NCBI GenBank assembly: GCA_016760525.1
Contig: JAESUW010000040.1
Coordinates: forward strand, 13,989-58,539
Length of the DNA: 44,551 bases
From: Labilibaculum sp.
GTDB lineage: Bacteria; Bacteroidota; Bacteroidia; Bacteroidales; Marinifilaceae
Direction of reading: 5' to 3'
The notes below the pieces were generated by a model that made no database searches, was not told where the DNA came from, and was given only the letters and a program-made list of their open reading frames with translations. The position numbers and the translations under genes are program-made. Below are positions 1 through 44,551 of this stretch, one piece after another. How positions within the stretch are numbered: position 1 is the stretch's first letter; every line of letters begins with the position of its first letter.

Positions 1-3000
1 AACTTTTCCTTTGTAGTCGAAATCAGGACTTAAACTAAAGGATTTTTCTTCCGACAGATTTCCCATAGCAATAGTCTGTCCGGTACTATCTACATCTATC
101 ACATCAAAAAATAGTTCCTGCTCACCATCTTCGGCATCAATATAGGTGTAGCTTCCCGATCCGGAATAGGAATTTTTGCCGTGAATAGTAATGGCAGCAT
201 TAAAAATATTGTGAAATGAGTTAATTGTATCGGCAAGCACTTTCGAGTTGCGAAGTGTTTGCATAATTCCCTCTTTTTCGATGTTAACATTTCCCTGGTC
301 AGGATATATTTTGGCATCGGCCACCGCTAAATTCGTAACATATTTTGCTTTAATAGTATGATCTACTGAATTATATCGTGCCAAAGGTGTTTTGAAGCTC
401 AATGAATCCTGTTTCATACTTGTAGATATGAACTCGTTATAGGCTGTTTTAGGCAATGTTTCCATCTTATTTTGTTCCCACAAAGAAGCCAGCGTATTTT
501 CATCTTCGTTGCCGAACAGAAGCTCTTGCTGATCCATTTCCCAGCCAAAACTGTTGATGTAGGCCATGTATCTGTTCGTAGGAAATTCACTTATGCTACC
601 CTCTGTAGTGCTTGTAAACTGACCTGTTCTGTTGATGAAATCGATATGTGCTCTTACATCCTTACTTTCGAAAGCATATCCTTCGGCGTCGGTATTTTTC
701 AGCTTAAAGCTAGCCGTATCTGCAAGAATGGTTTTAGGTGTGTAGGTAAAATAGTCCGATTGAAGTTCAGCATTAACCAGTTCCATGTCGCCCATTCCGG
801 TTATTTCTGTTGGCGTAATTTTTAACGTACCGGCAAGTGTAGCTAATTTTTTATACATATCGATGGGCAAAGCAGTACTTTTTACGTAAAGCTCTTCTTT
901 GTAAGGATACCAGCTTGCAAATATTTTTTCTCCGTTTACCTCAGGGTTATTTATATGCGAAGCCATCTCTTTAAGTTCGAAACTTTCTGCCTGAGTTGTC
1001 ATTATTTCAGGTCTGAATATGAATTCTTCCGATTTGGTAATAGAGGTGAGGTAGTTTAGTGTTCCATCACCTATTAAACCGGCATTGGAAAGGTGAATGG
1101 TATCCGTAAAGGTTCCTTTGCCATATACGGGAAGTCCTTCTTGTGGAGTTGCATGATAGAATCCCAGTGAATTATCATTGTTAATACTTAGTGTTTCTCT
1201 AAATGTTGGGAATATACTATCGGAAACAAAAGTTCCTTTTAAAGCGATGTCTTCCTTTTTAAAGTCGTTTATATTATTGATTGTATATGGATCAACCTTA
1301 AAATAAAACGCATCCCTTTTATAAACTCCCTCCTGAATATTTTTGTTGTCGTAGAATACAAAACAAGAGTCCGAACTATTAAAAATTGGGTACTCATCAA
1401 ATTGTTTCAATCCTGATTTGTTATTCGGATCATCAATCAATAAATCTCCGGTAATTTTTTCCAATACACTACCCAATTGTGTGGTGTATCTTTTTCCATA
1501 ACTGGATATGGAATCAGTAACAATGTTAATTTGTAATGAATCAATTTGGTCCAGGTCAATTTTGAATTTTTCGTAAGAGAAATTAAAATCAGAACCATAC
1601 AGATCTAATAGTCCAGCCATAATTTTACCATCAAATTGGAAATCCCGGTTCTTCTTTAGTGTGATTTTTTGGTGTTTTGGAAAGATGACAACATTTTGTG
1701 AATCACTCACCGCAATGTGTTTTACACCATTAATATCCAAATTGTAACTTCCCATTCGAAGCGTAGCATCATCTTCATTATTTTCCGTTTGGGTGGTAAA
1801 CCGTATTACATCGTAATCTTGTCGTCCCATTCCCGATTTAATGTAATCGGTAAGGCGTTGTTGCAATGTAACTTCATCGGTATTTCTGTTGTAGATCACA
1901 AAACCCTGAAACGATAAACCAATTATTTGCTGTCGGACTTGATTTACAGGTTTTTTAATGTAGTTGGCGTACTCCATTGCCGTAAATGTTTCCACATAAG
2001 AGTAATCGGCATATTTTCGAAGAGAAACAAGTGGATTTACTTGATCCATGCCCTGAATTTTCATGAATCGGTTCAAACTAAAATAGTTCATAGATTCAAA
2101 GTGGGCTTGGCGACTGGTAGCACCTTTCATGCTTCCAAAATGCATTAGGTTTTCGTCCATATTCCATATCAGCATACCAAAATCCATTATCAGGTTGTGA
2201 TAGGTGTTGAAGTAAGGACTTAAAGCAATTCCTTCTCCTTCACGAATCAAATTGACTTCTTTTTTGTCTGGGAAATATTGAAATAGTAAGCCGGGGTGAT
2301 AAATTTGACAAGTATCGATCATGATTTCAATTTCGGTATCCTTTCCCACAACACGATTGTTGGTAAACGAAAAGTGTTCCGCCCTTGCTCTTAAGAATAA
2401 GGTATCATGTCTTGATAATTTAATTTCTGAAGGGAATTCGGGACTTCCTTTTCCCAGAAATTTATTCCCGTGAATTGCGATTCCTCCTTTGTAATCAAGA
2501 TTTTCGAATAGCTTTTTAATCTCAATTTCCTTCTCGAACGATTCAAATCGAGGATAAATTGCCATAGAAGGGTTTTTTACAGAGTTCATCTTTTCAGAGA
2601 GACTGCCTTCAATTTTATCATCAAAAAGTTCTTTGTTGTAATAGCTAACGGTATCAATTTGGAAAGACGATTTTTTGGTGTTTACGGTATAAGTATCAAA
2701 GCTTGCATATTCTTCTGCAGCATTTTTCCCAGCTCTTTCCCAAGTAACTTTTCCTTTATTCCCGATCCAGATTTTATCGAAAGGATAATAAATACCACTT
2801 GTATTATAAATGCACGAACTGTCTCGTTGTGCAAAGCAACAAAGATCTGCCTGCTCAAATTCAATTGTTAGTTCTTTATCGAATAGGAATTTGAATTTTG
2901 CATTTTTACATTTCCATTTAGTTGTGTAAGATTCATGTACAATTGTATCTGTTAACAGATTTTGTGTTTGAATTAGAAAGTCTTTTGTCGCTTTAAGTTT

Positions 3001-3393
3001 ATTCTTTTTATTGCTGATTTGTTGAATCAATCCTTTTTCCCAGTTGGAATAATCTTTTTGATCACGATTTTGTTGTTGAAACAACATTAATGTTTTAAAA
3101 TAGTTGTAGAAATCGGGAAAAGATCTTGCTTTTTTAATCAAAAAGAGATCGCAAATTTTATAAATGCTTTGTCGTTTTTCGCTTGTCATTTCCGGTGAAA
3201 ACCAAAAAACAGGAAACTGTTTCTCAAACGCTTTGCTTTCTTTCTTTTTGGTCGGATGATCCATGAATTTCAGAAACTCATCTTGAAATTCAATAGAGTC
3301 ATGAGAAAATGACTTTAGACTTTGAGCAAAGACTGAATTGACTGAAATTGTTATTCCAAAAAAAAGAATCAAAGAGAAGAGAAGCTTATTCAT
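1..3393 (-). CDS. Large secreted beta-rich protein of unknown function, 3' end outside window
   Basis: One open frame of 1131 codons runs from an ATG at 3393 to the left edge without a stop, so the C-terminus is missing. The product starts with a signal peptide (hydrophobic stretch ending VNSVFAQ, about residues 5-24). A mixed helical part covers roughly the first 130 residues, and the rest looks beta-rich, with many short alternating strands separated by Asn/Asp/Gly turns. A short segment near residues 470-510 is more helical. I see no catalytic motif, lipobox or membrane segment after the signal. An exported or surface protein of over 1100 residues is likely; a C-terminal sorting domain, if present, lies outside the window. 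I do not recognise the family. Confidence in the gene is high; no function is offered. Confidence 0.9.
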   Translation of the reverse strand, partial: MNKLLFSLILFFGITISVNSVFAQSLKSFSHDSIEFQDEFLKFMDHPTKKKESKAFEKQFPVFWFSPEMTSEKRQSIYKICDLFLIKKARSFPDFYNYFKTLMLFQQQNRDQKDYSNWEKGLIQQISNKKNKLKATKDFLIQTQNLLTDTIVHESYTTKWKCKNAKFKFLFDKELTIEFEQADLCCFAQRDSSCIYNTSGIYYPFDKIWIGNKGKVTWERAGKNAAEEYASFDTYTVNTKKSSFQIDTVSYYNKELFDDKIEGSLSEKMNSVKNPSMAIYPRFESFEKEIEIKKLFENLDYKGGIAIHGNKFLGKGSPEFPSEIKLSRHDTLFLRARAEHFSFTNNRVVGKDTEIEIMIDTCQIYHPGLLFQYFPDKKEVNLIREGEGIALSPYFNTYHNLIMDFGMLIWNMDENLMHFGSMKGATSRQAHFESMNYFSLNRFMKIQGMDQVNPLVSLRKYADYSYVETFTAMEYANYIKKPVNQVRQQIIGLSFQGFVIYNRNTDEVTLQQRLTDYIKSGMGRQDYDVIRFTTQTENNEDDATLRMGSYNLDINGVKHIAVSDSQNVVIFPKHQKITLKKNRDFQFDGKIMAGLLDLYGSDFNFSYEKFKIDLDQIDSLQINIVTDSISSYGKRYTTQLGSVLEKITGDLLIDDPNNKSGLKQFDEYPIFNSSDSCFVFYDNKNIQEGVYKRDAFYFKVDPYTINNINDFKKEDIALKGTFVSDSIFPTFRETLSINNDNSLGFYHATPQEGLPVYGKGTFTDTIHLSNAGLIGDGTLNYLTSITKSEEFIFRPEIMTTQAESFELKEMASHINNPEVNGEKIFASWYPYKEELYVKSTALPIDMYKKLATLAGTLKITPTEITGMGDMELVNAELQSDYFTYTPKTILADTASFKLKNTDAEGYAFESKDVRAHIDFINRTGQFTSTTEGSISEFPTNRYMAYINSFGWEMDQQELLFGNEDENTLASLWEQNKMETLPKTAYNEFISTSMKQDSLSFKTPLARYNSVDHTIKAKYVTNLAVADAKIYPDQGNVNIEKEGIMQTLRNSKVLADTINSFHNIFNAAITIHGKNSYSGSGSYTYIDAEDGEQELFFDVIDVDSTGQTIAMGNLSEEKSFSLSPDFDYKGKV

Positions 3394-3437
3394 TGTAAAT
3401 GAAGTTTCGAATATAGTACTATTAGCAATAGGCAATT

Positions 3438-3522
3438 TAACAAATTATGCCATGTTATTAAAACATTTGGCTATTCTTAGCTTAATAATTATTGAGGTTT
3501 AATGCCAACACATAATTTGTTA
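3438..3522. repeat. Structured intergenic region with a 12-bp perfect inverted repeat
   Basis: TAACAAATTATG (3438-3449) and its exact complement CATAATTTGTTA (3511-3522) enclose a second imperfect hairpin (GCCATGTT with AACATTTGGC, about 3449-3471). It lies 45 bp upstream of the large secreted protein gene and downstream of prmA. It could be a structured 5' leader, a transcription end or a protein-binding site. A weak CCGGTT/AACCGG stem at 3600-3637 may end prmA transcription. Nothing else is visible in 3394-3652. Confidence 0.45.
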
Positions 3523-3652
3523 GGCATTGGAAGCAAAGGGCACAAATGGCTTATGCAAATTAGTAATCGGTATTAGAATGGAATATGGAAAGTAAAATAC
3601 CGGTTCTGTTTTTCTTACATGGAAGTACAGCAACCGGCATTTAAATGGTATT

Positions 3653-4495
3653 TTATTTTTTTGTGAAGCAAACAGCAAGCCAATTCAAATCAACTTTATG
3701 ACTTACGTATTGCAAATTGTTCTTTTCAGCTTCATCTTTTATATACTTTAAATCTTCAGTATAGAAGCCACTCATAATTAATTCTCCATTTTGTGGAAGA
3801 CATGCAACGTAGTGCTTCATGTCATTTAGCAAGATGTTTCTGTTAATGTTGGCCAAAACAACATCGTAATTTTTCCCTTTCAATAATGCTGCATCACCTA
3901 AAAAAACGGATACATTATCAGCCTTATTGTTTTTAATGTTTTCGAGAGAGTTTGTGTATGGCCATTCGTCAATGTCGATAGCATCTACTTTTGCGGCATT
4001 TCGTTTTGATGCTAATATGGCAAGCAGACTGGTGCCGCATCCCATATCCAATACCGATTTTCCTTCTAAATTCAAATCGAGAATGCTCTGAATCATTAAT
4101 GAAGTTGTGGAATGGTGTCCTGTTCCAAATGACATTTTTGGATCGATTACAATATCGTAAGGTACTTTTGGAGTATCAGTATGAAAAGAAGCTCTTATTA
4201 CGACCTGATCTGAAATAATAACCGGACTAAAATTGGATTCCCAAACCGCATTCCAATCTTGCGATTCAATTGTTTTATGGGAATAGCTCAATGTAAAAGG
4301 AGCATTTGGTAAATGATTAAGCCTAAGTTGTTTTACGGCATCCATATCGAACAGAGGAGCCTGTATGTATGCTTCCACAGCATCTTCACTTTGTGTAAAA
4401 CTCTCGTATTCCAATTCTCCCAGTTTTGCAATTACGATTTCTGCAATTTCTTCCGTGAAAGGTTGAATTTGGCATTTTAGTTCGATATAATCCAT
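3653..4495 (-). CDS. prmA: Ribosomal protein L11 methyltransferase PrmA
   Basis: This 280-residue protein is an S-adenosylmethionine-dependent methyltransferase that trimethylates ribosomal protein L11. The N-terminal third (about 1-100) is the substrate-recognition domain. The catalytic Rossmann fold follows: the DPKMSFGTGHHSTT segment characteristic of PrmA, the SAM-binding loop VLDMGCGTSLLAILA, the acidic AIDIDEW strand, and ANINRNILL, which corresponds to the substrate-binding NxN loop. Length fits the family. The ATG at 4495 follows a good promoter, and a terminator separates the gene from tpiA, so it is probably transcribed alone. Assignment is firm. Confidence 0.95.
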   Translation of the reverse strand: MDYIELKCQIQPFTEEIAEIVIAKLGELEYESFTQSEDAVEAYIQAPLFDMDAVKQLRLNHLPNAPFTLSYSHKTIESQDWNAVWESNFSPVIISDQVVIRASFHTDTPKVPYDIVIDPKMSFGTGHHSTTSLMIQSILDLNLEGKSVLDMGCGTSLLAILASKRNAAKVDAIDIDEWPYTNSLENIKNNKADNVSVFLGDAALLKGKNYDVVLANINRNILLNDMKHYVACLPQNGELIMSGFYTEDLKYIKDEAEKNNLQYVSHKVDLNWLAVCFTKK

Positions 4496-4529
4496 TGTAT
4501 TGGTCTTCCTATTTTGATGTAATCTTGGT

Positions 4530-4560
4530 AAAAGATAATTTAATCCTTATCAAAAACAAA
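4530..4560 (-). promoter_or_regulatory. Candidate promoter of prmA
   Basis: On the minus strand TTTG (4557-4560) is separated by 19 bp from TATCTTTT (4530-4537), one mismatch from the Bacteroidetes -33/-7 consensus (TTTG, TAnnTTTG). The TTTG lies in the T-rich tail of the tpiA terminator, so terminator and promoter overlap. The start codon is about 35 nt downstream of the -7 box. Confidence 0.5.
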
Positions 4561-4584
4561 AGCCGATACGAGTGTATCGGCTTT
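4559..4584 (-). terminator. Intrinsic terminator of the tpiA operon
   Basis: A perfect 11-bp stem (AAAGCCGATAC / GTATCGGCTTT) closes a 4-nt loop and is followed on the minus strand by TTTTGTTTTTG. It lies 20 bp past the tpiA stop codon. Confidence 0.85.
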
Positions 4585-4604
4585 AATAATATGTGTTTAC
4601 GCTA

Positions 4605-5360
4605 TTAAAAAGCAGTAATAATTCCCATGAAATCTTCTGCAGCAAGAGAAGCTCCACCAATTAAGCCACCATCTACATCAGCATTTGCGAACAATTCTTT
4701 AGCGTTAGCAGGCTTGCAGCTTCCACCATAAAGGATAGATGTATTATCTGCAACTTCCTGGCCATATTGAGCAACTAAAGTCTGACGGATGAATGCATGC
4801 ATTTCCTGTGCTTGATCAGAAGAAGCTGTAACACCTGTTCCAATAGCCCAAACTGGTTCGTAAGCCAACACTACTTTTCCAAAATCTTCAGCAGATAGGT
4901 TGAATAATCCATCAGCAATTTGACTTTTAACAACATCAAAATGCTTTTCTGATTGACGTTCCTCCAGAACTTCACCAAAACAGAAAATTGGAGTTAGGCC
5001 GCTTTCAAGACATAAGCTTACTTTTTTAACCAATTTCTCGCTTGTCTCACCATAGTATTCTCTACGTTCCGAGTGACCAAGAATTACATATTTACTTCCA
5101 GTCGATTTAATCATCGATACTGAAGTTTCGCCTGTGTATGCACCGCTTTTTTCGTCTGCACAGTTTTGAGCCGCAACACCAATTTTATCACTTACAATTT
5201 TGTTTACTTCAGTTAAGTGAATAAAAGGAGTACCAATAACTACATCTACACCATTCAGCTCAGTCTTTTCAACTAAATCATTGATTTGTCCCGCCAATAC
5301 AATACCTTCTTCAAGTGTATTGTTCATTTTCCAGTTTCCTGCAACAATTTTTTTTCTCAT
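4605..5360 (-). CDS. tpiA: Triosephosphate isomerase
   Basis: This 251-residue cytoplasmic glycolytic enzyme interconverts dihydroxyacetone phosphate and glyceraldehyde 3-phosphate. All hallmarks are present: the substrate-binding Asn and Lys in AGNWKMN (residues 7-13), the electrophilic His in ILGHSERR, the catalytic Glu in [11 protein letters not shown] (which also contains the flexible loop), and the phosphate-binding segments LYGGS and GLIGGASL. The length is normal. The start codon overlaps the stop of the DoxX-like gene (ATGA, 5357-5360), so the two are translationally coupled. It is the last gene of a three-gene operon, with a terminator just downstream. Confidence 0.98.
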
Positions 5361-6610
5361 AATCGTAATCTGTTTTTTGTTCCTGCAAATCGAATTCTTA
5401 CCAGATGGAATAGAATAATAAGCAATAGCAAAGTTGATGTAATACTAATAATAAATAGATTGATATTTAGTGTTTGATGTTTCGTAATAGAGTAGGCTGA
5501 AAGATCACCTTGAAGTTGATTTGCTTCAGGAAAATCTCTAAAATGCCATTTGTCAAGTATTGTTCCCTCTTTTATAAGAACCAGTCCTGGATTTGAACGG
5601 ATGATTGTTTTTAATTGAATCTCATCCGTATTATAAAATTCAAACGGGAGTTCATGACTTGTTGTAAATTCATTAATTTCATCGGAGCCTGATGAAGTTA
5701 AACCGATAAATTGAATATTATTATTCAGAGCATAAAGAGACAGCTCATTTATTTTACTAACCGATTCATCATCAATTTCAGATATGTCTTTTGAAATCAG
5801 TAAAAAAGAATACCCTTTATTCTGTAGAACCATATTGGTTATATCTCCATTACTATCATTGGAAATAGAAAAATCATGAATAGGAGGAGTGTATCCTTCT
5901 TTTATTTTTATTTGCTCAGAATCAACATATTTCCAAGTTGTGTCCTGCCAAGGGTAATTGGTTTCGTCAAATTCTTTTACAAGACCATCTTTTTCATACT
6001 TAAAAAGACTTCGGTATTCATCTGCAGGTGCGCCATCAGGAATTAGCATTCCTTCATTAATATTTGCTCCAATATGATAGGGTCTGAAATCGATAACAGG
6101 CAAATGACGATAGGAGTAGATTGAAATCCAAACAGAAACACATAGGGCAAACCCGATTAGCAGGTTTTGCTCCCAAACAGGGTATTGATTATCTTTTTTA
6201 TTTCTTTTAAAGAAGAGTAGTAAAGTACACGCAAGGATTACAATATTTTTCCAGAAAGTTTCCCAATTGCTAAGTATTAAAGCATCGCCAAAACAGCCAC
6301 AGTCGGTTACAGGATTGGTAATTGCCAGAATAAATGTAAGAGGCGTGAAGAAAAGCATAAAAAGTAGTGCCAGCCAGGCTGTAATATTTTTTCTGCTGTT
6401 AAAAATAAGTGCCATTCCAAGCGTAAATTCAAGAGTCGACAAAAGAATTGCCAATGGAAAAGCAATCTCCTTTAGAGAATCCATGCCAAAAGCTAAAAAA
6501 TAATCTGTGAATTTAAAGGTTGAGCCCATAGGGTCAACAGCTTTTACAAATCCTGAAAAAATAAAAACAAGACCGACAAAAATACGGCTTATAAATTGTA
6601 CTACTCTCAT
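5357..6610 (-). CDS. DoxX-like membrane protein with degenerate thioredoxin-like domain (BT_3928-type)
   Basis: This 417-residue membrane protein begins with a four-helix DoxX/MauE-type domain (about 1-130) containing the DCGCFGD motif. A fifth helix follows near 145-165. Next is an extracytoplasmic region whose second half (about 235-370) reads like a thioredoxin/AhpC fold: a strand with YSFLLISK, then FIGLTSSG, then [17 protein letters not shown]. The usual CxxC is absent. A last transmembrane helix lies at the C-terminus. An upstream in-frame TTG (6646) would overlap the preceding gene; the ATG at 6610, 16 nt after that stop, is preferred. The arrangement before tpiA is conserved in Bacteroidales, where the family is named after BT_3928. 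Function is unknown; a role in envelope redox chemistry is inference. Confidence 0.85.
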
Positions 6611-6626
6611 TGTATACTGAATCTTA

Positions 6627-7169
6627 TTAAGCGTTTTCGAATTCAATTTTAATCAAACCAAAAACAGCGTAGTTAATCATATCAAAATAATTAGCATCAA
6701 TACCTTCCGATATTAATGTTTTGCCTTGAAGATCTTCAATTTGTTTGGTTCTGTTAATTTTCATTAGTATTAAATCGGTATATGAGCTAACTCTCATACT
6801 TCGCCAGGCTTCATCGTAATCATGATTCTTGGCTTCCATTAATGTTTTAGCCTCAGCAAAATATTTCGAGTACAATTCAAGTGCTTTTTTGTTTGACAGC
6901 TCTTCTTCCGAAGTTCCAAGCTGCAATTGTATAATACCCATTATAGAATAGTTTACAATTCCGATAAACTCATCACGAATGTTGTCTTCAATCTTGCTTA
7001 TACCTTTTATTTCAAGGCTTCTGATTCGTTGGGCTTTAATATATATTTGATCGGTTATGGAACTTGGGCGAAGAATTCTCCAGGCAGTTCCGTAATCGTG
7101 CATTTTTTTTGTGTAAATATCCGTACAGATTTCAATGATTGTATTGTACTGTTGGTCTGTTTTGTTCAT
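6627..7169 (-). CDS. DUF1599 protein with internally duplicated domain
   Basis: This 180-residue soluble protein consists of two copies of the DUF1599 unit. The first half has MHDYGTAWRILRPSSITDQI and the second has NHDYDEAWRSMRVSSYTDLI, each followed by a K(A/I)xR segment and a helix ending in INYSIMG or INYAVFG. The duplication is the normal form of the family, which has been linked by comparative genomics to nucleotide modification; its biochemistry is not established to my knowledge. It is the first gene of the operon with the DoxX-like protein and tpiA. A possible -7 box on the minus strand (TACTTTTA, 7194-7201) lies upstream of the ATG. Confidence 0.88.
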   Translation of the reverse strand: MNKTDQQYNTIIEICTDIYTKKMHDYGTAWRILRPSSITDQIYIKAQRIRSLEIKGISKIEDNIRDEFIGIVNYSIMGIIQLQLGTSEEELSNKKALELYSKYFAEAKTLMEAKNHDYDEAWRSMRVSSYTDLILMKINRTKQIEDLQGKTLISEGIDANYFDMINYAVFGLIKIEFENA

Positions 7170-7232
7170 AATTTGTTTTAGAAATATTCCCTGTAAAAGT
7201 AAGAAAATAGCTTAAGCGATGGTATTTTATTT

Positions 7233-7240
7233 TACTTTTG
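7233..7240 (+). promoter_or_regulatory. -7 promoter element of folP
   Basis: TACTTTTG matches the Bacteroidetes -7 consensus TAnnTTTG exactly; no clear -33 TTTG is visible. Transcription would start near 7247, after an alternative ATG at 7219 but before the ATG at 7270, so this element decides the start. Confidence 0.5.
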
Positions 7241-7269
7241 CTTCGGAATTTGTTCAAAAAAAATTGGTT

Positions 7270-8145
7270 ATGCAAAATTATAAAACAAATTGTTTTAACA
7301 GCGATAATCTGTCTATTAAGTGTGGCGATAAGGCAATAAATTTTGAAAAGCCTTTGGTTATGGGGATTTTGAATCTTACTCCCGATTCTTTTTATGATGG
7401 AGGTTCTTATTTGGATGAAGTCGCTATTGTGAAACGAGCTGAGCAAATTCTTACTGATGGAGCCGGAATTATTGATCTTGGAGCCTATTCTACTCGGCCC
7501 GGAGCTGCAGGTGTGTCAAGCCAGGAAGAGATTCATAGAATTGTGCCTGCTGTTGAATACATCCGTAAAGAATTTCCAGATGCTGTTTTGTCTATTGATA
7601 CATTTAGAGCGGAGGTAGCCAAAAGAGTTGTTACTGATTTTGGAGCTTGCATTATTAATGATATTTCAGGAGGAACAATGGATGAGAAAATGTTTTCAAC
7701 GATAGGTGAACTTCAGGTTCCATATATCATGATGCACATTAAGGGAAGGCCGCAAACAATGCAGCAGAATCCTATTTACGATCATTTGATAAATGATATG
7801 CTTCGTTTTTTTCGATTCCAGATTAAAAAATTAAATGATTTTGGAGCAAGAGATATTATTATTGATCCTGGATTTGGATTTGGAAAAACATTGGATCACA
7901 ATTATGAAATTGTAGCTAAACTGCAGGAGTTTAATGAATTGAAATTACCTGTTTTAATTGGCGTGTCTCGTAAGTCAATGATTTATAAATTTTTAGGTGG
8001 TGATCCGTCAACCAGTTTAAATGGCACAACTGCACTAAACATGATTGCATTAGAGCATGGTGCCAATATTTTAAGAGTGCACGATGTAAAAGAAGCAGTT
8101 GAATGCGTAATGCTGTATTCTAAGATCAAATCCTCATTGCAGTAA
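7270..8145 (+). CDS. folP: Dihydropteroate synthase
   Basis: This 291-residue folate-pathway enzyme condenses 6-hydroxymethyl-dihydropterin pyrophosphate with p-aminobenzoate. The TIM-barrel motifs of the family are all present: MGILNLTPDSFYDGG with the pyrophosphate-binding loop, DLGAYSTRPGA, IDTFRAEVA, IINDISGG, DPGFGFGKT, GVSRKSM and the terminal RVHDV. It is the target class of sulfonamides. I start it at 7270 rather than the ATG at 7219 because the only promoter-like -7 box lies between them and the first 17 residues of the longer form are not family-like. It precedes cdaA, a common Bacteroidetes arrangement. Confidence 0.96.
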   Translation: MQNYKTNCFNSDNLSIKCGDKAINFEKPLVMGILNLTPDSFYDGGSYLDEVAIVKRAEQILTDGAGIIDLGAYSTRPGAAGVSSQEEIHRIVPAVEYIRKEFPDAVLSIDTFRAEVAKRVVTDFGACIINDISGGTMDEKMFSTIGELQVPYIMMHIKGRPQTMQQNPIYDHLINDMLRFFRFQIKKLNDFGARDIIIDPGFGFGKTLDHNYEIVAKLQEFNELKLPVLIGVSRKSMIYKFLGGDPSTSLNGTTALNMIALEHGANILRVHDVKEAVECVMLYSKIKSSLQ

Positions 8146-8162
8146 TATGTCCAATAAAATTG

Positions 8163-8170
8163 TAATTTTG
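8163..8170 (+). promoter_or_regulatory. -7 promoter element of cdaA
   Basis: TAATTTTG is an exact match to TAnnTTTG, 28 bp before the cdaA ATG and just after the folP stop. A TTG 23 bp upstream is rather far for a -33 box, so read-through from folP may also contribute. Confidence 0.4.
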
Positions 8171-8197
8171 TTAACAGACTGAACTTAATAGAAAATA

Positions 8198-8989
8198 ATG
8201 ACCACAGCATTCATCACTCTTGGACTTTTTGATATTATTGACATTTTACTTGTTGCTCTCTTATTATATCAGGTTTACATGTTAATTAAAGGAACTGTAG
8301 CCATCAATATTTTTGTTGGCTTGTCTCTTTTTTACCTAATGTGGTTGTTGGTACTTGCGTTAAACATGCAATTGCTTAGTAGTATTCTGGGTAAGTTTAT
8401 TGGAGTTGGTGTAATTGCATTAATTATTGTATTTCAACAAGAAATAAGGAGGTTCCTTCTTTTGCTGGGATCCAAATATGATTTGAGTCAGAGATTTAAC
8501 TTGAATAACGTGTTTGCACTTGATGATAGTGCAGTGCGTGAGAAAGAAATTAAATCAATTATTAGCGCTTGTGAGCACATGTCAAAAACTAAAACAGGCG
8601 CTTTAATTGTAATTGGAAAAAATACTGATTTACAAAGTTATGCTGAAACAGGCCAGATTTTGAAGGCAAGAGTTTCTAAAAACTTATTGGAATCATTGTT
8701 TTTTAAAAATTCACCTCTACATGATGGCGCTGTTATTTTTGCGAATAACAGACTACTTGCAGCTCGTTGTATTTTGCCCGTAACAGATAATACAAATATA
8801 CCAGGAAGCCTTGGTTTAAGGCATAGAGCCGCTATCGGAATGACTCAGGCTACTGATTCACACGTAATAACTGTTTCCGAAGAAACTGGAAATATTTCCT
8901 ATGTTATGGGAGGAAATATCAAGGTTCGAATTAGTACAATCGAGTTGCGAAAATTTTTAGAGGGTGATTTTTCTGGTTTTATTGTTTAA
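8198..8989 (+). CDS. cdaA: Membrane diadenylate cyclase CdaA (c-di-AMP synthase)
   Basis: This 263-residue protein makes cyclic di-AMP from two ATP. Three N-terminal membrane helices (about residues 8-80) are followed by the DisA_N catalytic domain, with both nucleotide-binding motifs: LHDGAVI and GLRHRAAIGMT. The TGALIVIGK strand and the ETG segment are also typical. Length and architecture match CdaA (TIGR00159). c-di-AMP controls osmotic and cell-wall homeostasis in other phyla; its targets here are not shown by the sequence. The next gene begins 10 nt after the stop, so the two are probably co-transcribed. Confidence 0.96.
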   Translation: MTTAFITLGLFDIIDILLVALLLYQVYMLIKGTVAINIFVGLSLFYLMWLLVLALNMQLLSSILGKFIGVGVIALIIVFQQEIRRFLLLLGSKYDLSQRFNLNNVFALDDSAVREKEIKSIISACEHMSKTKTGALIVIGKNTDLQSYAETGQILKARVSKNLLESLFFKNSPLHDGAVIFANNRLLAARCILPVTDNTNIPGSLGLRHRAAIGMTQATDSHVITVSEETGNISYVMGGNIKVRISTIELRKFLEGDFSGFIV

Positions 8990-8999
8990 TCCAAGCAAA

Positions 9000-9878
9000 A
9001 TGAAAATTGGAATTACAGGAGGATCAGGCTTCATCGGTTCTCACCTAACTGCAAAATTGGTAAATGAACTGAATGCTGATGTTTTATTGATTCCAAGAAA
9101 ACTTCTTTATGGCAATGTTCAAGATCTTTCTGTTTATATAAAATCCTGTGAGATAATTATTCATCTTTCCGGTGCTCCGATTGTCTGCAGGTGGAATTCA
9201 AAAAATAAAAGAAATCTTCGGAATAGTCGAATTCTTACAAGTCAGAACTTAAGTGCGGCAATTGGTTTGATGGAAATAAAACCAAAGCTGTTTATTTCAA
9301 CTTCGGCTGTAGGAATATACGACGCAACTTATACTCATAATGATTCTAGTTTAAACTTTTCGAATGATTTTTTAGGAGAACTTTGCCTCGAATGGGAGGA
9401 AGCAAGTAATGAGATTGTTAAGCTTGGTGTTCGAACTGTAATTTTTCGGCTGGGTGTAGTTTTGAGTGATAAAGGAGGAGCATTGGCAAAGGTCTTACCT
9501 ATATTTAGATATGGATTTGGAGGAAGATTGGGAAGTGGAGATCAGGCATTCCCATTTATTCATATTACTGATCTTTTGAACGCTTATTCGTTTGTGATTA
9601 TTAACGAGAAGACTGAAGGTACATACAACCTAACAGCACCCGAATTAATCACCAATTCAGATTATACAAAAGAGCTTGGTTCTTGCCTAAATCGTCCTGC
9701 TTTTTTTCACGTTCCTGAATTTATTCTTAGAGCAATCTTTGGGGATGGATCAACTGTTCTTCTTTCCGGACAAAGAGTTATACCTGAACGTCTTTTAAAT
9801 AGGGGCTTTCAGTTCAAATATCCTACCTTGTGTACTACTCTTAATTCATTATTAAATCGTAACCGGTCAAAATGTTAG
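9000..9878 (+). CDS. TIGR01777 family NAD(P)-binding epimerase-like protein
   Basis: This 292-residue protein belongs to the extended short-chain dehydrogenase group related to E. coli YfcH. It opens with the Rossmann motif GITGGSGFIGSHL. IIHLSGAPI and the conserved WNSKNKR segment follow, then FISTSAVGIYD with the active-site Tyr region, GELCLEWEEAS, and a C-terminal DUF1731-like tail (PEFILRAIFGDGSTVLLSGQ). The substrate is unknown for the family. The ATG at 9000 starts exactly at the Rossmann strand; the frame remains open upstream to 8964, inside cdaA, but that extension is not family-like. Confidence 0.9.
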   Translation: MKIGITGGSGFIGSHLTAKLVNELNADVLLIPRKLLYGNVQDLSVYIKSCEIIIHLSGAPIVCRWNSKNKRNLRNSRILTSQNLSAAIGLMEIKPKLFISTSAVGIYDATYTHNDSSLNFSNDFLGELCLEWEEASNEIVKLGVRTVIFRLGVVLSDKGGALAKVLPIFRYGFGGRLGSGDQAFPFIHITDLLNAYSFVIINEKTEGTYNLTAPELITNSDYTKELGSCLNRPAFFHVPEFILRAIFGDGSTVLLSGQRVIPERLLNRGFQFKYPTLCTTLNSLLNRNRSKC

Positions 9879-10069
9879 TACCCGTTTTCGGATAGTTCAT
9901 CGCTGTTATATGTATTCCTAAGGAAGTTAAGGCATGTTTAATCATAAAAGGGTTGATTTTCTAGTTCATTAGTTTTAATTTAGATTAAACAAGCTTCCTA
10001 TGAGAAAAATAGTGCCCGATGAGGGTGTTTTTTTTATTTTCATGTTCGCTGAGTACTAACTTAAAACCT

Positions 10070-12538
10070 ATGGAGTTGGATTTTATACCCCAATTATTGA
10101 TTGTTGACGACCGTGCCGATAACCTGGAATTACTAAAAGCCTTGTTGGGTAAGTTGAGTGTTGGCTTAGAGTTAGTCCAATCACCTATAAAGGCATTACA
10201 GGATATTGAGAAGAAAGAGTATGCTCTTATTATTTTGGATGTTCAAATGCCACAAATGGATGGCTTCTTACTTGCTCAAAAAATTCGAAATGGTCATGTA
10301 AATAAGTCTACACCCATTATTTTTCTAACCGCAATTTTTCTTGATAAGCAAAGTGAAGCCAAAGGCTACAAATGTGGTGGTGTCGATTTTATTATGAAAC
10401 CTTTCGATACTACAATTTTAATTAATAAGGTAAATATCTTTCTGGATTTATATATAAACAGAAGATTGGTTGAATCTCAGAACAAAAAATTGACGACTGC
10501 TCTTAATGAGAAAGATTTACTGGAAGGTCGGTTGCGTAATCTTGCATCAAATTATCGTTCTATTCTAGAGGGGCAATCGGAACTTATTTTGAAAATGGAC
10601 GGCTCACACCGAGTTGTATTTGTCAATAAAGCATTTACTGATTTTTTTGATTATACACTGGATGGTATTTCACGTGATTCTTTAGCTTCAGTTAGTTCGG
10701 TTTTAAAAGAGCAATTGATTCGAGAAATTGAAACGTTAAATGGCAAAACAAAAACGATAACTTTTGAGGAACAAATCTTAAATTCTGAGGGGAATAATAT
10801 TTGCCTGGAATGGACGATTTTTAAGGAAGTGGAATTTGATGATACCTATTATTTGGTAATTGGCCGAGATGTTTCAGAGCGGAAACAATTTAAAAACTCC
10901 TTGGTAAAGAAAGAAAGTGTATTAAGAAAAATTCAAAAGAAAGCTAAAATAGGAAGTTTTGAATGGGACTCTTATTCAAAGATTATTCGAGGGTCCGATG
11001 AATTTTTACGCCTCTATGAAATTTCTTCTGAAGATACAGGAAATATTTTTGAAGAAATTAAGTTGAAAACCCACAGCGACGATAGAGAGGCCATTGAACG
11101 CATGCTCATTCATCTTCCCGAAAAAAATCAAAAAATTGAATTTGAACATCGCTATGTTTATAAGAATGGCTTGATTAAATATTTCAAAGTCGACATGTAT
11201 AGCGAGTACAGTGAAACAGAGGATATTCTGAATCTGTATGGTTTGGTTTCTGATGTTTCTAAGGAAAAGGCAGTGGAGTTAACATTCAAAGAGAGTTTAA
11301 GTTTGGAGAATGAGGCGTACAGCACTAAGGCCATATTTGAATTGGATGGGAAAAATCAAATTAGTTATTTAAATGATTATGCCTGTGAGTTTTTGGAATG
11401 TACAGATCTAAAAGAATCAAAGGAAATTAATTTTGTTGAATTCTTTAAGGATGATGATGATGCAAAAAAAATTAAAAAAATATTGAATTTATCTGTATCA
11501 AAAAAAGGTTTTGCATTTGAATTATTCTCTATTGTTACAAAAAAGAATACAACGAAACGTATTGCATTGGCGGTACATTCTACCATAGTGAATAATGAAA
11601 GTGGTGTGCGTGGTATAATGATGGAGGTGACTTCAAATAATGAAATTGGAAATAATACAGAGTATAATAATATTATTACGGGGCTTAAAAGACAAGAGAA
11701 AGAATTTGAAGTTGAAACAAAGAAGCTAAAGGAGAAAGTTGAAAAGGAGTTGAAGATTAATGACTTCCACCATCAGCTGTTGCTCAAGAAATCGGAGCTT
11801 GAATCTCTTGGTAAAATGGCTGGTTCGATGGTGAATGAAATCAATCAGCCATTAACAGGAATATCTATGGTAATGGATAATTTATTATTGCGTTTATCTT
11901 TGAATAATATAGATGAAGTGTATATACGAGAAAAATGTTCACAAGTGTTTGGCGATATCGACCGAATAAAGAAGTATTTATCTCAAATTGGTATTTATAA
12001 TTCTTCACAAAAAGGAAATACAAAGGAGTTGATTAATGTGAAAAGTCTTGTTAATGATTCTATTAACATGATTCAAAAACAATATAAAACTTGTGCGGTT
12101 GAAATATCGTTTAATGCATGTTCTGATGATTTATTTGTTCTGGGTAATAAATATAAATTTCAGAAGGTTATTATTGATATCTTAAATAATGCTTACGAAT
12201 CAATTGAATGCAAACAGGAATTTTTCATATTAAAAAAAGAAGTTGGAAAGATAATAATAGCAACGGATTTGGAGAAAGGAAATGTTATAATAACTATTAA
12301 AGACAACGGTAATGGTATTGATCCGGATAATTTGAATTTTATATTTGAGCCCTTTTTTACAACGAAACAATCTGGTATTGGCTCGGGCCTTGGCTTATAT
12401 ATAAGTATGGGGATAGTACATAAAATGAATGGGGAAATTACTGTTAACAGCACAAAGAATGAGTTTACCGAAATGAAATTGATATTGCCTTTCGAATTTG
12501 AAAATTCGAAAAGAGTCATCAATTTTGAAAATAATTAG
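10070..12538 (+). CDS. Hybrid receiver-PAS-histidine-kinase-like protein lacking the phosphoacceptor His
   Basis: This 822-residue soluble protein has an N-terminal receiver (about 9-125) with a complete acid pocket: D13, D14, phosphoacceptor D57 (LDVQMP), T87 and K110 (MKPF). Three PAS-like domains follow (about 163-275, 283-405 and 410-530), then a coiled coil (about 545-585). Next is a HisKA-like segment reading MAGSMVNEINQPLTGI. In this family the pattern is HEINQPL; here the His position is Asn (codon AAT, 11834-11836, residue 589). The ATPase domain looks intact: N box DILNNAYESI, DNGNGIDP, FEPFFTTK and GSGLGLYIS. The ATG at 10019 would add 17 residues; I prefer 10070. The NtrC-type gene follows by 21 bp and is the likely partner. 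The protein may act allosterically, or as a phosphatase rather than a kinase. Confidence 0.9.
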   Translation: MELDFIPQLLIVDDRADNLELLKALLGKLSVGLELVQSPIKALQDIEKKEYALIILDVQMPQMDGFLLAQKIRNGHVNKSTPIIFLTAIFLDKQSEAKGYKCGGVDFIMKPFDTTILINKVNIFLDLYINRRLVESQNKKLTTALNEKDLLEGRLRNLASNYRSILEGQSELILKMDGSHRVVFVNKAFTDFFDYTLDGISRDSLASVSSVLKEQLIREIETLNGKTKTITFEEQILNSEGNNICLEWTIFKEVEFDDTYYLVIGRDVSERKQFKNSLVKKESVLRKIQKKAKIGSFEWDSYSKIIRGSDEFLRLYEISSEDTGNIFEEIKLKTHSDDREAIERMLIHLPEKNQKIEFEHRYVYKNGLIKYFKVDMYSEYSETEDILNLYGLVSDVSKEKAVELTFKESLSLENEAYSTKAIFELDGKNQISYLNDYACEFLECTDLKESKEINFVEFFKDDDDAKKIKKILNLSVSKKGFAFELFSIVTKKNTTKRIALAVHSTIVNNESGVRGIMMEVTSNNEIGNNTEYNNIITGLKRQEKEFEVETKKLKEKVEKELKINDFHHQLLLKKSELESLGKMAGSMVNEINQPLTGISMVMDNLLLRLSLNNIDEVYIREKCSQVFGDIDRIKKYLSQIGIYNSSQKGNTKELINVKSLVNDSINMIQKQYKTCAVEISFNACSDDLFVLGNKYKFQKVIIDILNNAYESIECKQEFFILKKEVGKIIIATDLEKGNVIITIKDNGNGIDPDNLNFIFEPFFTTKQSGIGSGLGLYISMGIVHKMNGEITVNSTKNEFTEMKLILPFEFENSKRVINFENN

Positions 12539-12559
12539 CAAGCATAAATTCCACGTAGT

Positions 12560-13945
12560 ATGATGTCAATAAGTGATTTAAGAATATTGATTTTAGATGA
12601 TGAAAAATTGGTTCGTGATGAATTAGGAGAATTTCTTGTAGATCCTAATTTTAATGTATTTAAAGCAGGTAGTCCTTCCGAAGCTTTTGATATCATGGAT
12701 GAAAATGAAATTCACATTGCAGTGATTGATGTTAATTTACCTGAAATGAGTGGCTTGGATGTCTTGGAAAAAGTAAAACAAGATTTTCCGGAAATAGAGG
12801 TGATCATGATTAGTGGATATAGTGAAATGGATTCTGTTATTCATGCAATGCGTTTAGGTGCTTTGGATTTTTTCACAAAACCATTTCGCTTAAGGGATGT
12901 TGAAAGTGCAATCGAACGAACTAAAAAATTCGTTCATTTAAATAAAACTCTGATAGAAGTGAAGAGGAATTTTTCTATTATTTCAGAAGAGTTTCAAAAA
13001 GCCATGGGGTATGAAATCATCGGGGATAGTCCACAGATGAAAAATTTAATGAACCTTATTGGGAAAGTAGCTAAAACTGAGAATACTTCAGTGCTCATAA
13101 CCGGTGAAAGTGGAACGGGTAAAGAATTAGTTGCTCGTGCAATTCATTATCTTAGTAATAGAAAAGAGAATTATTTCTATGCCGTTAATTGCAGTGCTAT
13201 TCCTGAATCACTTTTTGAAAGTGAATTTTTTGGTCACACAAAAGGCGCATTTACCGGGGCTTCCGATTCTAAAGTGGGATGGTTCGAAGCCGCCAATAAG
13301 GGAACTCTGTTTCTGGATGAGATAGGTGATATGCAGCTTAATCTTCAAACCAAATTTTTAAGAGTTTTAGAAGATAGAAAAATAATGAAAGTTGGTTCTA
13401 ATATTGAAATTCCTTTCGATACAAGAATTATTGCGGCCACCAATCAAAATATTGACGGATTTAATGCTGATAAGGGCTTTCGTTTAGATCTATACCACAG
13501 AATTAGCTCGTTTATTATTCATTTAGAGCCATTGCGAAATAGGAAAGAAGATATTCCATTGCTTTTGGATTATTTTGTAAAATATTTTAACCGTGTTATG
13601 GGTAAAAATATCACCGAGATTGATAGTGCAGTTATTAGACGAATATTGTCTTATGAGTTTCCTGGTAATGTACGGGAATTGAAAAATATGGTTGAGCGGG
13701 CTGTTATTATTTGTGATGGAAATAGGTTAAGCCTATCGCATTTCCAACTCACACATCCAAAAGAAGAAAATCGAAAAATTAATTTTTCAACAGATGAAAA
13801 TTTAGATCTTGAGTTGGTTGAGATGGATTGCATTAGAAAGGCACTTGAACGATCAAATAATAATAAATCAAAAGCAGCAGATCTTTTAAATATTACTTGG
13901 CAATCTCTCGACAGGCGAATAAAAAAATATAAAATTGAAGTTTAA
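12560..13945 (+). CDS. Sigma-54-dependent response regulator, NtrC family
   Basis: This 461-residue transcription activator has three parts. The receiver (1-120) has D13, D14, phosphoacceptor D57 (VIDVNLP), S85 and K107. The AAA+ sigma-54 interaction domain (about 150-385) has Walker A GESGTGKE (182-189), the sigma-54-contacting GAFTGA loop (229-234) and Walker B TLFLDEIGD. The C-terminal Fis-type helix-turn-helix (about 425-460) contains NNNKSKAADLLNITWQSLDRR. All activation residues are present, so it should work as a phosphorylation-controlled enhancer-binding protein. It is paired with the kinase-like gene directly upstream. Its targets are not shown; I found no convincing -24/-12 promoter (GG, N10, GC) near its neighbours. 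Confidence 0.95.
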   Translation: MMSISDLRILILDDEKLVRDELGEFLVDPNFNVFKAGSPSEAFDIMDENEIHIAVIDVNLPEMSGLDVLEKVKQDFPEIEVIMISGYSEMDSVIHAMRLGALDFFTKPFRLRDVESAIERTKKFVHLNKTLIEVKRNFSIISEEFQKAMGYEIIGDSPQMKNLMNLIGKVAKTENTSVLITGESGTGKELVARAIHYLSNRKENYFYAVNCSAIPESLFESEFFGHTKGAFTGASDSKVGWFEAANKGTLFLDEIGDMQLNLQTKFLRVLEDRKIMKVGSNIEIPFDTRIIAATNQNIDGFNADKGFRLDLYHRISSFIIHLEPLRNRKEDIPLLLDYFVKYFNRVMGKNITEIDSAVIRRILSYEFPGNVRELKNMVERAVIICDGNRLSLSHFQLTHPKEENRKINFSTDENLDLELVEMDCIRKALERSNNNKSKAADLLNITWQSLDRRIKKYKIEV

Positions 13946-13973
13946 TATCTTGTTTTAGCCAGATATTTTTTTT
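13944..13973 (+). terminator. Weak intrinsic terminator after the NtrC-type gene
   Basis: AATATCT (13944-13950) pairs with AGATATT (13961-13967) across a 10-nt loop and is followed by a run of T. The stem is short and AT-rich and overlaps the stop codon. Confidence 0.45.
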
Positions 13974-14064
13974 TACTCCATTTTTGAAGTTTGCTACCAA
14001 AGTAAAGTGTCTTTTCTGCTGATGTATACAATATCAGTATCTTTTAAATATCCGATTTTTATTA

Positions 14065-14169
14065 TATCCGAAAGTGGATAAGTTAATGAGAAATGACTTT
14101 TTCGCAAGTATATCAGGCAGTTACATCCTTAGTTTTAGTTTTATTAAACTTTACTATCCGTTAGTGGAT
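14065..14169. promoter_or_regulatory. Two copies of a TATCC-N5/6-GGAT inverted-repeat box
   Basis: TATCCGAAAGTGGAT (14065-14079) and TATCCGTTAGTGGAT (14155-14169) differ at two central bases. Each is an inverted repeat, and they are spaced 90 bp apart. A third partial TATCCG occurs near 14048. The arrangement resembles paired operator or enhancer sites and lies just downstream of the two-component genes and upstream of the degenerate receiver gene. No clear gene occupies 13946-14344. Confidence 0.4.
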
Positions 14170-14271
14170 GATTTTTTTTATGGAAATAATAGTCGTGATT
14201 CCTATATAGTCTTAATTGTAAGCGTTATAGATGTTATGGTATGCCTATTGATATGGAAAAGGTGTTGTTAA
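14086..14271 (+). CDS. Possible small hydrophobic protein, doubtful
   Basis: This frame of 61 codons starts at an ATG at 14086. Its C-terminal half is hydrophobic (IVLIVSVIDVMVCLLIW), which could be one membrane helix, and it ends in KRCC. There is no recognisable family, and one of the repeated TATCC boxes lies inside it, so it may be non-coding regulatory DNA. It is listed only because it fills an otherwise empty gap. Confidence 0.2.
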   Translation: MRNDFFASISGSYILSFSFIKLYYPLVDDFFYGNNSRDSYIVLIVSVIDVMVCLLIWKRCC

Positions 14272-14344
14272 CGAGTATTTGTGTATGGATGTGTTAATAT
14301 TGGAAGGAAATTCATTAAAAATTCTTCCTTCATCAGAAGAACCT

Positions 14345-14710
14345 ATGAATATCTTATTTATAAAAGAAAATAGATCATTAATTGATGAACTGAAAGAATA
14401 CATTCAGAGCTTAGATGCTAGAGCGTATTTTGCTGATGATCTTATTGAGATGGAAATTATTTTAAATCAGACGGCAATTGATTTGGTAATTATTCCGTTA
14501 AAAGCATTATCAAATTTAGATATGCTAAAATACATTAATGATAGTTTCAAAGAAACCAAAGTCGTGATTACGGTTGACCGTGAGGAACCAAATTCCAAAT
14601 TGGAAAACCGGAAAGCACTCTATACGAATTACGAATTGTTACAGAAGCAACTTCGTTTATTCGAATTAAAAAAAGCTATTGGTTCAGGGCTTGATTATAG
14701 TCCTAACTAA
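14345..14710 (+). CDS. Degenerate receiver-domain protein (pseudo-receiver)
   Basis: This 121-residue protein has the strand-helix rhythm of a response-regulator receiver. MNILFIKENRSL is beta 1, AYFADDLIEME falls around beta 2, IDLVIIPLKAL is beta 3, and TKVVITVDREE is beta 4. The phosphorylation residues are gone: the acidic pair after beta 1 reads K-E, the phosphoacceptor Asp is replaced by Pro (IIPLKAL), and the beta-5 Lys-Pro segment is not recognisable. There is no output domain. An in-frame ATG at 14285 would add 20 residues that do not look like a receiver, so I start at 14345. It sits directly after an active two-component pair and may modulate it by protein binding; that is inference. 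Confidence 0.65.
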   Translation: MNILFIKENRSLIDELKEYIQSLDARAYFADDLIEMEIILNQTAIDLVIIPLKALSNLDMLKYINDSFKETKVVITVDREEPNSKLENRKALYTNYELLQKQLRLFELKKAIGSGLDYSPN

Positions 14711-14772
14711 TATTTTGCTCTATTCACTTTTCAACCAACCATGTAGATTGATTAAAAAATTTACAAAAAATG

Positions 14773-14822
14773 AATTTGGACCACGGAGCAAATGAAATAT
14801 TCATTTGTTTCCGGTTCAAATT
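14773..14822 (+). repeat. 50-nt imperfect inverted repeat upstream of the HTH gene
   Basis: CAAATGAA (14789-14796) and TTCATTTG (14800-14807) form a perfect inner stem with a 3-nt loop. The outer arms AATTTGGACC (14773-14782) and GGTTCAAATT (14813-14822) pair except for one G-T wobble, with a short internal loop. It lies about 50 bp before the small HTH gene and could be an operator, an RNA hairpin or a terminator for the preceding gene, although the T-run after it is short. Confidence 0.5.
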
Positions 14823-14870
14823 TTAAAGAAGTAACCTTAATCTCAATTGTTAAATTATAAAACTGAAGTT

Positions 14871-15059
14871 ATGAAGCAGGAAGTTCAGAACGATTTAGTT
14901 AGAATTAAAGACCGACTCAGAATTCTAGATGACAAGAAGAAGAAAGTTGCCAAGATTATTGGTGTTACAGATGTGTATTTGTCTTATATTCTTAATGGAA
15001 AACGACCTTTGACTACAACAGTTAAGTCAAAACTATTTGATTACTTAGGCCTTAGTTAA
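14871..15059 (+). CDS. Small helix-turn-helix (XRE-like) DNA-binding protein
   Basis: This 62-residue protein is almost entirely one helix-turn-helix domain. After a charged N-terminal helix, KKVAKIIGVTDVYLSYILNG has the helix-turn-recognition-helix pattern of XRE/lambda-repressor proteins (VAKIIGV, then VYLSYILNGKRPLT), and the chain ends TVKSKLFDYLGLS. There is no effector or dimerisation domain. An ATG or alternative start at 14847 would add eight residues; the ATG at 14871 is preferred. It lies between the degenerate receiver and the T9SS/curli region and is a candidate local regulator. A hairpin follows it. Confidence 0.7.
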   Translation: MKQEVQNDLVRIKDRLRILDDKKKKVAKIIGVTDVYLSYILNGKRPLTTTVKSKLFDYLGLS

Positions 15060-15094
15060 TTTTTTTTGACAAATGCCGTTTAACTTATATTAAT

Positions 15095-15139
15095 AATCAG
15101 GTAATAAATCATTAATCATGAATTATTTGCCTGATTTTT
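15095..15139. terminator. AT-rich hairpin after the small HTH gene
   Basis: AATCAGG (15095-15101) pairs with CCTGATT (15130-15136), and the stem continues inward imperfectly through AATAA/TTATT and TCAT/ATGA. T-rich sequence follows on the plus strand. It is probably the terminator of the HTH gene. The rest of 15060-15268 shows no clear promoter. Confidence 0.5.
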
Positions 15140-15268
15140 ATTTAATAATAATTGGCTTCTCAATAATTGATTAGATTTATTTCGTAAATTGTGTATAAGT
15201 GAGAGATAATCAGGGTTTAAGCAATATTAAACAAGGATTGTGTTTTCGTTTTATCTAACACATCAAGT

Positions 15269-18200
15269 ATGAAATTTCTATTTCGCATTGTAGTTTTATA
15301 TATCTTTTTGGCTGCAAATATAGTATTTGGTCAAGGGCAGGCAGGTATATGGTATTTTGGCGAAAATGCAGGATTAGATTTTAATGTTACGCCTTCTGTT
15401 GCTTTAACTAATAGTAGTTTAAATACAGAAGAAGGGTGTTCTACCGTTTGTAATACACAAGGAGATTTGTTGTTTTATACAGATGGAATTACGGTTTATA
15501 ATAAAAATCATGCTGTAATGGCCAATGGTACCGGATTAGATGGTAATTCTTCAGCAACGCAATCTTCAATTATAGTACAACAACCAGGAAGTACTATACT
15601 CTACTATATATTTACTGTTGATGCGCATCAAAATGCTCTTCGGAATGGTTTAAATTATTCCATTGTTGATTTGTCGCAAAACGGAGGCCTTGGTGCTGTT
15701 ACAGTGAAAAATACATTGCTTTATGCCAATGAAGTATGTGAGAAAATAACTGCAGTAAAACACGCTAATGGAACTGATTTTTGGATATTGATGCACAGAT
15801 GGGATAATCGTGATTTTTATGCTTATGAATTTAGTGCATCTGGTATTGCAGCACCTGTAATTAGTACCATTGGAGTAAGTCATAATGGTGATAGAAGATC
15901 TGCCATTGGATATATGAAAACATCTCCTGGTGGTTCAAAATTAGCCGTTGCAATTTACACTCAGAATAGAGTTGAGTTGTTCGATTTTAATACAACTTCG
16001 GGAAGTGTTTCAAATCCGATTCAGCTTAATAACTATTCTACACCTTACGGTATTGAGTTTTCACCTTCAGGAGAGTTTTTATATGTAAGTTTATTTGCCA
16101 GTGGTGATTTGTATCAATTTAATATATCATCCAATAATCAGGCAACGATCAATGGGTCTGCTCAAATTATAGGCAACGGATCGTGGTTGTACGGCGCACT
16201 ACAGTTGGCTCCGGATAATAGAATCTACATGGCCAAAACGAATACGAATGGAACTACAGGAAGTCTTAATTTAGATGTTATTAATAATCCCGACGTAGCA
16301 GGTGCTGGTGCTAATTTTGCAGCTGATTCAAAAAATTTAGCAGGACGCAGATGTATGTTAGGTTTGCCAAATTTTGTAACCAGCATTTTTACCCTCGAGT
16401 TTGCATATCAGTTTGATTGTGTTGGTGATAATACAGAGTTTACGATAAGTTCCGATTTGGCAAATATTTCCAGTGCAACTTGGGATTTTGGTGATGGAGC
16501 AAACTTAACTTCTAACACAAGTCCTTTTACTGTAAATCATGTTTATTCTGTGGCAAATACTTACAATGTCAATCTTGAAGTTAATTTGATTTCAGGAGGA
16601 ACCGATAATATTACTCAGTCGGTTTCGATTCGTTCTTTACCAATTGTTACCGATCAGGCAGAGTCTGTTTGGGAAGATGTTCAAGGCACAGGAATCGCAG
16701 GTGGTGTAGATCTTACTATGTTGGAAAATGCGGTGAACAATACGGTCGGTTCAACTTTTATCTGGTATTCAGATGTTTCATTAACAACTATTGTGCCCGA
16801 TGCAACGAATGTTACTGTAAGCAATGGACAACAGTTTTGGGTTGAGGTAAATGATGGTTTTTGTAATAATGTTGCTATGGTAACCTATACGGTAAATTCT
16901 TTACCAAAAGCTTTGGATCAAAATATCGTTCTCTGCGAAGATAATTACAATTCAGGTGTCGTATCTAATATTGATTTAACATTATTGGAGCCGGCAATTA
17001 CAAATAACAATGGTTTTTTGGTAATATGGTTTCATGATCTTGCCTTAAGTGTACCGGTTATAAATTTAAACAATAGAATCGTTTCTGATGGAGAGATTTT
17101 TTACGTACAAGTGTCAACAGGAACAGAGACAAGTATCGCTGCCGTTACTTATGCAATACAAACCCTTCCAGAGGGAAATGATATTTCTATTCAAATTTGG
17201 GAAGATAGTTTTGGATCAGGAATCGCTTCAGGTATTGATTTAACATCTTATAATTTGCAAGTTGCAGGTGCGAACAACATTGTGTGGTATGCCGATGCAG
17301 GCCTGATAAATCCTATTGGAAGCCCGACTAATCTTGTGGTAAATGACCAAGATGTATTTTACGCATATATTGATAATGGATCATGTTTGAATCGTGGGAG
17401 TATTCAATTTACGGTGCGATCATCGCCAATAGCCAATGATTTAGATATAGAAGTATGCGAAGATGTTTATGGAAGTGGAATTGCCTCAAATATTAATTTA
17501 TTGTTACTGGATGGAGCTGTGAATGGAGGCACTGCAAGTAGTGTTAGCTGGTTTGCAGATGCCGCATTGTCAGTTCCTGTAGCAAATCCTTCAAATGTAA
17601 GCATTACGAATGGACTCATGTTTTATGTTCTTATTCAGAGCGCAGGCGAGTCCAATACGGCAACGGTTACCTATACGGTTCTATCATTACCAATTGCGAA
17701 TAATCAAAGTATTGTGGAGTTTGAAGATGTAGCAGGATCTATGATTTCTTTGGGAGTAGACTTAAGTTTTTATAATAATGCTATTTTAGGAGGACAATCA
17801 AATTCTATTGATTGGTATGTAGATTCTGGTCTTACAACTTTGGTTCTTGATCCAACAAATCAAGATGTGGGAGATGGAGATTTTTTTTATGTGTTGGTGG
17901 CAAATGGAACCTGTTCAAATGTTGCAACGATTGATTTTTCAGTTGTAAATACACCAATAGCAAGAAATGTATTTTCTGTAGTGTGTGAAGATGTTGTTGG
18001 AACGGGAACTGCTTTAGTTGATTTAAGTTTGCTTGAGAATCAAATAAACGAAGGCAACGGCGATTCTTTTGCATGGTATTTCGATTGGCCTGGAGAACCA
18101 AGTGGTTTGCCTGTTAATGCGATTCCAGATCCTGTCAATGTGATTGTTAATGATGGAGATCGTTTATTTGCGGCTGTGAGCGATGTGTTTAATACTAATG

Positions 18201-20032
18201 TTGCTGTAGTTAGTTATACAGTTCATTCTTTGCCCAATGCAGTCGATCAAACGGTTGAAGTTTGGGAAGATGTATTTGGTACAGGCTTAGCATCGGGAAT
18301 AAATTTACTTGCTTATAATTCGCTTGTTTCAAGTAATTCTATATTGTGGTATGAAGATGCTTTGCTAACAATTCCTGTGTCGACACCCGATAACATAAAT
18401 GTGATTACAGGTGATGATTATTATGCACAGGTTGATGATGGGAATTGTCAGAATTCGGCAGTTTTGACATTTAATGTTAGGGATTTGCCCGAAGCAAATA
18501 ATCTGCAGGTTGAATTGTGTGAAGACATATTGGGGAGTGGCACCTTATCATCCTATGATCTTTCTCAATTAGAATCCGCTGTAAATAATGATCAGGGAAC
18601 TATAAAAGAATGGTTTCTTGATATCAGTTTGACTTTACCCGTTCCTTCTCCTATGAGCACGACTATTTCTAACGGAGACAGCTTTTTTGTTAGGGTAAGT
18701 TTTGGTGCTGAAAGTAATGTTGGGCGCATCGATTTTATCATAAATTCGTTGCCCGATGCTCAAGACCATGTGGTAACATTATGTGAAGATATTTTTAATA
18801 CAGGCCGGATAATTGGCGAAAATTTAAATAACTATGAATCGGATATCACTTCATCAGTAACAAGTGCAATTGTTTGGTATTCAGATACAGGCTATTTAAA
18901 TCCAGTTTTAAATACTCAGAATGTTTTGGTTTCTGATGGAGACATCTATTATGCGAGAGTTTGGGATGGTACTTGTGAGAATTTTGCAGAACTATCATTT
19001 GATATTTTGTCATTACCTCAAACTTCAACGGTAAATGAATTAGTCTGTGAAGATAGTTTTGGTTCGTCATCATTATCTGGAATAAACCTTACTGCATATA
19101 ATTTACAGGTGAGTAACGATCCGGCAGCAAATGTACTATGGTTTGAGGATGATCAATTGAATATTCCTGTCGTGAATCCTTCAGATATAACCATTTTTAA
19201 TCAAAGTTCATATTATGCTCAAGCTACCAATGCGAGTGGCTGTGAAAATTCGGGGAGATTGAATTTTACGGTGAATCCTCTGCCTGAAGCAAATGATTTG
19301 AGTTTTGAGCTGTGCGAGGATGCTGTAGGAATAAGAGAAGTTGCTGAGTATGATCTGACATTGCTAAATAATCAGGTTACAACAAACGCATCTGTTGTTG
19401 TCAGTTGGTATGAAGATGTAGATTTGCTTATTCCTGTTGTTAATCCAGTTAATGTAACAATTCGTTCTAATGAAAGCTATTTTGCGAAAGTTGAAAATGG
19501 ATGTATTAATTTATCGGTGGTTGATTTTATAATTCACGACAAACCTACTTTTGATTTAGGTATGGATACAACAATATTTTACACTGAATCTAAAATATTA
19601 TCACCATCAATAGATATTCGCTTCTTGCCTGGCAATTATTTGTGGCAAGATGGTTCTATGGCTTCAACCTACACTGTTACTCAAGAAGGAAAGTACACTC
19701 TTGAATATGCAGATGTGAACGGTTGTGTTGGCTTTGATTCCATTATGGTATATATGGATAGGTATCGAATATATGTGCCTAATGCTTTTACACCAGATGG
19801 AAATGGTGTAAATGATACTTTTGGACCATCAATTACTGGTGATATTGCAGATGAAGATATTGAAATGTTTATTTACAATCGTTGGGGTGAATTAATATAT
19901 GAATTTACTGATTTAGGCCAAGGGTGGGATGGTACCTATAAAGGGAAGAAAGCAAATACGGGAGTATATGTTTGGATTCTAATTATTAATGGGAAAGCCC
20001 GCCAGGATGGCAATGTTTCTTTAATTCGATAA
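15269..20032 (+). CDS. T9SS type B sorting domain protein with PKD and 11 Ig-like repeats
   Basis: This is a 1587-residue surface or secreted protein with a signal peptide (about 1-22, ending IVFGQ). The N-terminal region (about 25-375) has the FGENAGLDFN start and a propeller-like layout common in gliding-associated proteins. A PKD domain follows (about 379-455, with ATWDFGDGAN). Then come 11 tandem units of about 88 residues (about 457-1420), each beginning like LPxAxDQxxxxCEDxxGSG and ending in a strand such as GDxFYVxV. A final Ig-like segment precedes the type B sorting domain (about 1500-1587: VPNAFTPDGNGVNDTFG, IYNRWGELIYE, GWDGTYKG). Type B cargo is exported by the type IX system and usually needs a SprF/PorP partner, which is the next gene, one base downstream. 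Cysteines alternate between repeats. Confidence 0.95.
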   Translation: MKFLFRIVVLYIFLAANIVFGQGQAGIWYFGENAGLDFNVTPSVALTNSSLNTEEGCSTVCNTQGDLLFYTDGITVYNKNHAVMANGTGLDGNSSATQSSIIVQQPGSTILYYIFTVDAHQNALRNGLNYSIVDLSQNGGLGAVTVKNTLLYANEVCEKITAVKHANGTDFWILMHRWDNRDFYAYEFSASGIAAPVISTIGVSHNGDRRSAIGYMKTSPGGSKLAVAIYTQNRVELFDFNTTSGSVSNPIQLNNYSTPYGIEFSPSGEFLYVSLFASGDLYQFNISSNNQATINGSAQIIGNGSWLYGALQLAPDNRIYMAKTNTNGTTGSLNLDVINNPDVAGAGANFAADSKNLAGRRCMLGLPNFVTSIFTLEFAYQFDCVGDNTEFTISSDLANISSATWDFGDGANLTSNTSPFTVNHVYSVANTYNVNLEVNLISGGTDNITQSVSIRSLPIVTDQAESVWEDVQGTGIAGGVDLTMLENAVNNTVGSTFIWYSDVSLTTIVPDATNVTVSNGQQFWVEVNDGFCNNVAMVTYTVNSLPKALDQNIVLCEDNYNSGVVSNIDLTLLEPAITNNNGFLVIWFHDLALSVPVINLNNRIVSDGEIFYVQVSTGTETSIAAVTYAIQTLPEGNDISIQIWEDSFGSGIASGIDLTSYNLQVAGANNIVWYADAGLINPIGSPTNLVVNDQDVFYAYIDNGSCLNRGSIQFTVRSSPIANDLDIEVCEDVYGSGIASNINLLLLDGAVNGGTASSVSWFADAALSVPVANPSNVSITNGLMFYVLIQSAGESNTATVTYTVLSLPIANNQSIVEFEDVAGSMISLGVDLSFYNNAILGGQSNSIDWYVDSGLTTLVLDPTNQDVGDGDFFYVLVANGTCSNVATIDFSVVNTPIARNVFSVVCEDVVGTGTALVDLSLLENQINEGNGDSFAWYFDWPGEPSGLPVNAIPDPVNVIVNDGDRLFAAVSDVFNTNVAVVSYTVHSLPNAVDQTVEVWEDVFGTGLASGINLLAYNSLVSSNSILWYEDALLTIPVSTPDNINVITGDDYYAQVDDGNCQNSAVLTFNVRDLPEANNLQVELCEDILGSGTLSSYDLSQLESAVNNDQGTIKEWFLDISLTLPVPSPMSTTISNGDSFFVRVSFGAESNVGRIDFIINSLPDAQDHVVTLCEDIFNTGRIIGENLNNYESDITSSVTSAIVWYSDTGYLNPVLNTQNVLVSDGDIYYARVWDGTCENFAELSFDILSLPQTSTVNELVCEDSFGSSSLSGINLTAYNLQVSNDPAANVLWFEDDQLNIPVVNPSDITIFNQSSYYAQATNASGCENSGRLNFTVNPLPEANDLSFELCEDAVGIREVAEYDLTLLNNQVTTNASVVVSWYEDVDLLIPVVNPVNVTIRSNESYFAKVENGCINLSVVDFIIHDKPTFDLGMDTTIFYTESKILSPSIDIRFLPGNYLWQDGSMASTYTVTQEGKYTLEYADVNGCVGFDSIMVYMDRYRIYVPNAFTPDGNGVNDTFGPSITGDIADEDIEMFIYNRWGELIYEFTDLGQGWDGTYKGKKANTGVYVWILIINGKARQDGNVSLIR

Positions 20033-20033
20033 A

Positions 20034-21053
20034 ATGGTGAAATGGAGGCTTATTTATATCGTCGGTTGTTTGCTGTTGACTTCATTGGTTAAGGCTCAGG
20101 ACGTTGAGTTTTCACAATTTTATGCAAATCGACTCTACCTTAATCCTGCATTTGCTGGATCAGAATATGTTCCTACTGTTGGCATGTCATATCGAAATCA
20201 ATGGCCGCAAAATAACCATCCTTTTGTAACTTATAGTGCGTCCTATGATCAATTTGTTGATTTAATGAACGGTGGTTTGGGAATATTGGTTCTTCAAGAT
20301 AATCAGGGACAAGGGGCGATAAAAACAACAATGGCAGCAGGTCTGTATTCATATTCTTTGGATATCAACAGGACCTTATCTGTGAACGTTGGGCTGAAGG
20401 CTAATTTTATTCAACGTAAATTAGATTGGGAATCATTTGTGTTTTCGGATATGATTGATCCATTATATGGAGTAATTTATCCATCCAGAGAAATTCAACC
20501 AAGCAATTTGAGTAAATCATACTGGGATTTTTCCATGGGGATCATTGTAAATTATAAGAATTTTTATTTTGGAGGAGTTGTTGATCATCTCTCAGAACCT
20601 AATGAGGCCTTTAATTCAGTACAAAATGTGGCCGTTTTGCCTCGCAAGTATACTGTACATGCAGGTGCAAGTATTCCTATGGGGTATTCCCGTGGATTAA
20701 TGAAGAGTAATTTTTCAATATCACCCAATGTATTATATCAAAGACAGCTCGATTTTGAACAAATGAACTACGGTTTGTATTTATCTCGAAGTAATTGGGT
20801 GGTTGGTGCATGGTTTCGTCAAAACTTATCTTTCGATTTTGATGCGTTTATTGTTTTGATTGGTTACCAGACAGATAATATCAGAATTGGTTATTCTTAT
20901 GATTATGTGATCTCAAATTTGGTTAAAACCAATTCTGGAGCTCACGAAATATCACTTACTTATTTGTTGGGAAAGGCAAAAACTTCTTGTTCAGGAACTC
21001 ATTTTTTAAGAAAGAAGAGAAGAATACGTGCTGTTCGATGTCCTAAATTTTAA
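20034..21053 (+). CDS. PorP/SprF family type IX secretion outer-membrane protein
   Basis: This 339-residue beta-barrel protein has a signal peptide (ending SLVKAQ) and the family's signature start: VEFSQFYANRLYLNPAFAGS, then YRNQWP and YDQF. It ends with a highly basic tail. In T9SS bacteria such proteins are encoded next to type B cargo and help deliver or anchor that cargo at the cell surface. The ATG follows the stop of the large cargo gene by one base, so the pair is an operon and this protein is probably dedicated to that cargo. Confidence 0.94.
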   Translation: MVKWRLIYIVGCLLLTSLVKAQDVEFSQFYANRLYLNPAFAGSEYVPTVGMSYRNQWPQNNHPFVTYSASYDQFVDLMNGGLGILVLQDNQGQGAIKTTMAAGLYSYSLDINRTLSVNVGLKANFIQRKLDWESFVFSDMIDPLYGVIYPSREIQPSNLSKSYWDFSMGIIVNYKNFYFGGVVDHLSEPNEAFNSVQNVAVLPRKYTVHAGASIPMGYSRGLMKSNFSISPNVLYQRQLDFEQMNYGLYLSRSNWVVGAWFRQNLSFDFDAFIVLIGYQTDNIRIGYSYDYVISNLVKTNSGAHEISLTYLLGKAKTSCSGTHFLRKKRRIRAVRCPKF

Positions 21054-21229
21054 AGGCTTGTATGTTTAATCAATGTGATTATCAGAGATTTGGAGTTTAA
21101 TAATTTTTAACTGGTTAACAAAAGTTAAGATTTCTTAAGAGAAGTCTAATGAAATTATTATTGTTATGATATTAAATTTAGAAATGATATATTTATATAG
21201 TAGTAATCATTGATTTTATTGAGATTAAA

Positions 21230-21736
21230 ATGAGATTTTTTTATAGAAGTATTGTATTTATTTTCCTTTTTATGTTTTTTGTTTCACTACCGGAAATGAA
21301 AGGACAGGAAGTTGAAAGTGATTCTGTAAAAACATTAAAGATTCTTCAAAAAACTTTGGATGATATCATAGAAAAAAATACGTCCTATGAAAAGGTTGGT
21401 TCTAAGATGGAAATTGACGGTTTGGTTATGGATGAAACAATGACCAAAGTAGGACGAGATTTCTATGATATGTTTTTTTCCATTTGGGTTGCGCCGCAAA
21501 AGGCGAAAAATTATACCATTACAGTTAAAGAAATGGTTTTGCCGGGATTGGCAACTCAAATTATTATTTTAGTAAATGAAACGGAAATATTTAAACAAAG
21601 AGTGCAGCCGCGTTATGAAGTATTGGAACAAATGTCTCAATACGCAAATCAAAAGGCAATGCAGTACTTAAATAATTACGAGAAAATGAAGGCCCAACTT
21701 GAAGATGAAGATCAACAAGGAACGGGACTGTTTTAA
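21230..21736 (+). CDS. csgE: Curli secretion specificity factor CsgE
   Basis: This 168-residue periplasmic protein has a signal peptide (ending EMKGQ) and the CsgE core: EIDGLVMDETMTKVGRDFYD with MFFSIW after it, and a C-terminal half with IIILVNETEIFKQRVQPR and VLEQMSQYA. In E. coli, CsgE caps the CsgG channel from the periplasm and guides curlin subunits. It is the first gene of a csgE-csgF-csgG operon (17 and 32 bp gaps). The 176 bp before it hold no exact match to the housekeeping promoter consensus; TATATTTA near 21188 is the closest. Confidence 0.93.
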   Translation: MRFFYRSIVFIFLFMFFVSLPEMKGQEVESDSVKTLKILQKTLDDIIEKNTSYEKVGSKMEIDGLVMDETMTKVGRDFYDMFFSIWVAPQKAKNYTITVKEMVLPGLATQIIILVNETEIFKQRVQPRYEVLEQMSQYANQKAMQYLNNYEKMKAQLEDEDQQGTGLF

Positions 21737-21744
21737 ACCTTAAA
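21732..21744 (+). promoter_or_regulatory. Leader motif upstream of csgF
   Basis: TTTAAACCTTAAA overlaps the csgE stop codon and lies just before csgF. Nearly the same motif is found in the leaders of both large curlin genes (24011-24023 and 26061-26074). Confidence 0.35.
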
Positions 21745-21753
21745 TTGTAAATC

Positions 21754-22176
21754 ATGAATATTATAAAAATAGTATTTGTCTTGTCTTTTCTGAGTTTATT
21801 ATTGCCAACTGAATCGAAAGCACAGGATTTTGTATACAAACCAATAAATTCCTCTTTTGGAGGTGATCAGTATAATTACAATTGGTTGTTGAATTCTGCT
21901 ACTCAGCAAAATAGAATTGAAGATCCTAATGCTGATGATGCTTTAAATAAAGATCCTTTGGATGATTTTCAAGACAATTTAAATCGACAAATTTTGAATC
22001 AACTGTCAAGTAAATTGGTGAATTCTATTTTTGGGGATAATAATGAGCTCGAAACTGGTTCTTATAACCTTGGGAATTACCAGGTTGATATATTTGAGGA
22101 TGGAAGTGGTGTTACCGTTAATATTCAGGATATAACGACAGGAAATTATACGAACGTTGTTATCCCAAGTTATTAA
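21754..22176 (+). CDS. csgF: Curli assembly factor CsgF
   Basis: This 140-residue exported protein has a signal peptide ending ESKAQ, immediately followed by DFVYKPINSSFGGDQYNYNW and LLNSATQQN, the CsgF hallmark; this N-terminal stretch plugs into the CsgG pore in E. coli. The middle has DDFQDNLNRQILNQLSSKLV and the end is a short beta domain. In E. coli, CsgF couples secretion to nucleation at the cell surface. It is the second gene of the csgEFG operon. Confidence 0.94.
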   Translation: MNIIKIVFVLSFLSLLLPTESKAQDFVYKPINSSFGGDQYNYNWLLNSATQQNRIEDPNADDALNKDPLDDFQDNLNRQILNQLSSKLVNSIFGDNNELETGSYNLGNYQVDIFEDGSGVTVNIQDITTGNYTNVVIPSY

Positions 22177-22208
22177 TAAATTGAAAGTTACCTAATAATT
22201 CTCTCTAT

Positions 22209-23672
22209 ATGTTTAAATGTATACGCCACTACTATAGTATTCTAATTTTACTACTTCTCATTAATGGATGTGTTCCCTATTTTAATCAACCCTTAAGCGA
22301 GCAAAGAGCAGAAATTGGCGCTGAAACGCCTGCTAGAAAAAGTTTGGTTAGTCTACCCGAACCAAAAGAGAAGATTGTTGCTGCTGTTTATAAGTTTCGC
22401 GATCAAACCGGGCAATATAAACCTTCCGAAAGCGGTGCTAACTGGTCAACTGCTGTAACCCAAGGAACCACATCCATACTCTTAAAAGCAATTGAAGAAT
22501 CGGGTTGGTTTATTCCTATTGAAAGAGAAGGTCTGTCTAATTTACTCAATGAGCGAAAAATTATACGATCAAGTCGTGCAAATTATGCCGGTCAAACAGA
22601 AAGTTCTCAATTGTTACCACCTCTCTTGTTTGCCGGTTTGGTATTAGAAGGAGGAGTTATTAGTTACGATGCCAATGTATTGACTGGAGGTGCTGGTTTG
22701 AAATATTTTGGTGCTGGTGCTTCCGGGCAGTACCGACAAGATAGAGTTACAGTATATCTTCGTGCAATATCTACTAGCAATGGTCGAATTTTAAAGACCG
22801 TGTATACTTCAAAAATGATTCTTTCTCAAAAATTGGATGCTAGTATTTTTAGATATGTGAAATTTAAACGCCTTCTTGAGGCGGAAGTTGGCTTTACTTA
22901 TAATGAGCCATCTGAAATGGCTGTTAAAGAGGCTATAGAGAAGGCTGTTGAATCTTTAATTATCGAAGGTGTGATAGAAGGTCTTTGGGACTTAAAGAAT
23001 CCTGAAGAAATTAATTCGGATATAATTACTAAATATGTTGAGAGCAAAGAAGATAATCAAGGATCAGATTTCTTCGACCAGTTAATTACTCCGCGCCGTC
23101 GTAAGTTTGGTTTAGGTTTTAATGCCGGATCATGGTTATATATGGGAGATTATAAACATACAGAAATGGAAGCTATGGCTGGTGTGTCTTTATTATACGA
23201 TACCCAATCGGCTTTTCAGTTTGGTCTTAATTTTAGTAGAGGGGATTTAGCAACAACTGATTATTTTCAAAAGACATATAATTCGCTTGATGTAACAGCT
23301 AAATATCGATTATTACCTTATAAAGATTGGACACCGTATATTGAAGGTGGTTTTGGTGTGTTTTCAGAACATGATAAGTCAATATATGCAATTGATATTT
23401 CAAATTCTGTTTATACCCAAGCCTTGTATGGTGCTGGAGTCGAATTTATATTTAATGATAGAATAGGATTAAATTTTTCTATACTGAATCATTATATTTT
23501 TGATGACAATATAGATGGGAAAGAACAGGGGAATTTTAATGATTATTTCTGGGAAGGAAAAATTGGTCTAAACTTTTATTTTGATAAGATTTGGGATCGA
23601 AATAAAAAGAACAAAAACAGAAAAGAAAAAATACGAAAAAAAGCAGTAATTAAACCTGTTTCTACTGAATAA
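22209..23672 (+). CDS. csgG: Curli secretion channel CsgG with C-terminal barrel-like extension
   Basis: This 487-residue outer-membrane lipoprotein has a lipobox LLINGC with the acylated Cys at residue 21. The CsgG core (about 40-268) is clear: VAAVYKFRDQTGQYKPS, GTTSILLKAIEESGWFIPIEREGL, NLLNERKIIR, GGVISYDANVLTGG and GASGQYRQDRVTVYLRA. E. coli CsgG ends near this point (277 residues with its signal). Here about 220 more residues follow: a linker, then a region (about 297-465) of alternating amphipathic strands typical of a small outer-membrane barrel (FGLGFNAGSWLYMGDY ... WEGKIGLNFYF), then a Lys-rich tail. The function of the extension is unknown. It ends the csgEFG operon and has its own terminator. 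Confidence 0.93.
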   Translation: MFKCIRHYYSILILLLLINGCVPYFNQPLSEQRAEIGAETPARKSLVSLPEPKEKIVAAVYKFRDQTGQYKPSESGANWSTAVTQGTTSILLKAIEESGWFIPIEREGLSNLLNERKIIRSSRANYAGQTESSQLLPPLLFAGLVLEGGVISYDANVLTGGAGLKYFGAGASGQYRQDRVTVYLRAISTSNGRILKTVYTSKMILSQKLDASIFRYVKFKRLLEAEVGFTYNEPSEMAVKEAIEKAVESLIIEGVIEGLWDLKNPEEINSDIITKYVESKEDNQGSDFFDQLITPRRRKFGLGFNAGSWLYMGDYKHTEMEAMAGVSLLYDTQSAFQFGLNFSRGDLATTDYFQKTYNSLDVTAKYRLLPYKDWTPYIEGGFGVFSEHDKSIYAIDISNSVYTQALYGAGVEFIFNDRIGLNFSILNHYIFDDNIDGKEQGNFNDYFWEGKIGLNFYFDKIWDRNKKNKNRKEKIRKKAVIKPVSTE

Positions 23673-23692
23673 AATAGTAATAAGTTATTAAC

Positions 23693-23725
23693 AAGGCCGG
23701 ATATTTATCCGGCCTTTTTTTATTT
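23693..23725 (+). terminator. Terminator of the csgEFG operon
   Basis: AAGGCCGGATA (23693-23703) pairs perfectly with TATCCGGCCTT (23706-23716), followed by a long T-rich tract. Confidence 0.9.
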
Positions 23726-23812
23726 TTTTATTTTTCGAGCTTCGATGTTTATAATTTACTGACTATTAGTATCCTGAGGTGGATTGTTTAATTTTTTTTA
23801 ATCTTTTATGTT

Positions 23813-23835
23813 AGATCTATAACTTATATAGATCT
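23813..23835. promoter_or_regulatory. Candidate operator: 9-bp perfect inverted repeat with 5-bp spacer
   Basis: AGATCTATA (23813-23821) and TATAGATCT (23827-23835) form a perfect palindrome about 200 bp before the first curlin start codon. Another AGATCT half occurs about 80 bp further on. The symmetry suits a dimeric regulator. The 362-bp gap 23673-24034 also contains the csgG terminator, a small TCAGG-GAAA-CCTGA hairpin (23987-24000) and the curlin leader. Confidence 0.45.
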
Positions 23836-24004
23836 TCGTCAATTACTTCTTGTTATTCATCATATAAATGTGGTGTTTAATGTAATCGAATATGATATAT
23901 TCAATAGATCTCTCTACATTTAATTGTATTTGAAAACATAAATCAATTAATCATTATCAACCATAACCAAATTTAGGAAAACTTTTTCAGGGAAACCTGA
24001 TCTA

Positions 24005-24024
24005 TTCACTTTAAACCTTAAAAA
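24005..24024 (+). promoter_or_regulatory. Curlin leader element (copy 1)
   Basis: TTCACTTTAAACCTTAAAAA begins 30 bp before the ATG of curlin 1. A nearly identical block lies 29 bp before curlin 2. The fixed distance to the start codon suggests a role in translation or mRNA stability, or recent common origin of the two leaders. Confidence 0.5.
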
Positions 24025-24034
24025 TTTTTAAACC

Positions 24035-25735
24035 ATGAAGAAGATTTTATTCACTTTTTTAGCAGCCCTATGTACAGGGCTTGTTTCGTTTGCCCAAATT
24101 AACCAATCCAATGTTAATCAAGTTGGAAATGCCAATTCAGCTACAGTACAACAAGTAGGTGTTTTTAATATTAATGACATTTATCAAAATGGCGATGATA
24201 ATATTGCCGAAGTTAATCAGTCTGGTTTTTTAAATATGTCATTTTTAGATCAGTATGGTGTCGGGAATGAGTATTATGCAACTCAGTCTATGACTAATTT
24301 CTCAAAAGCGTTACAAGTAGGTAGTTACAATCTTGCTGAAGTTGACCAAGTAGGATTTAATGCATCTTATATCACTCAGTTTTGGGGATCTTATAATAAA
24401 GCATATGTAGATCAATTTGGTTTTTTTAACCTATCTACTATTAGTCAGTTTTTAAGTTATTCTGAAACTGCTAATGTATTTCAGTTTGGTTTTTTAAATT
24501 CAGCGAATGTTATGCAAACTGGAGGTAGATATGATAAGGCAACAATTAGCCAGTGGGGTACTTTGAATAGTGCTGATGTATATCAAACTTTTACCTATAA
24601 AAATAGTGCCTTGGTTGATCAGCATGGATATGGTAATTATGCTCTTGTAAATCAGTTTGCAGGTCGATACAACAATGCTGAAGTTTCTCAAAGAGGTCAA
24701 ATGAATACTGCACTTGTTGATCAGTTTTTTGGAATGGGAAATAGCTCTGTTGTTATGCAGAAAGGTAAAGAAAACTTTGCATGGACGTATCAGGTTGGCG
24801 GTTTCTTAAATAAAATTGATGTAAATCAAAAAGGTAAAGGAAATGAAGCATATGCTGCTCAGTATGGCGGAGCTTTTAATAATTCTACTATAATGCAACG
24901 TGGAAAAAGCAATGTTGCAGTAACCGGACAGGTTGGTGGAGTTTTTAATGATGCAGATGTAAACCAAAGAGGACGCAGTAATCTTGCTGTAATTGCACAA
25001 ATTGGTGGTGCTTTTAATGATGCTGCAATTTCACAAAGAGGAAAAATGAATACTGCTGAAATTTTACAAGCTGGTGGTGTTTTTAATGATGCAGATGTAT
25101 ACCAAAGGGGTAAAAAGAATGAAGCTTCAGTTTATCAATTAGGTGGTTTTGTTAATGCAGCTGTTGTTAATCAGTATGGTAAAATGAATGATGCTTACGT
25201 TTATCAAGAAGGTGGTAAGTTTAATAAAGCTACTGTATCTCAGTATGGTAAAGGTAATGACGCAACGATTAAGCAAATTGATAATGAATATACTACTGCT
25301 TACATTGGACAGTTTGGTGACGATAATGACGCTTTAATTTATCAGAAAAATAATTCTGGAAGTTATGCTGGAGTTTTACAAATTGGTGAAGAGAATGCTG
25401 CCTTAATAGGACAGTTGGAAACCTCAAATACTTTTGCAGGAATATTACAGATTGGTAATGGTAATATGGCCGCAATCGGACAGTATGAAGTTCAAAACAG
25501 TTCTGCAGTGATTTATCAGGATGGTGATAATAATTTGGCTTTATCTGCTCAAGCATTCGGTGAAAATAACATCGCTGAAACATATCAAGTTGGTGATTAC
25601 AACTCCTCAGCTACATTACAAATCGGTAGCAACAATACTGTAAATGTTTACCAGAATGGTTATGGTCATTCGTCAGTAGTTACTCAATATGGTAATGGTA
25701 ATACAGCAACCGTAAGTCAGTATAACGGATTCTAA
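24035..25735 (+). CDS. Giant curlin (CsgA-like amyloid subunit), about 24 repeats
   Basis: This 566-residue protein has a signal peptide (about 1-21, ending VSFAQ) and then nothing but curlin strand units from residue 23 to the end. I count about 48 units of 11-12 residues with the pattern N-x-A-x-V-x-Q-x-G-x-x, such as NSATVQQVGVF and NDADVNQRGRS. Two units make one curlin repeat, giving about 24 repeats; E. coli CsgA has 5 in 151 residues. From about unit 15 the units mostly alternate 11 and 12 residues (QRGK, then QVGGxF), a 23-residue period. The stacked Asn and Gln ladders are those that form the amyloid beta-solenoid. It should be the major or co-major fibre subunit secreted through CsgG. 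It is probably transcribed alone, with its own leader and terminator. Confidence 0.93.
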   Translation: MKKILFTFLAALCTGLVSFAQINQSNVNQVGNANSATVQQVGVFNINDIYQNGDDNIAEVNQSGFLNMSFLDQYGVGNEYYATQSMTNFSKALQVGSYNLAEVDQVGFNASYITQFWGSYNKAYVDQFGFFNLSTISQFLSYSETANVFQFGFLNSANVMQTGGRYDKATISQWGTLNSADVYQTFTYKNSALVDQHGYGNYALVNQFAGRYNNAEVSQRGQMNTALVDQFFGMGNSSVVMQKGKENFAWTYQVGGFLNKIDVNQKGKGNEAYAAQYGGAFNNSTIMQRGKSNVAVTGQVGGVFNDADVNQRGRSNLAVIAQIGGAFNDAAISQRGKMNTAEILQAGGVFNDADVYQRGKKNEASVYQLGGFVNAAVVNQYGKMNDAYVYQEGGKFNKATVSQYGKGNDATIKQIDNEYTTAYIGQFGDDNDALIYQKNNSGSYAGVLQIGEENAALIGQLETSNTFAGILQIGNGNMAAIGQYEVQNSSAVIYQDGDNNLALSAQAFGENNIAETYQVGDYNSSATLQIGSNNTVNVYQNGYGHSSVVTQYGNGNTATVSQYNGF

Positions 25736-25770
25736 AATTGTATTCAATGATTTATTGATTTATAATATTT

Positions 25771-25814
25771 AAAACCACCAAAATTGAATAAAATCTCAAT
25801 TTTGGTGGTTTTTT
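25771..25814 (+). terminator. Terminator of curlin 1
   Basis: A 17-bp perfect stem (25771-25787 with 25796-25812, AAAACCACC... / ...GGTGGTTTT) is followed by more T. Confidence 0.9.
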
Positions 25815-25835
25815 CATTATTGGAATTTAATACTC

Positions 25836-25853
25836 CTTAAACTTTTGTTTAAG
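25836..25853. repeat. Palindrome CTTAAAC-TTTT-GTTTAAG between the curlins
   Basis: A perfect 7-bp inverted repeat with a 4-bp spacer lies in the 348-bp gap 25736-26083, after the curlin 1 terminator. It may be an operator or a secondary terminator. The gap also holds the curlin 2 leader; no exact TTTG/TAnnTTTG promoter pair is visible. Confidence 0.35.
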
Positions 25854-26054
25854 TTTTCTTATTCTTTTTTAGAATGAATAAAGATTAGCATAAAAGAGAC
25901 TTGGTTTAATCACTAAATCAGTGCCGTTTGTGTAAAAACATAGCTAGTTGGAAAGGCTTTTTCTTAATTTAGATAAAAAGATTGAAGGATGCTGTAAGTG
26001 CATTATTTGATCTGTCAGAGTTCTTAAACCTTTAAAATTGATTTTTAAAATTAA

Positions 26055-26075
26055 TTCACTTTAAACCTTTAAAAA
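26055..26075 (+). promoter_or_regulatory. Curlin leader element (copy 2)
   Basis: TTCACTTTAAACCTTTAAAA starts 29 bp before the ATG of curlin 2 and matches the curlin 1 leader over its first 15 bases. A further TTAAACCTTTAAAA copy lies about 35 bp upstream. Confidence 0.5.
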
Positions 26076-26083
26076 ATTCAACC

Positions 26084-27727
26084 ATGAAAAAATTTTTATT
26101 TTTATTTGTAGCTGTCGTTTTTGCAGGATCTTCTGCATTTACACAGGTAAACAATTCGAATGTCAATCAAACAGGTTGGCTAAACACTGCTGGCGTAACT
26201 CAGGTAGGCTGGTTTAATAGTAGCGATGTAGATCAACTTGGACTATGGAATGGTGCAACTGTTGATCAGACAGGCTTGGCTAATTACTCTTCAGTTGATC
26301 AGTTTCTTGTTGGAAACATGGCTGATGTAACGCAACTGGGTTTGTTTAACAGTTCTTATGTAGATCAAGTAGGATTTTTTAATTCTGCCGTTGTTGATCA
26401 AATGGGACTTGCTAACTTTTCAGGCATAATGCAATTAGGCCTTGCAAATTCGGCTTCTGCTACTCAGTACGGACTTTTCAATATGTCTGATATTACTCAG
26501 TATGGATTATTTAATTCAGCAACAGCAATGCAAGTTGGATTAGCAAATTATTCTTCTATACTACAGGGTAACTTTGGTAATAGTGCTGGTGTACTACAAG
26601 TAGGTGCTTTTAATAATAGTACCGTGTATCAAATGGGTTTCCTTAGTTCTGCAATGGTTGCTCAGTTTGGATTAATGAACTCTGCATCTATTACTCAACT
26701 GTATACTTACTTGTCAACTGCTGAAATCCTTCAGGTAGGAATTGCAAATCGTGCAAGGACTTTACAAGTAGGTGGAGATCATAACCATGCATTTATTAAT
26801 CAGTGGGGTTTCCGTAATTTAGCAAGGACAACTCAGTTAGGTGGAAGTTTTAATAATGCTTCTATTACTCAGTTAAGAGCGTTTAACAGAGCTTCTACAA
26901 CACAATTAGGTGGATATTCGAATAGTGCTGCTATTCACCAAAATGGTTATTTTAACAGAGCTTCAACATTCCAGTTAGGAGGAACTGATAACGATGCTTC
27001 TATTACTCAAAATGGTTGGGCTAACCGAGCAAGAACTGTTCAAATTGGCGGAAGCGGTAATGATGCTAAAACAACTCAAATGGGTGCACGTAACTGGGCA
27101 TATGTTGAGCAAATTGGAGAAGTTGATGGTAAGGTAGTAGTAAAACAGAAAGGTTACAGAAATTTTGCTGATGTAACACAGATGTTTGGTACAGGGGACA
27201 AAGCAAGAGTTAACCAAAAAGGAGCTTTTAACAGAGCTTATGTTTCTCAGTTGTTTGGAACTAAAAATAAAGCAAAAGTTGTTCAGAGAGATTATAGTAA
27301 CTTAGCTGTAGTTGTTCAGATTGGTGGCATGAAGAATAAAGCTGATGTATACCAAAAAGGAGAGGATAACTTTGCATTTGTTGGACAATTTGGAGGATCT
27401 GATAATGAAGCTTTTGTTGAGCAAAGAGGTGATGATAACAGTGGTTTGGTATTTCAGGTTGCTCAAGAAGAAAGTTTGGCTGACATCTTACAATTAGGTG
27501 ATGATAACGTTGCTGTGATTGGTCAGATTGTTGGGGCTAGAAATAGTGCAACAATTATTCAAACAGGTGATGACAATACAGGATTAACCTTTCAGTTTGG
27601 AGATGACAATACTTCATTCCTTGAACAAGTTGGTAACGACCACTTTGGTTTAGTTATTCAGGATGGTAATGATAACTTCGCTGTAACTCAGCAAGGAAAT
27701 GCCGGAACGATCTTTGTAGGTCCATAA
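26084..27727 (+). CDS. Giant curlin (CsgA-like amyloid subunit), about 23 repeats, two-part
   Basis: This 547-residue protein has a signal peptide (about 1-21, ending SAFTQ) and about 46 curlin strand units, making about 23 repeats, followed by a six-residue tail. The first 17 units are strictly 11 residues with hydrophobic turn residues (GWF, GLF, GLA, GFF). From about unit 18 the units alternate 12 and 11 residues, the turns carry Arg, Lys and His, and the last third is rich in GDDN and GEDN turns. This two-part layout differs from curlin 1, which has few hydrophobic turns. Both end in similar Asn/Asp-rich units. It should be a second fibre subunit secreted through CsgG. Paralogy with curlin 1 is clear, but divergence is high outside the Asn/Gln ladder. 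Confidence 0.93.
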   Translation: MKKFLFLFVAVVFAGSSAFTQVNNSNVNQTGWLNTAGVTQVGWFNSSDVDQLGLWNGATVDQTGLANYSSVDQFLVGNMADVTQLGLFNSSYVDQVGFFNSAVVDQMGLANFSGIMQLGLANSASATQYGLFNMSDITQYGLFNSATAMQVGLANYSSILQGNFGNSAGVLQVGAFNNSTVYQMGFLSSAMVAQFGLMNSASITQLYTYLSTAEILQVGIANRARTLQVGGDHNHAFINQWGFRNLARTTQLGGSFNNASITQLRAFNRASTTQLGGYSNSAAIHQNGYFNRASTFQLGGTDNDASITQNGWANRARTVQIGGSGNDAKTTQMGARNWAYVEQIGEVDGKVVVKQKGYRNFADVTQMFGTGDKARVNQKGAFNRAYVSQLFGTKNKAKVVQRDYSNLAVVVQIGGMKNKADVYQKGEDNFAFVGQFGGSDNEAFVEQRGDDNSGLVFQVAQEESLADILQLGDDNVAVIGQIVGARNSATIIQTGDDNTGLTFQFGDDNTSFLEQVGNDHFGLVIQDGNDNFAVTQQGNAGTIFVGP

Positions 27728-27746
27728 TTTAAAATATTTAATAGTG

Positions 27747-27775
27747 AAAAAATCCCGCTTCGGCGGGATTTTTTT
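27747..27775 (+). terminator. Terminator of curlin 2
   Basis: AAAAAATCCCGC and GCGGGATTTTTT form a perfect stem closed by a TTCG tetraloop between C and G, an extra-stable loop, followed by T. Confidence 0.93.
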
Positions 27776-27802
27776 ACTCTAATAGTTTTTCACAAACCTA
27801 CT

Positions 27803-28066
27803 GTGTCGTTAATTATTCGGAAATATTTATGGTTTGCTCTGTTCGTATTTTGCTTCGGTAATTTATTAGACCAAAATTATAATATTGAAGATCAGGTTCT
27901 AAACCAATTAAATAATGGTGTAGTTGATGCTGTAAATGCTGAAACTAAAGTTTCGGTAATACAATCAGGAGATAAAAATAAATTGATTTTAAATCAATTT
28001 AGTTATAAACAGTTGGCCATTATTCAGCAGGCAGGAATGAATTTGATAATAAAAAGTGGTTTGTGA
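27803..28066 (+). CDS. Small curlin-like protein, candidate nucleator (CsgB-like)
   Basis: This 87-residue protein has an N-terminal hydrophobic signal (about 8-20, WFALFVFCFGNLL), a short linker and then three to four curlin-type units: KVSVIQSGDK, NKLILNQFSYK and QLAIIQQAGMN, ending LIIKSGL. The Gln ladder and Asn positions match the curlin pattern. Size and position suggest a minor subunit that nucleates fibres, as CsgB does in E. coli, but it is shorter than CsgB; that role is inference. The only sensible start is GTG at 27803, since no in-frame ATG lies between the preceding terminator and the signal peptide. A strong terminator follows. Confidence 0.72.
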   Translation: MSLIIRKYLWFALFVFCFGNLLDQNYNIEDQVLNQLNNGVVDAVNAETKVSVIQSGDKNKLILNQFSYKQLAIIQQAGMNLIIKSGL

Positions 28067-28089
28067 ATACAGAGCAGGTTTAAAATGAT

Positions 28090-28120
28090 GGGATGCCTTT
28101 TATAGGCATCCCTTTTTTTT
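28090..28120 (+). terminator. Terminator of the small curlin gene
   Basis: GGGATGCC (28090-28097) pairs with GGCATCCC (28105-28112), followed by eight T. Confidence 0.92.
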
Positions 28121-28240
28121 AAGATAATTTAGGAAATAGGTACTTTTTTTTGAAGTTATTAAAGTAATTTAACGGACTTTATATTGATTCACAGTTAAAT
28201 ATTAAATAAATTTAGAATAGATTAATTAATTAAATTGAGA

Positions 28241-28621
28241 ATGATATCGAAATTGATCATTTTTAGTAGTCTGTATTTCTGTTTTAATGTATTAAATATA
28301 GAGAAACAGTTGCCCGTAAAAGTATGGATTGATATTGAGGGAGAACTTCCGAACCTGTCGTTAAAGGCAATGCTTCTAAACAACGGAGATAAAGATTTGT
28401 CATTAAGTTATGTTCTTAAAATTACCAAAAAAGGGAGATTAGGGGAGTCTAATTCTTTACAGAAAGGTGCTTTTATCGCTGCTCAGAATAAAATTACTTC
28501 TCTTTCTGAATCAAGAATGAATCTTAGAAAAGGTGATAAATTAATTGCCAGATTGTTAGTTTATCATGATAAGATAATAGTTGCTCAAGATTCGGTTGTT
28601 TTCCATGGAGATAATTATTAA
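28241..28621 (+). CDS. csgH: CsgH-like curli assembly modulator
   Basis: This 126-residue exported protein has a short N-terminal hydrophobic segment (about 3-18) and one small beta-sandwich domain. It shows the CsgH-type pattern: VWIDIEGELPNLSLKAML, then LSLSYVLKITKKGRLGESNSL, QKGAFIAAQNK and an ALxxSRMNL-like strand with LIARLLVY. CsgH in alphaproteobacteria suppresses premature curlin aggregation in the periplasm. Its presence beside curlins and csgEFG supports the call, although sequence identity to characterised CsgH looks low. The ATG at 28241 is preferred over an upstream TTG. It is probably co-transcribed with the lipoprotein gene 33 bp downstream. Confidence 0.75.
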   Translation: MISKLIIFSSLYFCFNVLNIEKQLPVKVWIDIEGELPNLSLKAMLLNNGDKDLSLSYVLKITKKGRLGESNSLQKGAFIAAQNKITSLSESRMNLRKGDKLIARLLVYHDKIIVAQDSVVFHGDNY

Positions 28622-28654
28622 TTTAAAGAAAAATAAAATTGACAATATATATAT

Positions 28655-30184
28655 ATGCGACAATTCTACCTACTCTCTAGATTTATAATACTGCTTTGTC
28701 TGTCTGCAATAATTTTTTCCTGTAATGAAGGTACCATTGATCCGGATTTGTTTGGTTCGATAAGTGGTACAGTAAAAACTTCCGAAGAGAATGGGAGTTT
28801 GCCAATGGAAGGGGTTAGTATAACCACTAATCCAGGAACGACATCTGTTACGACAGATTCTGTGGGCTACTTTGCAATCGAAGATGTGGAAGTAGGTGAT
28901 TATACGGTTAGTGCCAAAAAGGAAGACTATACTGCAGTAAGTACTAGTGTTAAAGTTCGCGAAGGACAAGAAAACGTAATGCAGGTAGTGATGCAAATTG
29001 CACCTGATGAGACTGTCGCACCAGGTGAAGCTGTGTATGTGACACCTCTTGATGCAAGTGTGGATTTACAAACTGAGGTTGAATTGGTCTGGAACAATGG
29101 GGAAACGGAAAAAGGGGATACCTTATTTTTTGATGTTATTCTTTATGAAGATGGGGAATTTGTTGGTGATACAATTGCTGAAGGTATTATGGATACAACT
29201 TTTGTTGCTGTAAATCTGAAATTTGAAACTAATTATCGTTGGAAGGTAGATGCCAGCAATAGAGCCAGCTATAAAACAGAAGGCCGGGAATGGAAGTTTA
29301 GCACGGAAGACTTTCCTGAGAATGGTTATTTGTTTGTGAAGGATACCTTAGGAAGTAGAGATGTATATTCATGGGATTTGGCTGATAATCATTTGGTTCG
29401 ACTAACTAAGGATGGTGGAAGTGAAGTTTCACCTAGAATATCACCTAATGAGGAATTGATAGCGTATTCTTCTAATGTGTCTGGTGAATATCATATTTAT
29501 ACAATGAATCCGAAAGGGGAAAATGTGATGAAAGTGACTAACGATAAGCCCGTAGCTAGTTATAACAATAATGGAACTGGCTTTGTTTGGTCTCCGGAAG
29601 GGGATCAAATTCTTTATGGACACTACGGAAGTCTTTATACTATAAATTATAATGGTACTGGTGAAAATAAAATTGCGAATGCTCCTGTAAATCGTCATTT
29701 TAAGTCTTGCGACTGGAGCGATCATTTTAATAATGCCTCACAAGAAAAAATTGCTGTCCTTACTCAAGGGGAGAAGCCTTATGACAATGAAATTTATTTG
29801 ATGGACCCAGATGGTTCAAATCTGTTTTTACTTGTGGGAAATCTGGAAGGAACAATTTCGAGTCCTCATTTTTCAACTGACGGTACAAAAGTTATTTTTT
29901 CTTTGGATTCTTTATTTCAAGATGATGACGGCAGACAATTAAATGCTAAAATTTATTCTGTAAATATTGATGGAACCAATTTTGTGAATTTGTCTGGTGA
30001 TGATAAACCAGATGGGACAAATGATCTGCAAGCTCGGTTCACAGCTACTGGTGGTAAAATCGTTTTTATGAATGTTTTAAATAACAATAAAGGTGTTAAA
30101 AGCATTTGGATCATGGATACTGATGGAAGTAATCGGGAGGAGATTATTACTAATGGAGAGATGCCTGATTTGTATAATCCTTAA
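28655..30184 (+). CDS. Lipoprotein with carboxypeptidase-regulatory, FN3-like and beta-propeller domains
   Basis: This 509-residue lipoprotein has lipobox SAIIFSC with the acylated Cys at 23, followed by N-E rather than an Asp. A carboxypeptidase-regulatory-like sandwich (about 33-108: GSISGTVKT, MEGVSITTNPG, GYFAIEDVEVGDYTVSAKK) comes first. An FN3-like domain follows (about 118-222, ending NYRWKVDASN ... WKFST). A TolB/PD40 propeller fills the rest (about 225-505), with repeated blades of the type SPRISPNEELIAYSS and YTMNPKGENVMKVT. It is likely anchored in the outer membrane. Its place at the end of the curli cluster, 33 bp after csgH and before a terminator, suggests a role in anchoring or assembling fibres; this is inference. 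Confidence 0.88.
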   Translation: MRQFYLLSRFIILLCLSAIIFSCNEGTIDPDLFGSISGTVKTSEENGSLPMEGVSITTNPGTTSVTTDSVGYFAIEDVEVGDYTVSAKKEDYTAVSTSVKVREGQENVMQVVMQIAPDETVAPGEAVYVTPLDASVDLQTEVELVWNNGETEKGDTLFFDVILYEDGEFVGDTIAEGIMDTTFVAVNLKFETNYRWKVDASNRASYKTEGREWKFSTEDFPENGYLFVKDTLGSRDVYSWDLADNHLVRLTKDGGSEVSPRISPNEELIAYSSNVSGEYHIYTMNPKGENVMKVTNDKPVASYNNNGTGFVWSPEGDQILYGHYGSLYTINYNGTGENKIANAPVNRHFKSCDWSDHFNNASQEKIAVLTQGEKPYDNEIYLMDPDGSNLFLLVGNLEGTISSPHFSTDGTKVIFSLDSLFQDDDGRQLNAKIYSVNIDGTNFVNLSGDDKPDGTNDLQARFTATGGKIVFMNVLNNNKGVKSIWIMDTDGSNREEIITNGEMPDLYNP

Positions 30185-30226
30185 ATTATGTAGGTGTGTA
30201 ATTTTGATAAAATAGTAAGACACAAA

Positions 30227-30258
30227 AAAAGCTTTCCAATTTGGAAAGCTTTTATATT
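30227..30258. terminator. Bidirectional terminator between the lipoprotein gene and rplS
   Basis: AAAAGCTTTCCAA and TTGGAAAGCTTTT form a long perfect stem with A-rich and T-rich flanks on both sides, between two convergent genes. Confidence 0.88.
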
Positions 30259-30275
30259 TTTTAGATAAGTGTAAA

Positions 30276-30623
30276 TTAGAATCTTTTTTCTTTGATTCTA
30301 GCTTTTTTACCTGTAAGTGCACGAATATAGTAAATTCTTGCTCTTCTAACACTACCTCTTTTATTCACTTCGATTTTGTCGATTAATGGAGAGCTAAGTG
30401 GAATGATTCTTTCAACACCTATGTTACCAGACATTTTTCTGATTGTGAAAGTTTTTGTTGTACCAGCACCTTTAACCTGAATAACAACACCTCTAAAAAT
30501 CTGGATTCTTTCTTTGTTTCCCTCTTTAATTTTGTACGAAACACTAATAGTATCCCCTGCTTTAAATTCAGGAGTTTGAGTACCTGTAGCGAAAGCTTCT
30601 TCTGCAATTTTAATTAAATCCAT
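30276..30623 (-). CDS. rplS: Large ribosomal subunit protein bL19
   Basis: This 115-residue ribosomal protein sits at the interface of the two ribosomal subunits. It shows the family features: [20 protein letters not shown], the [10 protein letters not shown] strand, [22 protein letters not shown] and the C-terminal [20 protein letters not shown]. Length is normal. It lies alone on the minus strand, convergent with the curli-associated lipoprotein gene. An exact -7 box (TAATTTTG, minus strand, 30705-30712) lies about 80 bp upstream, giving a leader of about 75 nt. Confidence 0.98.
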
Positions 30624-30712
30624 TGTCTTATTTGTTATAGTTCACGAACGCAATGTAAACATATTCATCTATTACCATGTCAGAGATTACGCACGAATTC
30701 GCGACAAAATTA
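30624..30712 (-). promoter_or_regulatory. rplS promoter -7 box and possible structured leader
   Basis: TAATTTTG (minus strand, 30705-30712) matches the -7 consensus. In the leader, CGTAAT can pair with ATTGCG about 30 nt further on, with a G-U pair. Ribosomal protein leaders with autoregulatory structures are known in Bacteroidetes; whether this is one is untested. Nothing else is seen between here and 30842. Confidence 0.3.
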
Positions 30713-30842
30713 GTAAAAATATCTATACCACCATCTTAATAATGTATTTTTTTATATAGGATGTTTAGTACATTAAAATTTTATGACGTAATTATTAAAA
30801 GCTGGTAATATATAGATGATTAAGATATTTGATCGAATAAAA

Positions 30843-30866
30843 AAAAGGAACCGAAAGGTTCCTTTT
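30843..30866 (-). terminator. Terminator of the C69 peptidase gene
   Basis: AAAAGGAACC and GGTTCCTTTT form a 10-bp stem with a 4-nt loop; on the minus strand it is followed by TTTTATTCG. Confidence 0.88.
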
Positions 30867-30886
30867 CATATTAATAATAATTGATG

Positions 30887-32599
30887 CTAGTGAGAATCAC
30901 CAACAACTTTTAGTTTGTCGCCTGTTGTTTTTACAATTGTCTTGTAAAACTCTTTACTATAACCAGGTTGTTTCATTTTCGGATTTTGCTTGTTTCCATC
31001 TTTTTCTTTGATGTTTCCGTCCATAAATTTCGCGAAAAGGTAAGCATAGAAATCTTTCCATTCCTCAACTAGGTTATTTCCTTGGTTGCAAGAGAAATCC
31101 GTTAAGAATTCAATTGCTGTTGTTTTGTTCTGCTTAAACATTTCTTCAGCAGCAAGGTCTATAATATTGGTGAATGCAAGGTATTTCGTTTCTAAAGCTT
31201 TCTGTTTAATTGCAATTTCAGGATGTATTTCGTTATAGCGGGTATAGGCGAAATTACTAACCTGATTAAATACCCAAAATGCAGATTTGCTGGTGAAATC
31301 CATCATTTTTCCGTTTCCTACAGCGAAAGTCTCAGGAACTCTTGTAATTCCACAATATACTGGAAAATAAACTGAAGAGGATGCATCATCTACACCAAAC
31401 CAGTTAATTCCACCAACAGCATCAGGTAACCAGTTTCTACTCTGTGTAACAAATGAGAATCCGGTTTGTTGGGTTGCAGTAGCACGTTCGTTGCAATACG
31501 CAACACCATCTACTTTCCAGGTTAAAGGTCTCCATCTGTATGGATTTCCGTAAGGTCCTGCTCCCATATCCTTAGACATGTCTAATTCAGTACCTTCAAG
31601 GTGATTTCTCATGAAATCCATCACCTCAAGTACATTTATTTTGTGGTCGGGTTTAATCCACAAAGGCATTCTGTTAGTAGCATAGCCCTTGTCATCATGT
31701 TCTACATTACCCTTGCAATAGTCAAAATACTGATCCATTCCTTCTTTAACATCATTAAAGAAAGACCAAACTCTTATTTCGCAAAATCTGGCACCGCCAA
31801 AATCAACCGGAGCATAAGTATCTGAAAAACTAAAATCTTTATTTTTACCATCTCTAGGATAGAATCCTTTTTCTTTGGCAAATGAAATAACGTCTTTTGC
31901 ATAAACATTTTGAACTTCCGAATTGAAAATTTTATCCATCTTATCCGAAGAAATAGATGTTTTACCTTCTAATGGGAAAGTAGTGATTCTTGCTTGATTT
32001 GCATGACCACTAACATATCCGTCAGGAATCATACGAGCAACCCAAACTGCACCCTTTTCACCATTACCCTTACCAATCAGTTCTAAAATCCAAACTTCAT
32101 TTGCATCAGCAATAGAGAAAGACTCTCCCGAACTGTAATATCCATAAGTCTCTACAAGATCAGTCATCACTTTAATTGCTTCACGTGCATTTTTAGCTCT
32201 CTGAAGTGTAAGATAAATCAGGCTACCGTAATCAATAACAGCACCTTCTTGAGATCCTAATTCTGAGCGTCCACCATAAGTTGTTTCACCAATGGCTAAT
32301 TGAAATTCATTCATATTACCCACTACTGAGTAAGTATGCGGAATTTGTGGTATTTCACCAAGAAATTTTCCTGTATCCCATTCGTAAACATCTATCATTG
32401 TTCCTTCCGGCCAATCTGCAGCCGGACGAAAATAGAGTTCTCCATATAATACATGCGAATCGGCTGCATAGGTAATCATATTAGAACCATCCGTGGAAGC
32501 TCCACGGGTTATTAGGTAATTAGTACATGCACTGGCACTTGGAGTTGAAAAAGCAGACACCAATATAAGGAGAGCAGCAACTACAAAAATCTTTTTCAT
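30887..32599 (-). CDS. C69 family dipeptidase
   Basis: This 570-residue exported N-terminal nucleophile hydrolase has a signal peptide (about 1-24). The catalytic Cys25 starts the mature chain in ACTNYLITRGASTDG, the family's hallmark. Other conserved parts are NMNEFQLAIGETTYGGR, ESFSIADANEVWILELIG and ANQARITTFPL. C69 enzymes cleave dipeptides and related substrates; the exact specificity cannot be read. The signal peptide indicates action outside the cytoplasm. It stands alone, with its own -7 box and terminator. Confidence 0.93.
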   Translation of the reverse strand: MKKIFVVAALLILVSAFSTPSASACTNYLITRGASTDGSNMITYAADSHVLYGELYFRPAADWPEGTMIDVYEWDTGKFLGEIPQIPHTYSVVGNMNEFQLAIGETTYGGRSELGSQEGAVIDYGSLIYLTLQRAKNAREAIKVMTDLVETYGYYSSGESFSIADANEVWILELIGKGNGEKGAVWVARMIPDGYVSGHANQARITTFPLEGKTSISSDKMDKIFNSEVQNVYAKDVISFAKEKGFYPRDGKNKDFSFSDTYAPVDFGGARFCEIRVWSFFNDVKEGMDQYFDYCKGNVEHDDKGYATNRMPLWIKPDHKINVLEVMDFMRNHLEGTELDMSKDMGAGPYGNPYRWRPLTWKVDGVAYCNERATATQQTGFSFVTQSRNWLPDAVGGINWFGVDDASSSVYFPVYCGITRVPETFAVGNGKMMDFTSKSAFWVFNQVSNFAYTRYNEIHPEIAIKQKALETKYLAFTNIIDLAAEEMFKQNKTTAIEFLTDFSCNQGNNLVEEWKDFYAYLFAKFMDGNIKEKDGNKQNPKMKQPGYSKEFYKTIVKTTGDKLKVVGDSH

Positions 32600-32651
32600 G
32601 TTTAACTATTTTAAATGTATTCAATACTGAATTAAATCGTTTTCGGTCGTA

Positions 32652-32659
32652 CAAAAATA
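32652..32659 (-). promoter_or_regulatory. -7 promoter element of the C69 peptidase gene
   Basis: On the minus strand TATTTTTG matches TAnnTTTG. A TTTTG lies 25 bp upstream, slightly far for a -33 box. The start codon is about 53 nt downstream. Confidence 0.45.
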
Positions 32660-32768
32660 GAAAAAAAACAGTAGATAAAAATGACAAAAGTCTTGATTTA
32701 CCAGACTATCTAAAGTGTTTAGTACCTATTTTTGTTCTAAATTGAGGATCTTGAATGTGCAAAATGGA

Positions 32769-34499
32769 TTACCAAACAAAATCGGTTTTAAATATTTTTT
32801 GATTTCCAAGTTGATCTCTCACCTTTACTTGTAATTGATGTTTTTTCTTTGAAATCAATCTTCGCTTATCAAAAACATAAAATAAATGATCATTTTTAGC
32901 ATCATATTCAAACAGTACCCATTTATCATCAATCAATCCTTCATATGATTTTATGCCTGACAGCTCATCTGTTATTCTAAAGCGAATTGATTTTTGTCCA
33001 TTTAAGCTCTTTAATTTAAAATTGGTTCTGGCCTTAATTGTTGGGGGAATAGTATCTATGGATACTGCAAATTTCCCAAAAGACCGAGTCTTGGTTTTTA
33101 CCGAAGAATCGAAATAAATTCCCCCTTCGTATGAAGTTTTGCCTTTGTCATTTATTCGAGTAATAAATAGCTTGTCTGATTTCCCGCTTGGGATGTGATT
33201 TGGCTTAATGGATATCGTATAAAATTTATGAACAGGAATGTATTCATTATGGATTAAATGAATCTTAGAAAGATAGTTTGAATCTTGTTCAACAGAATAG
33301 GTAAATGGAATTGTTGAGTAAAAACTATTTTTTGGAAATTTCACTTCTAAATCTTCGGCTTTGAAAATATTTTCTTTGCCGTAGTTCATTCGCATTTCAT
33401 AATCTTCTCTTGGGAATACTTTTTCGATCTGATTTCCCTTTGCGTAGACTCTAAGCTTACTTTTGTTACCGTTTGCGTCTGAAACAAGGAAGTCTATTTT
33501 ATAATTAATATTCTTCTTAAAATGATAAATTCCATTATTTTTCATCTTAGAATATATGCTAAGTTTATTATTAGGCTCTTTATAAGTCTTATGTATGCGT
33601 TTATTCTTAGTTGTGTTTAATTCGTAATCCATATGGCTGTTTATGTATCTGGATTCATCAAATGAAAATTCTTTAAAAGAATAACTTGATATTAAACTGT
33701 CATTAATTTTCATTTTTAGGTCGAATATTCCACATTTCCCCCAGGTATTATCCATATAATCGTTGGTTTCGAGAGCAAAACCAATGTTTCCCAGAAATTT
33801 CATTTTAGGATCGCCTTTTAAATGATATGCATTATTGTAATAGGTTACAGGGAAACTTTGTCTGCTGTTAAAACCATTTACATTACTTATTGAATCGAGC
33901 GGGTATGCATAAAAGTTAAATATTTTAGGGGGCGTAGTATCTTTTATTTTGAAACCAAAAAATAAGGGATTAAGAGGATGTTCCGATTGAGTATCTCTTA
34001 TTTCGAAATGCAAATGTGGTCCGGCAGAAGAACCCGTATTTCCCGAAAAAGCAATAATACTTCCTTTTTTAATTTCAATTTGATTTTTTTTAAGAGTTAA
34101 ATCAAATTCGAAAGATTTGTTTTTGTATTGATGTGCTTTAACAAATTCTTCGATAGCAGCGTTGAAATGATCCAGGTGTGCAAAAACTGAGGTATAGCCA
34201 TTTGGGTGATCAATATAAATAGCTCTCCCATAACCACCTGAAGAAATTTTAATTCTACTAATAAAGCCATCAGCAATAGCATATACTTTTTTACCCGTTG
34301 TAAAAGTTCTGATATCAATACCGGAATGAAAGTGATTGTTACGAAGTTCGGCAAAATTACCAGCAAGAGTGATGTTGAAATCAACAGGTGAGCGAAAATA
34401 ATTTTGAGGGAATTTTAAGTTCTGAGAATATATTTGTTTAGAAAATAAAAAAAGTAGTAAAATCAGGCTGATAATTGTGTATGTTCTGGTTATCTTCAT
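32769..34499 (-). CDS. M23 family metallopeptidase (LytM-type)
   Basis: This 576-residue exported protein has an N-terminal signal segment (about 7-25). The peptidase domain comes early (about 35-190): the zinc ligands are in HSGIDIRT (H58 and D62) and in GPHLHFEIRD, with GRAIYIDHPNGYTSVFAHL between them. The remaining 380 residues are beta-rich, possibly Ig-like, and unassigned. M23 enzymes usually cut peptidoglycan cross-bridges or activate amidases. The zinc ligands are intact, so it should be active. It is divergent from the zapA pair; a -7 box (TAGTTTTG, minus strand, 34531-34538) lies about 32 bp upstream of the ATG. Confidence 0.93.
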   Translation of the reverse strand: MKITRTYTIISLILLLFLFSKQIYSQNLKFPQNYFRSPVDFNITLAGNFAELRNNHFHSGIDIRTFTTGKKVYAIADGFISRIKISSGGYGRAIYIDHPNGYTSVFAHLDHFNAAIEEFVKAHQYKNKSFEFDLTLKKNQIEIKKGSIIAFSGNTGSSAGPHLHFEIRDTQSEHPLNPLFFGFKIKDTTPPKIFNFYAYPLDSISNVNGFNSRQSFPVTYYNNAYHLKGDPKMKFLGNIGFALETNDYMDNTWGKCGIFDLKMKINDSLISSYSFKEFSFDESRYINSHMDYELNTTKNKRIHKTYKEPNNKLSIYSKMKNNGIYHFKKNINYKIDFLVSDANGNKSKLRVYAKGNQIEKVFPREDYEMRMNYGKENIFKAEDLEVKFPKNSFYSTIPFTYSVEQDSNYLSKIHLIHNEYIPVHKFYTISIKPNHIPSGKSDKLFITRINDKGKTSYEGGIYFDSSVKTKTRSFGKFAVSIDTIPPTIKARTNFKLKSLNGQKSIRFRITDELSGIKSYEGLIDDKWVLFEYDAKNDHLFYVFDKRRLISKKKHQLQVKVRDQLGNQKIFKTDFVW

Positions 34500-34588
34500 A
34501 TTATAAATGCTGGTTTAGTGAAAGGATTATCAAAACTACAAAAAAACCGGTTTTTTCTGAAATGATTTACAAAATACAAACTAATATA

Positions 34589-34619
34589 TTTGATAATCTT
34601 CTCAGCAATGTTAATTTTG
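34589..34619 (+). promoter_or_regulatory. Promoter of the coiled-coil / zapA operon
   Basis: TTTG (34589-34592), 19 bp spacer, TAATTTTG (34612-34619): an exact match to the Bacteroidetes housekeeping promoter. The start codon is 17 bp past the -7 box. Confidence 0.75.
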
Positions 34620-34635
34620 TAAAAGAAAAATTTGA

Positions 34636-34932
34636 ATGATGGATCGAGAGCCAAACGAAATAATAAATAGTTTGAAAGGGAAAATTTCAGAGCTTATTTC
34701 GTTGTACCAAAAATCTAAACAAGAAAAAGAATCTTTAATTCTTGAGAAATTGGAACTCATGGAAAAGATTGAAATTCTGAAAAGAGAAAGAGGAGAACTC
34801 GACCATCAATACAATACATTAAAGTTAGCCAAAACATTTACAGCGAATAGTGGAGATTCGCAAGAGGCTAAGGTTAATATTAACCGAATTGTGCGGGAGA
34901 TTGATAAATGTATTGCTCTTTTAAACAGGTAG
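34636..34932 (+). CDS. Small coiled-coil protein upstream of zapA
   Basis: This 98-residue soluble protein is mostly a charged coiled coil (about 5-65, with LIIEKLEL-type heptads such as LILEKLELMEKIEILKRER), followed by a short conserved tail with VNRIVREIDKCIALL. There is no signal peptide. It lies 9 bp before zapA under one promoter. Coiled-coil partners next to ZapA recall ZapB-like division proteins, but the sequence does not prove this. The ATG at 34636 is followed immediately by a second ATG at 34639. Confidence 0.85.
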   Translation: MMDREPNEIINSLKGKISELISLYQKSKQEKESLILEKLELMEKIEILKRERGELDHQYNTLKLAKTFTANSGDSQEAKVNINRIVREIDKCIALLNR

Positions 34933-34941
34933 AATTTGTTT

Positions 34942-35232
34942 ATGGACGAAAAACTTTCAATAAGAGTTAATGTTGCGGATCGGTTTTATCCTTTAAAGAT
35001 AGATCGAAGTCAGGAAGAGGTTATCCGGAAAGCTGCAAAAATGATTAATGAGAAAGTATTGCAATACAAACAACGATATAAAGATAAAGATACTCAGGAT
35101 TTTTTAGCAATGGCCTCATTACAGTATGTAATTAAGGTTATCGAAGCGGAAAATAAAACTGATGTTTCACCGGTTTTTGAAGAGATCGAGGCAATGGAGC
35201 AGGAGTTAAGAGAATTTTTAGATAAAGAGTAG
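34942..35232 (+). CDS. zapA: Cell division protein ZapA
   Basis: This 96-residue cytoplasmic protein binds FtsZ and stabilises the Z ring. It has the family's N-terminal globular head (LSIRVNVADRFYPLKIDRSQE, then VIRKAAKMINEKV) and a helical stalk for oligomerisation (TQDFLAMASLQYVIKVIEAE and the acidic end). A TTG at 34936 would extend it by two residues; ATG at 34942 is the usual start. It follows the coiled-coil gene in one operon and is followed by a probable 6S RNA, as in many bacteria. Confidence 0.92.
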   Translation: MDEKLSIRVNVADRFYPLKIDRSQEEVIRKAAKMINEKVLQYKQRYKDKDTQDFLAMASLQYVIKVIEAENKTDVSPVFEEIEAMEQELREFLDKE

Positions 35233-35257
35233 TTTACATTCCTTTAATTAGGAAAGA

Positions 35258-35386
35258 GTAACCCGCATTATTTCTTAGGCTGATTGAACTGTAATGTTTT
35301 CTAGTCATTTTTCTTGTATCTTATGGTAAGATACAAGAGGACTATTAAATGTTGATGTTGTAAGCCTGAGTGATGGTGCGGGTTAC
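35258..35386 (+). ncRNA. ssrS: Probable 6S RNA
   Basis: Between zapA and rny the sequence folds as one long interrupted hairpin. The closing stem is GTAACCCGCA (35258-35267) with TGCGGGTTAC (35377-35386). A second stem pairs CTTAGGCT with AGCCTGAG. An unpaired central bubble comes next, then TAGTC with GACTA, and a 12-bp apical hairpin (TCTTGTATCTTA / TAAGATACAAGA). This layout, with its large central bubble, and the location after zapA fit 6S RNA, which sequesters RNA polymerase. At about 129 nt it is shorter than E. coli 6S (184 nt), so the true ends may lie outside the stem. Confidence 0.65.
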
Positions 35387-35402
35387 GTTTTATATAATAT
35401 AA

Positions 35403-35410
35403 TAATTTTG
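35403..35410 (+). promoter_or_regulatory. -7 promoter element of rny
   Basis: TAATTTTG lies 17 bp before the rny start codon and after the 6S-like RNA; no clear -33 box is visible. Confidence 0.4.
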
Positions 35411-35427
35411 ACTTAATATTCTATGAT

Positions 35428-36960
35428 ATGATTGAAATAATAATAGGGTCTATTGCGTTTATTGGCGGTGGCGTTATTTCTTACTTTGTTTTGCAAAAAA
35501 CTCTTAAAACTAAGAGTAGCTCAATAATTAGAGATGCGAAATCGGAAGCGGAAGTGATCAGAAAAGATAAGATTCTTCAGGCAAAAGAGAAGTTTTTCCA
35601 ATTAAAGACTGATCACGAAAAGCAAATTAACTCAAGAAATAACAAATTACTTTCTTCTGAAACTAAATTTAGGCAGAGAGAAAATGCTTTAACACAAAGA
35701 ATAGACGAATTTCAGCGTAAGAAAAAAGAAGTTGATGTAGTACGGGAAAATTTGACCGTTCAGATTGATTTGGTAGAAAGAAAATCAGATGAATTGGAAA
35801 AGGCTAAAAAGCAACAAATCGATCAATTAGAAAAAATCTCTGGTTTGTCCGGAGAGGAAGCTAAAACTCAATTGATCGATTCTATGCGTGATGTAGCGAA
35901 AACTGAGGCAATGTCTTACGTGAATGAAATCATGGAAGAAGCCAAAATGACCGCTAACATGGAAGCAAAAAAAGTAGTTGTTAAAACAATTCAACGAGTA
36001 GCAACAGAAACAGCAATTGAAAATTCAGTTACAATTTTCCATATTGAATCGGATGAAATTAAAGGTAGAATTATTGGTAGAGAAGGTAGAAATATTCGTG
36101 CTTTAGAGGCTGCTACCGGTATCGAAATAATTGTAGATGATACTCCTGAGGCTATTGTTCTTTCTGGTTTTGATCCGATAAGACGGGAAATTGCAAGATT
36201 GGCTTTACACCAATTAGTTACCGATGGACGTATTCACCCTGCAAGAATTGAGGAAGTCGTAAATAAGGTTCGTAAGCAGATTGAAGAAGAAATTATAGAA
36301 ACCGGTAAGCGTACTGCAATTGATTTAGGTATTCATGGATTGCATCCTGAATTGATTCGTTTGGTTGGTAAAATGAAGTATCGTTCATCTTACGGACAAA
36401 ATTTATTACAGCATTCAAGAGAAACAGCTAATCTTTGTGCAATTATGGCTACAGAGCTTGGTTTGAATGCAAAAAGAGCAAAACGTGCTGGTCTGTTGCA
36501 TGATATTGGAAAGGTGCCGGATGAAGAGCCTGAGTTGCCACATGCAATTTTAGGTATGAAATTGGCTGAGAAGTATAAAGAGAAGCCGGATATCTGTAAT
36601 GCAATTGGAGCTCACCATGATGAAATTGAAATGACATCAATGATTTCTCCAATTATTCAGGCTTGCGATGCTATTTCTGGTGCACGTCCTGGAGCAAGAC
36701 GAGAAATTGTAGAATCATATATCAAGAGATTGAAAGATCTTGAGAATCTGGCTTTATCTCATCCTGGTGTGCTTAAGACATATGCAATTCAGGCAGGTAG
36801 AGAATTAAGAGTGATAGTTGGCAGCGACAAAGTTTCTGACAAGGAAGCTGAAACATTATCATTAGATATTGCTCAAAAGATTCAGGATGAAATGACCTAC
36901 CCTGGTCAGGTTAAGATTACTGTAATACGTGAAACAAGAGCGATTAATTACGCGAAGTAA
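35428..36960 (+). CDS. rny: Ribonuclease Y
   Basis: This 510-residue membrane-anchored endoribonuclease starts mRNA decay. Domains in order: an N-terminal membrane helix (about 3-22), a long coiled coil (about 30-190), a KH RNA-binding domain (about 200-270, with [20 protein letters not shown] and [10 protein letters not shown]), and an HD hydrolase domain (about 325-420, with the metal-binding LLHDIGKV and GAHHDEIE). All catalytic positions are intact and the length is normal. A strong terminator follows the stop. Confidence 0.97.
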
Positions 36961-36977
36961 AAATATAAGTAATGGTG

Positions 36978-37013
36978 AAAGGCTCGTTTCGTAAAGAAAC
37001 GGGCCTTTTTTTT
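36978..37013 (+). terminator. Terminator of rny
   Basis: AAAGGCTCGTTTC (36978-36990) pairs with GAAACGGGCCTTT (36996-37008) with one G-T pair and is followed by T. Its end reaches the stop codon of the convergent SirB1-like gene. Confidence 0.9.
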
Positions 37014-37881
37014 ATAGGGATCGGAATAGATCTTTAAAGTTGGGAATGTAACTCGTCAAATTCAGTTTTTTATACACATTAATTTCATGTTGCACCAGTC
37101 TTTTAATCATGCTTGTGTTGGAAGCTAATTTGTAGAATTGATCTTTGTTTTCAATTTTTTTAGCTGATATAATATGTTGTAAATCTTTCATACCAAATAC
37201 GGCTCCTTTATCTATAGGGTTGATGTAAAATAGAATTGAATCGGAGTTCTTCTTCTTCTTTTTCTTCGATTTAGCAGGTGATTCATCAATATAGCATAGC
37301 AGAACACTGCCTGGAAGATTTATGCCATACACAGGAATATCCAGTTCTTGGGCTATGCCTGCATATATAATTGCAAGAATTATATAATTACCGTGTTTTT
37401 GTGATAAAACAGTTCCAATATCACCATCCCAATTGGTAGGTTGATTCGGAGATAGAGCTTGATAGTTGTATATGTTGTAGAAAAAATGATTTAGAATCTT
37501 AATTTTTTCCAGTGGTGTAAGATTATCACTTATTTCTAACTCTACATCATGTTTTATTTTCAGAATGGTTTTGCGAATTGGATCTGTTAAAAGGTTTGGA
37601 TTACAACTCTTGTTTATCAGAATAGCTCCTTCAATTAAGTTCGGTTTTTCATCGGAACTCCAATTAATAAGTTCACTTTTTACATTATTGAACTGAATTT
37701 TGTTGATTACCATTTCCAATCTTTCCTGAAATAGAGGACTCTTGGATTCTAACCAGGAATCTTCCAGTTGTGGAATGGTACTAACAGGCAACTCTATTAA
37801 TTCTTTTTTAATACGTTTATGAATTTCTTTATCAGGATCGTCTAGTAAGGATAATAGAGCTTCTAATTTATTCTTATTCAT
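37012..37881 (-). CDS. SirB1/transglutaminase-like protein without catalytic residues
   Basis: This 289-residue soluble protein has an N-terminal helical repeat region (about 1-110) and a SirB1-type transglutaminase-like domain (about 120-215). The conserved segment reads QKHGNYIILAIIYAGIAQEL and then IPVYGINLPGSVLLCY. The family's GN-C/P-I-S-L and PGHF positions are GNYIIL and PGSVLL here, so neither a nucleophilic Cys nor the His is present, suggesting a non-enzymatic role. A patch of six consecutive Lys lies near residue 225. The frame continues upstream to a TTG at 37923, but a clear promoter between 37903 and 37933 shows that the start is the ATG at 37881. Confidence 0.82.
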   Translation of the reverse strand: MNKNKLEALLSLLDDPDKEIHKRIKKELIELPVSTIPQLEDSWLESKSPLFQERLEMVINKIQFNNVKSELINWSSDEKPNLIEGAILINKSCNPNLLTDPIRKTILKIKHDVELEISDNLTPLEKIKILNHFFYNIYNYQALSPNQPTNWDGDIGTVLSQKHGNYIILAIIYAGIAQELDIPVYGINLPGSVLLCYIDESPAKSKKKKKKNSDSILFYINPIDKGAVFGMKDLQHIISAKKIENKDQFYKLASNTSMIKRLVQHEINVYKKLNLTSYIPNFKDLFRSL

Positions 37882-37902
37882 AACATTCGCTTTTGTCCTT
37901 GC

Positions 37903-37933
37903 CAAATATAGTAAAACCCGCAAGAAAAAACAA
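37903..37933 (-). promoter_or_regulatory. Promoter of the SirB1-like gene
   Basis: Minus strand: TTG (37931-37933), 20 bp, TATATTTG (37903-37910), a strong match. The start codon is 22 nt downstream of the -7 box. Confidence 0.7.
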
Positions 37934-37945
37934 TCTTGCAGGTTA
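37913..37945 (-). terminator. Terminator of the nucleoside phosphorylase gene, overlapping the next promoter
   Basis: Minus strand: AACC-T-GCAAGA pairs with TCTTGC-G-GGTT across a T-rich loop, followed by a short T run. The -33 box of the next gene's promoter lies inside the loop. Confidence 0.6.
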
Positions 37946-37969
37946 AATCTTTGATTATAAGCATGAAAG

Positions 37970-38845
37970 CTATTTGCTTAGTCGGTTTAAAACGGTTTTA
38001 ATTAGTCTTTTTATTGTTGGTTGGTAGTCTTTACTTGCATCTTTATTAATTCTATTGGCAATTATTGCACAAACAGCAACCGACTCATGTCCTAACATCG
38101 CCGAAAGCCCAAATATAGCAGAACTTTCCATTTCATAATTGGTGATTTTTTCACCTTTGTACTCAAACTTCTCAATTTTATCATTTAAATCAGGATCAAG
38201 AGTCTGAAGGCGAAGAACTCTTCCTTGAGGACCGTAAAATCCGTTAGCAGAGATCGTAACACCTCTGGTCATGTCGCTGCCATCTAAAATATTTATTAGT
38301 TTTTTAGATGCAGAAACCACATATGGAGAAGCTAATTTTTTATCCCAATTCACAAACTTTTTAAATGCTTCCTCAAAATCCAATTCGGATACAGAATCTC
38401 TATTTGCATAAAAATTAAGCATACCATCAAAACCAATGGACTTGTTCGAAAGTAAAAATGAATCTACAAGAATATTTCCTTGAAGTGCTCCGGAAGTTCC
38501 AATTCGAACTAAATTTAATGTTTTGTGTTCTTTTTTTGGAGTTCGCGTTTCCAAATCGATATTTACCAAGGCATCTAATTCGTTAACAACGATATCTATA
38601 TTGTCGGTGCCAATTCCAGTGGAAAGAACAGAAAATCTTTTCCCATTATAACTTCCGGTTTTAGTTACAAATTCGCGATTTGATATCGTGCATTCTACAC
38701 TATCAAAATAACTGGCGACTAATTCAACACGTCCAGGATCACCTACCAAAATAATCGTATCGGCAAGATGCTCTGGTTTAAGGTGTAAGTGAAAAACACT
38801 TCCGTCAGAATTAATGATTAATTCCGATGATTTAATTTTTTCCAT
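37970..38845 (-). CDS. Nucleoside phosphorylase
   Basis: This 291-residue cytoplasmic enzyme of the PNP/UDP family breaks nucleosides into base and ribose 1-phosphate. Motifs: phosphate-binding VGDPGRVE, STGIGTDNIDIVVNEL, LVRIGTSGALQ, and the ribose/base site NYEMESSAIFGLSAMLGHE. The arrangement resembles uridine phosphorylases most, but substrate choice cannot be settled from the sequence. It is a single gene with a hairpin terminator just downstream. Confidence 0.92.
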   Translation of the reverse strand: MEKIKSSELIINSDGSVFHLHLKPEHLADTIILVGDPGRVELVASYFDSVECTISNREFVTKTGSYNGKRFSVLSTGIGTDNIDIVVNELDALVNIDLETRTPKKEHKTLNLVRIGTSGALQGNILVDSFLLSNKSIGFDGMLNFYANRDSVSELDFEEAFKKFVNWDKKLASPYVVSASKKLINILDGSDMTRGVTISANGFYGPQGRVLRLQTLDPDLNDKIEKFEYKGEKITNYEMESSAIFGLSAMLGHESVAVCAIIANRINKDASKDYQPTIKRLIKTVLNRLSK

Positions 38846-39038
38846 AATTTTAAAAATTTACAAGAGCAAAGAGTCGAAAATATGTAAAAAATATCAATAT
38901 ACAAACTAAGTAAATCGTTTATTTTGTTATGTGAGGGGTTTTTCAAATTAACCATTGAAACATTTTCTAAAATCTGATAATATTGTACTATATTTAACAG
39001 AAATTAGAAACGTAATTGAAATAATTAAATACAAAGTC

Positions 39039-39851
39039 ATGAAGAAACAGCCCTATTTTTTAATTGTATTAGGAATTTTTGCAGTTATCCTGATCTTATC
39101 AGGATCAAGTATGTTTGTAACCTTACAGCCAGGTGAAAGAGGTGTTATTTTCCGTAAATTCTCAGGTGGATTAGATAAGGAGAACGTGTTTCAGCCGGGT
39201 TTCCATATTGTTGCTCCTTGGAATAACATGAATATTTATGTTGTTCGAGAGCAAAAGAGTGAAGAAACAATGGATGTTTTAGATAAGAATGGTTTATCTG
39301 TAAATATTGATGTTTCTGTTCGTTTTAATCCTACCTATAATAAAATTGGATTTTTGCACGAGATTTTTGGAAAAGATTACATTCAGCAGTTAGTTGTACC
39401 AGAGGTTCGTTCTTCGGTAAGACAGGTTGCAGGTAGATATACCGCTGAGGAAATTTATTCTACCAAAAGGAAAGAAGTTGAGGATGCAATTATTACCGAA
39501 ACGTCACTTACTCTTAAAAGTAATAATATTCAAATGAAAGCTCTATTGATTCGTTCAATAAATCTACCTTCAAAAATTAAAGCAGCTATTGAAAGCAAAT
39601 TGCAGCAAGAACAAGAGGCATTAGCTTATCAATTTAAGTTAGATAAAGAAAAGAGTGAAGCGGAAAGAAAAAGAATTGCTGCTGATGGAGAGGCTGTTGC
39701 CAATAGAATTATCAATAGTAGTTTAACAACGGCTCTTTTGAGAATGAGAGGTATTGAAGCAACTATCTTACTTTCTGAATCGCCAAATGCAAAAGTTGTG
39801 ATAATTGGAAGTGGAAAAGATGGCATGCCATTAATTCTTGGAAATAATTAA
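39039..39851 (+). CDS. SPFH/prohibitin-family membrane protein
   Basis: This 270-residue protein has one N-terminal membrane helix (about 6-27) and an SPFH domain: LQPGERGVIFRKFSGG, FQPGFHIVAPW, REQKSEETMDVLDKNGLSV and the following strands. A helical, coiled-coil part comes next (SKLQQEQEALAYQFKLDKEK and after), and a short ordered end. Prohibitin-like proteins form large membrane-bound rings and scaffold protein quality control; the exact role here is unknown. An upstream TTG at 38955 is unlikely; the ATG at 39039 starts just before the membrane helix. A TATATTTA box (38989-38996) may be its -7 element. Confidence 0.92.
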   Translation: MKKQPYFLIVLGIFAVILILSGSSMFVTLQPGERGVIFRKFSGGLDKENVFQPGFHIVAPWNNMNIYVVREQKSEETMDVLDKNGLSVNIDVSVRFNPTYNKIGFLHEIFGKDYIQQLVVPEVRSSVRQVAGRYTAEEIYSTKRKEVEDAIITETSLTLKSNNIQMKALLIRSINLPSKIKAAIESKLQQEQEALAYQFKLDKEKSEAERKRIAADGEAVANRIINSSLTTALLRMRGIEATILLSESPNAKVVIIGSGKDGMPLILGNN

Positions 39852-39870
39852 GAAATTTTGATCAGATATT

Positions 39871-39902
39871 AAAACCGCTCGATTCGTCGAGCGGTTTTTT
39901 TT
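39871..39902 (+). terminator. Terminator of the SPFH gene
   Basis: AAAACCGCTCGA and TCGAGCGGTTTT form a perfect 12-bp stem with a TTCG loop, followed by T. Confidence 0.93.
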
Positions 39903-40071
39903 ATGTCCGTTTGCGAACAGCATTGTTCCGTAAACGTTCAGTTTGTTTTGAGAGGAAAATCAGTAAGTGTCTGTATGTTAGTTGATGTTGTGGTGTTGGC
40001 ATAAAATATGATAGGAGACTTGGAGTAAACCACATTGATTATTGCTGAATCCCTAAAAGTTTATTGTCACC

Positions 40072-42501
40072 ATGAAGAGAGTGCTGTTACTAATTTGCCT
40101 GATTGCAATCATATTTGTTTTGCCCGCACATAGTTTAACTCCCAAAAAGGTGTTAACTGCCGTTCGCGTTTTTAAGAAACCTATAATTGACGGAAAACTT
40201 ACTGATGAAGTATGGAAAAACATCCCGATCGCAACCAATTTTATTCAGTATGAGCCATTGAATGGTGAACCATCCAATTTTAAAACTGAGGCGAAATTTA
40301 TTTATACCGATCATTCCATTATTGTTGGTGTGATGATGTACGATAACAATCCTGCTGGAATTCTTAAAGAATTGAGTAAACGGGATGATCTGAATAACAC
40401 TGACTTTTTATCCATACTTATCGATCCTTTTAACAATGGCTTGGATGCTTTTGAATTTATTATTACTCCGGCTGGTGTACAGTGGGACGCTAAAGTAGTT
40501 AAAGGGAATGAAGATTCAAGTTGGAATGCAGTTTGGAACAGTGCAGCCATTATTACTGAAAATGGCTGGAGTACCGAAATGGAAATACCTTACTCCGCAT
40601 TGCGTTTTCCTGCCAAAGAAATTCAGGAGTGGGGAATTAATATCATCCGAAATATACAGAGTGTACGAGAAAAAACGAGCTGGAATTTTATTGATAAAGA
40701 AGAATCTGGCTGGGTAAGTCAGAGTGGTGTGTTGAAAGGAATCGAGAATGTTAATCCTCCGGTTCGCCTGTCGTTTACGCCTTATTTTTCCACTTATTTC
40801 GATAAATCTTCCGATCATTCTTCTGTTGATGTGAATTACCGCGGAGGAATGGATTTAAAATATGGTATCAACGAAAGTTATACTTTAGACATGATGCTGG
40901 TTCCTGATTTTGGACAGGTGCAGTCCGATGATGAAATTCTGAATTTATCACCCTTTGAGGTAAAGTTTGATGAGAACAGACAGTTTTTTACTGAGGCTAC
41001 GGAGTTATTTGATAGGGGAGAGATTTTCTATTCACGAAGAATTGGCGGTCGTCCTGTAAATATGTATGAGATGGAAGATCAGTTAAAAGAGAATGAAGAC
41101 ATCACAGAAAATCCTATCGAAACTAAAATTATTAATGCAACTAAGATTTCTGGAAGGAATGCAAAAGGCTTAGGAATTGGTGTTTTTAATGCGATCACTA
41201 AAAATACCTATGCAGAAGTTACCGATACCCTTACCGGAGATAGCAGGAAGGTAAAGACCCAACCTTTTTCAAATTACAACATGCTGGTGTTCGATCAAAG
41301 TTTGAAAAATGAGTCGTATGTTAGTTTGTTCAATACAAATGTGTACATACCGGAGTTGGACTATATTGCCAATGTAAGTGGAACCGAGTTTGAATTCAGG
41401 AATAAAGAGCGTTCGTATCGTGTAAAAGGAAAGGGAATTGTTTCTTCACGATTCGACAAAGGGGAATCGGATGAAATTGGTCATTATCATGAAGTGGAGT
41501 TCGGAAGAATTAAAGGGAAATTGAATTGGGATTTTTACCACAGAATGATTTCGGATAAATACAATCCTAATGACATGGGGTATTTAAATCGAAACAATGT
41601 GATTAATAATAATTTGAATTTCTACTATAATAATTCAGATCCTAAAGGTTCTGTTCTGGTACGAAATTGGTACATCGAATTGTATCACGAAGCAAGATAT
41701 AAGCCAAGAAGATTTTCGCGATTCACGATTTATTACGGTGGGCAAATGAAATTTAAGAGTCATACGTCAGTTGGGCTTTATGGTAATTTTCGTCCGCTTC
41801 ATCAGTACGATTGGAATGAGCCTCGCATTGATGGATTGAAGCTTAGAAAAGGATCTTCAGCATTTGCCGGAGCATGGATTTCATCAGATTACAGGAAGGC
41901 ATTCGCCATTGACCTTAGAGGTGAGTACGGTAAAAGATTATCCAACGATAATTTACAAGTGTTTGAGATTGAGATTGAACCTCGCTACCGATTTAGTGAT
42001 CGGTTCGTGATGAGTTATGAGTTAGAGTGGGGAAGGAATTTGAATGATTTAGGATATGTTGATGATGAAGAAATAAATGGCAAAACGACAGTTTATATTG
42101 GAGATCGCGACAACTCTTATTTAGAGAATAAATTGTCGGGAAGTTTTATTTTCAACAATAAAAGCTCATTAACAATGAAGATTCGACATTATTGGGCAAA
42201 AGCAAGATACAATAGCTTTCATACTTTGAAGAATAATGGAAGACTTGCTAATACAGATTACAATGAAAATAATGACATCAATTTTAACAGCTTTACTATT
42301 GATATGGTTTACTCGTGGAGATTTGCTCCTGGAAGCGAATTGGCAGTAGTTTGGAAGAACACAATATTTAGCGAAGAGGATAAAATTGCTCATCGATTTG
42401 TGAATAATTTGAAAAATACATTTGACGCAACACAGTTTAACAGTTTGTCTGTTAAAGTGATATATTATATCGACTACATGTCGTTAAAACGAAAAGGTTA
42501 A
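40072..42501 (+). CDS. DUF5916 outer-membrane protein with CBM9-like domain
   Basis: This 809-residue exported protein has a signal peptide (about 1-22). The N-terminal part (about 30-215) is a family 9 carbohydrate-binding-like domain: KKPIIDGKLTDEVWKNIP, YTDHSIIVGVMMYD, LSILIDPFNNGLDAFEF and GWSTEMEIPYSALRFP. The DUF5916 region follows, including LVPDFGQVQSDDEILNLSPF with EVKFDENRQFFTE, and the C-terminal half is full of alternating beta strands ending in a barrel-like pattern (VKVIYYIDYMSLKRKG). Such proteins are common in Bacteroidetes and are thought to be outer-membrane associated; the substrate is unknown. It is transcribed alone and has a terminator. Confidence 0.93.
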   Translation: MKRVLLLICLIAIIFVLPAHSLTPKKVLTAVRVFKKPIIDGKLTDEVWKNIPIATNFIQYEPLNGEPSNFKTEAKFIYTDHSIIVGVMMYDNNPAGILKELSKRDDLNNTDFLSILIDPFNNGLDAFEFIITPAGVQWDAKVVKGNEDSSWNAVWNSAAIITENGWSTEMEIPYSALRFPAKEIQEWGINIIRNIQSVREKTSWNFIDKEESGWVSQSGVLKGIENVNPPVRLSFTPYFSTYFDKSSDHSSVDVNYRGGMDLKYGINESYTLDMMLVPDFGQVQSDDEILNLSPFEVKFDENRQFFTEATELFDRGEIFYSRRIGGRPVNMYEMEDQLKENEDITENPIETKIINATKISGRNAKGLGIGVFNAITKNTYAEVTDTLTGDSRKVKTQPFSNYNMLVFDQSLKNESYVSLFNTNVYIPELDYIANVSGTEFEFRNKERSYRVKGKGIVSSRFDKGESDEIGHYHEVEFGRIKGKLNWDFYHRMISDKYNPNDMGYLNRNNVINNNLNFYYNNSDPKGSVLVRNWYIELYHEARYKPRRFSRFTIYYGGQMKFKSHTSVGLYGNFRPLHQYDWNEPRIDGLKLRKGSSAFAGAWISSDYRKAFAIDLRGEYGKRLSNDNLQVFEIEIEPRYRFSDRFVMSYELEWGRNLNDLGYVDDEEINGKTTVYIGDRDNSYLENKLSGSFIFNNKSSLTMKIRHYWAKARYNSFHTLKNNGRLANTDYNENNDINFNSFTIDMVYSWRFAPGSELAVVWKNTIFSEEDKIAHRFVNNLKNTFDATQFNSLSVKVIYYIDYMSLKRKG

Positions 42502-42634
42502 CAGCCTGCTTAAATTTTGCAAATTTAACTTGTTGCAAAAGCTGATAGAAAATTTGCTTTGTATTACTGGTAATTCTATAGGGCATGTGTATTTTTTTAC
42601 TAGTGTGATTAGTTAGTAGTAAGTAATGATGGTA

Positions 42635-42664
42635 AAAAGCAGCAAACGAAAGTTTGCTGCTTTT
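42635..42664 (+). terminator. Terminator of the DUF5916 gene
   Basis: AAAAGCAGCAAAC and GTTTGCTGCTTTT form a 13-bp perfect stem with a GAAA loop. The 3' arm contains the -33 element of the next promoter. Confidence 0.88.
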
Positions 42665-42683
42665 GTATTTAAGTTTAAATTTG
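42653..42683 (+). promoter_or_regulatory. Promoter of the DUF4293 gene
   Basis: TTTG (42653-42656), 19 bp, TAAATTTG (42676-42683): exact consensus. The start codon is 22 bp past the -7 box. Confidence 0.72.
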
Positions 42684-42704
42684 TAAAAAAAAAATACAAA
42701 TACG

Positions 42705-43166
42705 ATGATACAAAGAATTCAATCTTTATACCTATTAGGGAGTTTTAATTTAATTGCAGTCATGTTCTTTTTTCCTTTGGCGGAATTGGTTGATACATCG
42801 GGTGCAGTGTATGAATTTTTATACCGTGGAATTCCTGCTTTGCAGGAAGGAGAGCCTGCAGTTTTTAATGCCATGCCGGTTGCAATTTTATTAAGCATTA
42901 TTGCCTTAATTAGTTTCATTACAATTTTCTTATACAAGAAAAGAATGTTGCAGATTCGATTAACTATATTTAATATGATTTGTATGATTGGCGCAATGGG
43001 CTTAATTTATTACAGTATTAGCAGTCAGGCAACAGAATTAAATGCCATTCCAACTTATAGCCTGATAAATGCATTTCCTCTAGTTGCATTGGTGTTGTGT
43101 TATTTGGCAATTCGTGAAATTGGTAAAGACGAAGCTTTAATTCGCTCAATGGATCGAATTCGATAA
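42705..43166 (+). CDS. DUF4293 family membrane protein
   Basis: This 153-residue protein has four membrane helices (about 8-26, 60-78, 86-106 and 118-138) and the DUF4293 signature MIQRIQSLYLLG at the start, with a charged C-terminal tail containing GKDEALIRSMDRIR. It is a small inner-membrane protein found across Bacteroidetes, with no known function. A strong promoter lies directly upstream, and a terminator shared with the convergent flavin reductase gene lies downstream. Confidence 0.92.
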   Translation: MIQRIQSLYLLGSFNLIAVMFFFPLAELVDTSGAVYEFLYRGIPALQEGEPAVFNAMPVAILLSIIALISFITIFLYKKRMLQIRLTIFNMICMIGAMGLIYYSISSQATELNAIPTYSLINAFPLVALVLCYLAIREIGKDEALIRSMDRIR

Positions 43167-43181
43167 GCAATCAGAATATAA

Positions 43182-43220
43182 AATAACAAAAAACCGGCCT
43201 TTTTAGCCGGTTTTGTTATT
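43182..43220. terminator. Bidirectional terminator after the DUF4293 gene
   Basis: AAAACCGGC (43190-43198) pairs with GCCGGTTTT (43206-43214), and the symmetry continues into AATAAC/GTTATT flanks. It lies between convergent genes. Confidence 0.85.
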
Positions 43221-43260
43221 TTAATCAGCAACCAATAAACTTCAAATCTTATTTGGTGAA

Positions 43261-43305
43261 TTTCTCCCTTTTTAGGGGAGATACCGACAGGAAGAGGAGT
43301 GTTTT
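43261..43305. repeat. Possible dispersed intergenic repeat
   Basis: TCTCCC and GGGGAGA form a small hairpin, followed by ATACCGACAGGAAGAGG. This resembles short repeats scattered between genes in many Bacteroidetes genomes. A tandem pair of TTTCAAGAC units (43342-43360) follows, before the end of the flavin reductase gene. Confidence 0.4.
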
Positions 43306-43363
43306 GGTCTCAAATCTCACTTCTCTTTTGCCTTATCGACTTTTCAAGACCTTTCAAGACTTT

Positions 43364-43966
43364 TTATTTCTTCCCTTTCTCCTTTTCCTTTTTTATTTTG
43401 GTTTTCTTTTTCATTACCGAGTAGCCGAAACGGCCAACCAGTTCTCCCAATTCGAAGTAGTGACCGTGTGAGTAAGCCAGAGGTCCTGATTTGGCCAATG
43501 AGAATTCCCCTTTTTCGTTGATGTATCGTTCATCGGCTTGTACATTTACAACTTCGGCCATAAACATATCGTGAGATCCTAATTCTACTATTTTAGTCAC
43601 CTTGCACTCTATACTCAATGGTGATTCCTCGATAATGGGAGCAGATATTTCTTTCGATTTGCCGGGTGTTAGTTTCATTTCCTTGAATTTATTGAAATCC
43701 TTACCCGATTTTACACCGCACCAATCGGTGGCAAAAGCTAAATCTTTTGTAGTTAGGTTGATTACAAATTCACCGCTTTCTTTAATGATATTGTAAGAGT
43801 GACGGTTCTTTCGAATAGATATGTAACACATGGCCGGATCGGAACAGATTGTTCCTGTCCAGGCAATGGTAATGATATTATAATCTTCAGGTGTACTTCC
43901 GCAACTTACCATTACGGCAGGCAAGGGATAAACCATGGTTCCGGGTTTCCAATGTTGTTTTGTCAT
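43364..43966 (-). CDS. Flavin reductase family protein
   Basis: This 200-residue cytoplasmic flavoprotein has the split-barrel FMN-binding fold: PLPAVMVSCGSTPEDYNIITIAW, then CYISIRKNRHSYNIIKESGEFVIN, the DWCGVKSGKDFNKF segment, and SPLSIECKVTKIVELGSHDMF. Such enzymes reduce flavin or carry bound FMN; the partner is unknown. It ends in an unusually Lys-rich tail of about 16 residues after VGRFGYSV. It is convergent with the DUF4293 gene. Confidence 0.92.
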   Translation of the reverse strand: MTKQHWKPGTMVYPLPAVMVSCGSTPEDYNIITIAWTGTICSDPAMCYISIRKNRHSYNIIKESGEFVINLTTKDLAFATDWCGVKSGKDFNKFKEMKLTPGKSKEISAPIIEESPLSIECKVTKIVELGSHDMFMAEVVNVQADERYINEKGEFSLAKSGPLAYSHGHYFELGELVGRFGYSVMKKKTKIKKEKEKGKK

Positions 43967-44096
43967 ACTTGTAGCGTTTTAGTGGCGCTAAAATACAAAT
44001 AACTGTTTCTTTACGGATATGATGCGCACATTTATTACAAACAAATTCAATTTTTCGGATACCGATAAGTATTTTGATGTAATTACTATTTACGAG

Positions 44097-44225
44097 AGGC
44101 TGTCCAAAAAGACCGCACAATTGTCATTCTGAGCGAAGTCGAAGAATCTTCACCTTTAAATATGAGATGTTTCGACAAGCTCAACATGACATTAAAATAT
44201 TGAGATCTTACTTTTTGCACAAGCT
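44097..44225. repeat. Dispersed hairpin repeat inside larger imperfect inverted ends (MITE-like)
   Basis: The core (44122-44191) is a familiar Bacteroidetes repeat: TGTCATTCTGAGCGAAGTCG at one end and TTCGACAAGCTCAACATGAC at the other, partly complementary. Outside it, AGGCTGTCCAAAAAG (44097-44111) and CTTTTTGCACAAGCT (44211-44225) are complementary at 12 of 15 positions, like transposon ends. No transposase is present. It fills most of the 402-bp gap 43967-44368. Confidence 0.7.
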
Positions 44226-44273
44226 AAATAGTGATTGCCTACTCGCATAACATCTGCACGGCATATTATTGCC

Positions 44274-44304
44274 TTGTTTTGATTCTGAAATGGTATTACA
44301 TTTG
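44274..44304 (+). promoter_or_regulatory. Promoter of the TPR gene
   Basis: TTG (44274-44276), 20 bp, TACATTTG (44297-44304). Predicted leader of about 58 nt before the ATG at 44369. Confidence 0.6.
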
Positions 44305-44368
44305 TCTCTTACAAACACAGACAAGTAATACATTGCTTTTACTACATAAACAACAAGAACAATAAATA

Positions 44369-44551
44369 ATGGATATTGAAAATACATACTTAGATGCCAT
44401 ACGGTTCGAAAAGGCAGGCGATTTTCGTTCTGCTTTAGAAAAGTACAAGGAGTTTGCTTTGGCAGATCAGGAAAATATTGAGGCTCTGTTTAAAATTGGA
44501 GAAATGCATCACCAGTTGGGCGAGTTGCCAAAAGCACTAAGTGCTTACATT
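44369..44551 (+). CDS. TPR repeat protein, 5' part only
   Basis: The first 61 residues of a gene that continues past the right edge. There is no signal peptide. The sequence reads as tetratricopeptide repeats: AIRFEKAGDFRSALEKYKEF followed by NIEALFKIGEMHHQLGELPK. TPR arrays mediate protein-protein contacts; the full length and partner are unknown. A good promoter lies 65 bp upstream of the ATG. Confidence 0.8.
   Translation, partial: MDIENTYLDAIRFEKAGDFRSALEKYKEFALADQENIEALFKIGEMHHQLGELPKALSAYI

Follow-up and report, generated by a model that had tools for sequence, protein, structure and literature searches.

We consider it probable that the cluster described here encodes curli (type VIII secretion) of Bacteroidota type, conserved within part of the Marinifilaceae, a judgement made jointly with the whole mechanism proposed below from sequence and structure models, in which giant curlins would stack, CsgG would bear an additional barrel and a small curlin would be dispensable. 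The cluster occupies part of a 44,551-nucleotide stretch (the window) of a Labilibaculum-type draft genome (3.5 Mb, 63% complete) and comprises csgE, csgF, csgG, two giant curlin genes, a small open reading frame and genes for a CsgC/CsgH-like protein and a propeller lipoprotein (Table 1). Pfam and NCBIfam matches for csgE, csgF, csgG and both curlins bear out the curli assignment of the initial annotation, with csgE and csgF lying beside the CsgG pore gene as it had stated (Pfam). Conservation was followed in two samples: relatives of the family whose contigs cover the genes (14), and 40 other Bacteroidota loci representing the phylum. The T9SS cargo gene upstream of csgE and the PorP/SprF gene are each found in 17 of 17 relatives; despite this synteny both were left out as curli parts, PorP giving no BLAST match across the 40 phylum loci. 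Over positions 15000–31000 no Rfam family reaches its gathering score, and a scan for sigma-70 promoters was uninformative, its 39 sites falling short of the 45 that shuffled sequence would give.

Table 1. Features of the curli locus and its neighbours (positions in the window).
Feature	Position	Strand	Evidence or remark
Large T9SS cargo (CHU_C, PKD, Ig_7)	15269..20032	+	Pfam; syntenic neighbour, outside curli part list
PorP/SprF family protein	20034..21053	+	Pfam E 7e-59; syntenic neighbour, outside curli part list
csgE, stand-alone type	21230..21736	+	Pfam CsgE E 5e-22
csgF	21754..22176	+	Pfam CsgF E 1e-40
csgG, 487 aa, pore domain and C-terminal domain	22209..23672	+	Pfam CsgG E 3.5e-64
CsgG C-terminal domain, predicted 8-stranded OmpA/NspA-like barrel	23052..23669	+	AlphaFold2, Foldseek, Pfam
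Terminator hairpin after csgG	23693..23716	+	Consensus scan
Hairpin with GNRA loop, curA leader	23987..24000	+	
Leader motif common to curA and curB, curA copy	24005..24019	+	Columns conserved in relatives
curA, giant curlin, 566 aa, 48 strand units	24035..25735	+	Curlin_rpt, Q chain
Terminator hairpin after curA	25771..25812	+	Consensus scan
Leader motif common to curA and curB, curB copy	26055..26069	+	Columns conserved in relatives
curB, giant curlin, 547 aa, 46 strand units	26084..27727	+	Curlin_rpt, Q chain, structure model
Terminator hairpin after curB	27746..27775	+	Script; missing from consensus scan list
curC, small curlin shortened from 177 to 87 aa	27803..28066	+	Alignment with 11 intact relatives; GTG start
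Terminator hairpin after curC	28090..28112	+	Consensus scan and script
CsgC/CsgH-like protein, signal peptide	28241..28621	+	NCBIfam NF041112
Lipoprotein, CarboxypepD_reg domain and PD40/TolB-like propeller	28655..30184	+	Pfam, NCBIfam
Hairpin, T-runs on both strands	30227..30253	.	Consensus scan; between lipoprotein gene and convergent rplS

The solved E. coli-type CsgG aligns to residues 11–277 only of the window protein (E 1e-67). The remainder forms a second domain, missing from the initial annotation, for which AlphaFold2 predicts eight strands of 12–15 residues each when the barrel is modelled as a single chain without the CsgG pore. Foldseek searches with this model return OmpA and NspA at the top (best E 2.3e-7, TM about 0.56–0.77), and the Pfam OMP_b-brl profile scores 29.5 bits against a cut-off of 28.7. 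CsgG is thus predicted, on the strength of the model, to bear an extra OmpA-like eight-stranded barrel. All 41 CsgG proteins examined have a similar length (450–531 aa); OMP_b-brl matches 28 of them at E 0.01 and leaves 13 without a match. Should the barrel be functional, curli export pores would come in a second architecture throughout a phylum. The E. coli CsgG is also used in nanopore sequencing. In a literature search over titles and the beginnings of abstracts of open-access journal papers, no CsgG barrel, CsgH–CsgE fusion or curli lipoprotein appears.

Both giant curlins match the Pfam Curlin_rpt family (curA E 6e-83, curB E 9e-67). Their Q chains at curlin spacing reach 48 and 46, far above the maxima of 18 and 16 reached when each mature protein was shuffled 1000 times, in agreement with the approximately 48 and 46 strand units originally counted. 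Modelling for a continuous solenoid, which had been suggested as a check on both proteins, was run on CurB alone; AlphaFold2 gives regular strands over its whole length with a mean pLDDT of 90.2, and we read this model as a predicted continuous solenoid. A Foldseek search with it found no solved relative under E 0.001, which speaks neither for nor against a solenoid. The two genes, of about 24 and 23 repeats, are present and adjacent in 14 of 14 relatives with contigs covering both, and the giants of the family stay within 46–52 units. By our own counting rule the pair is absent from the 40 other Bacteroidota loci, and a third giant curlin lies elsewhere in the same genome. Subunit size, put forward as an unusual point, does not hold as such, and novelty on this ground is ruled out by published repeat ranges: the available text of Dueholm 2012 (PMC3521004) gives up to 22 repeats for Bacteroidetes curli, and that of Sleutel 2023 (PMC10192328) gives 4–62, with a second peak near 22 and, as a rule, at least two curlin copies per genome. 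The presence of two large non-identical subunits fares better in part, several copies per genome being published but the pair being a family trait not seen by our rule in the 40 loci. The headline reading of long, multiple curlins is mostly known already.

The small open reading frame, curC, has no Pfam curlin match, and its Q chain of 4 lies within chance (shuffled maximum 5); it was identified by alignment with intact 177-aa relatives alone, and it is the only strong match within the draft genome. This alignment shows a CsgB-sized gene that has lost 270 bp in frame and does not support a reading of the tiny curlin as a small part by design; a native minimal protein was accordingly dropped as the first reading and retained as a rival. 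In the relatives the intact CurC has a Q chain of 10, in line with the roughly 5 repeats of a minor curlin, and its separate gene lies directly 3′ of curB. It scores 35.9 bits with the NCBIfam CsgA model and 30.8 with CsgB, both far under the cut-offs, which leaves the two types indistinguishable; of the two models, CsgB gives both giants the higher score. The intact small curlin is likely a CsgB-type starter or cap. It is not a constant companion of curli, being found in only 17 of the 40 phylum loci by our own rule, and curC is broken or decayed in three of the 14 covered relatives. Since the small curlin is cut in the window and decayed in some relatives, the giants probably start fibres without it. 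An intact curC may lie elsewhere in the incomplete draft, or the deletion may be an assembly error.

The subunit genes are separated by hairpin terminators. In relatives, the csgG terminator has five stem pairs changed on both sides, and the inverted repeat after curA is visible by eye in 15 of 15 aligned rows. A simple script finds a T-run hairpin in five of 11 curA–curB spacers, one of them (L040) different and weak, and RNAalifold over the whole spacer did not return the terminator. Mean identity of this spacer is 72% (15 genomes) versus 57% at csgF third positions (13 genomes), which points to constraint. The separate terminators noted initially are real and conserved, but the independent control of stoichiometry deduced from them is conjectural, because curA and curB have a leader motif in common, which adjoins the start codon in each. 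We infer that curA, curB and curC would be transcribed mainly as separate units.

Alignment places the start of the CsgC/CsgH-like protein at ATG 28241 rather than TTG 28235. Its description as a CsgH-like factor holds with the NCBIfam CsgH model (40.5 bits versus a cut-off of 35) but not with Pfam (19.8 versus 27). The mature protein contains no cysteine, and hence neither the distant pair of CsgH nor the CxC of CsgC, for which reason we name it CsgC/CsgH-like instead of CsgH. Its pI is 9.44; copies in relatives are not all basic (6.1 in L043, 7.0 in L036), and the gene is decayed in three of the 14 covered relatives. The available text of Taylor 2016 (PMC4838910) describes CsgC/CsgH as a family of amyloid inhibitors and names a Bacteroidetes sub-family. 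Across the phylum, 38 of 40 CsgE-type proteins match Pfam CsgE, and 12 of these 38 are fused to a CsgC/H-like domain, which ties that domain to the same pathway. LysM occurs in 10 of the 40 proteins scanned, and our literature search found no paper treating CsgE, LysM and curli together. Fusions of CsgE with a CsgC/H-like domain or with LysM provide natural evidence on which parts meet in the periplasm. The last gene of the cluster was correctly recognized as a propeller lipoprotein, with matches to CarboxypepD_reg and to PD40/TolB-like propeller repeats. Near csgF, 38 of 40 phylum loci encode a protein with a CarboxypepD domain, 21 of the 38 having full propeller length; the chance rate was measured from one genome, that of the window, where three weak matches fall outside the locus. 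Of 39 such proteins, 17 have fewer than 450 residues and only eight match PD40 at E 0.01, indicating that a propeller is not a requirement across the phylum.

These parts suggest the following scheme. The basic CsgC/CsgH-like protein would keep the acidic curlins (pI 4.58 and 4.75) unfolded in the periplasm, from where CsgE would pass them to a CsgG nonamer bearing nine fused small barrels, with CsgF positioned at the exit of the pore. CurA and CurB would assemble into fibres by end-to-end stacking; the small curlin, likely a CsgB-type starter or cap, is cut down here and decayed in some relatives. The propeller lipoprotein may have a role at the outer membrane, perhaps that of anchor or quality check.

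Instead of one mixed fibre, CurA and CurB could form two different fibres made at different times. The hairpin terminators between their genes and the long, partly different upstream regions are consistent with this, as are the 39.5% identity of the two proteins and the different distribution of charge along them; the common leader motif and the adjacency of the genes in every relative covering both argue against it, and we hold the proposal to be somewhat doubtful. It appears rather unlikely that the 87-aa form of CurC, which keeps both ends of the 177-aa protein, works as a minimal starter or cap instead of being the product of a decaying gene. The deletion is in frame, signal peptide and first unit survive together with the final residues, and a terminator 3′ of the gene is still in place, but the start codon is GTG where relatives have ATG, and the gene is broken in the three relatives mentioned above. 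Over 78 shared codons dN/dS is 0.37–0.49 in three pairs with the window copy versus 0.15–0.32 in three without it, on few changes; a raised ratio is not unique to curC, the CsgC/H-like gene giving 0.18–0.60. A profile of the C-terminal end, built from 26 small Bacteroidota curlins (best of 72 large curlins 18.2 bits), gives the window CurC 12.5 bits, inside the large-curlin range, versus 38.2 bits at the C-terminus for CurC of two Marinifilum loci and 21.6–23.8 bits for three on the Labilibaculum side, whose best segment lies off the very end; it separates only some small curlins, 10 of 13 held-out ones also falling below 18.2 bits.

The whole could also be an ordinary Bacteroidota curli locus in which the giants, the CsgG domain and the lipoprotein represent lineage variation without a new mechanism. 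Published repeat numbers (from 4 to 62 in the available text of PMC10192328), the similar CsgG length in 41 of 41 proteins, which would make the extra domain routine in the phylum, and the curB lengths in relatives (546–548, 568 and 612–613 aa), whose differences fit whole repeats, are in line with this view. We judge it unlikely, as the additional domain of CsgG persists throughout the sample and has a complete barrel as its predicted structure, both giants stay at 46–52 units in the family, and the curA–curB spacer appears constrained. A bolder reading, less likely than not, is that of a distinct Bacteroidota secretion architecture, combining a CsgG nonamer with nine satellite barrels, a dedicated CarboxypepD/propeller lipoprotein and CsgE joined variously to a CsgC/H-like chaperone or a LysM cell-wall anchor, together with self-nucleating giants in Marinifilaceae, where the CsgB-type starter would be on its way to loss. 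With the repeated decay of a small curlin beside giants, the need of long curlins for a separate nucleator becomes directly testable.

Comparison with known systems delimits what is particular to this locus. The available text of Dueholm 2012 (PMC3521004) describes curli of the same phylum, likewise with several curlin copies and up to 22 repeats, and that of Sleutel 2023 (PMC10192328) describes long curlins in several copies, with up to 62 repeats and solenoid models; neither available text mentions an extra CsgG domain, the lipoprotein or small-curlin decay. The CsgC/CsgH-like protein of the window resembles the CsgC/CsgH family (PMC4838910, as far as its available text describes it) in passing the NCBIfam CsgH cut-off, in lying near curlin genes and in being more basic than the curlins, and differs in lacking cysteine in the mature protein and hence both disulphide patterns. 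Its score with the NCBIfam CsgC model is only 16.3 bits against a cut-off of 75. E. coli curli (csgBAC, csgDEFG) share with the locus CsgE, CsgF, CsgG, subunits built of curlin repeats and, close to the genes for these subunits, a protein of CsgC/H type. However, E. coli curlins have five repeats, compared with about 24 and 23 here, no csgD is found among the 10 window proteins scanned with Pfam, and the propeller lipoprotein and the terminators between subunit genes are features of the window locus. E. coli CsgG, at 277 aa, is without the extra C-terminal domain, whose predicted fold is that of OmpA/NspA-type outer-membrane barrels and which, unlike them, is fused in this locus to the CsgG pore subunit.

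The system is curli, and every part named in the initial annotation is present in the window at the position assigned to it. The counts of 48 and 46 strand units for the two giant curlins, CurA and CurB, are confirmed by their Q chains, runs of Q residues at curlin spacing that far exceed those of 1,000 shuffled sequences. The draft genome that carries the locus (3.5 Mb, 63% complete, 202 contigs) has Labilibaculum and Marinifilum as its nearest named relatives in the scan.

Within the order, 96 genomes were searched for CsgF and 18, counting the window's own, have it; all 18 belong to the 56 genomes of the family Marinifilaceae, and none to the 40 from other families. The loci of the 17 relatives were retrieved for comparison. 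In three of them (L028, L032 and L033) the contig is too short to include both curlins in full, leaving 14 that cover both. All 14 encode two giant curlins (542–613 residues, Q chains of 46–52) together with the propeller lipoprotein, while the CsgC/H-like gene was detected in 11 and an intact curC, the small-curlin gene, in 11. The curB lengths among the relatives fall into classes of 546–548, 568 and 612–613 residues which, with the alignment of 13 copies, fit the gain or loss of whole repeats. Across the phylum sample, CsgF occurs in 51 of 392 genomes, own genome included, with 46 over the cut-off. Beside our own, there were 43 strong matches, and 40 of these loci were retrieved (L074–L113); the genomes G253, G340 and G480 and seven weak matches were omitted. 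A large T9SS cargo gene and a PorP/SprF gene lie directly 5′ of csgE in all 17 relatives, and PorP has no match in the 40 phylum loci.

The solved CsgG structure (277 residues) aligns with residues 11–277 of the window protein. The remainder is predicted to form eight strands of 12–15 residues each (mean pLDDT 78.9, with in-strand blocks mostly at 80–95), and the best matches of this predicted C-terminal domain among solved structures are OmpA and NspA. All 41 CsgG proteins (40 phylum loci plus the window) are 450–531 residues long, and Pfam OMP_b-brl is detected in 28 of them with E-values of 0.01 or below. Both ends of an eight-stranded barrel lie on the periplasmic side. Since the C-terminal region of Escherichia coli CsgG also faces the periplasm, according to PMC12822426, fusion to a barrel is topologically possible. 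For NanoporeDB, residues beyond the solved CsgG were trimmed ahead of modelling (PMC13397529).

CsgE was found by BLAST in 37 of the 40 phylum loci, and these proteins were aligned with three neighbouring ones (from L091, L086 and L088). Pfam CsgE matches 38 of the 40 aligned proteins; the two that are therefore not CsgE are most likely the stand-alone CsgC/H-like proteins of L086 and L088. Of the 38 CsgE-type proteins, 12 have an N-terminal part that is recognised by a CsgC/H-like profile built on 20 stand-alone proteins (domain E-values 6e-31 to 3e-22). NCBIfam CsgH matched 13 of 40, stand-alone proteins included, and Pfam LysM was found in 10 of the 40 aligned proteins. The window has neither fusion, with a short csgE and a separate CsgC/H-like gene.

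In 38 of 40 phylum loci, the 20 kb fetched around csgF encode a relative of the propeller lipoprotein by BLAST; the fetched stretch lacks one in L099 and in L113, the latter a 5.5-kb contig end. With the window protein included, all 39 proteins examined match CarboxypepD_reg, eight match PD40 at E 0.01, and 22 have at least 450 residues. The window's genome has three weak matches beyond the locus, a chance rate that comes from this genome alone, and CarboxypepD_reg may be commoner in others. A simple lipobox pattern occurs in 34 of 39, some pattern matches being evidently wrong, and 19 of 39 have at least two acidic residues after the cysteine, which we take to resemble the surface-export signals of Bacteroidota lipoproteins.

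The 'tiny curlin-like protein' of the initial annotation is probably not a natively small part. CurC has 177 residues in the 11 intact relatives, and the window frame aligns to the first part and the last residues of this form, 270 bp having been lost in frame. In L043, GGAATG stands on either side of the lost stretch, whose downstream copy is GGTATG in the three other relatives compared at this site; judged from the sequence, slippage between repeats is a possible cause. The window curC starts with GTG, as against ATG in the relatives. Over 78 shared codons, and with few changes, its dN/dS is 0.37–0.49 in three pairs with the window as against 0.15–0.32 in three without; the CsgC/H-like gene, at 0.18–0.60, evolves no slower. 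Stops and frameshifts disrupt curC in L036, L041 and L044; as these belong to three genera, it is simplest to suppose that the gene was lost separately in each. L029, L030 and L041 lack a frame for the CsgC/H-like gene, whose last codons can still be read there as a remnant; elsewhere in these three genomes nothing matched it at E 0.01. In size, intact CurC resembles a class of small curlins in other Bacteroidota, and a profile of the C-terminal ends of this class supports the relationship clearly for two CurC copies and only partially for three.

Separate terminators had been proposed for each giant curlin. By script, a hairpin with a T-run follows curB in 11 of 11 loci and curA in 5 of 11, of which one is doubtful; after curA, an inverted repeat can be made out by eye in each of the 15 rows aligned. 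The script also places such hairpins after csgG (10/11) and curC (8/8). Five pairs of the csgG hairpin are changed on both sides in some rows, as are two pairs of the curA leader hairpin, in one row each. A leader motif adjoining the start codon is common to curA and curB. Mean pairwise identity is 72% in the curA–curB spacer and 62% in the csgG–curA spacer (15 loci each), compared with 57% at csgF third positions (13 loci). No Rfam family matches the spacer upstream of curB at gathering score.

Coordinates of features in the window and in the compared loci
Feature	Location	Remarks
CsgE fused to CsgC/H-like domain or with LysM	L082:8989-9720; L100:8984-9730	Examples among L074–L113
Hairpin with GNRA loop	window 23987-24000	34 bases before curA start; loop GNRA in 15/15 rows
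Spacer upstream of curB	window 25813-26083	Contains blocks of strong conservation
T9SS cargo and PorP/SprF protein	window 15269-21053
Third giant curlin of the window's genome	L009:7120-8559 (contig C130)	479 aa, pI 4.05
Four tandem curlins, Reichenbachiella faecimaris	L139:11894-16209	380, 444, 397 and 172 aa, flanked by csgG and the lipoprotein gene

The third giant curlin of the window's genome lies on another contig. With 66 acidic residues against 4 basic ones it is very acidic, and it has orthologues of at least 58% identity in 9 of the 17 relatives; no other ORF in the 16 kb read around it matched proteins of the window csg cluster. By our own rule, 17 of the 40 phylum loci have a small curlin, 16 a large one and five both. 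No curlin of at least 40 units was found in these loci by the Q-chain rule, which covers the fetched stretch only and misses degenerate repeats; by the same rule, a named Saprospiraceae locus (L157) has one of 46 units. Searched genome-wide, 43 genomes of the phylum yielded at least three (G450, G368 and G326) with open frames of 500 or more residues that contain curlin repeats.

Subunit size had been put forward as unusual. Such curlins are uncommon among the loci compared here but of known size, with repeat numbers of 4–62 published and 3–52 given in a 2025 review (PMC12822426). None of the extra CsgG domain, the CsgE fusions, the adjacent lipoprotein or the recurrent small-curlin decay was found in the portions of the literature searched, with subscription journals and preprints outside its scope. 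These four features are more interesting than the giant subunits, which are characteristic of the family but belong to a type described before.
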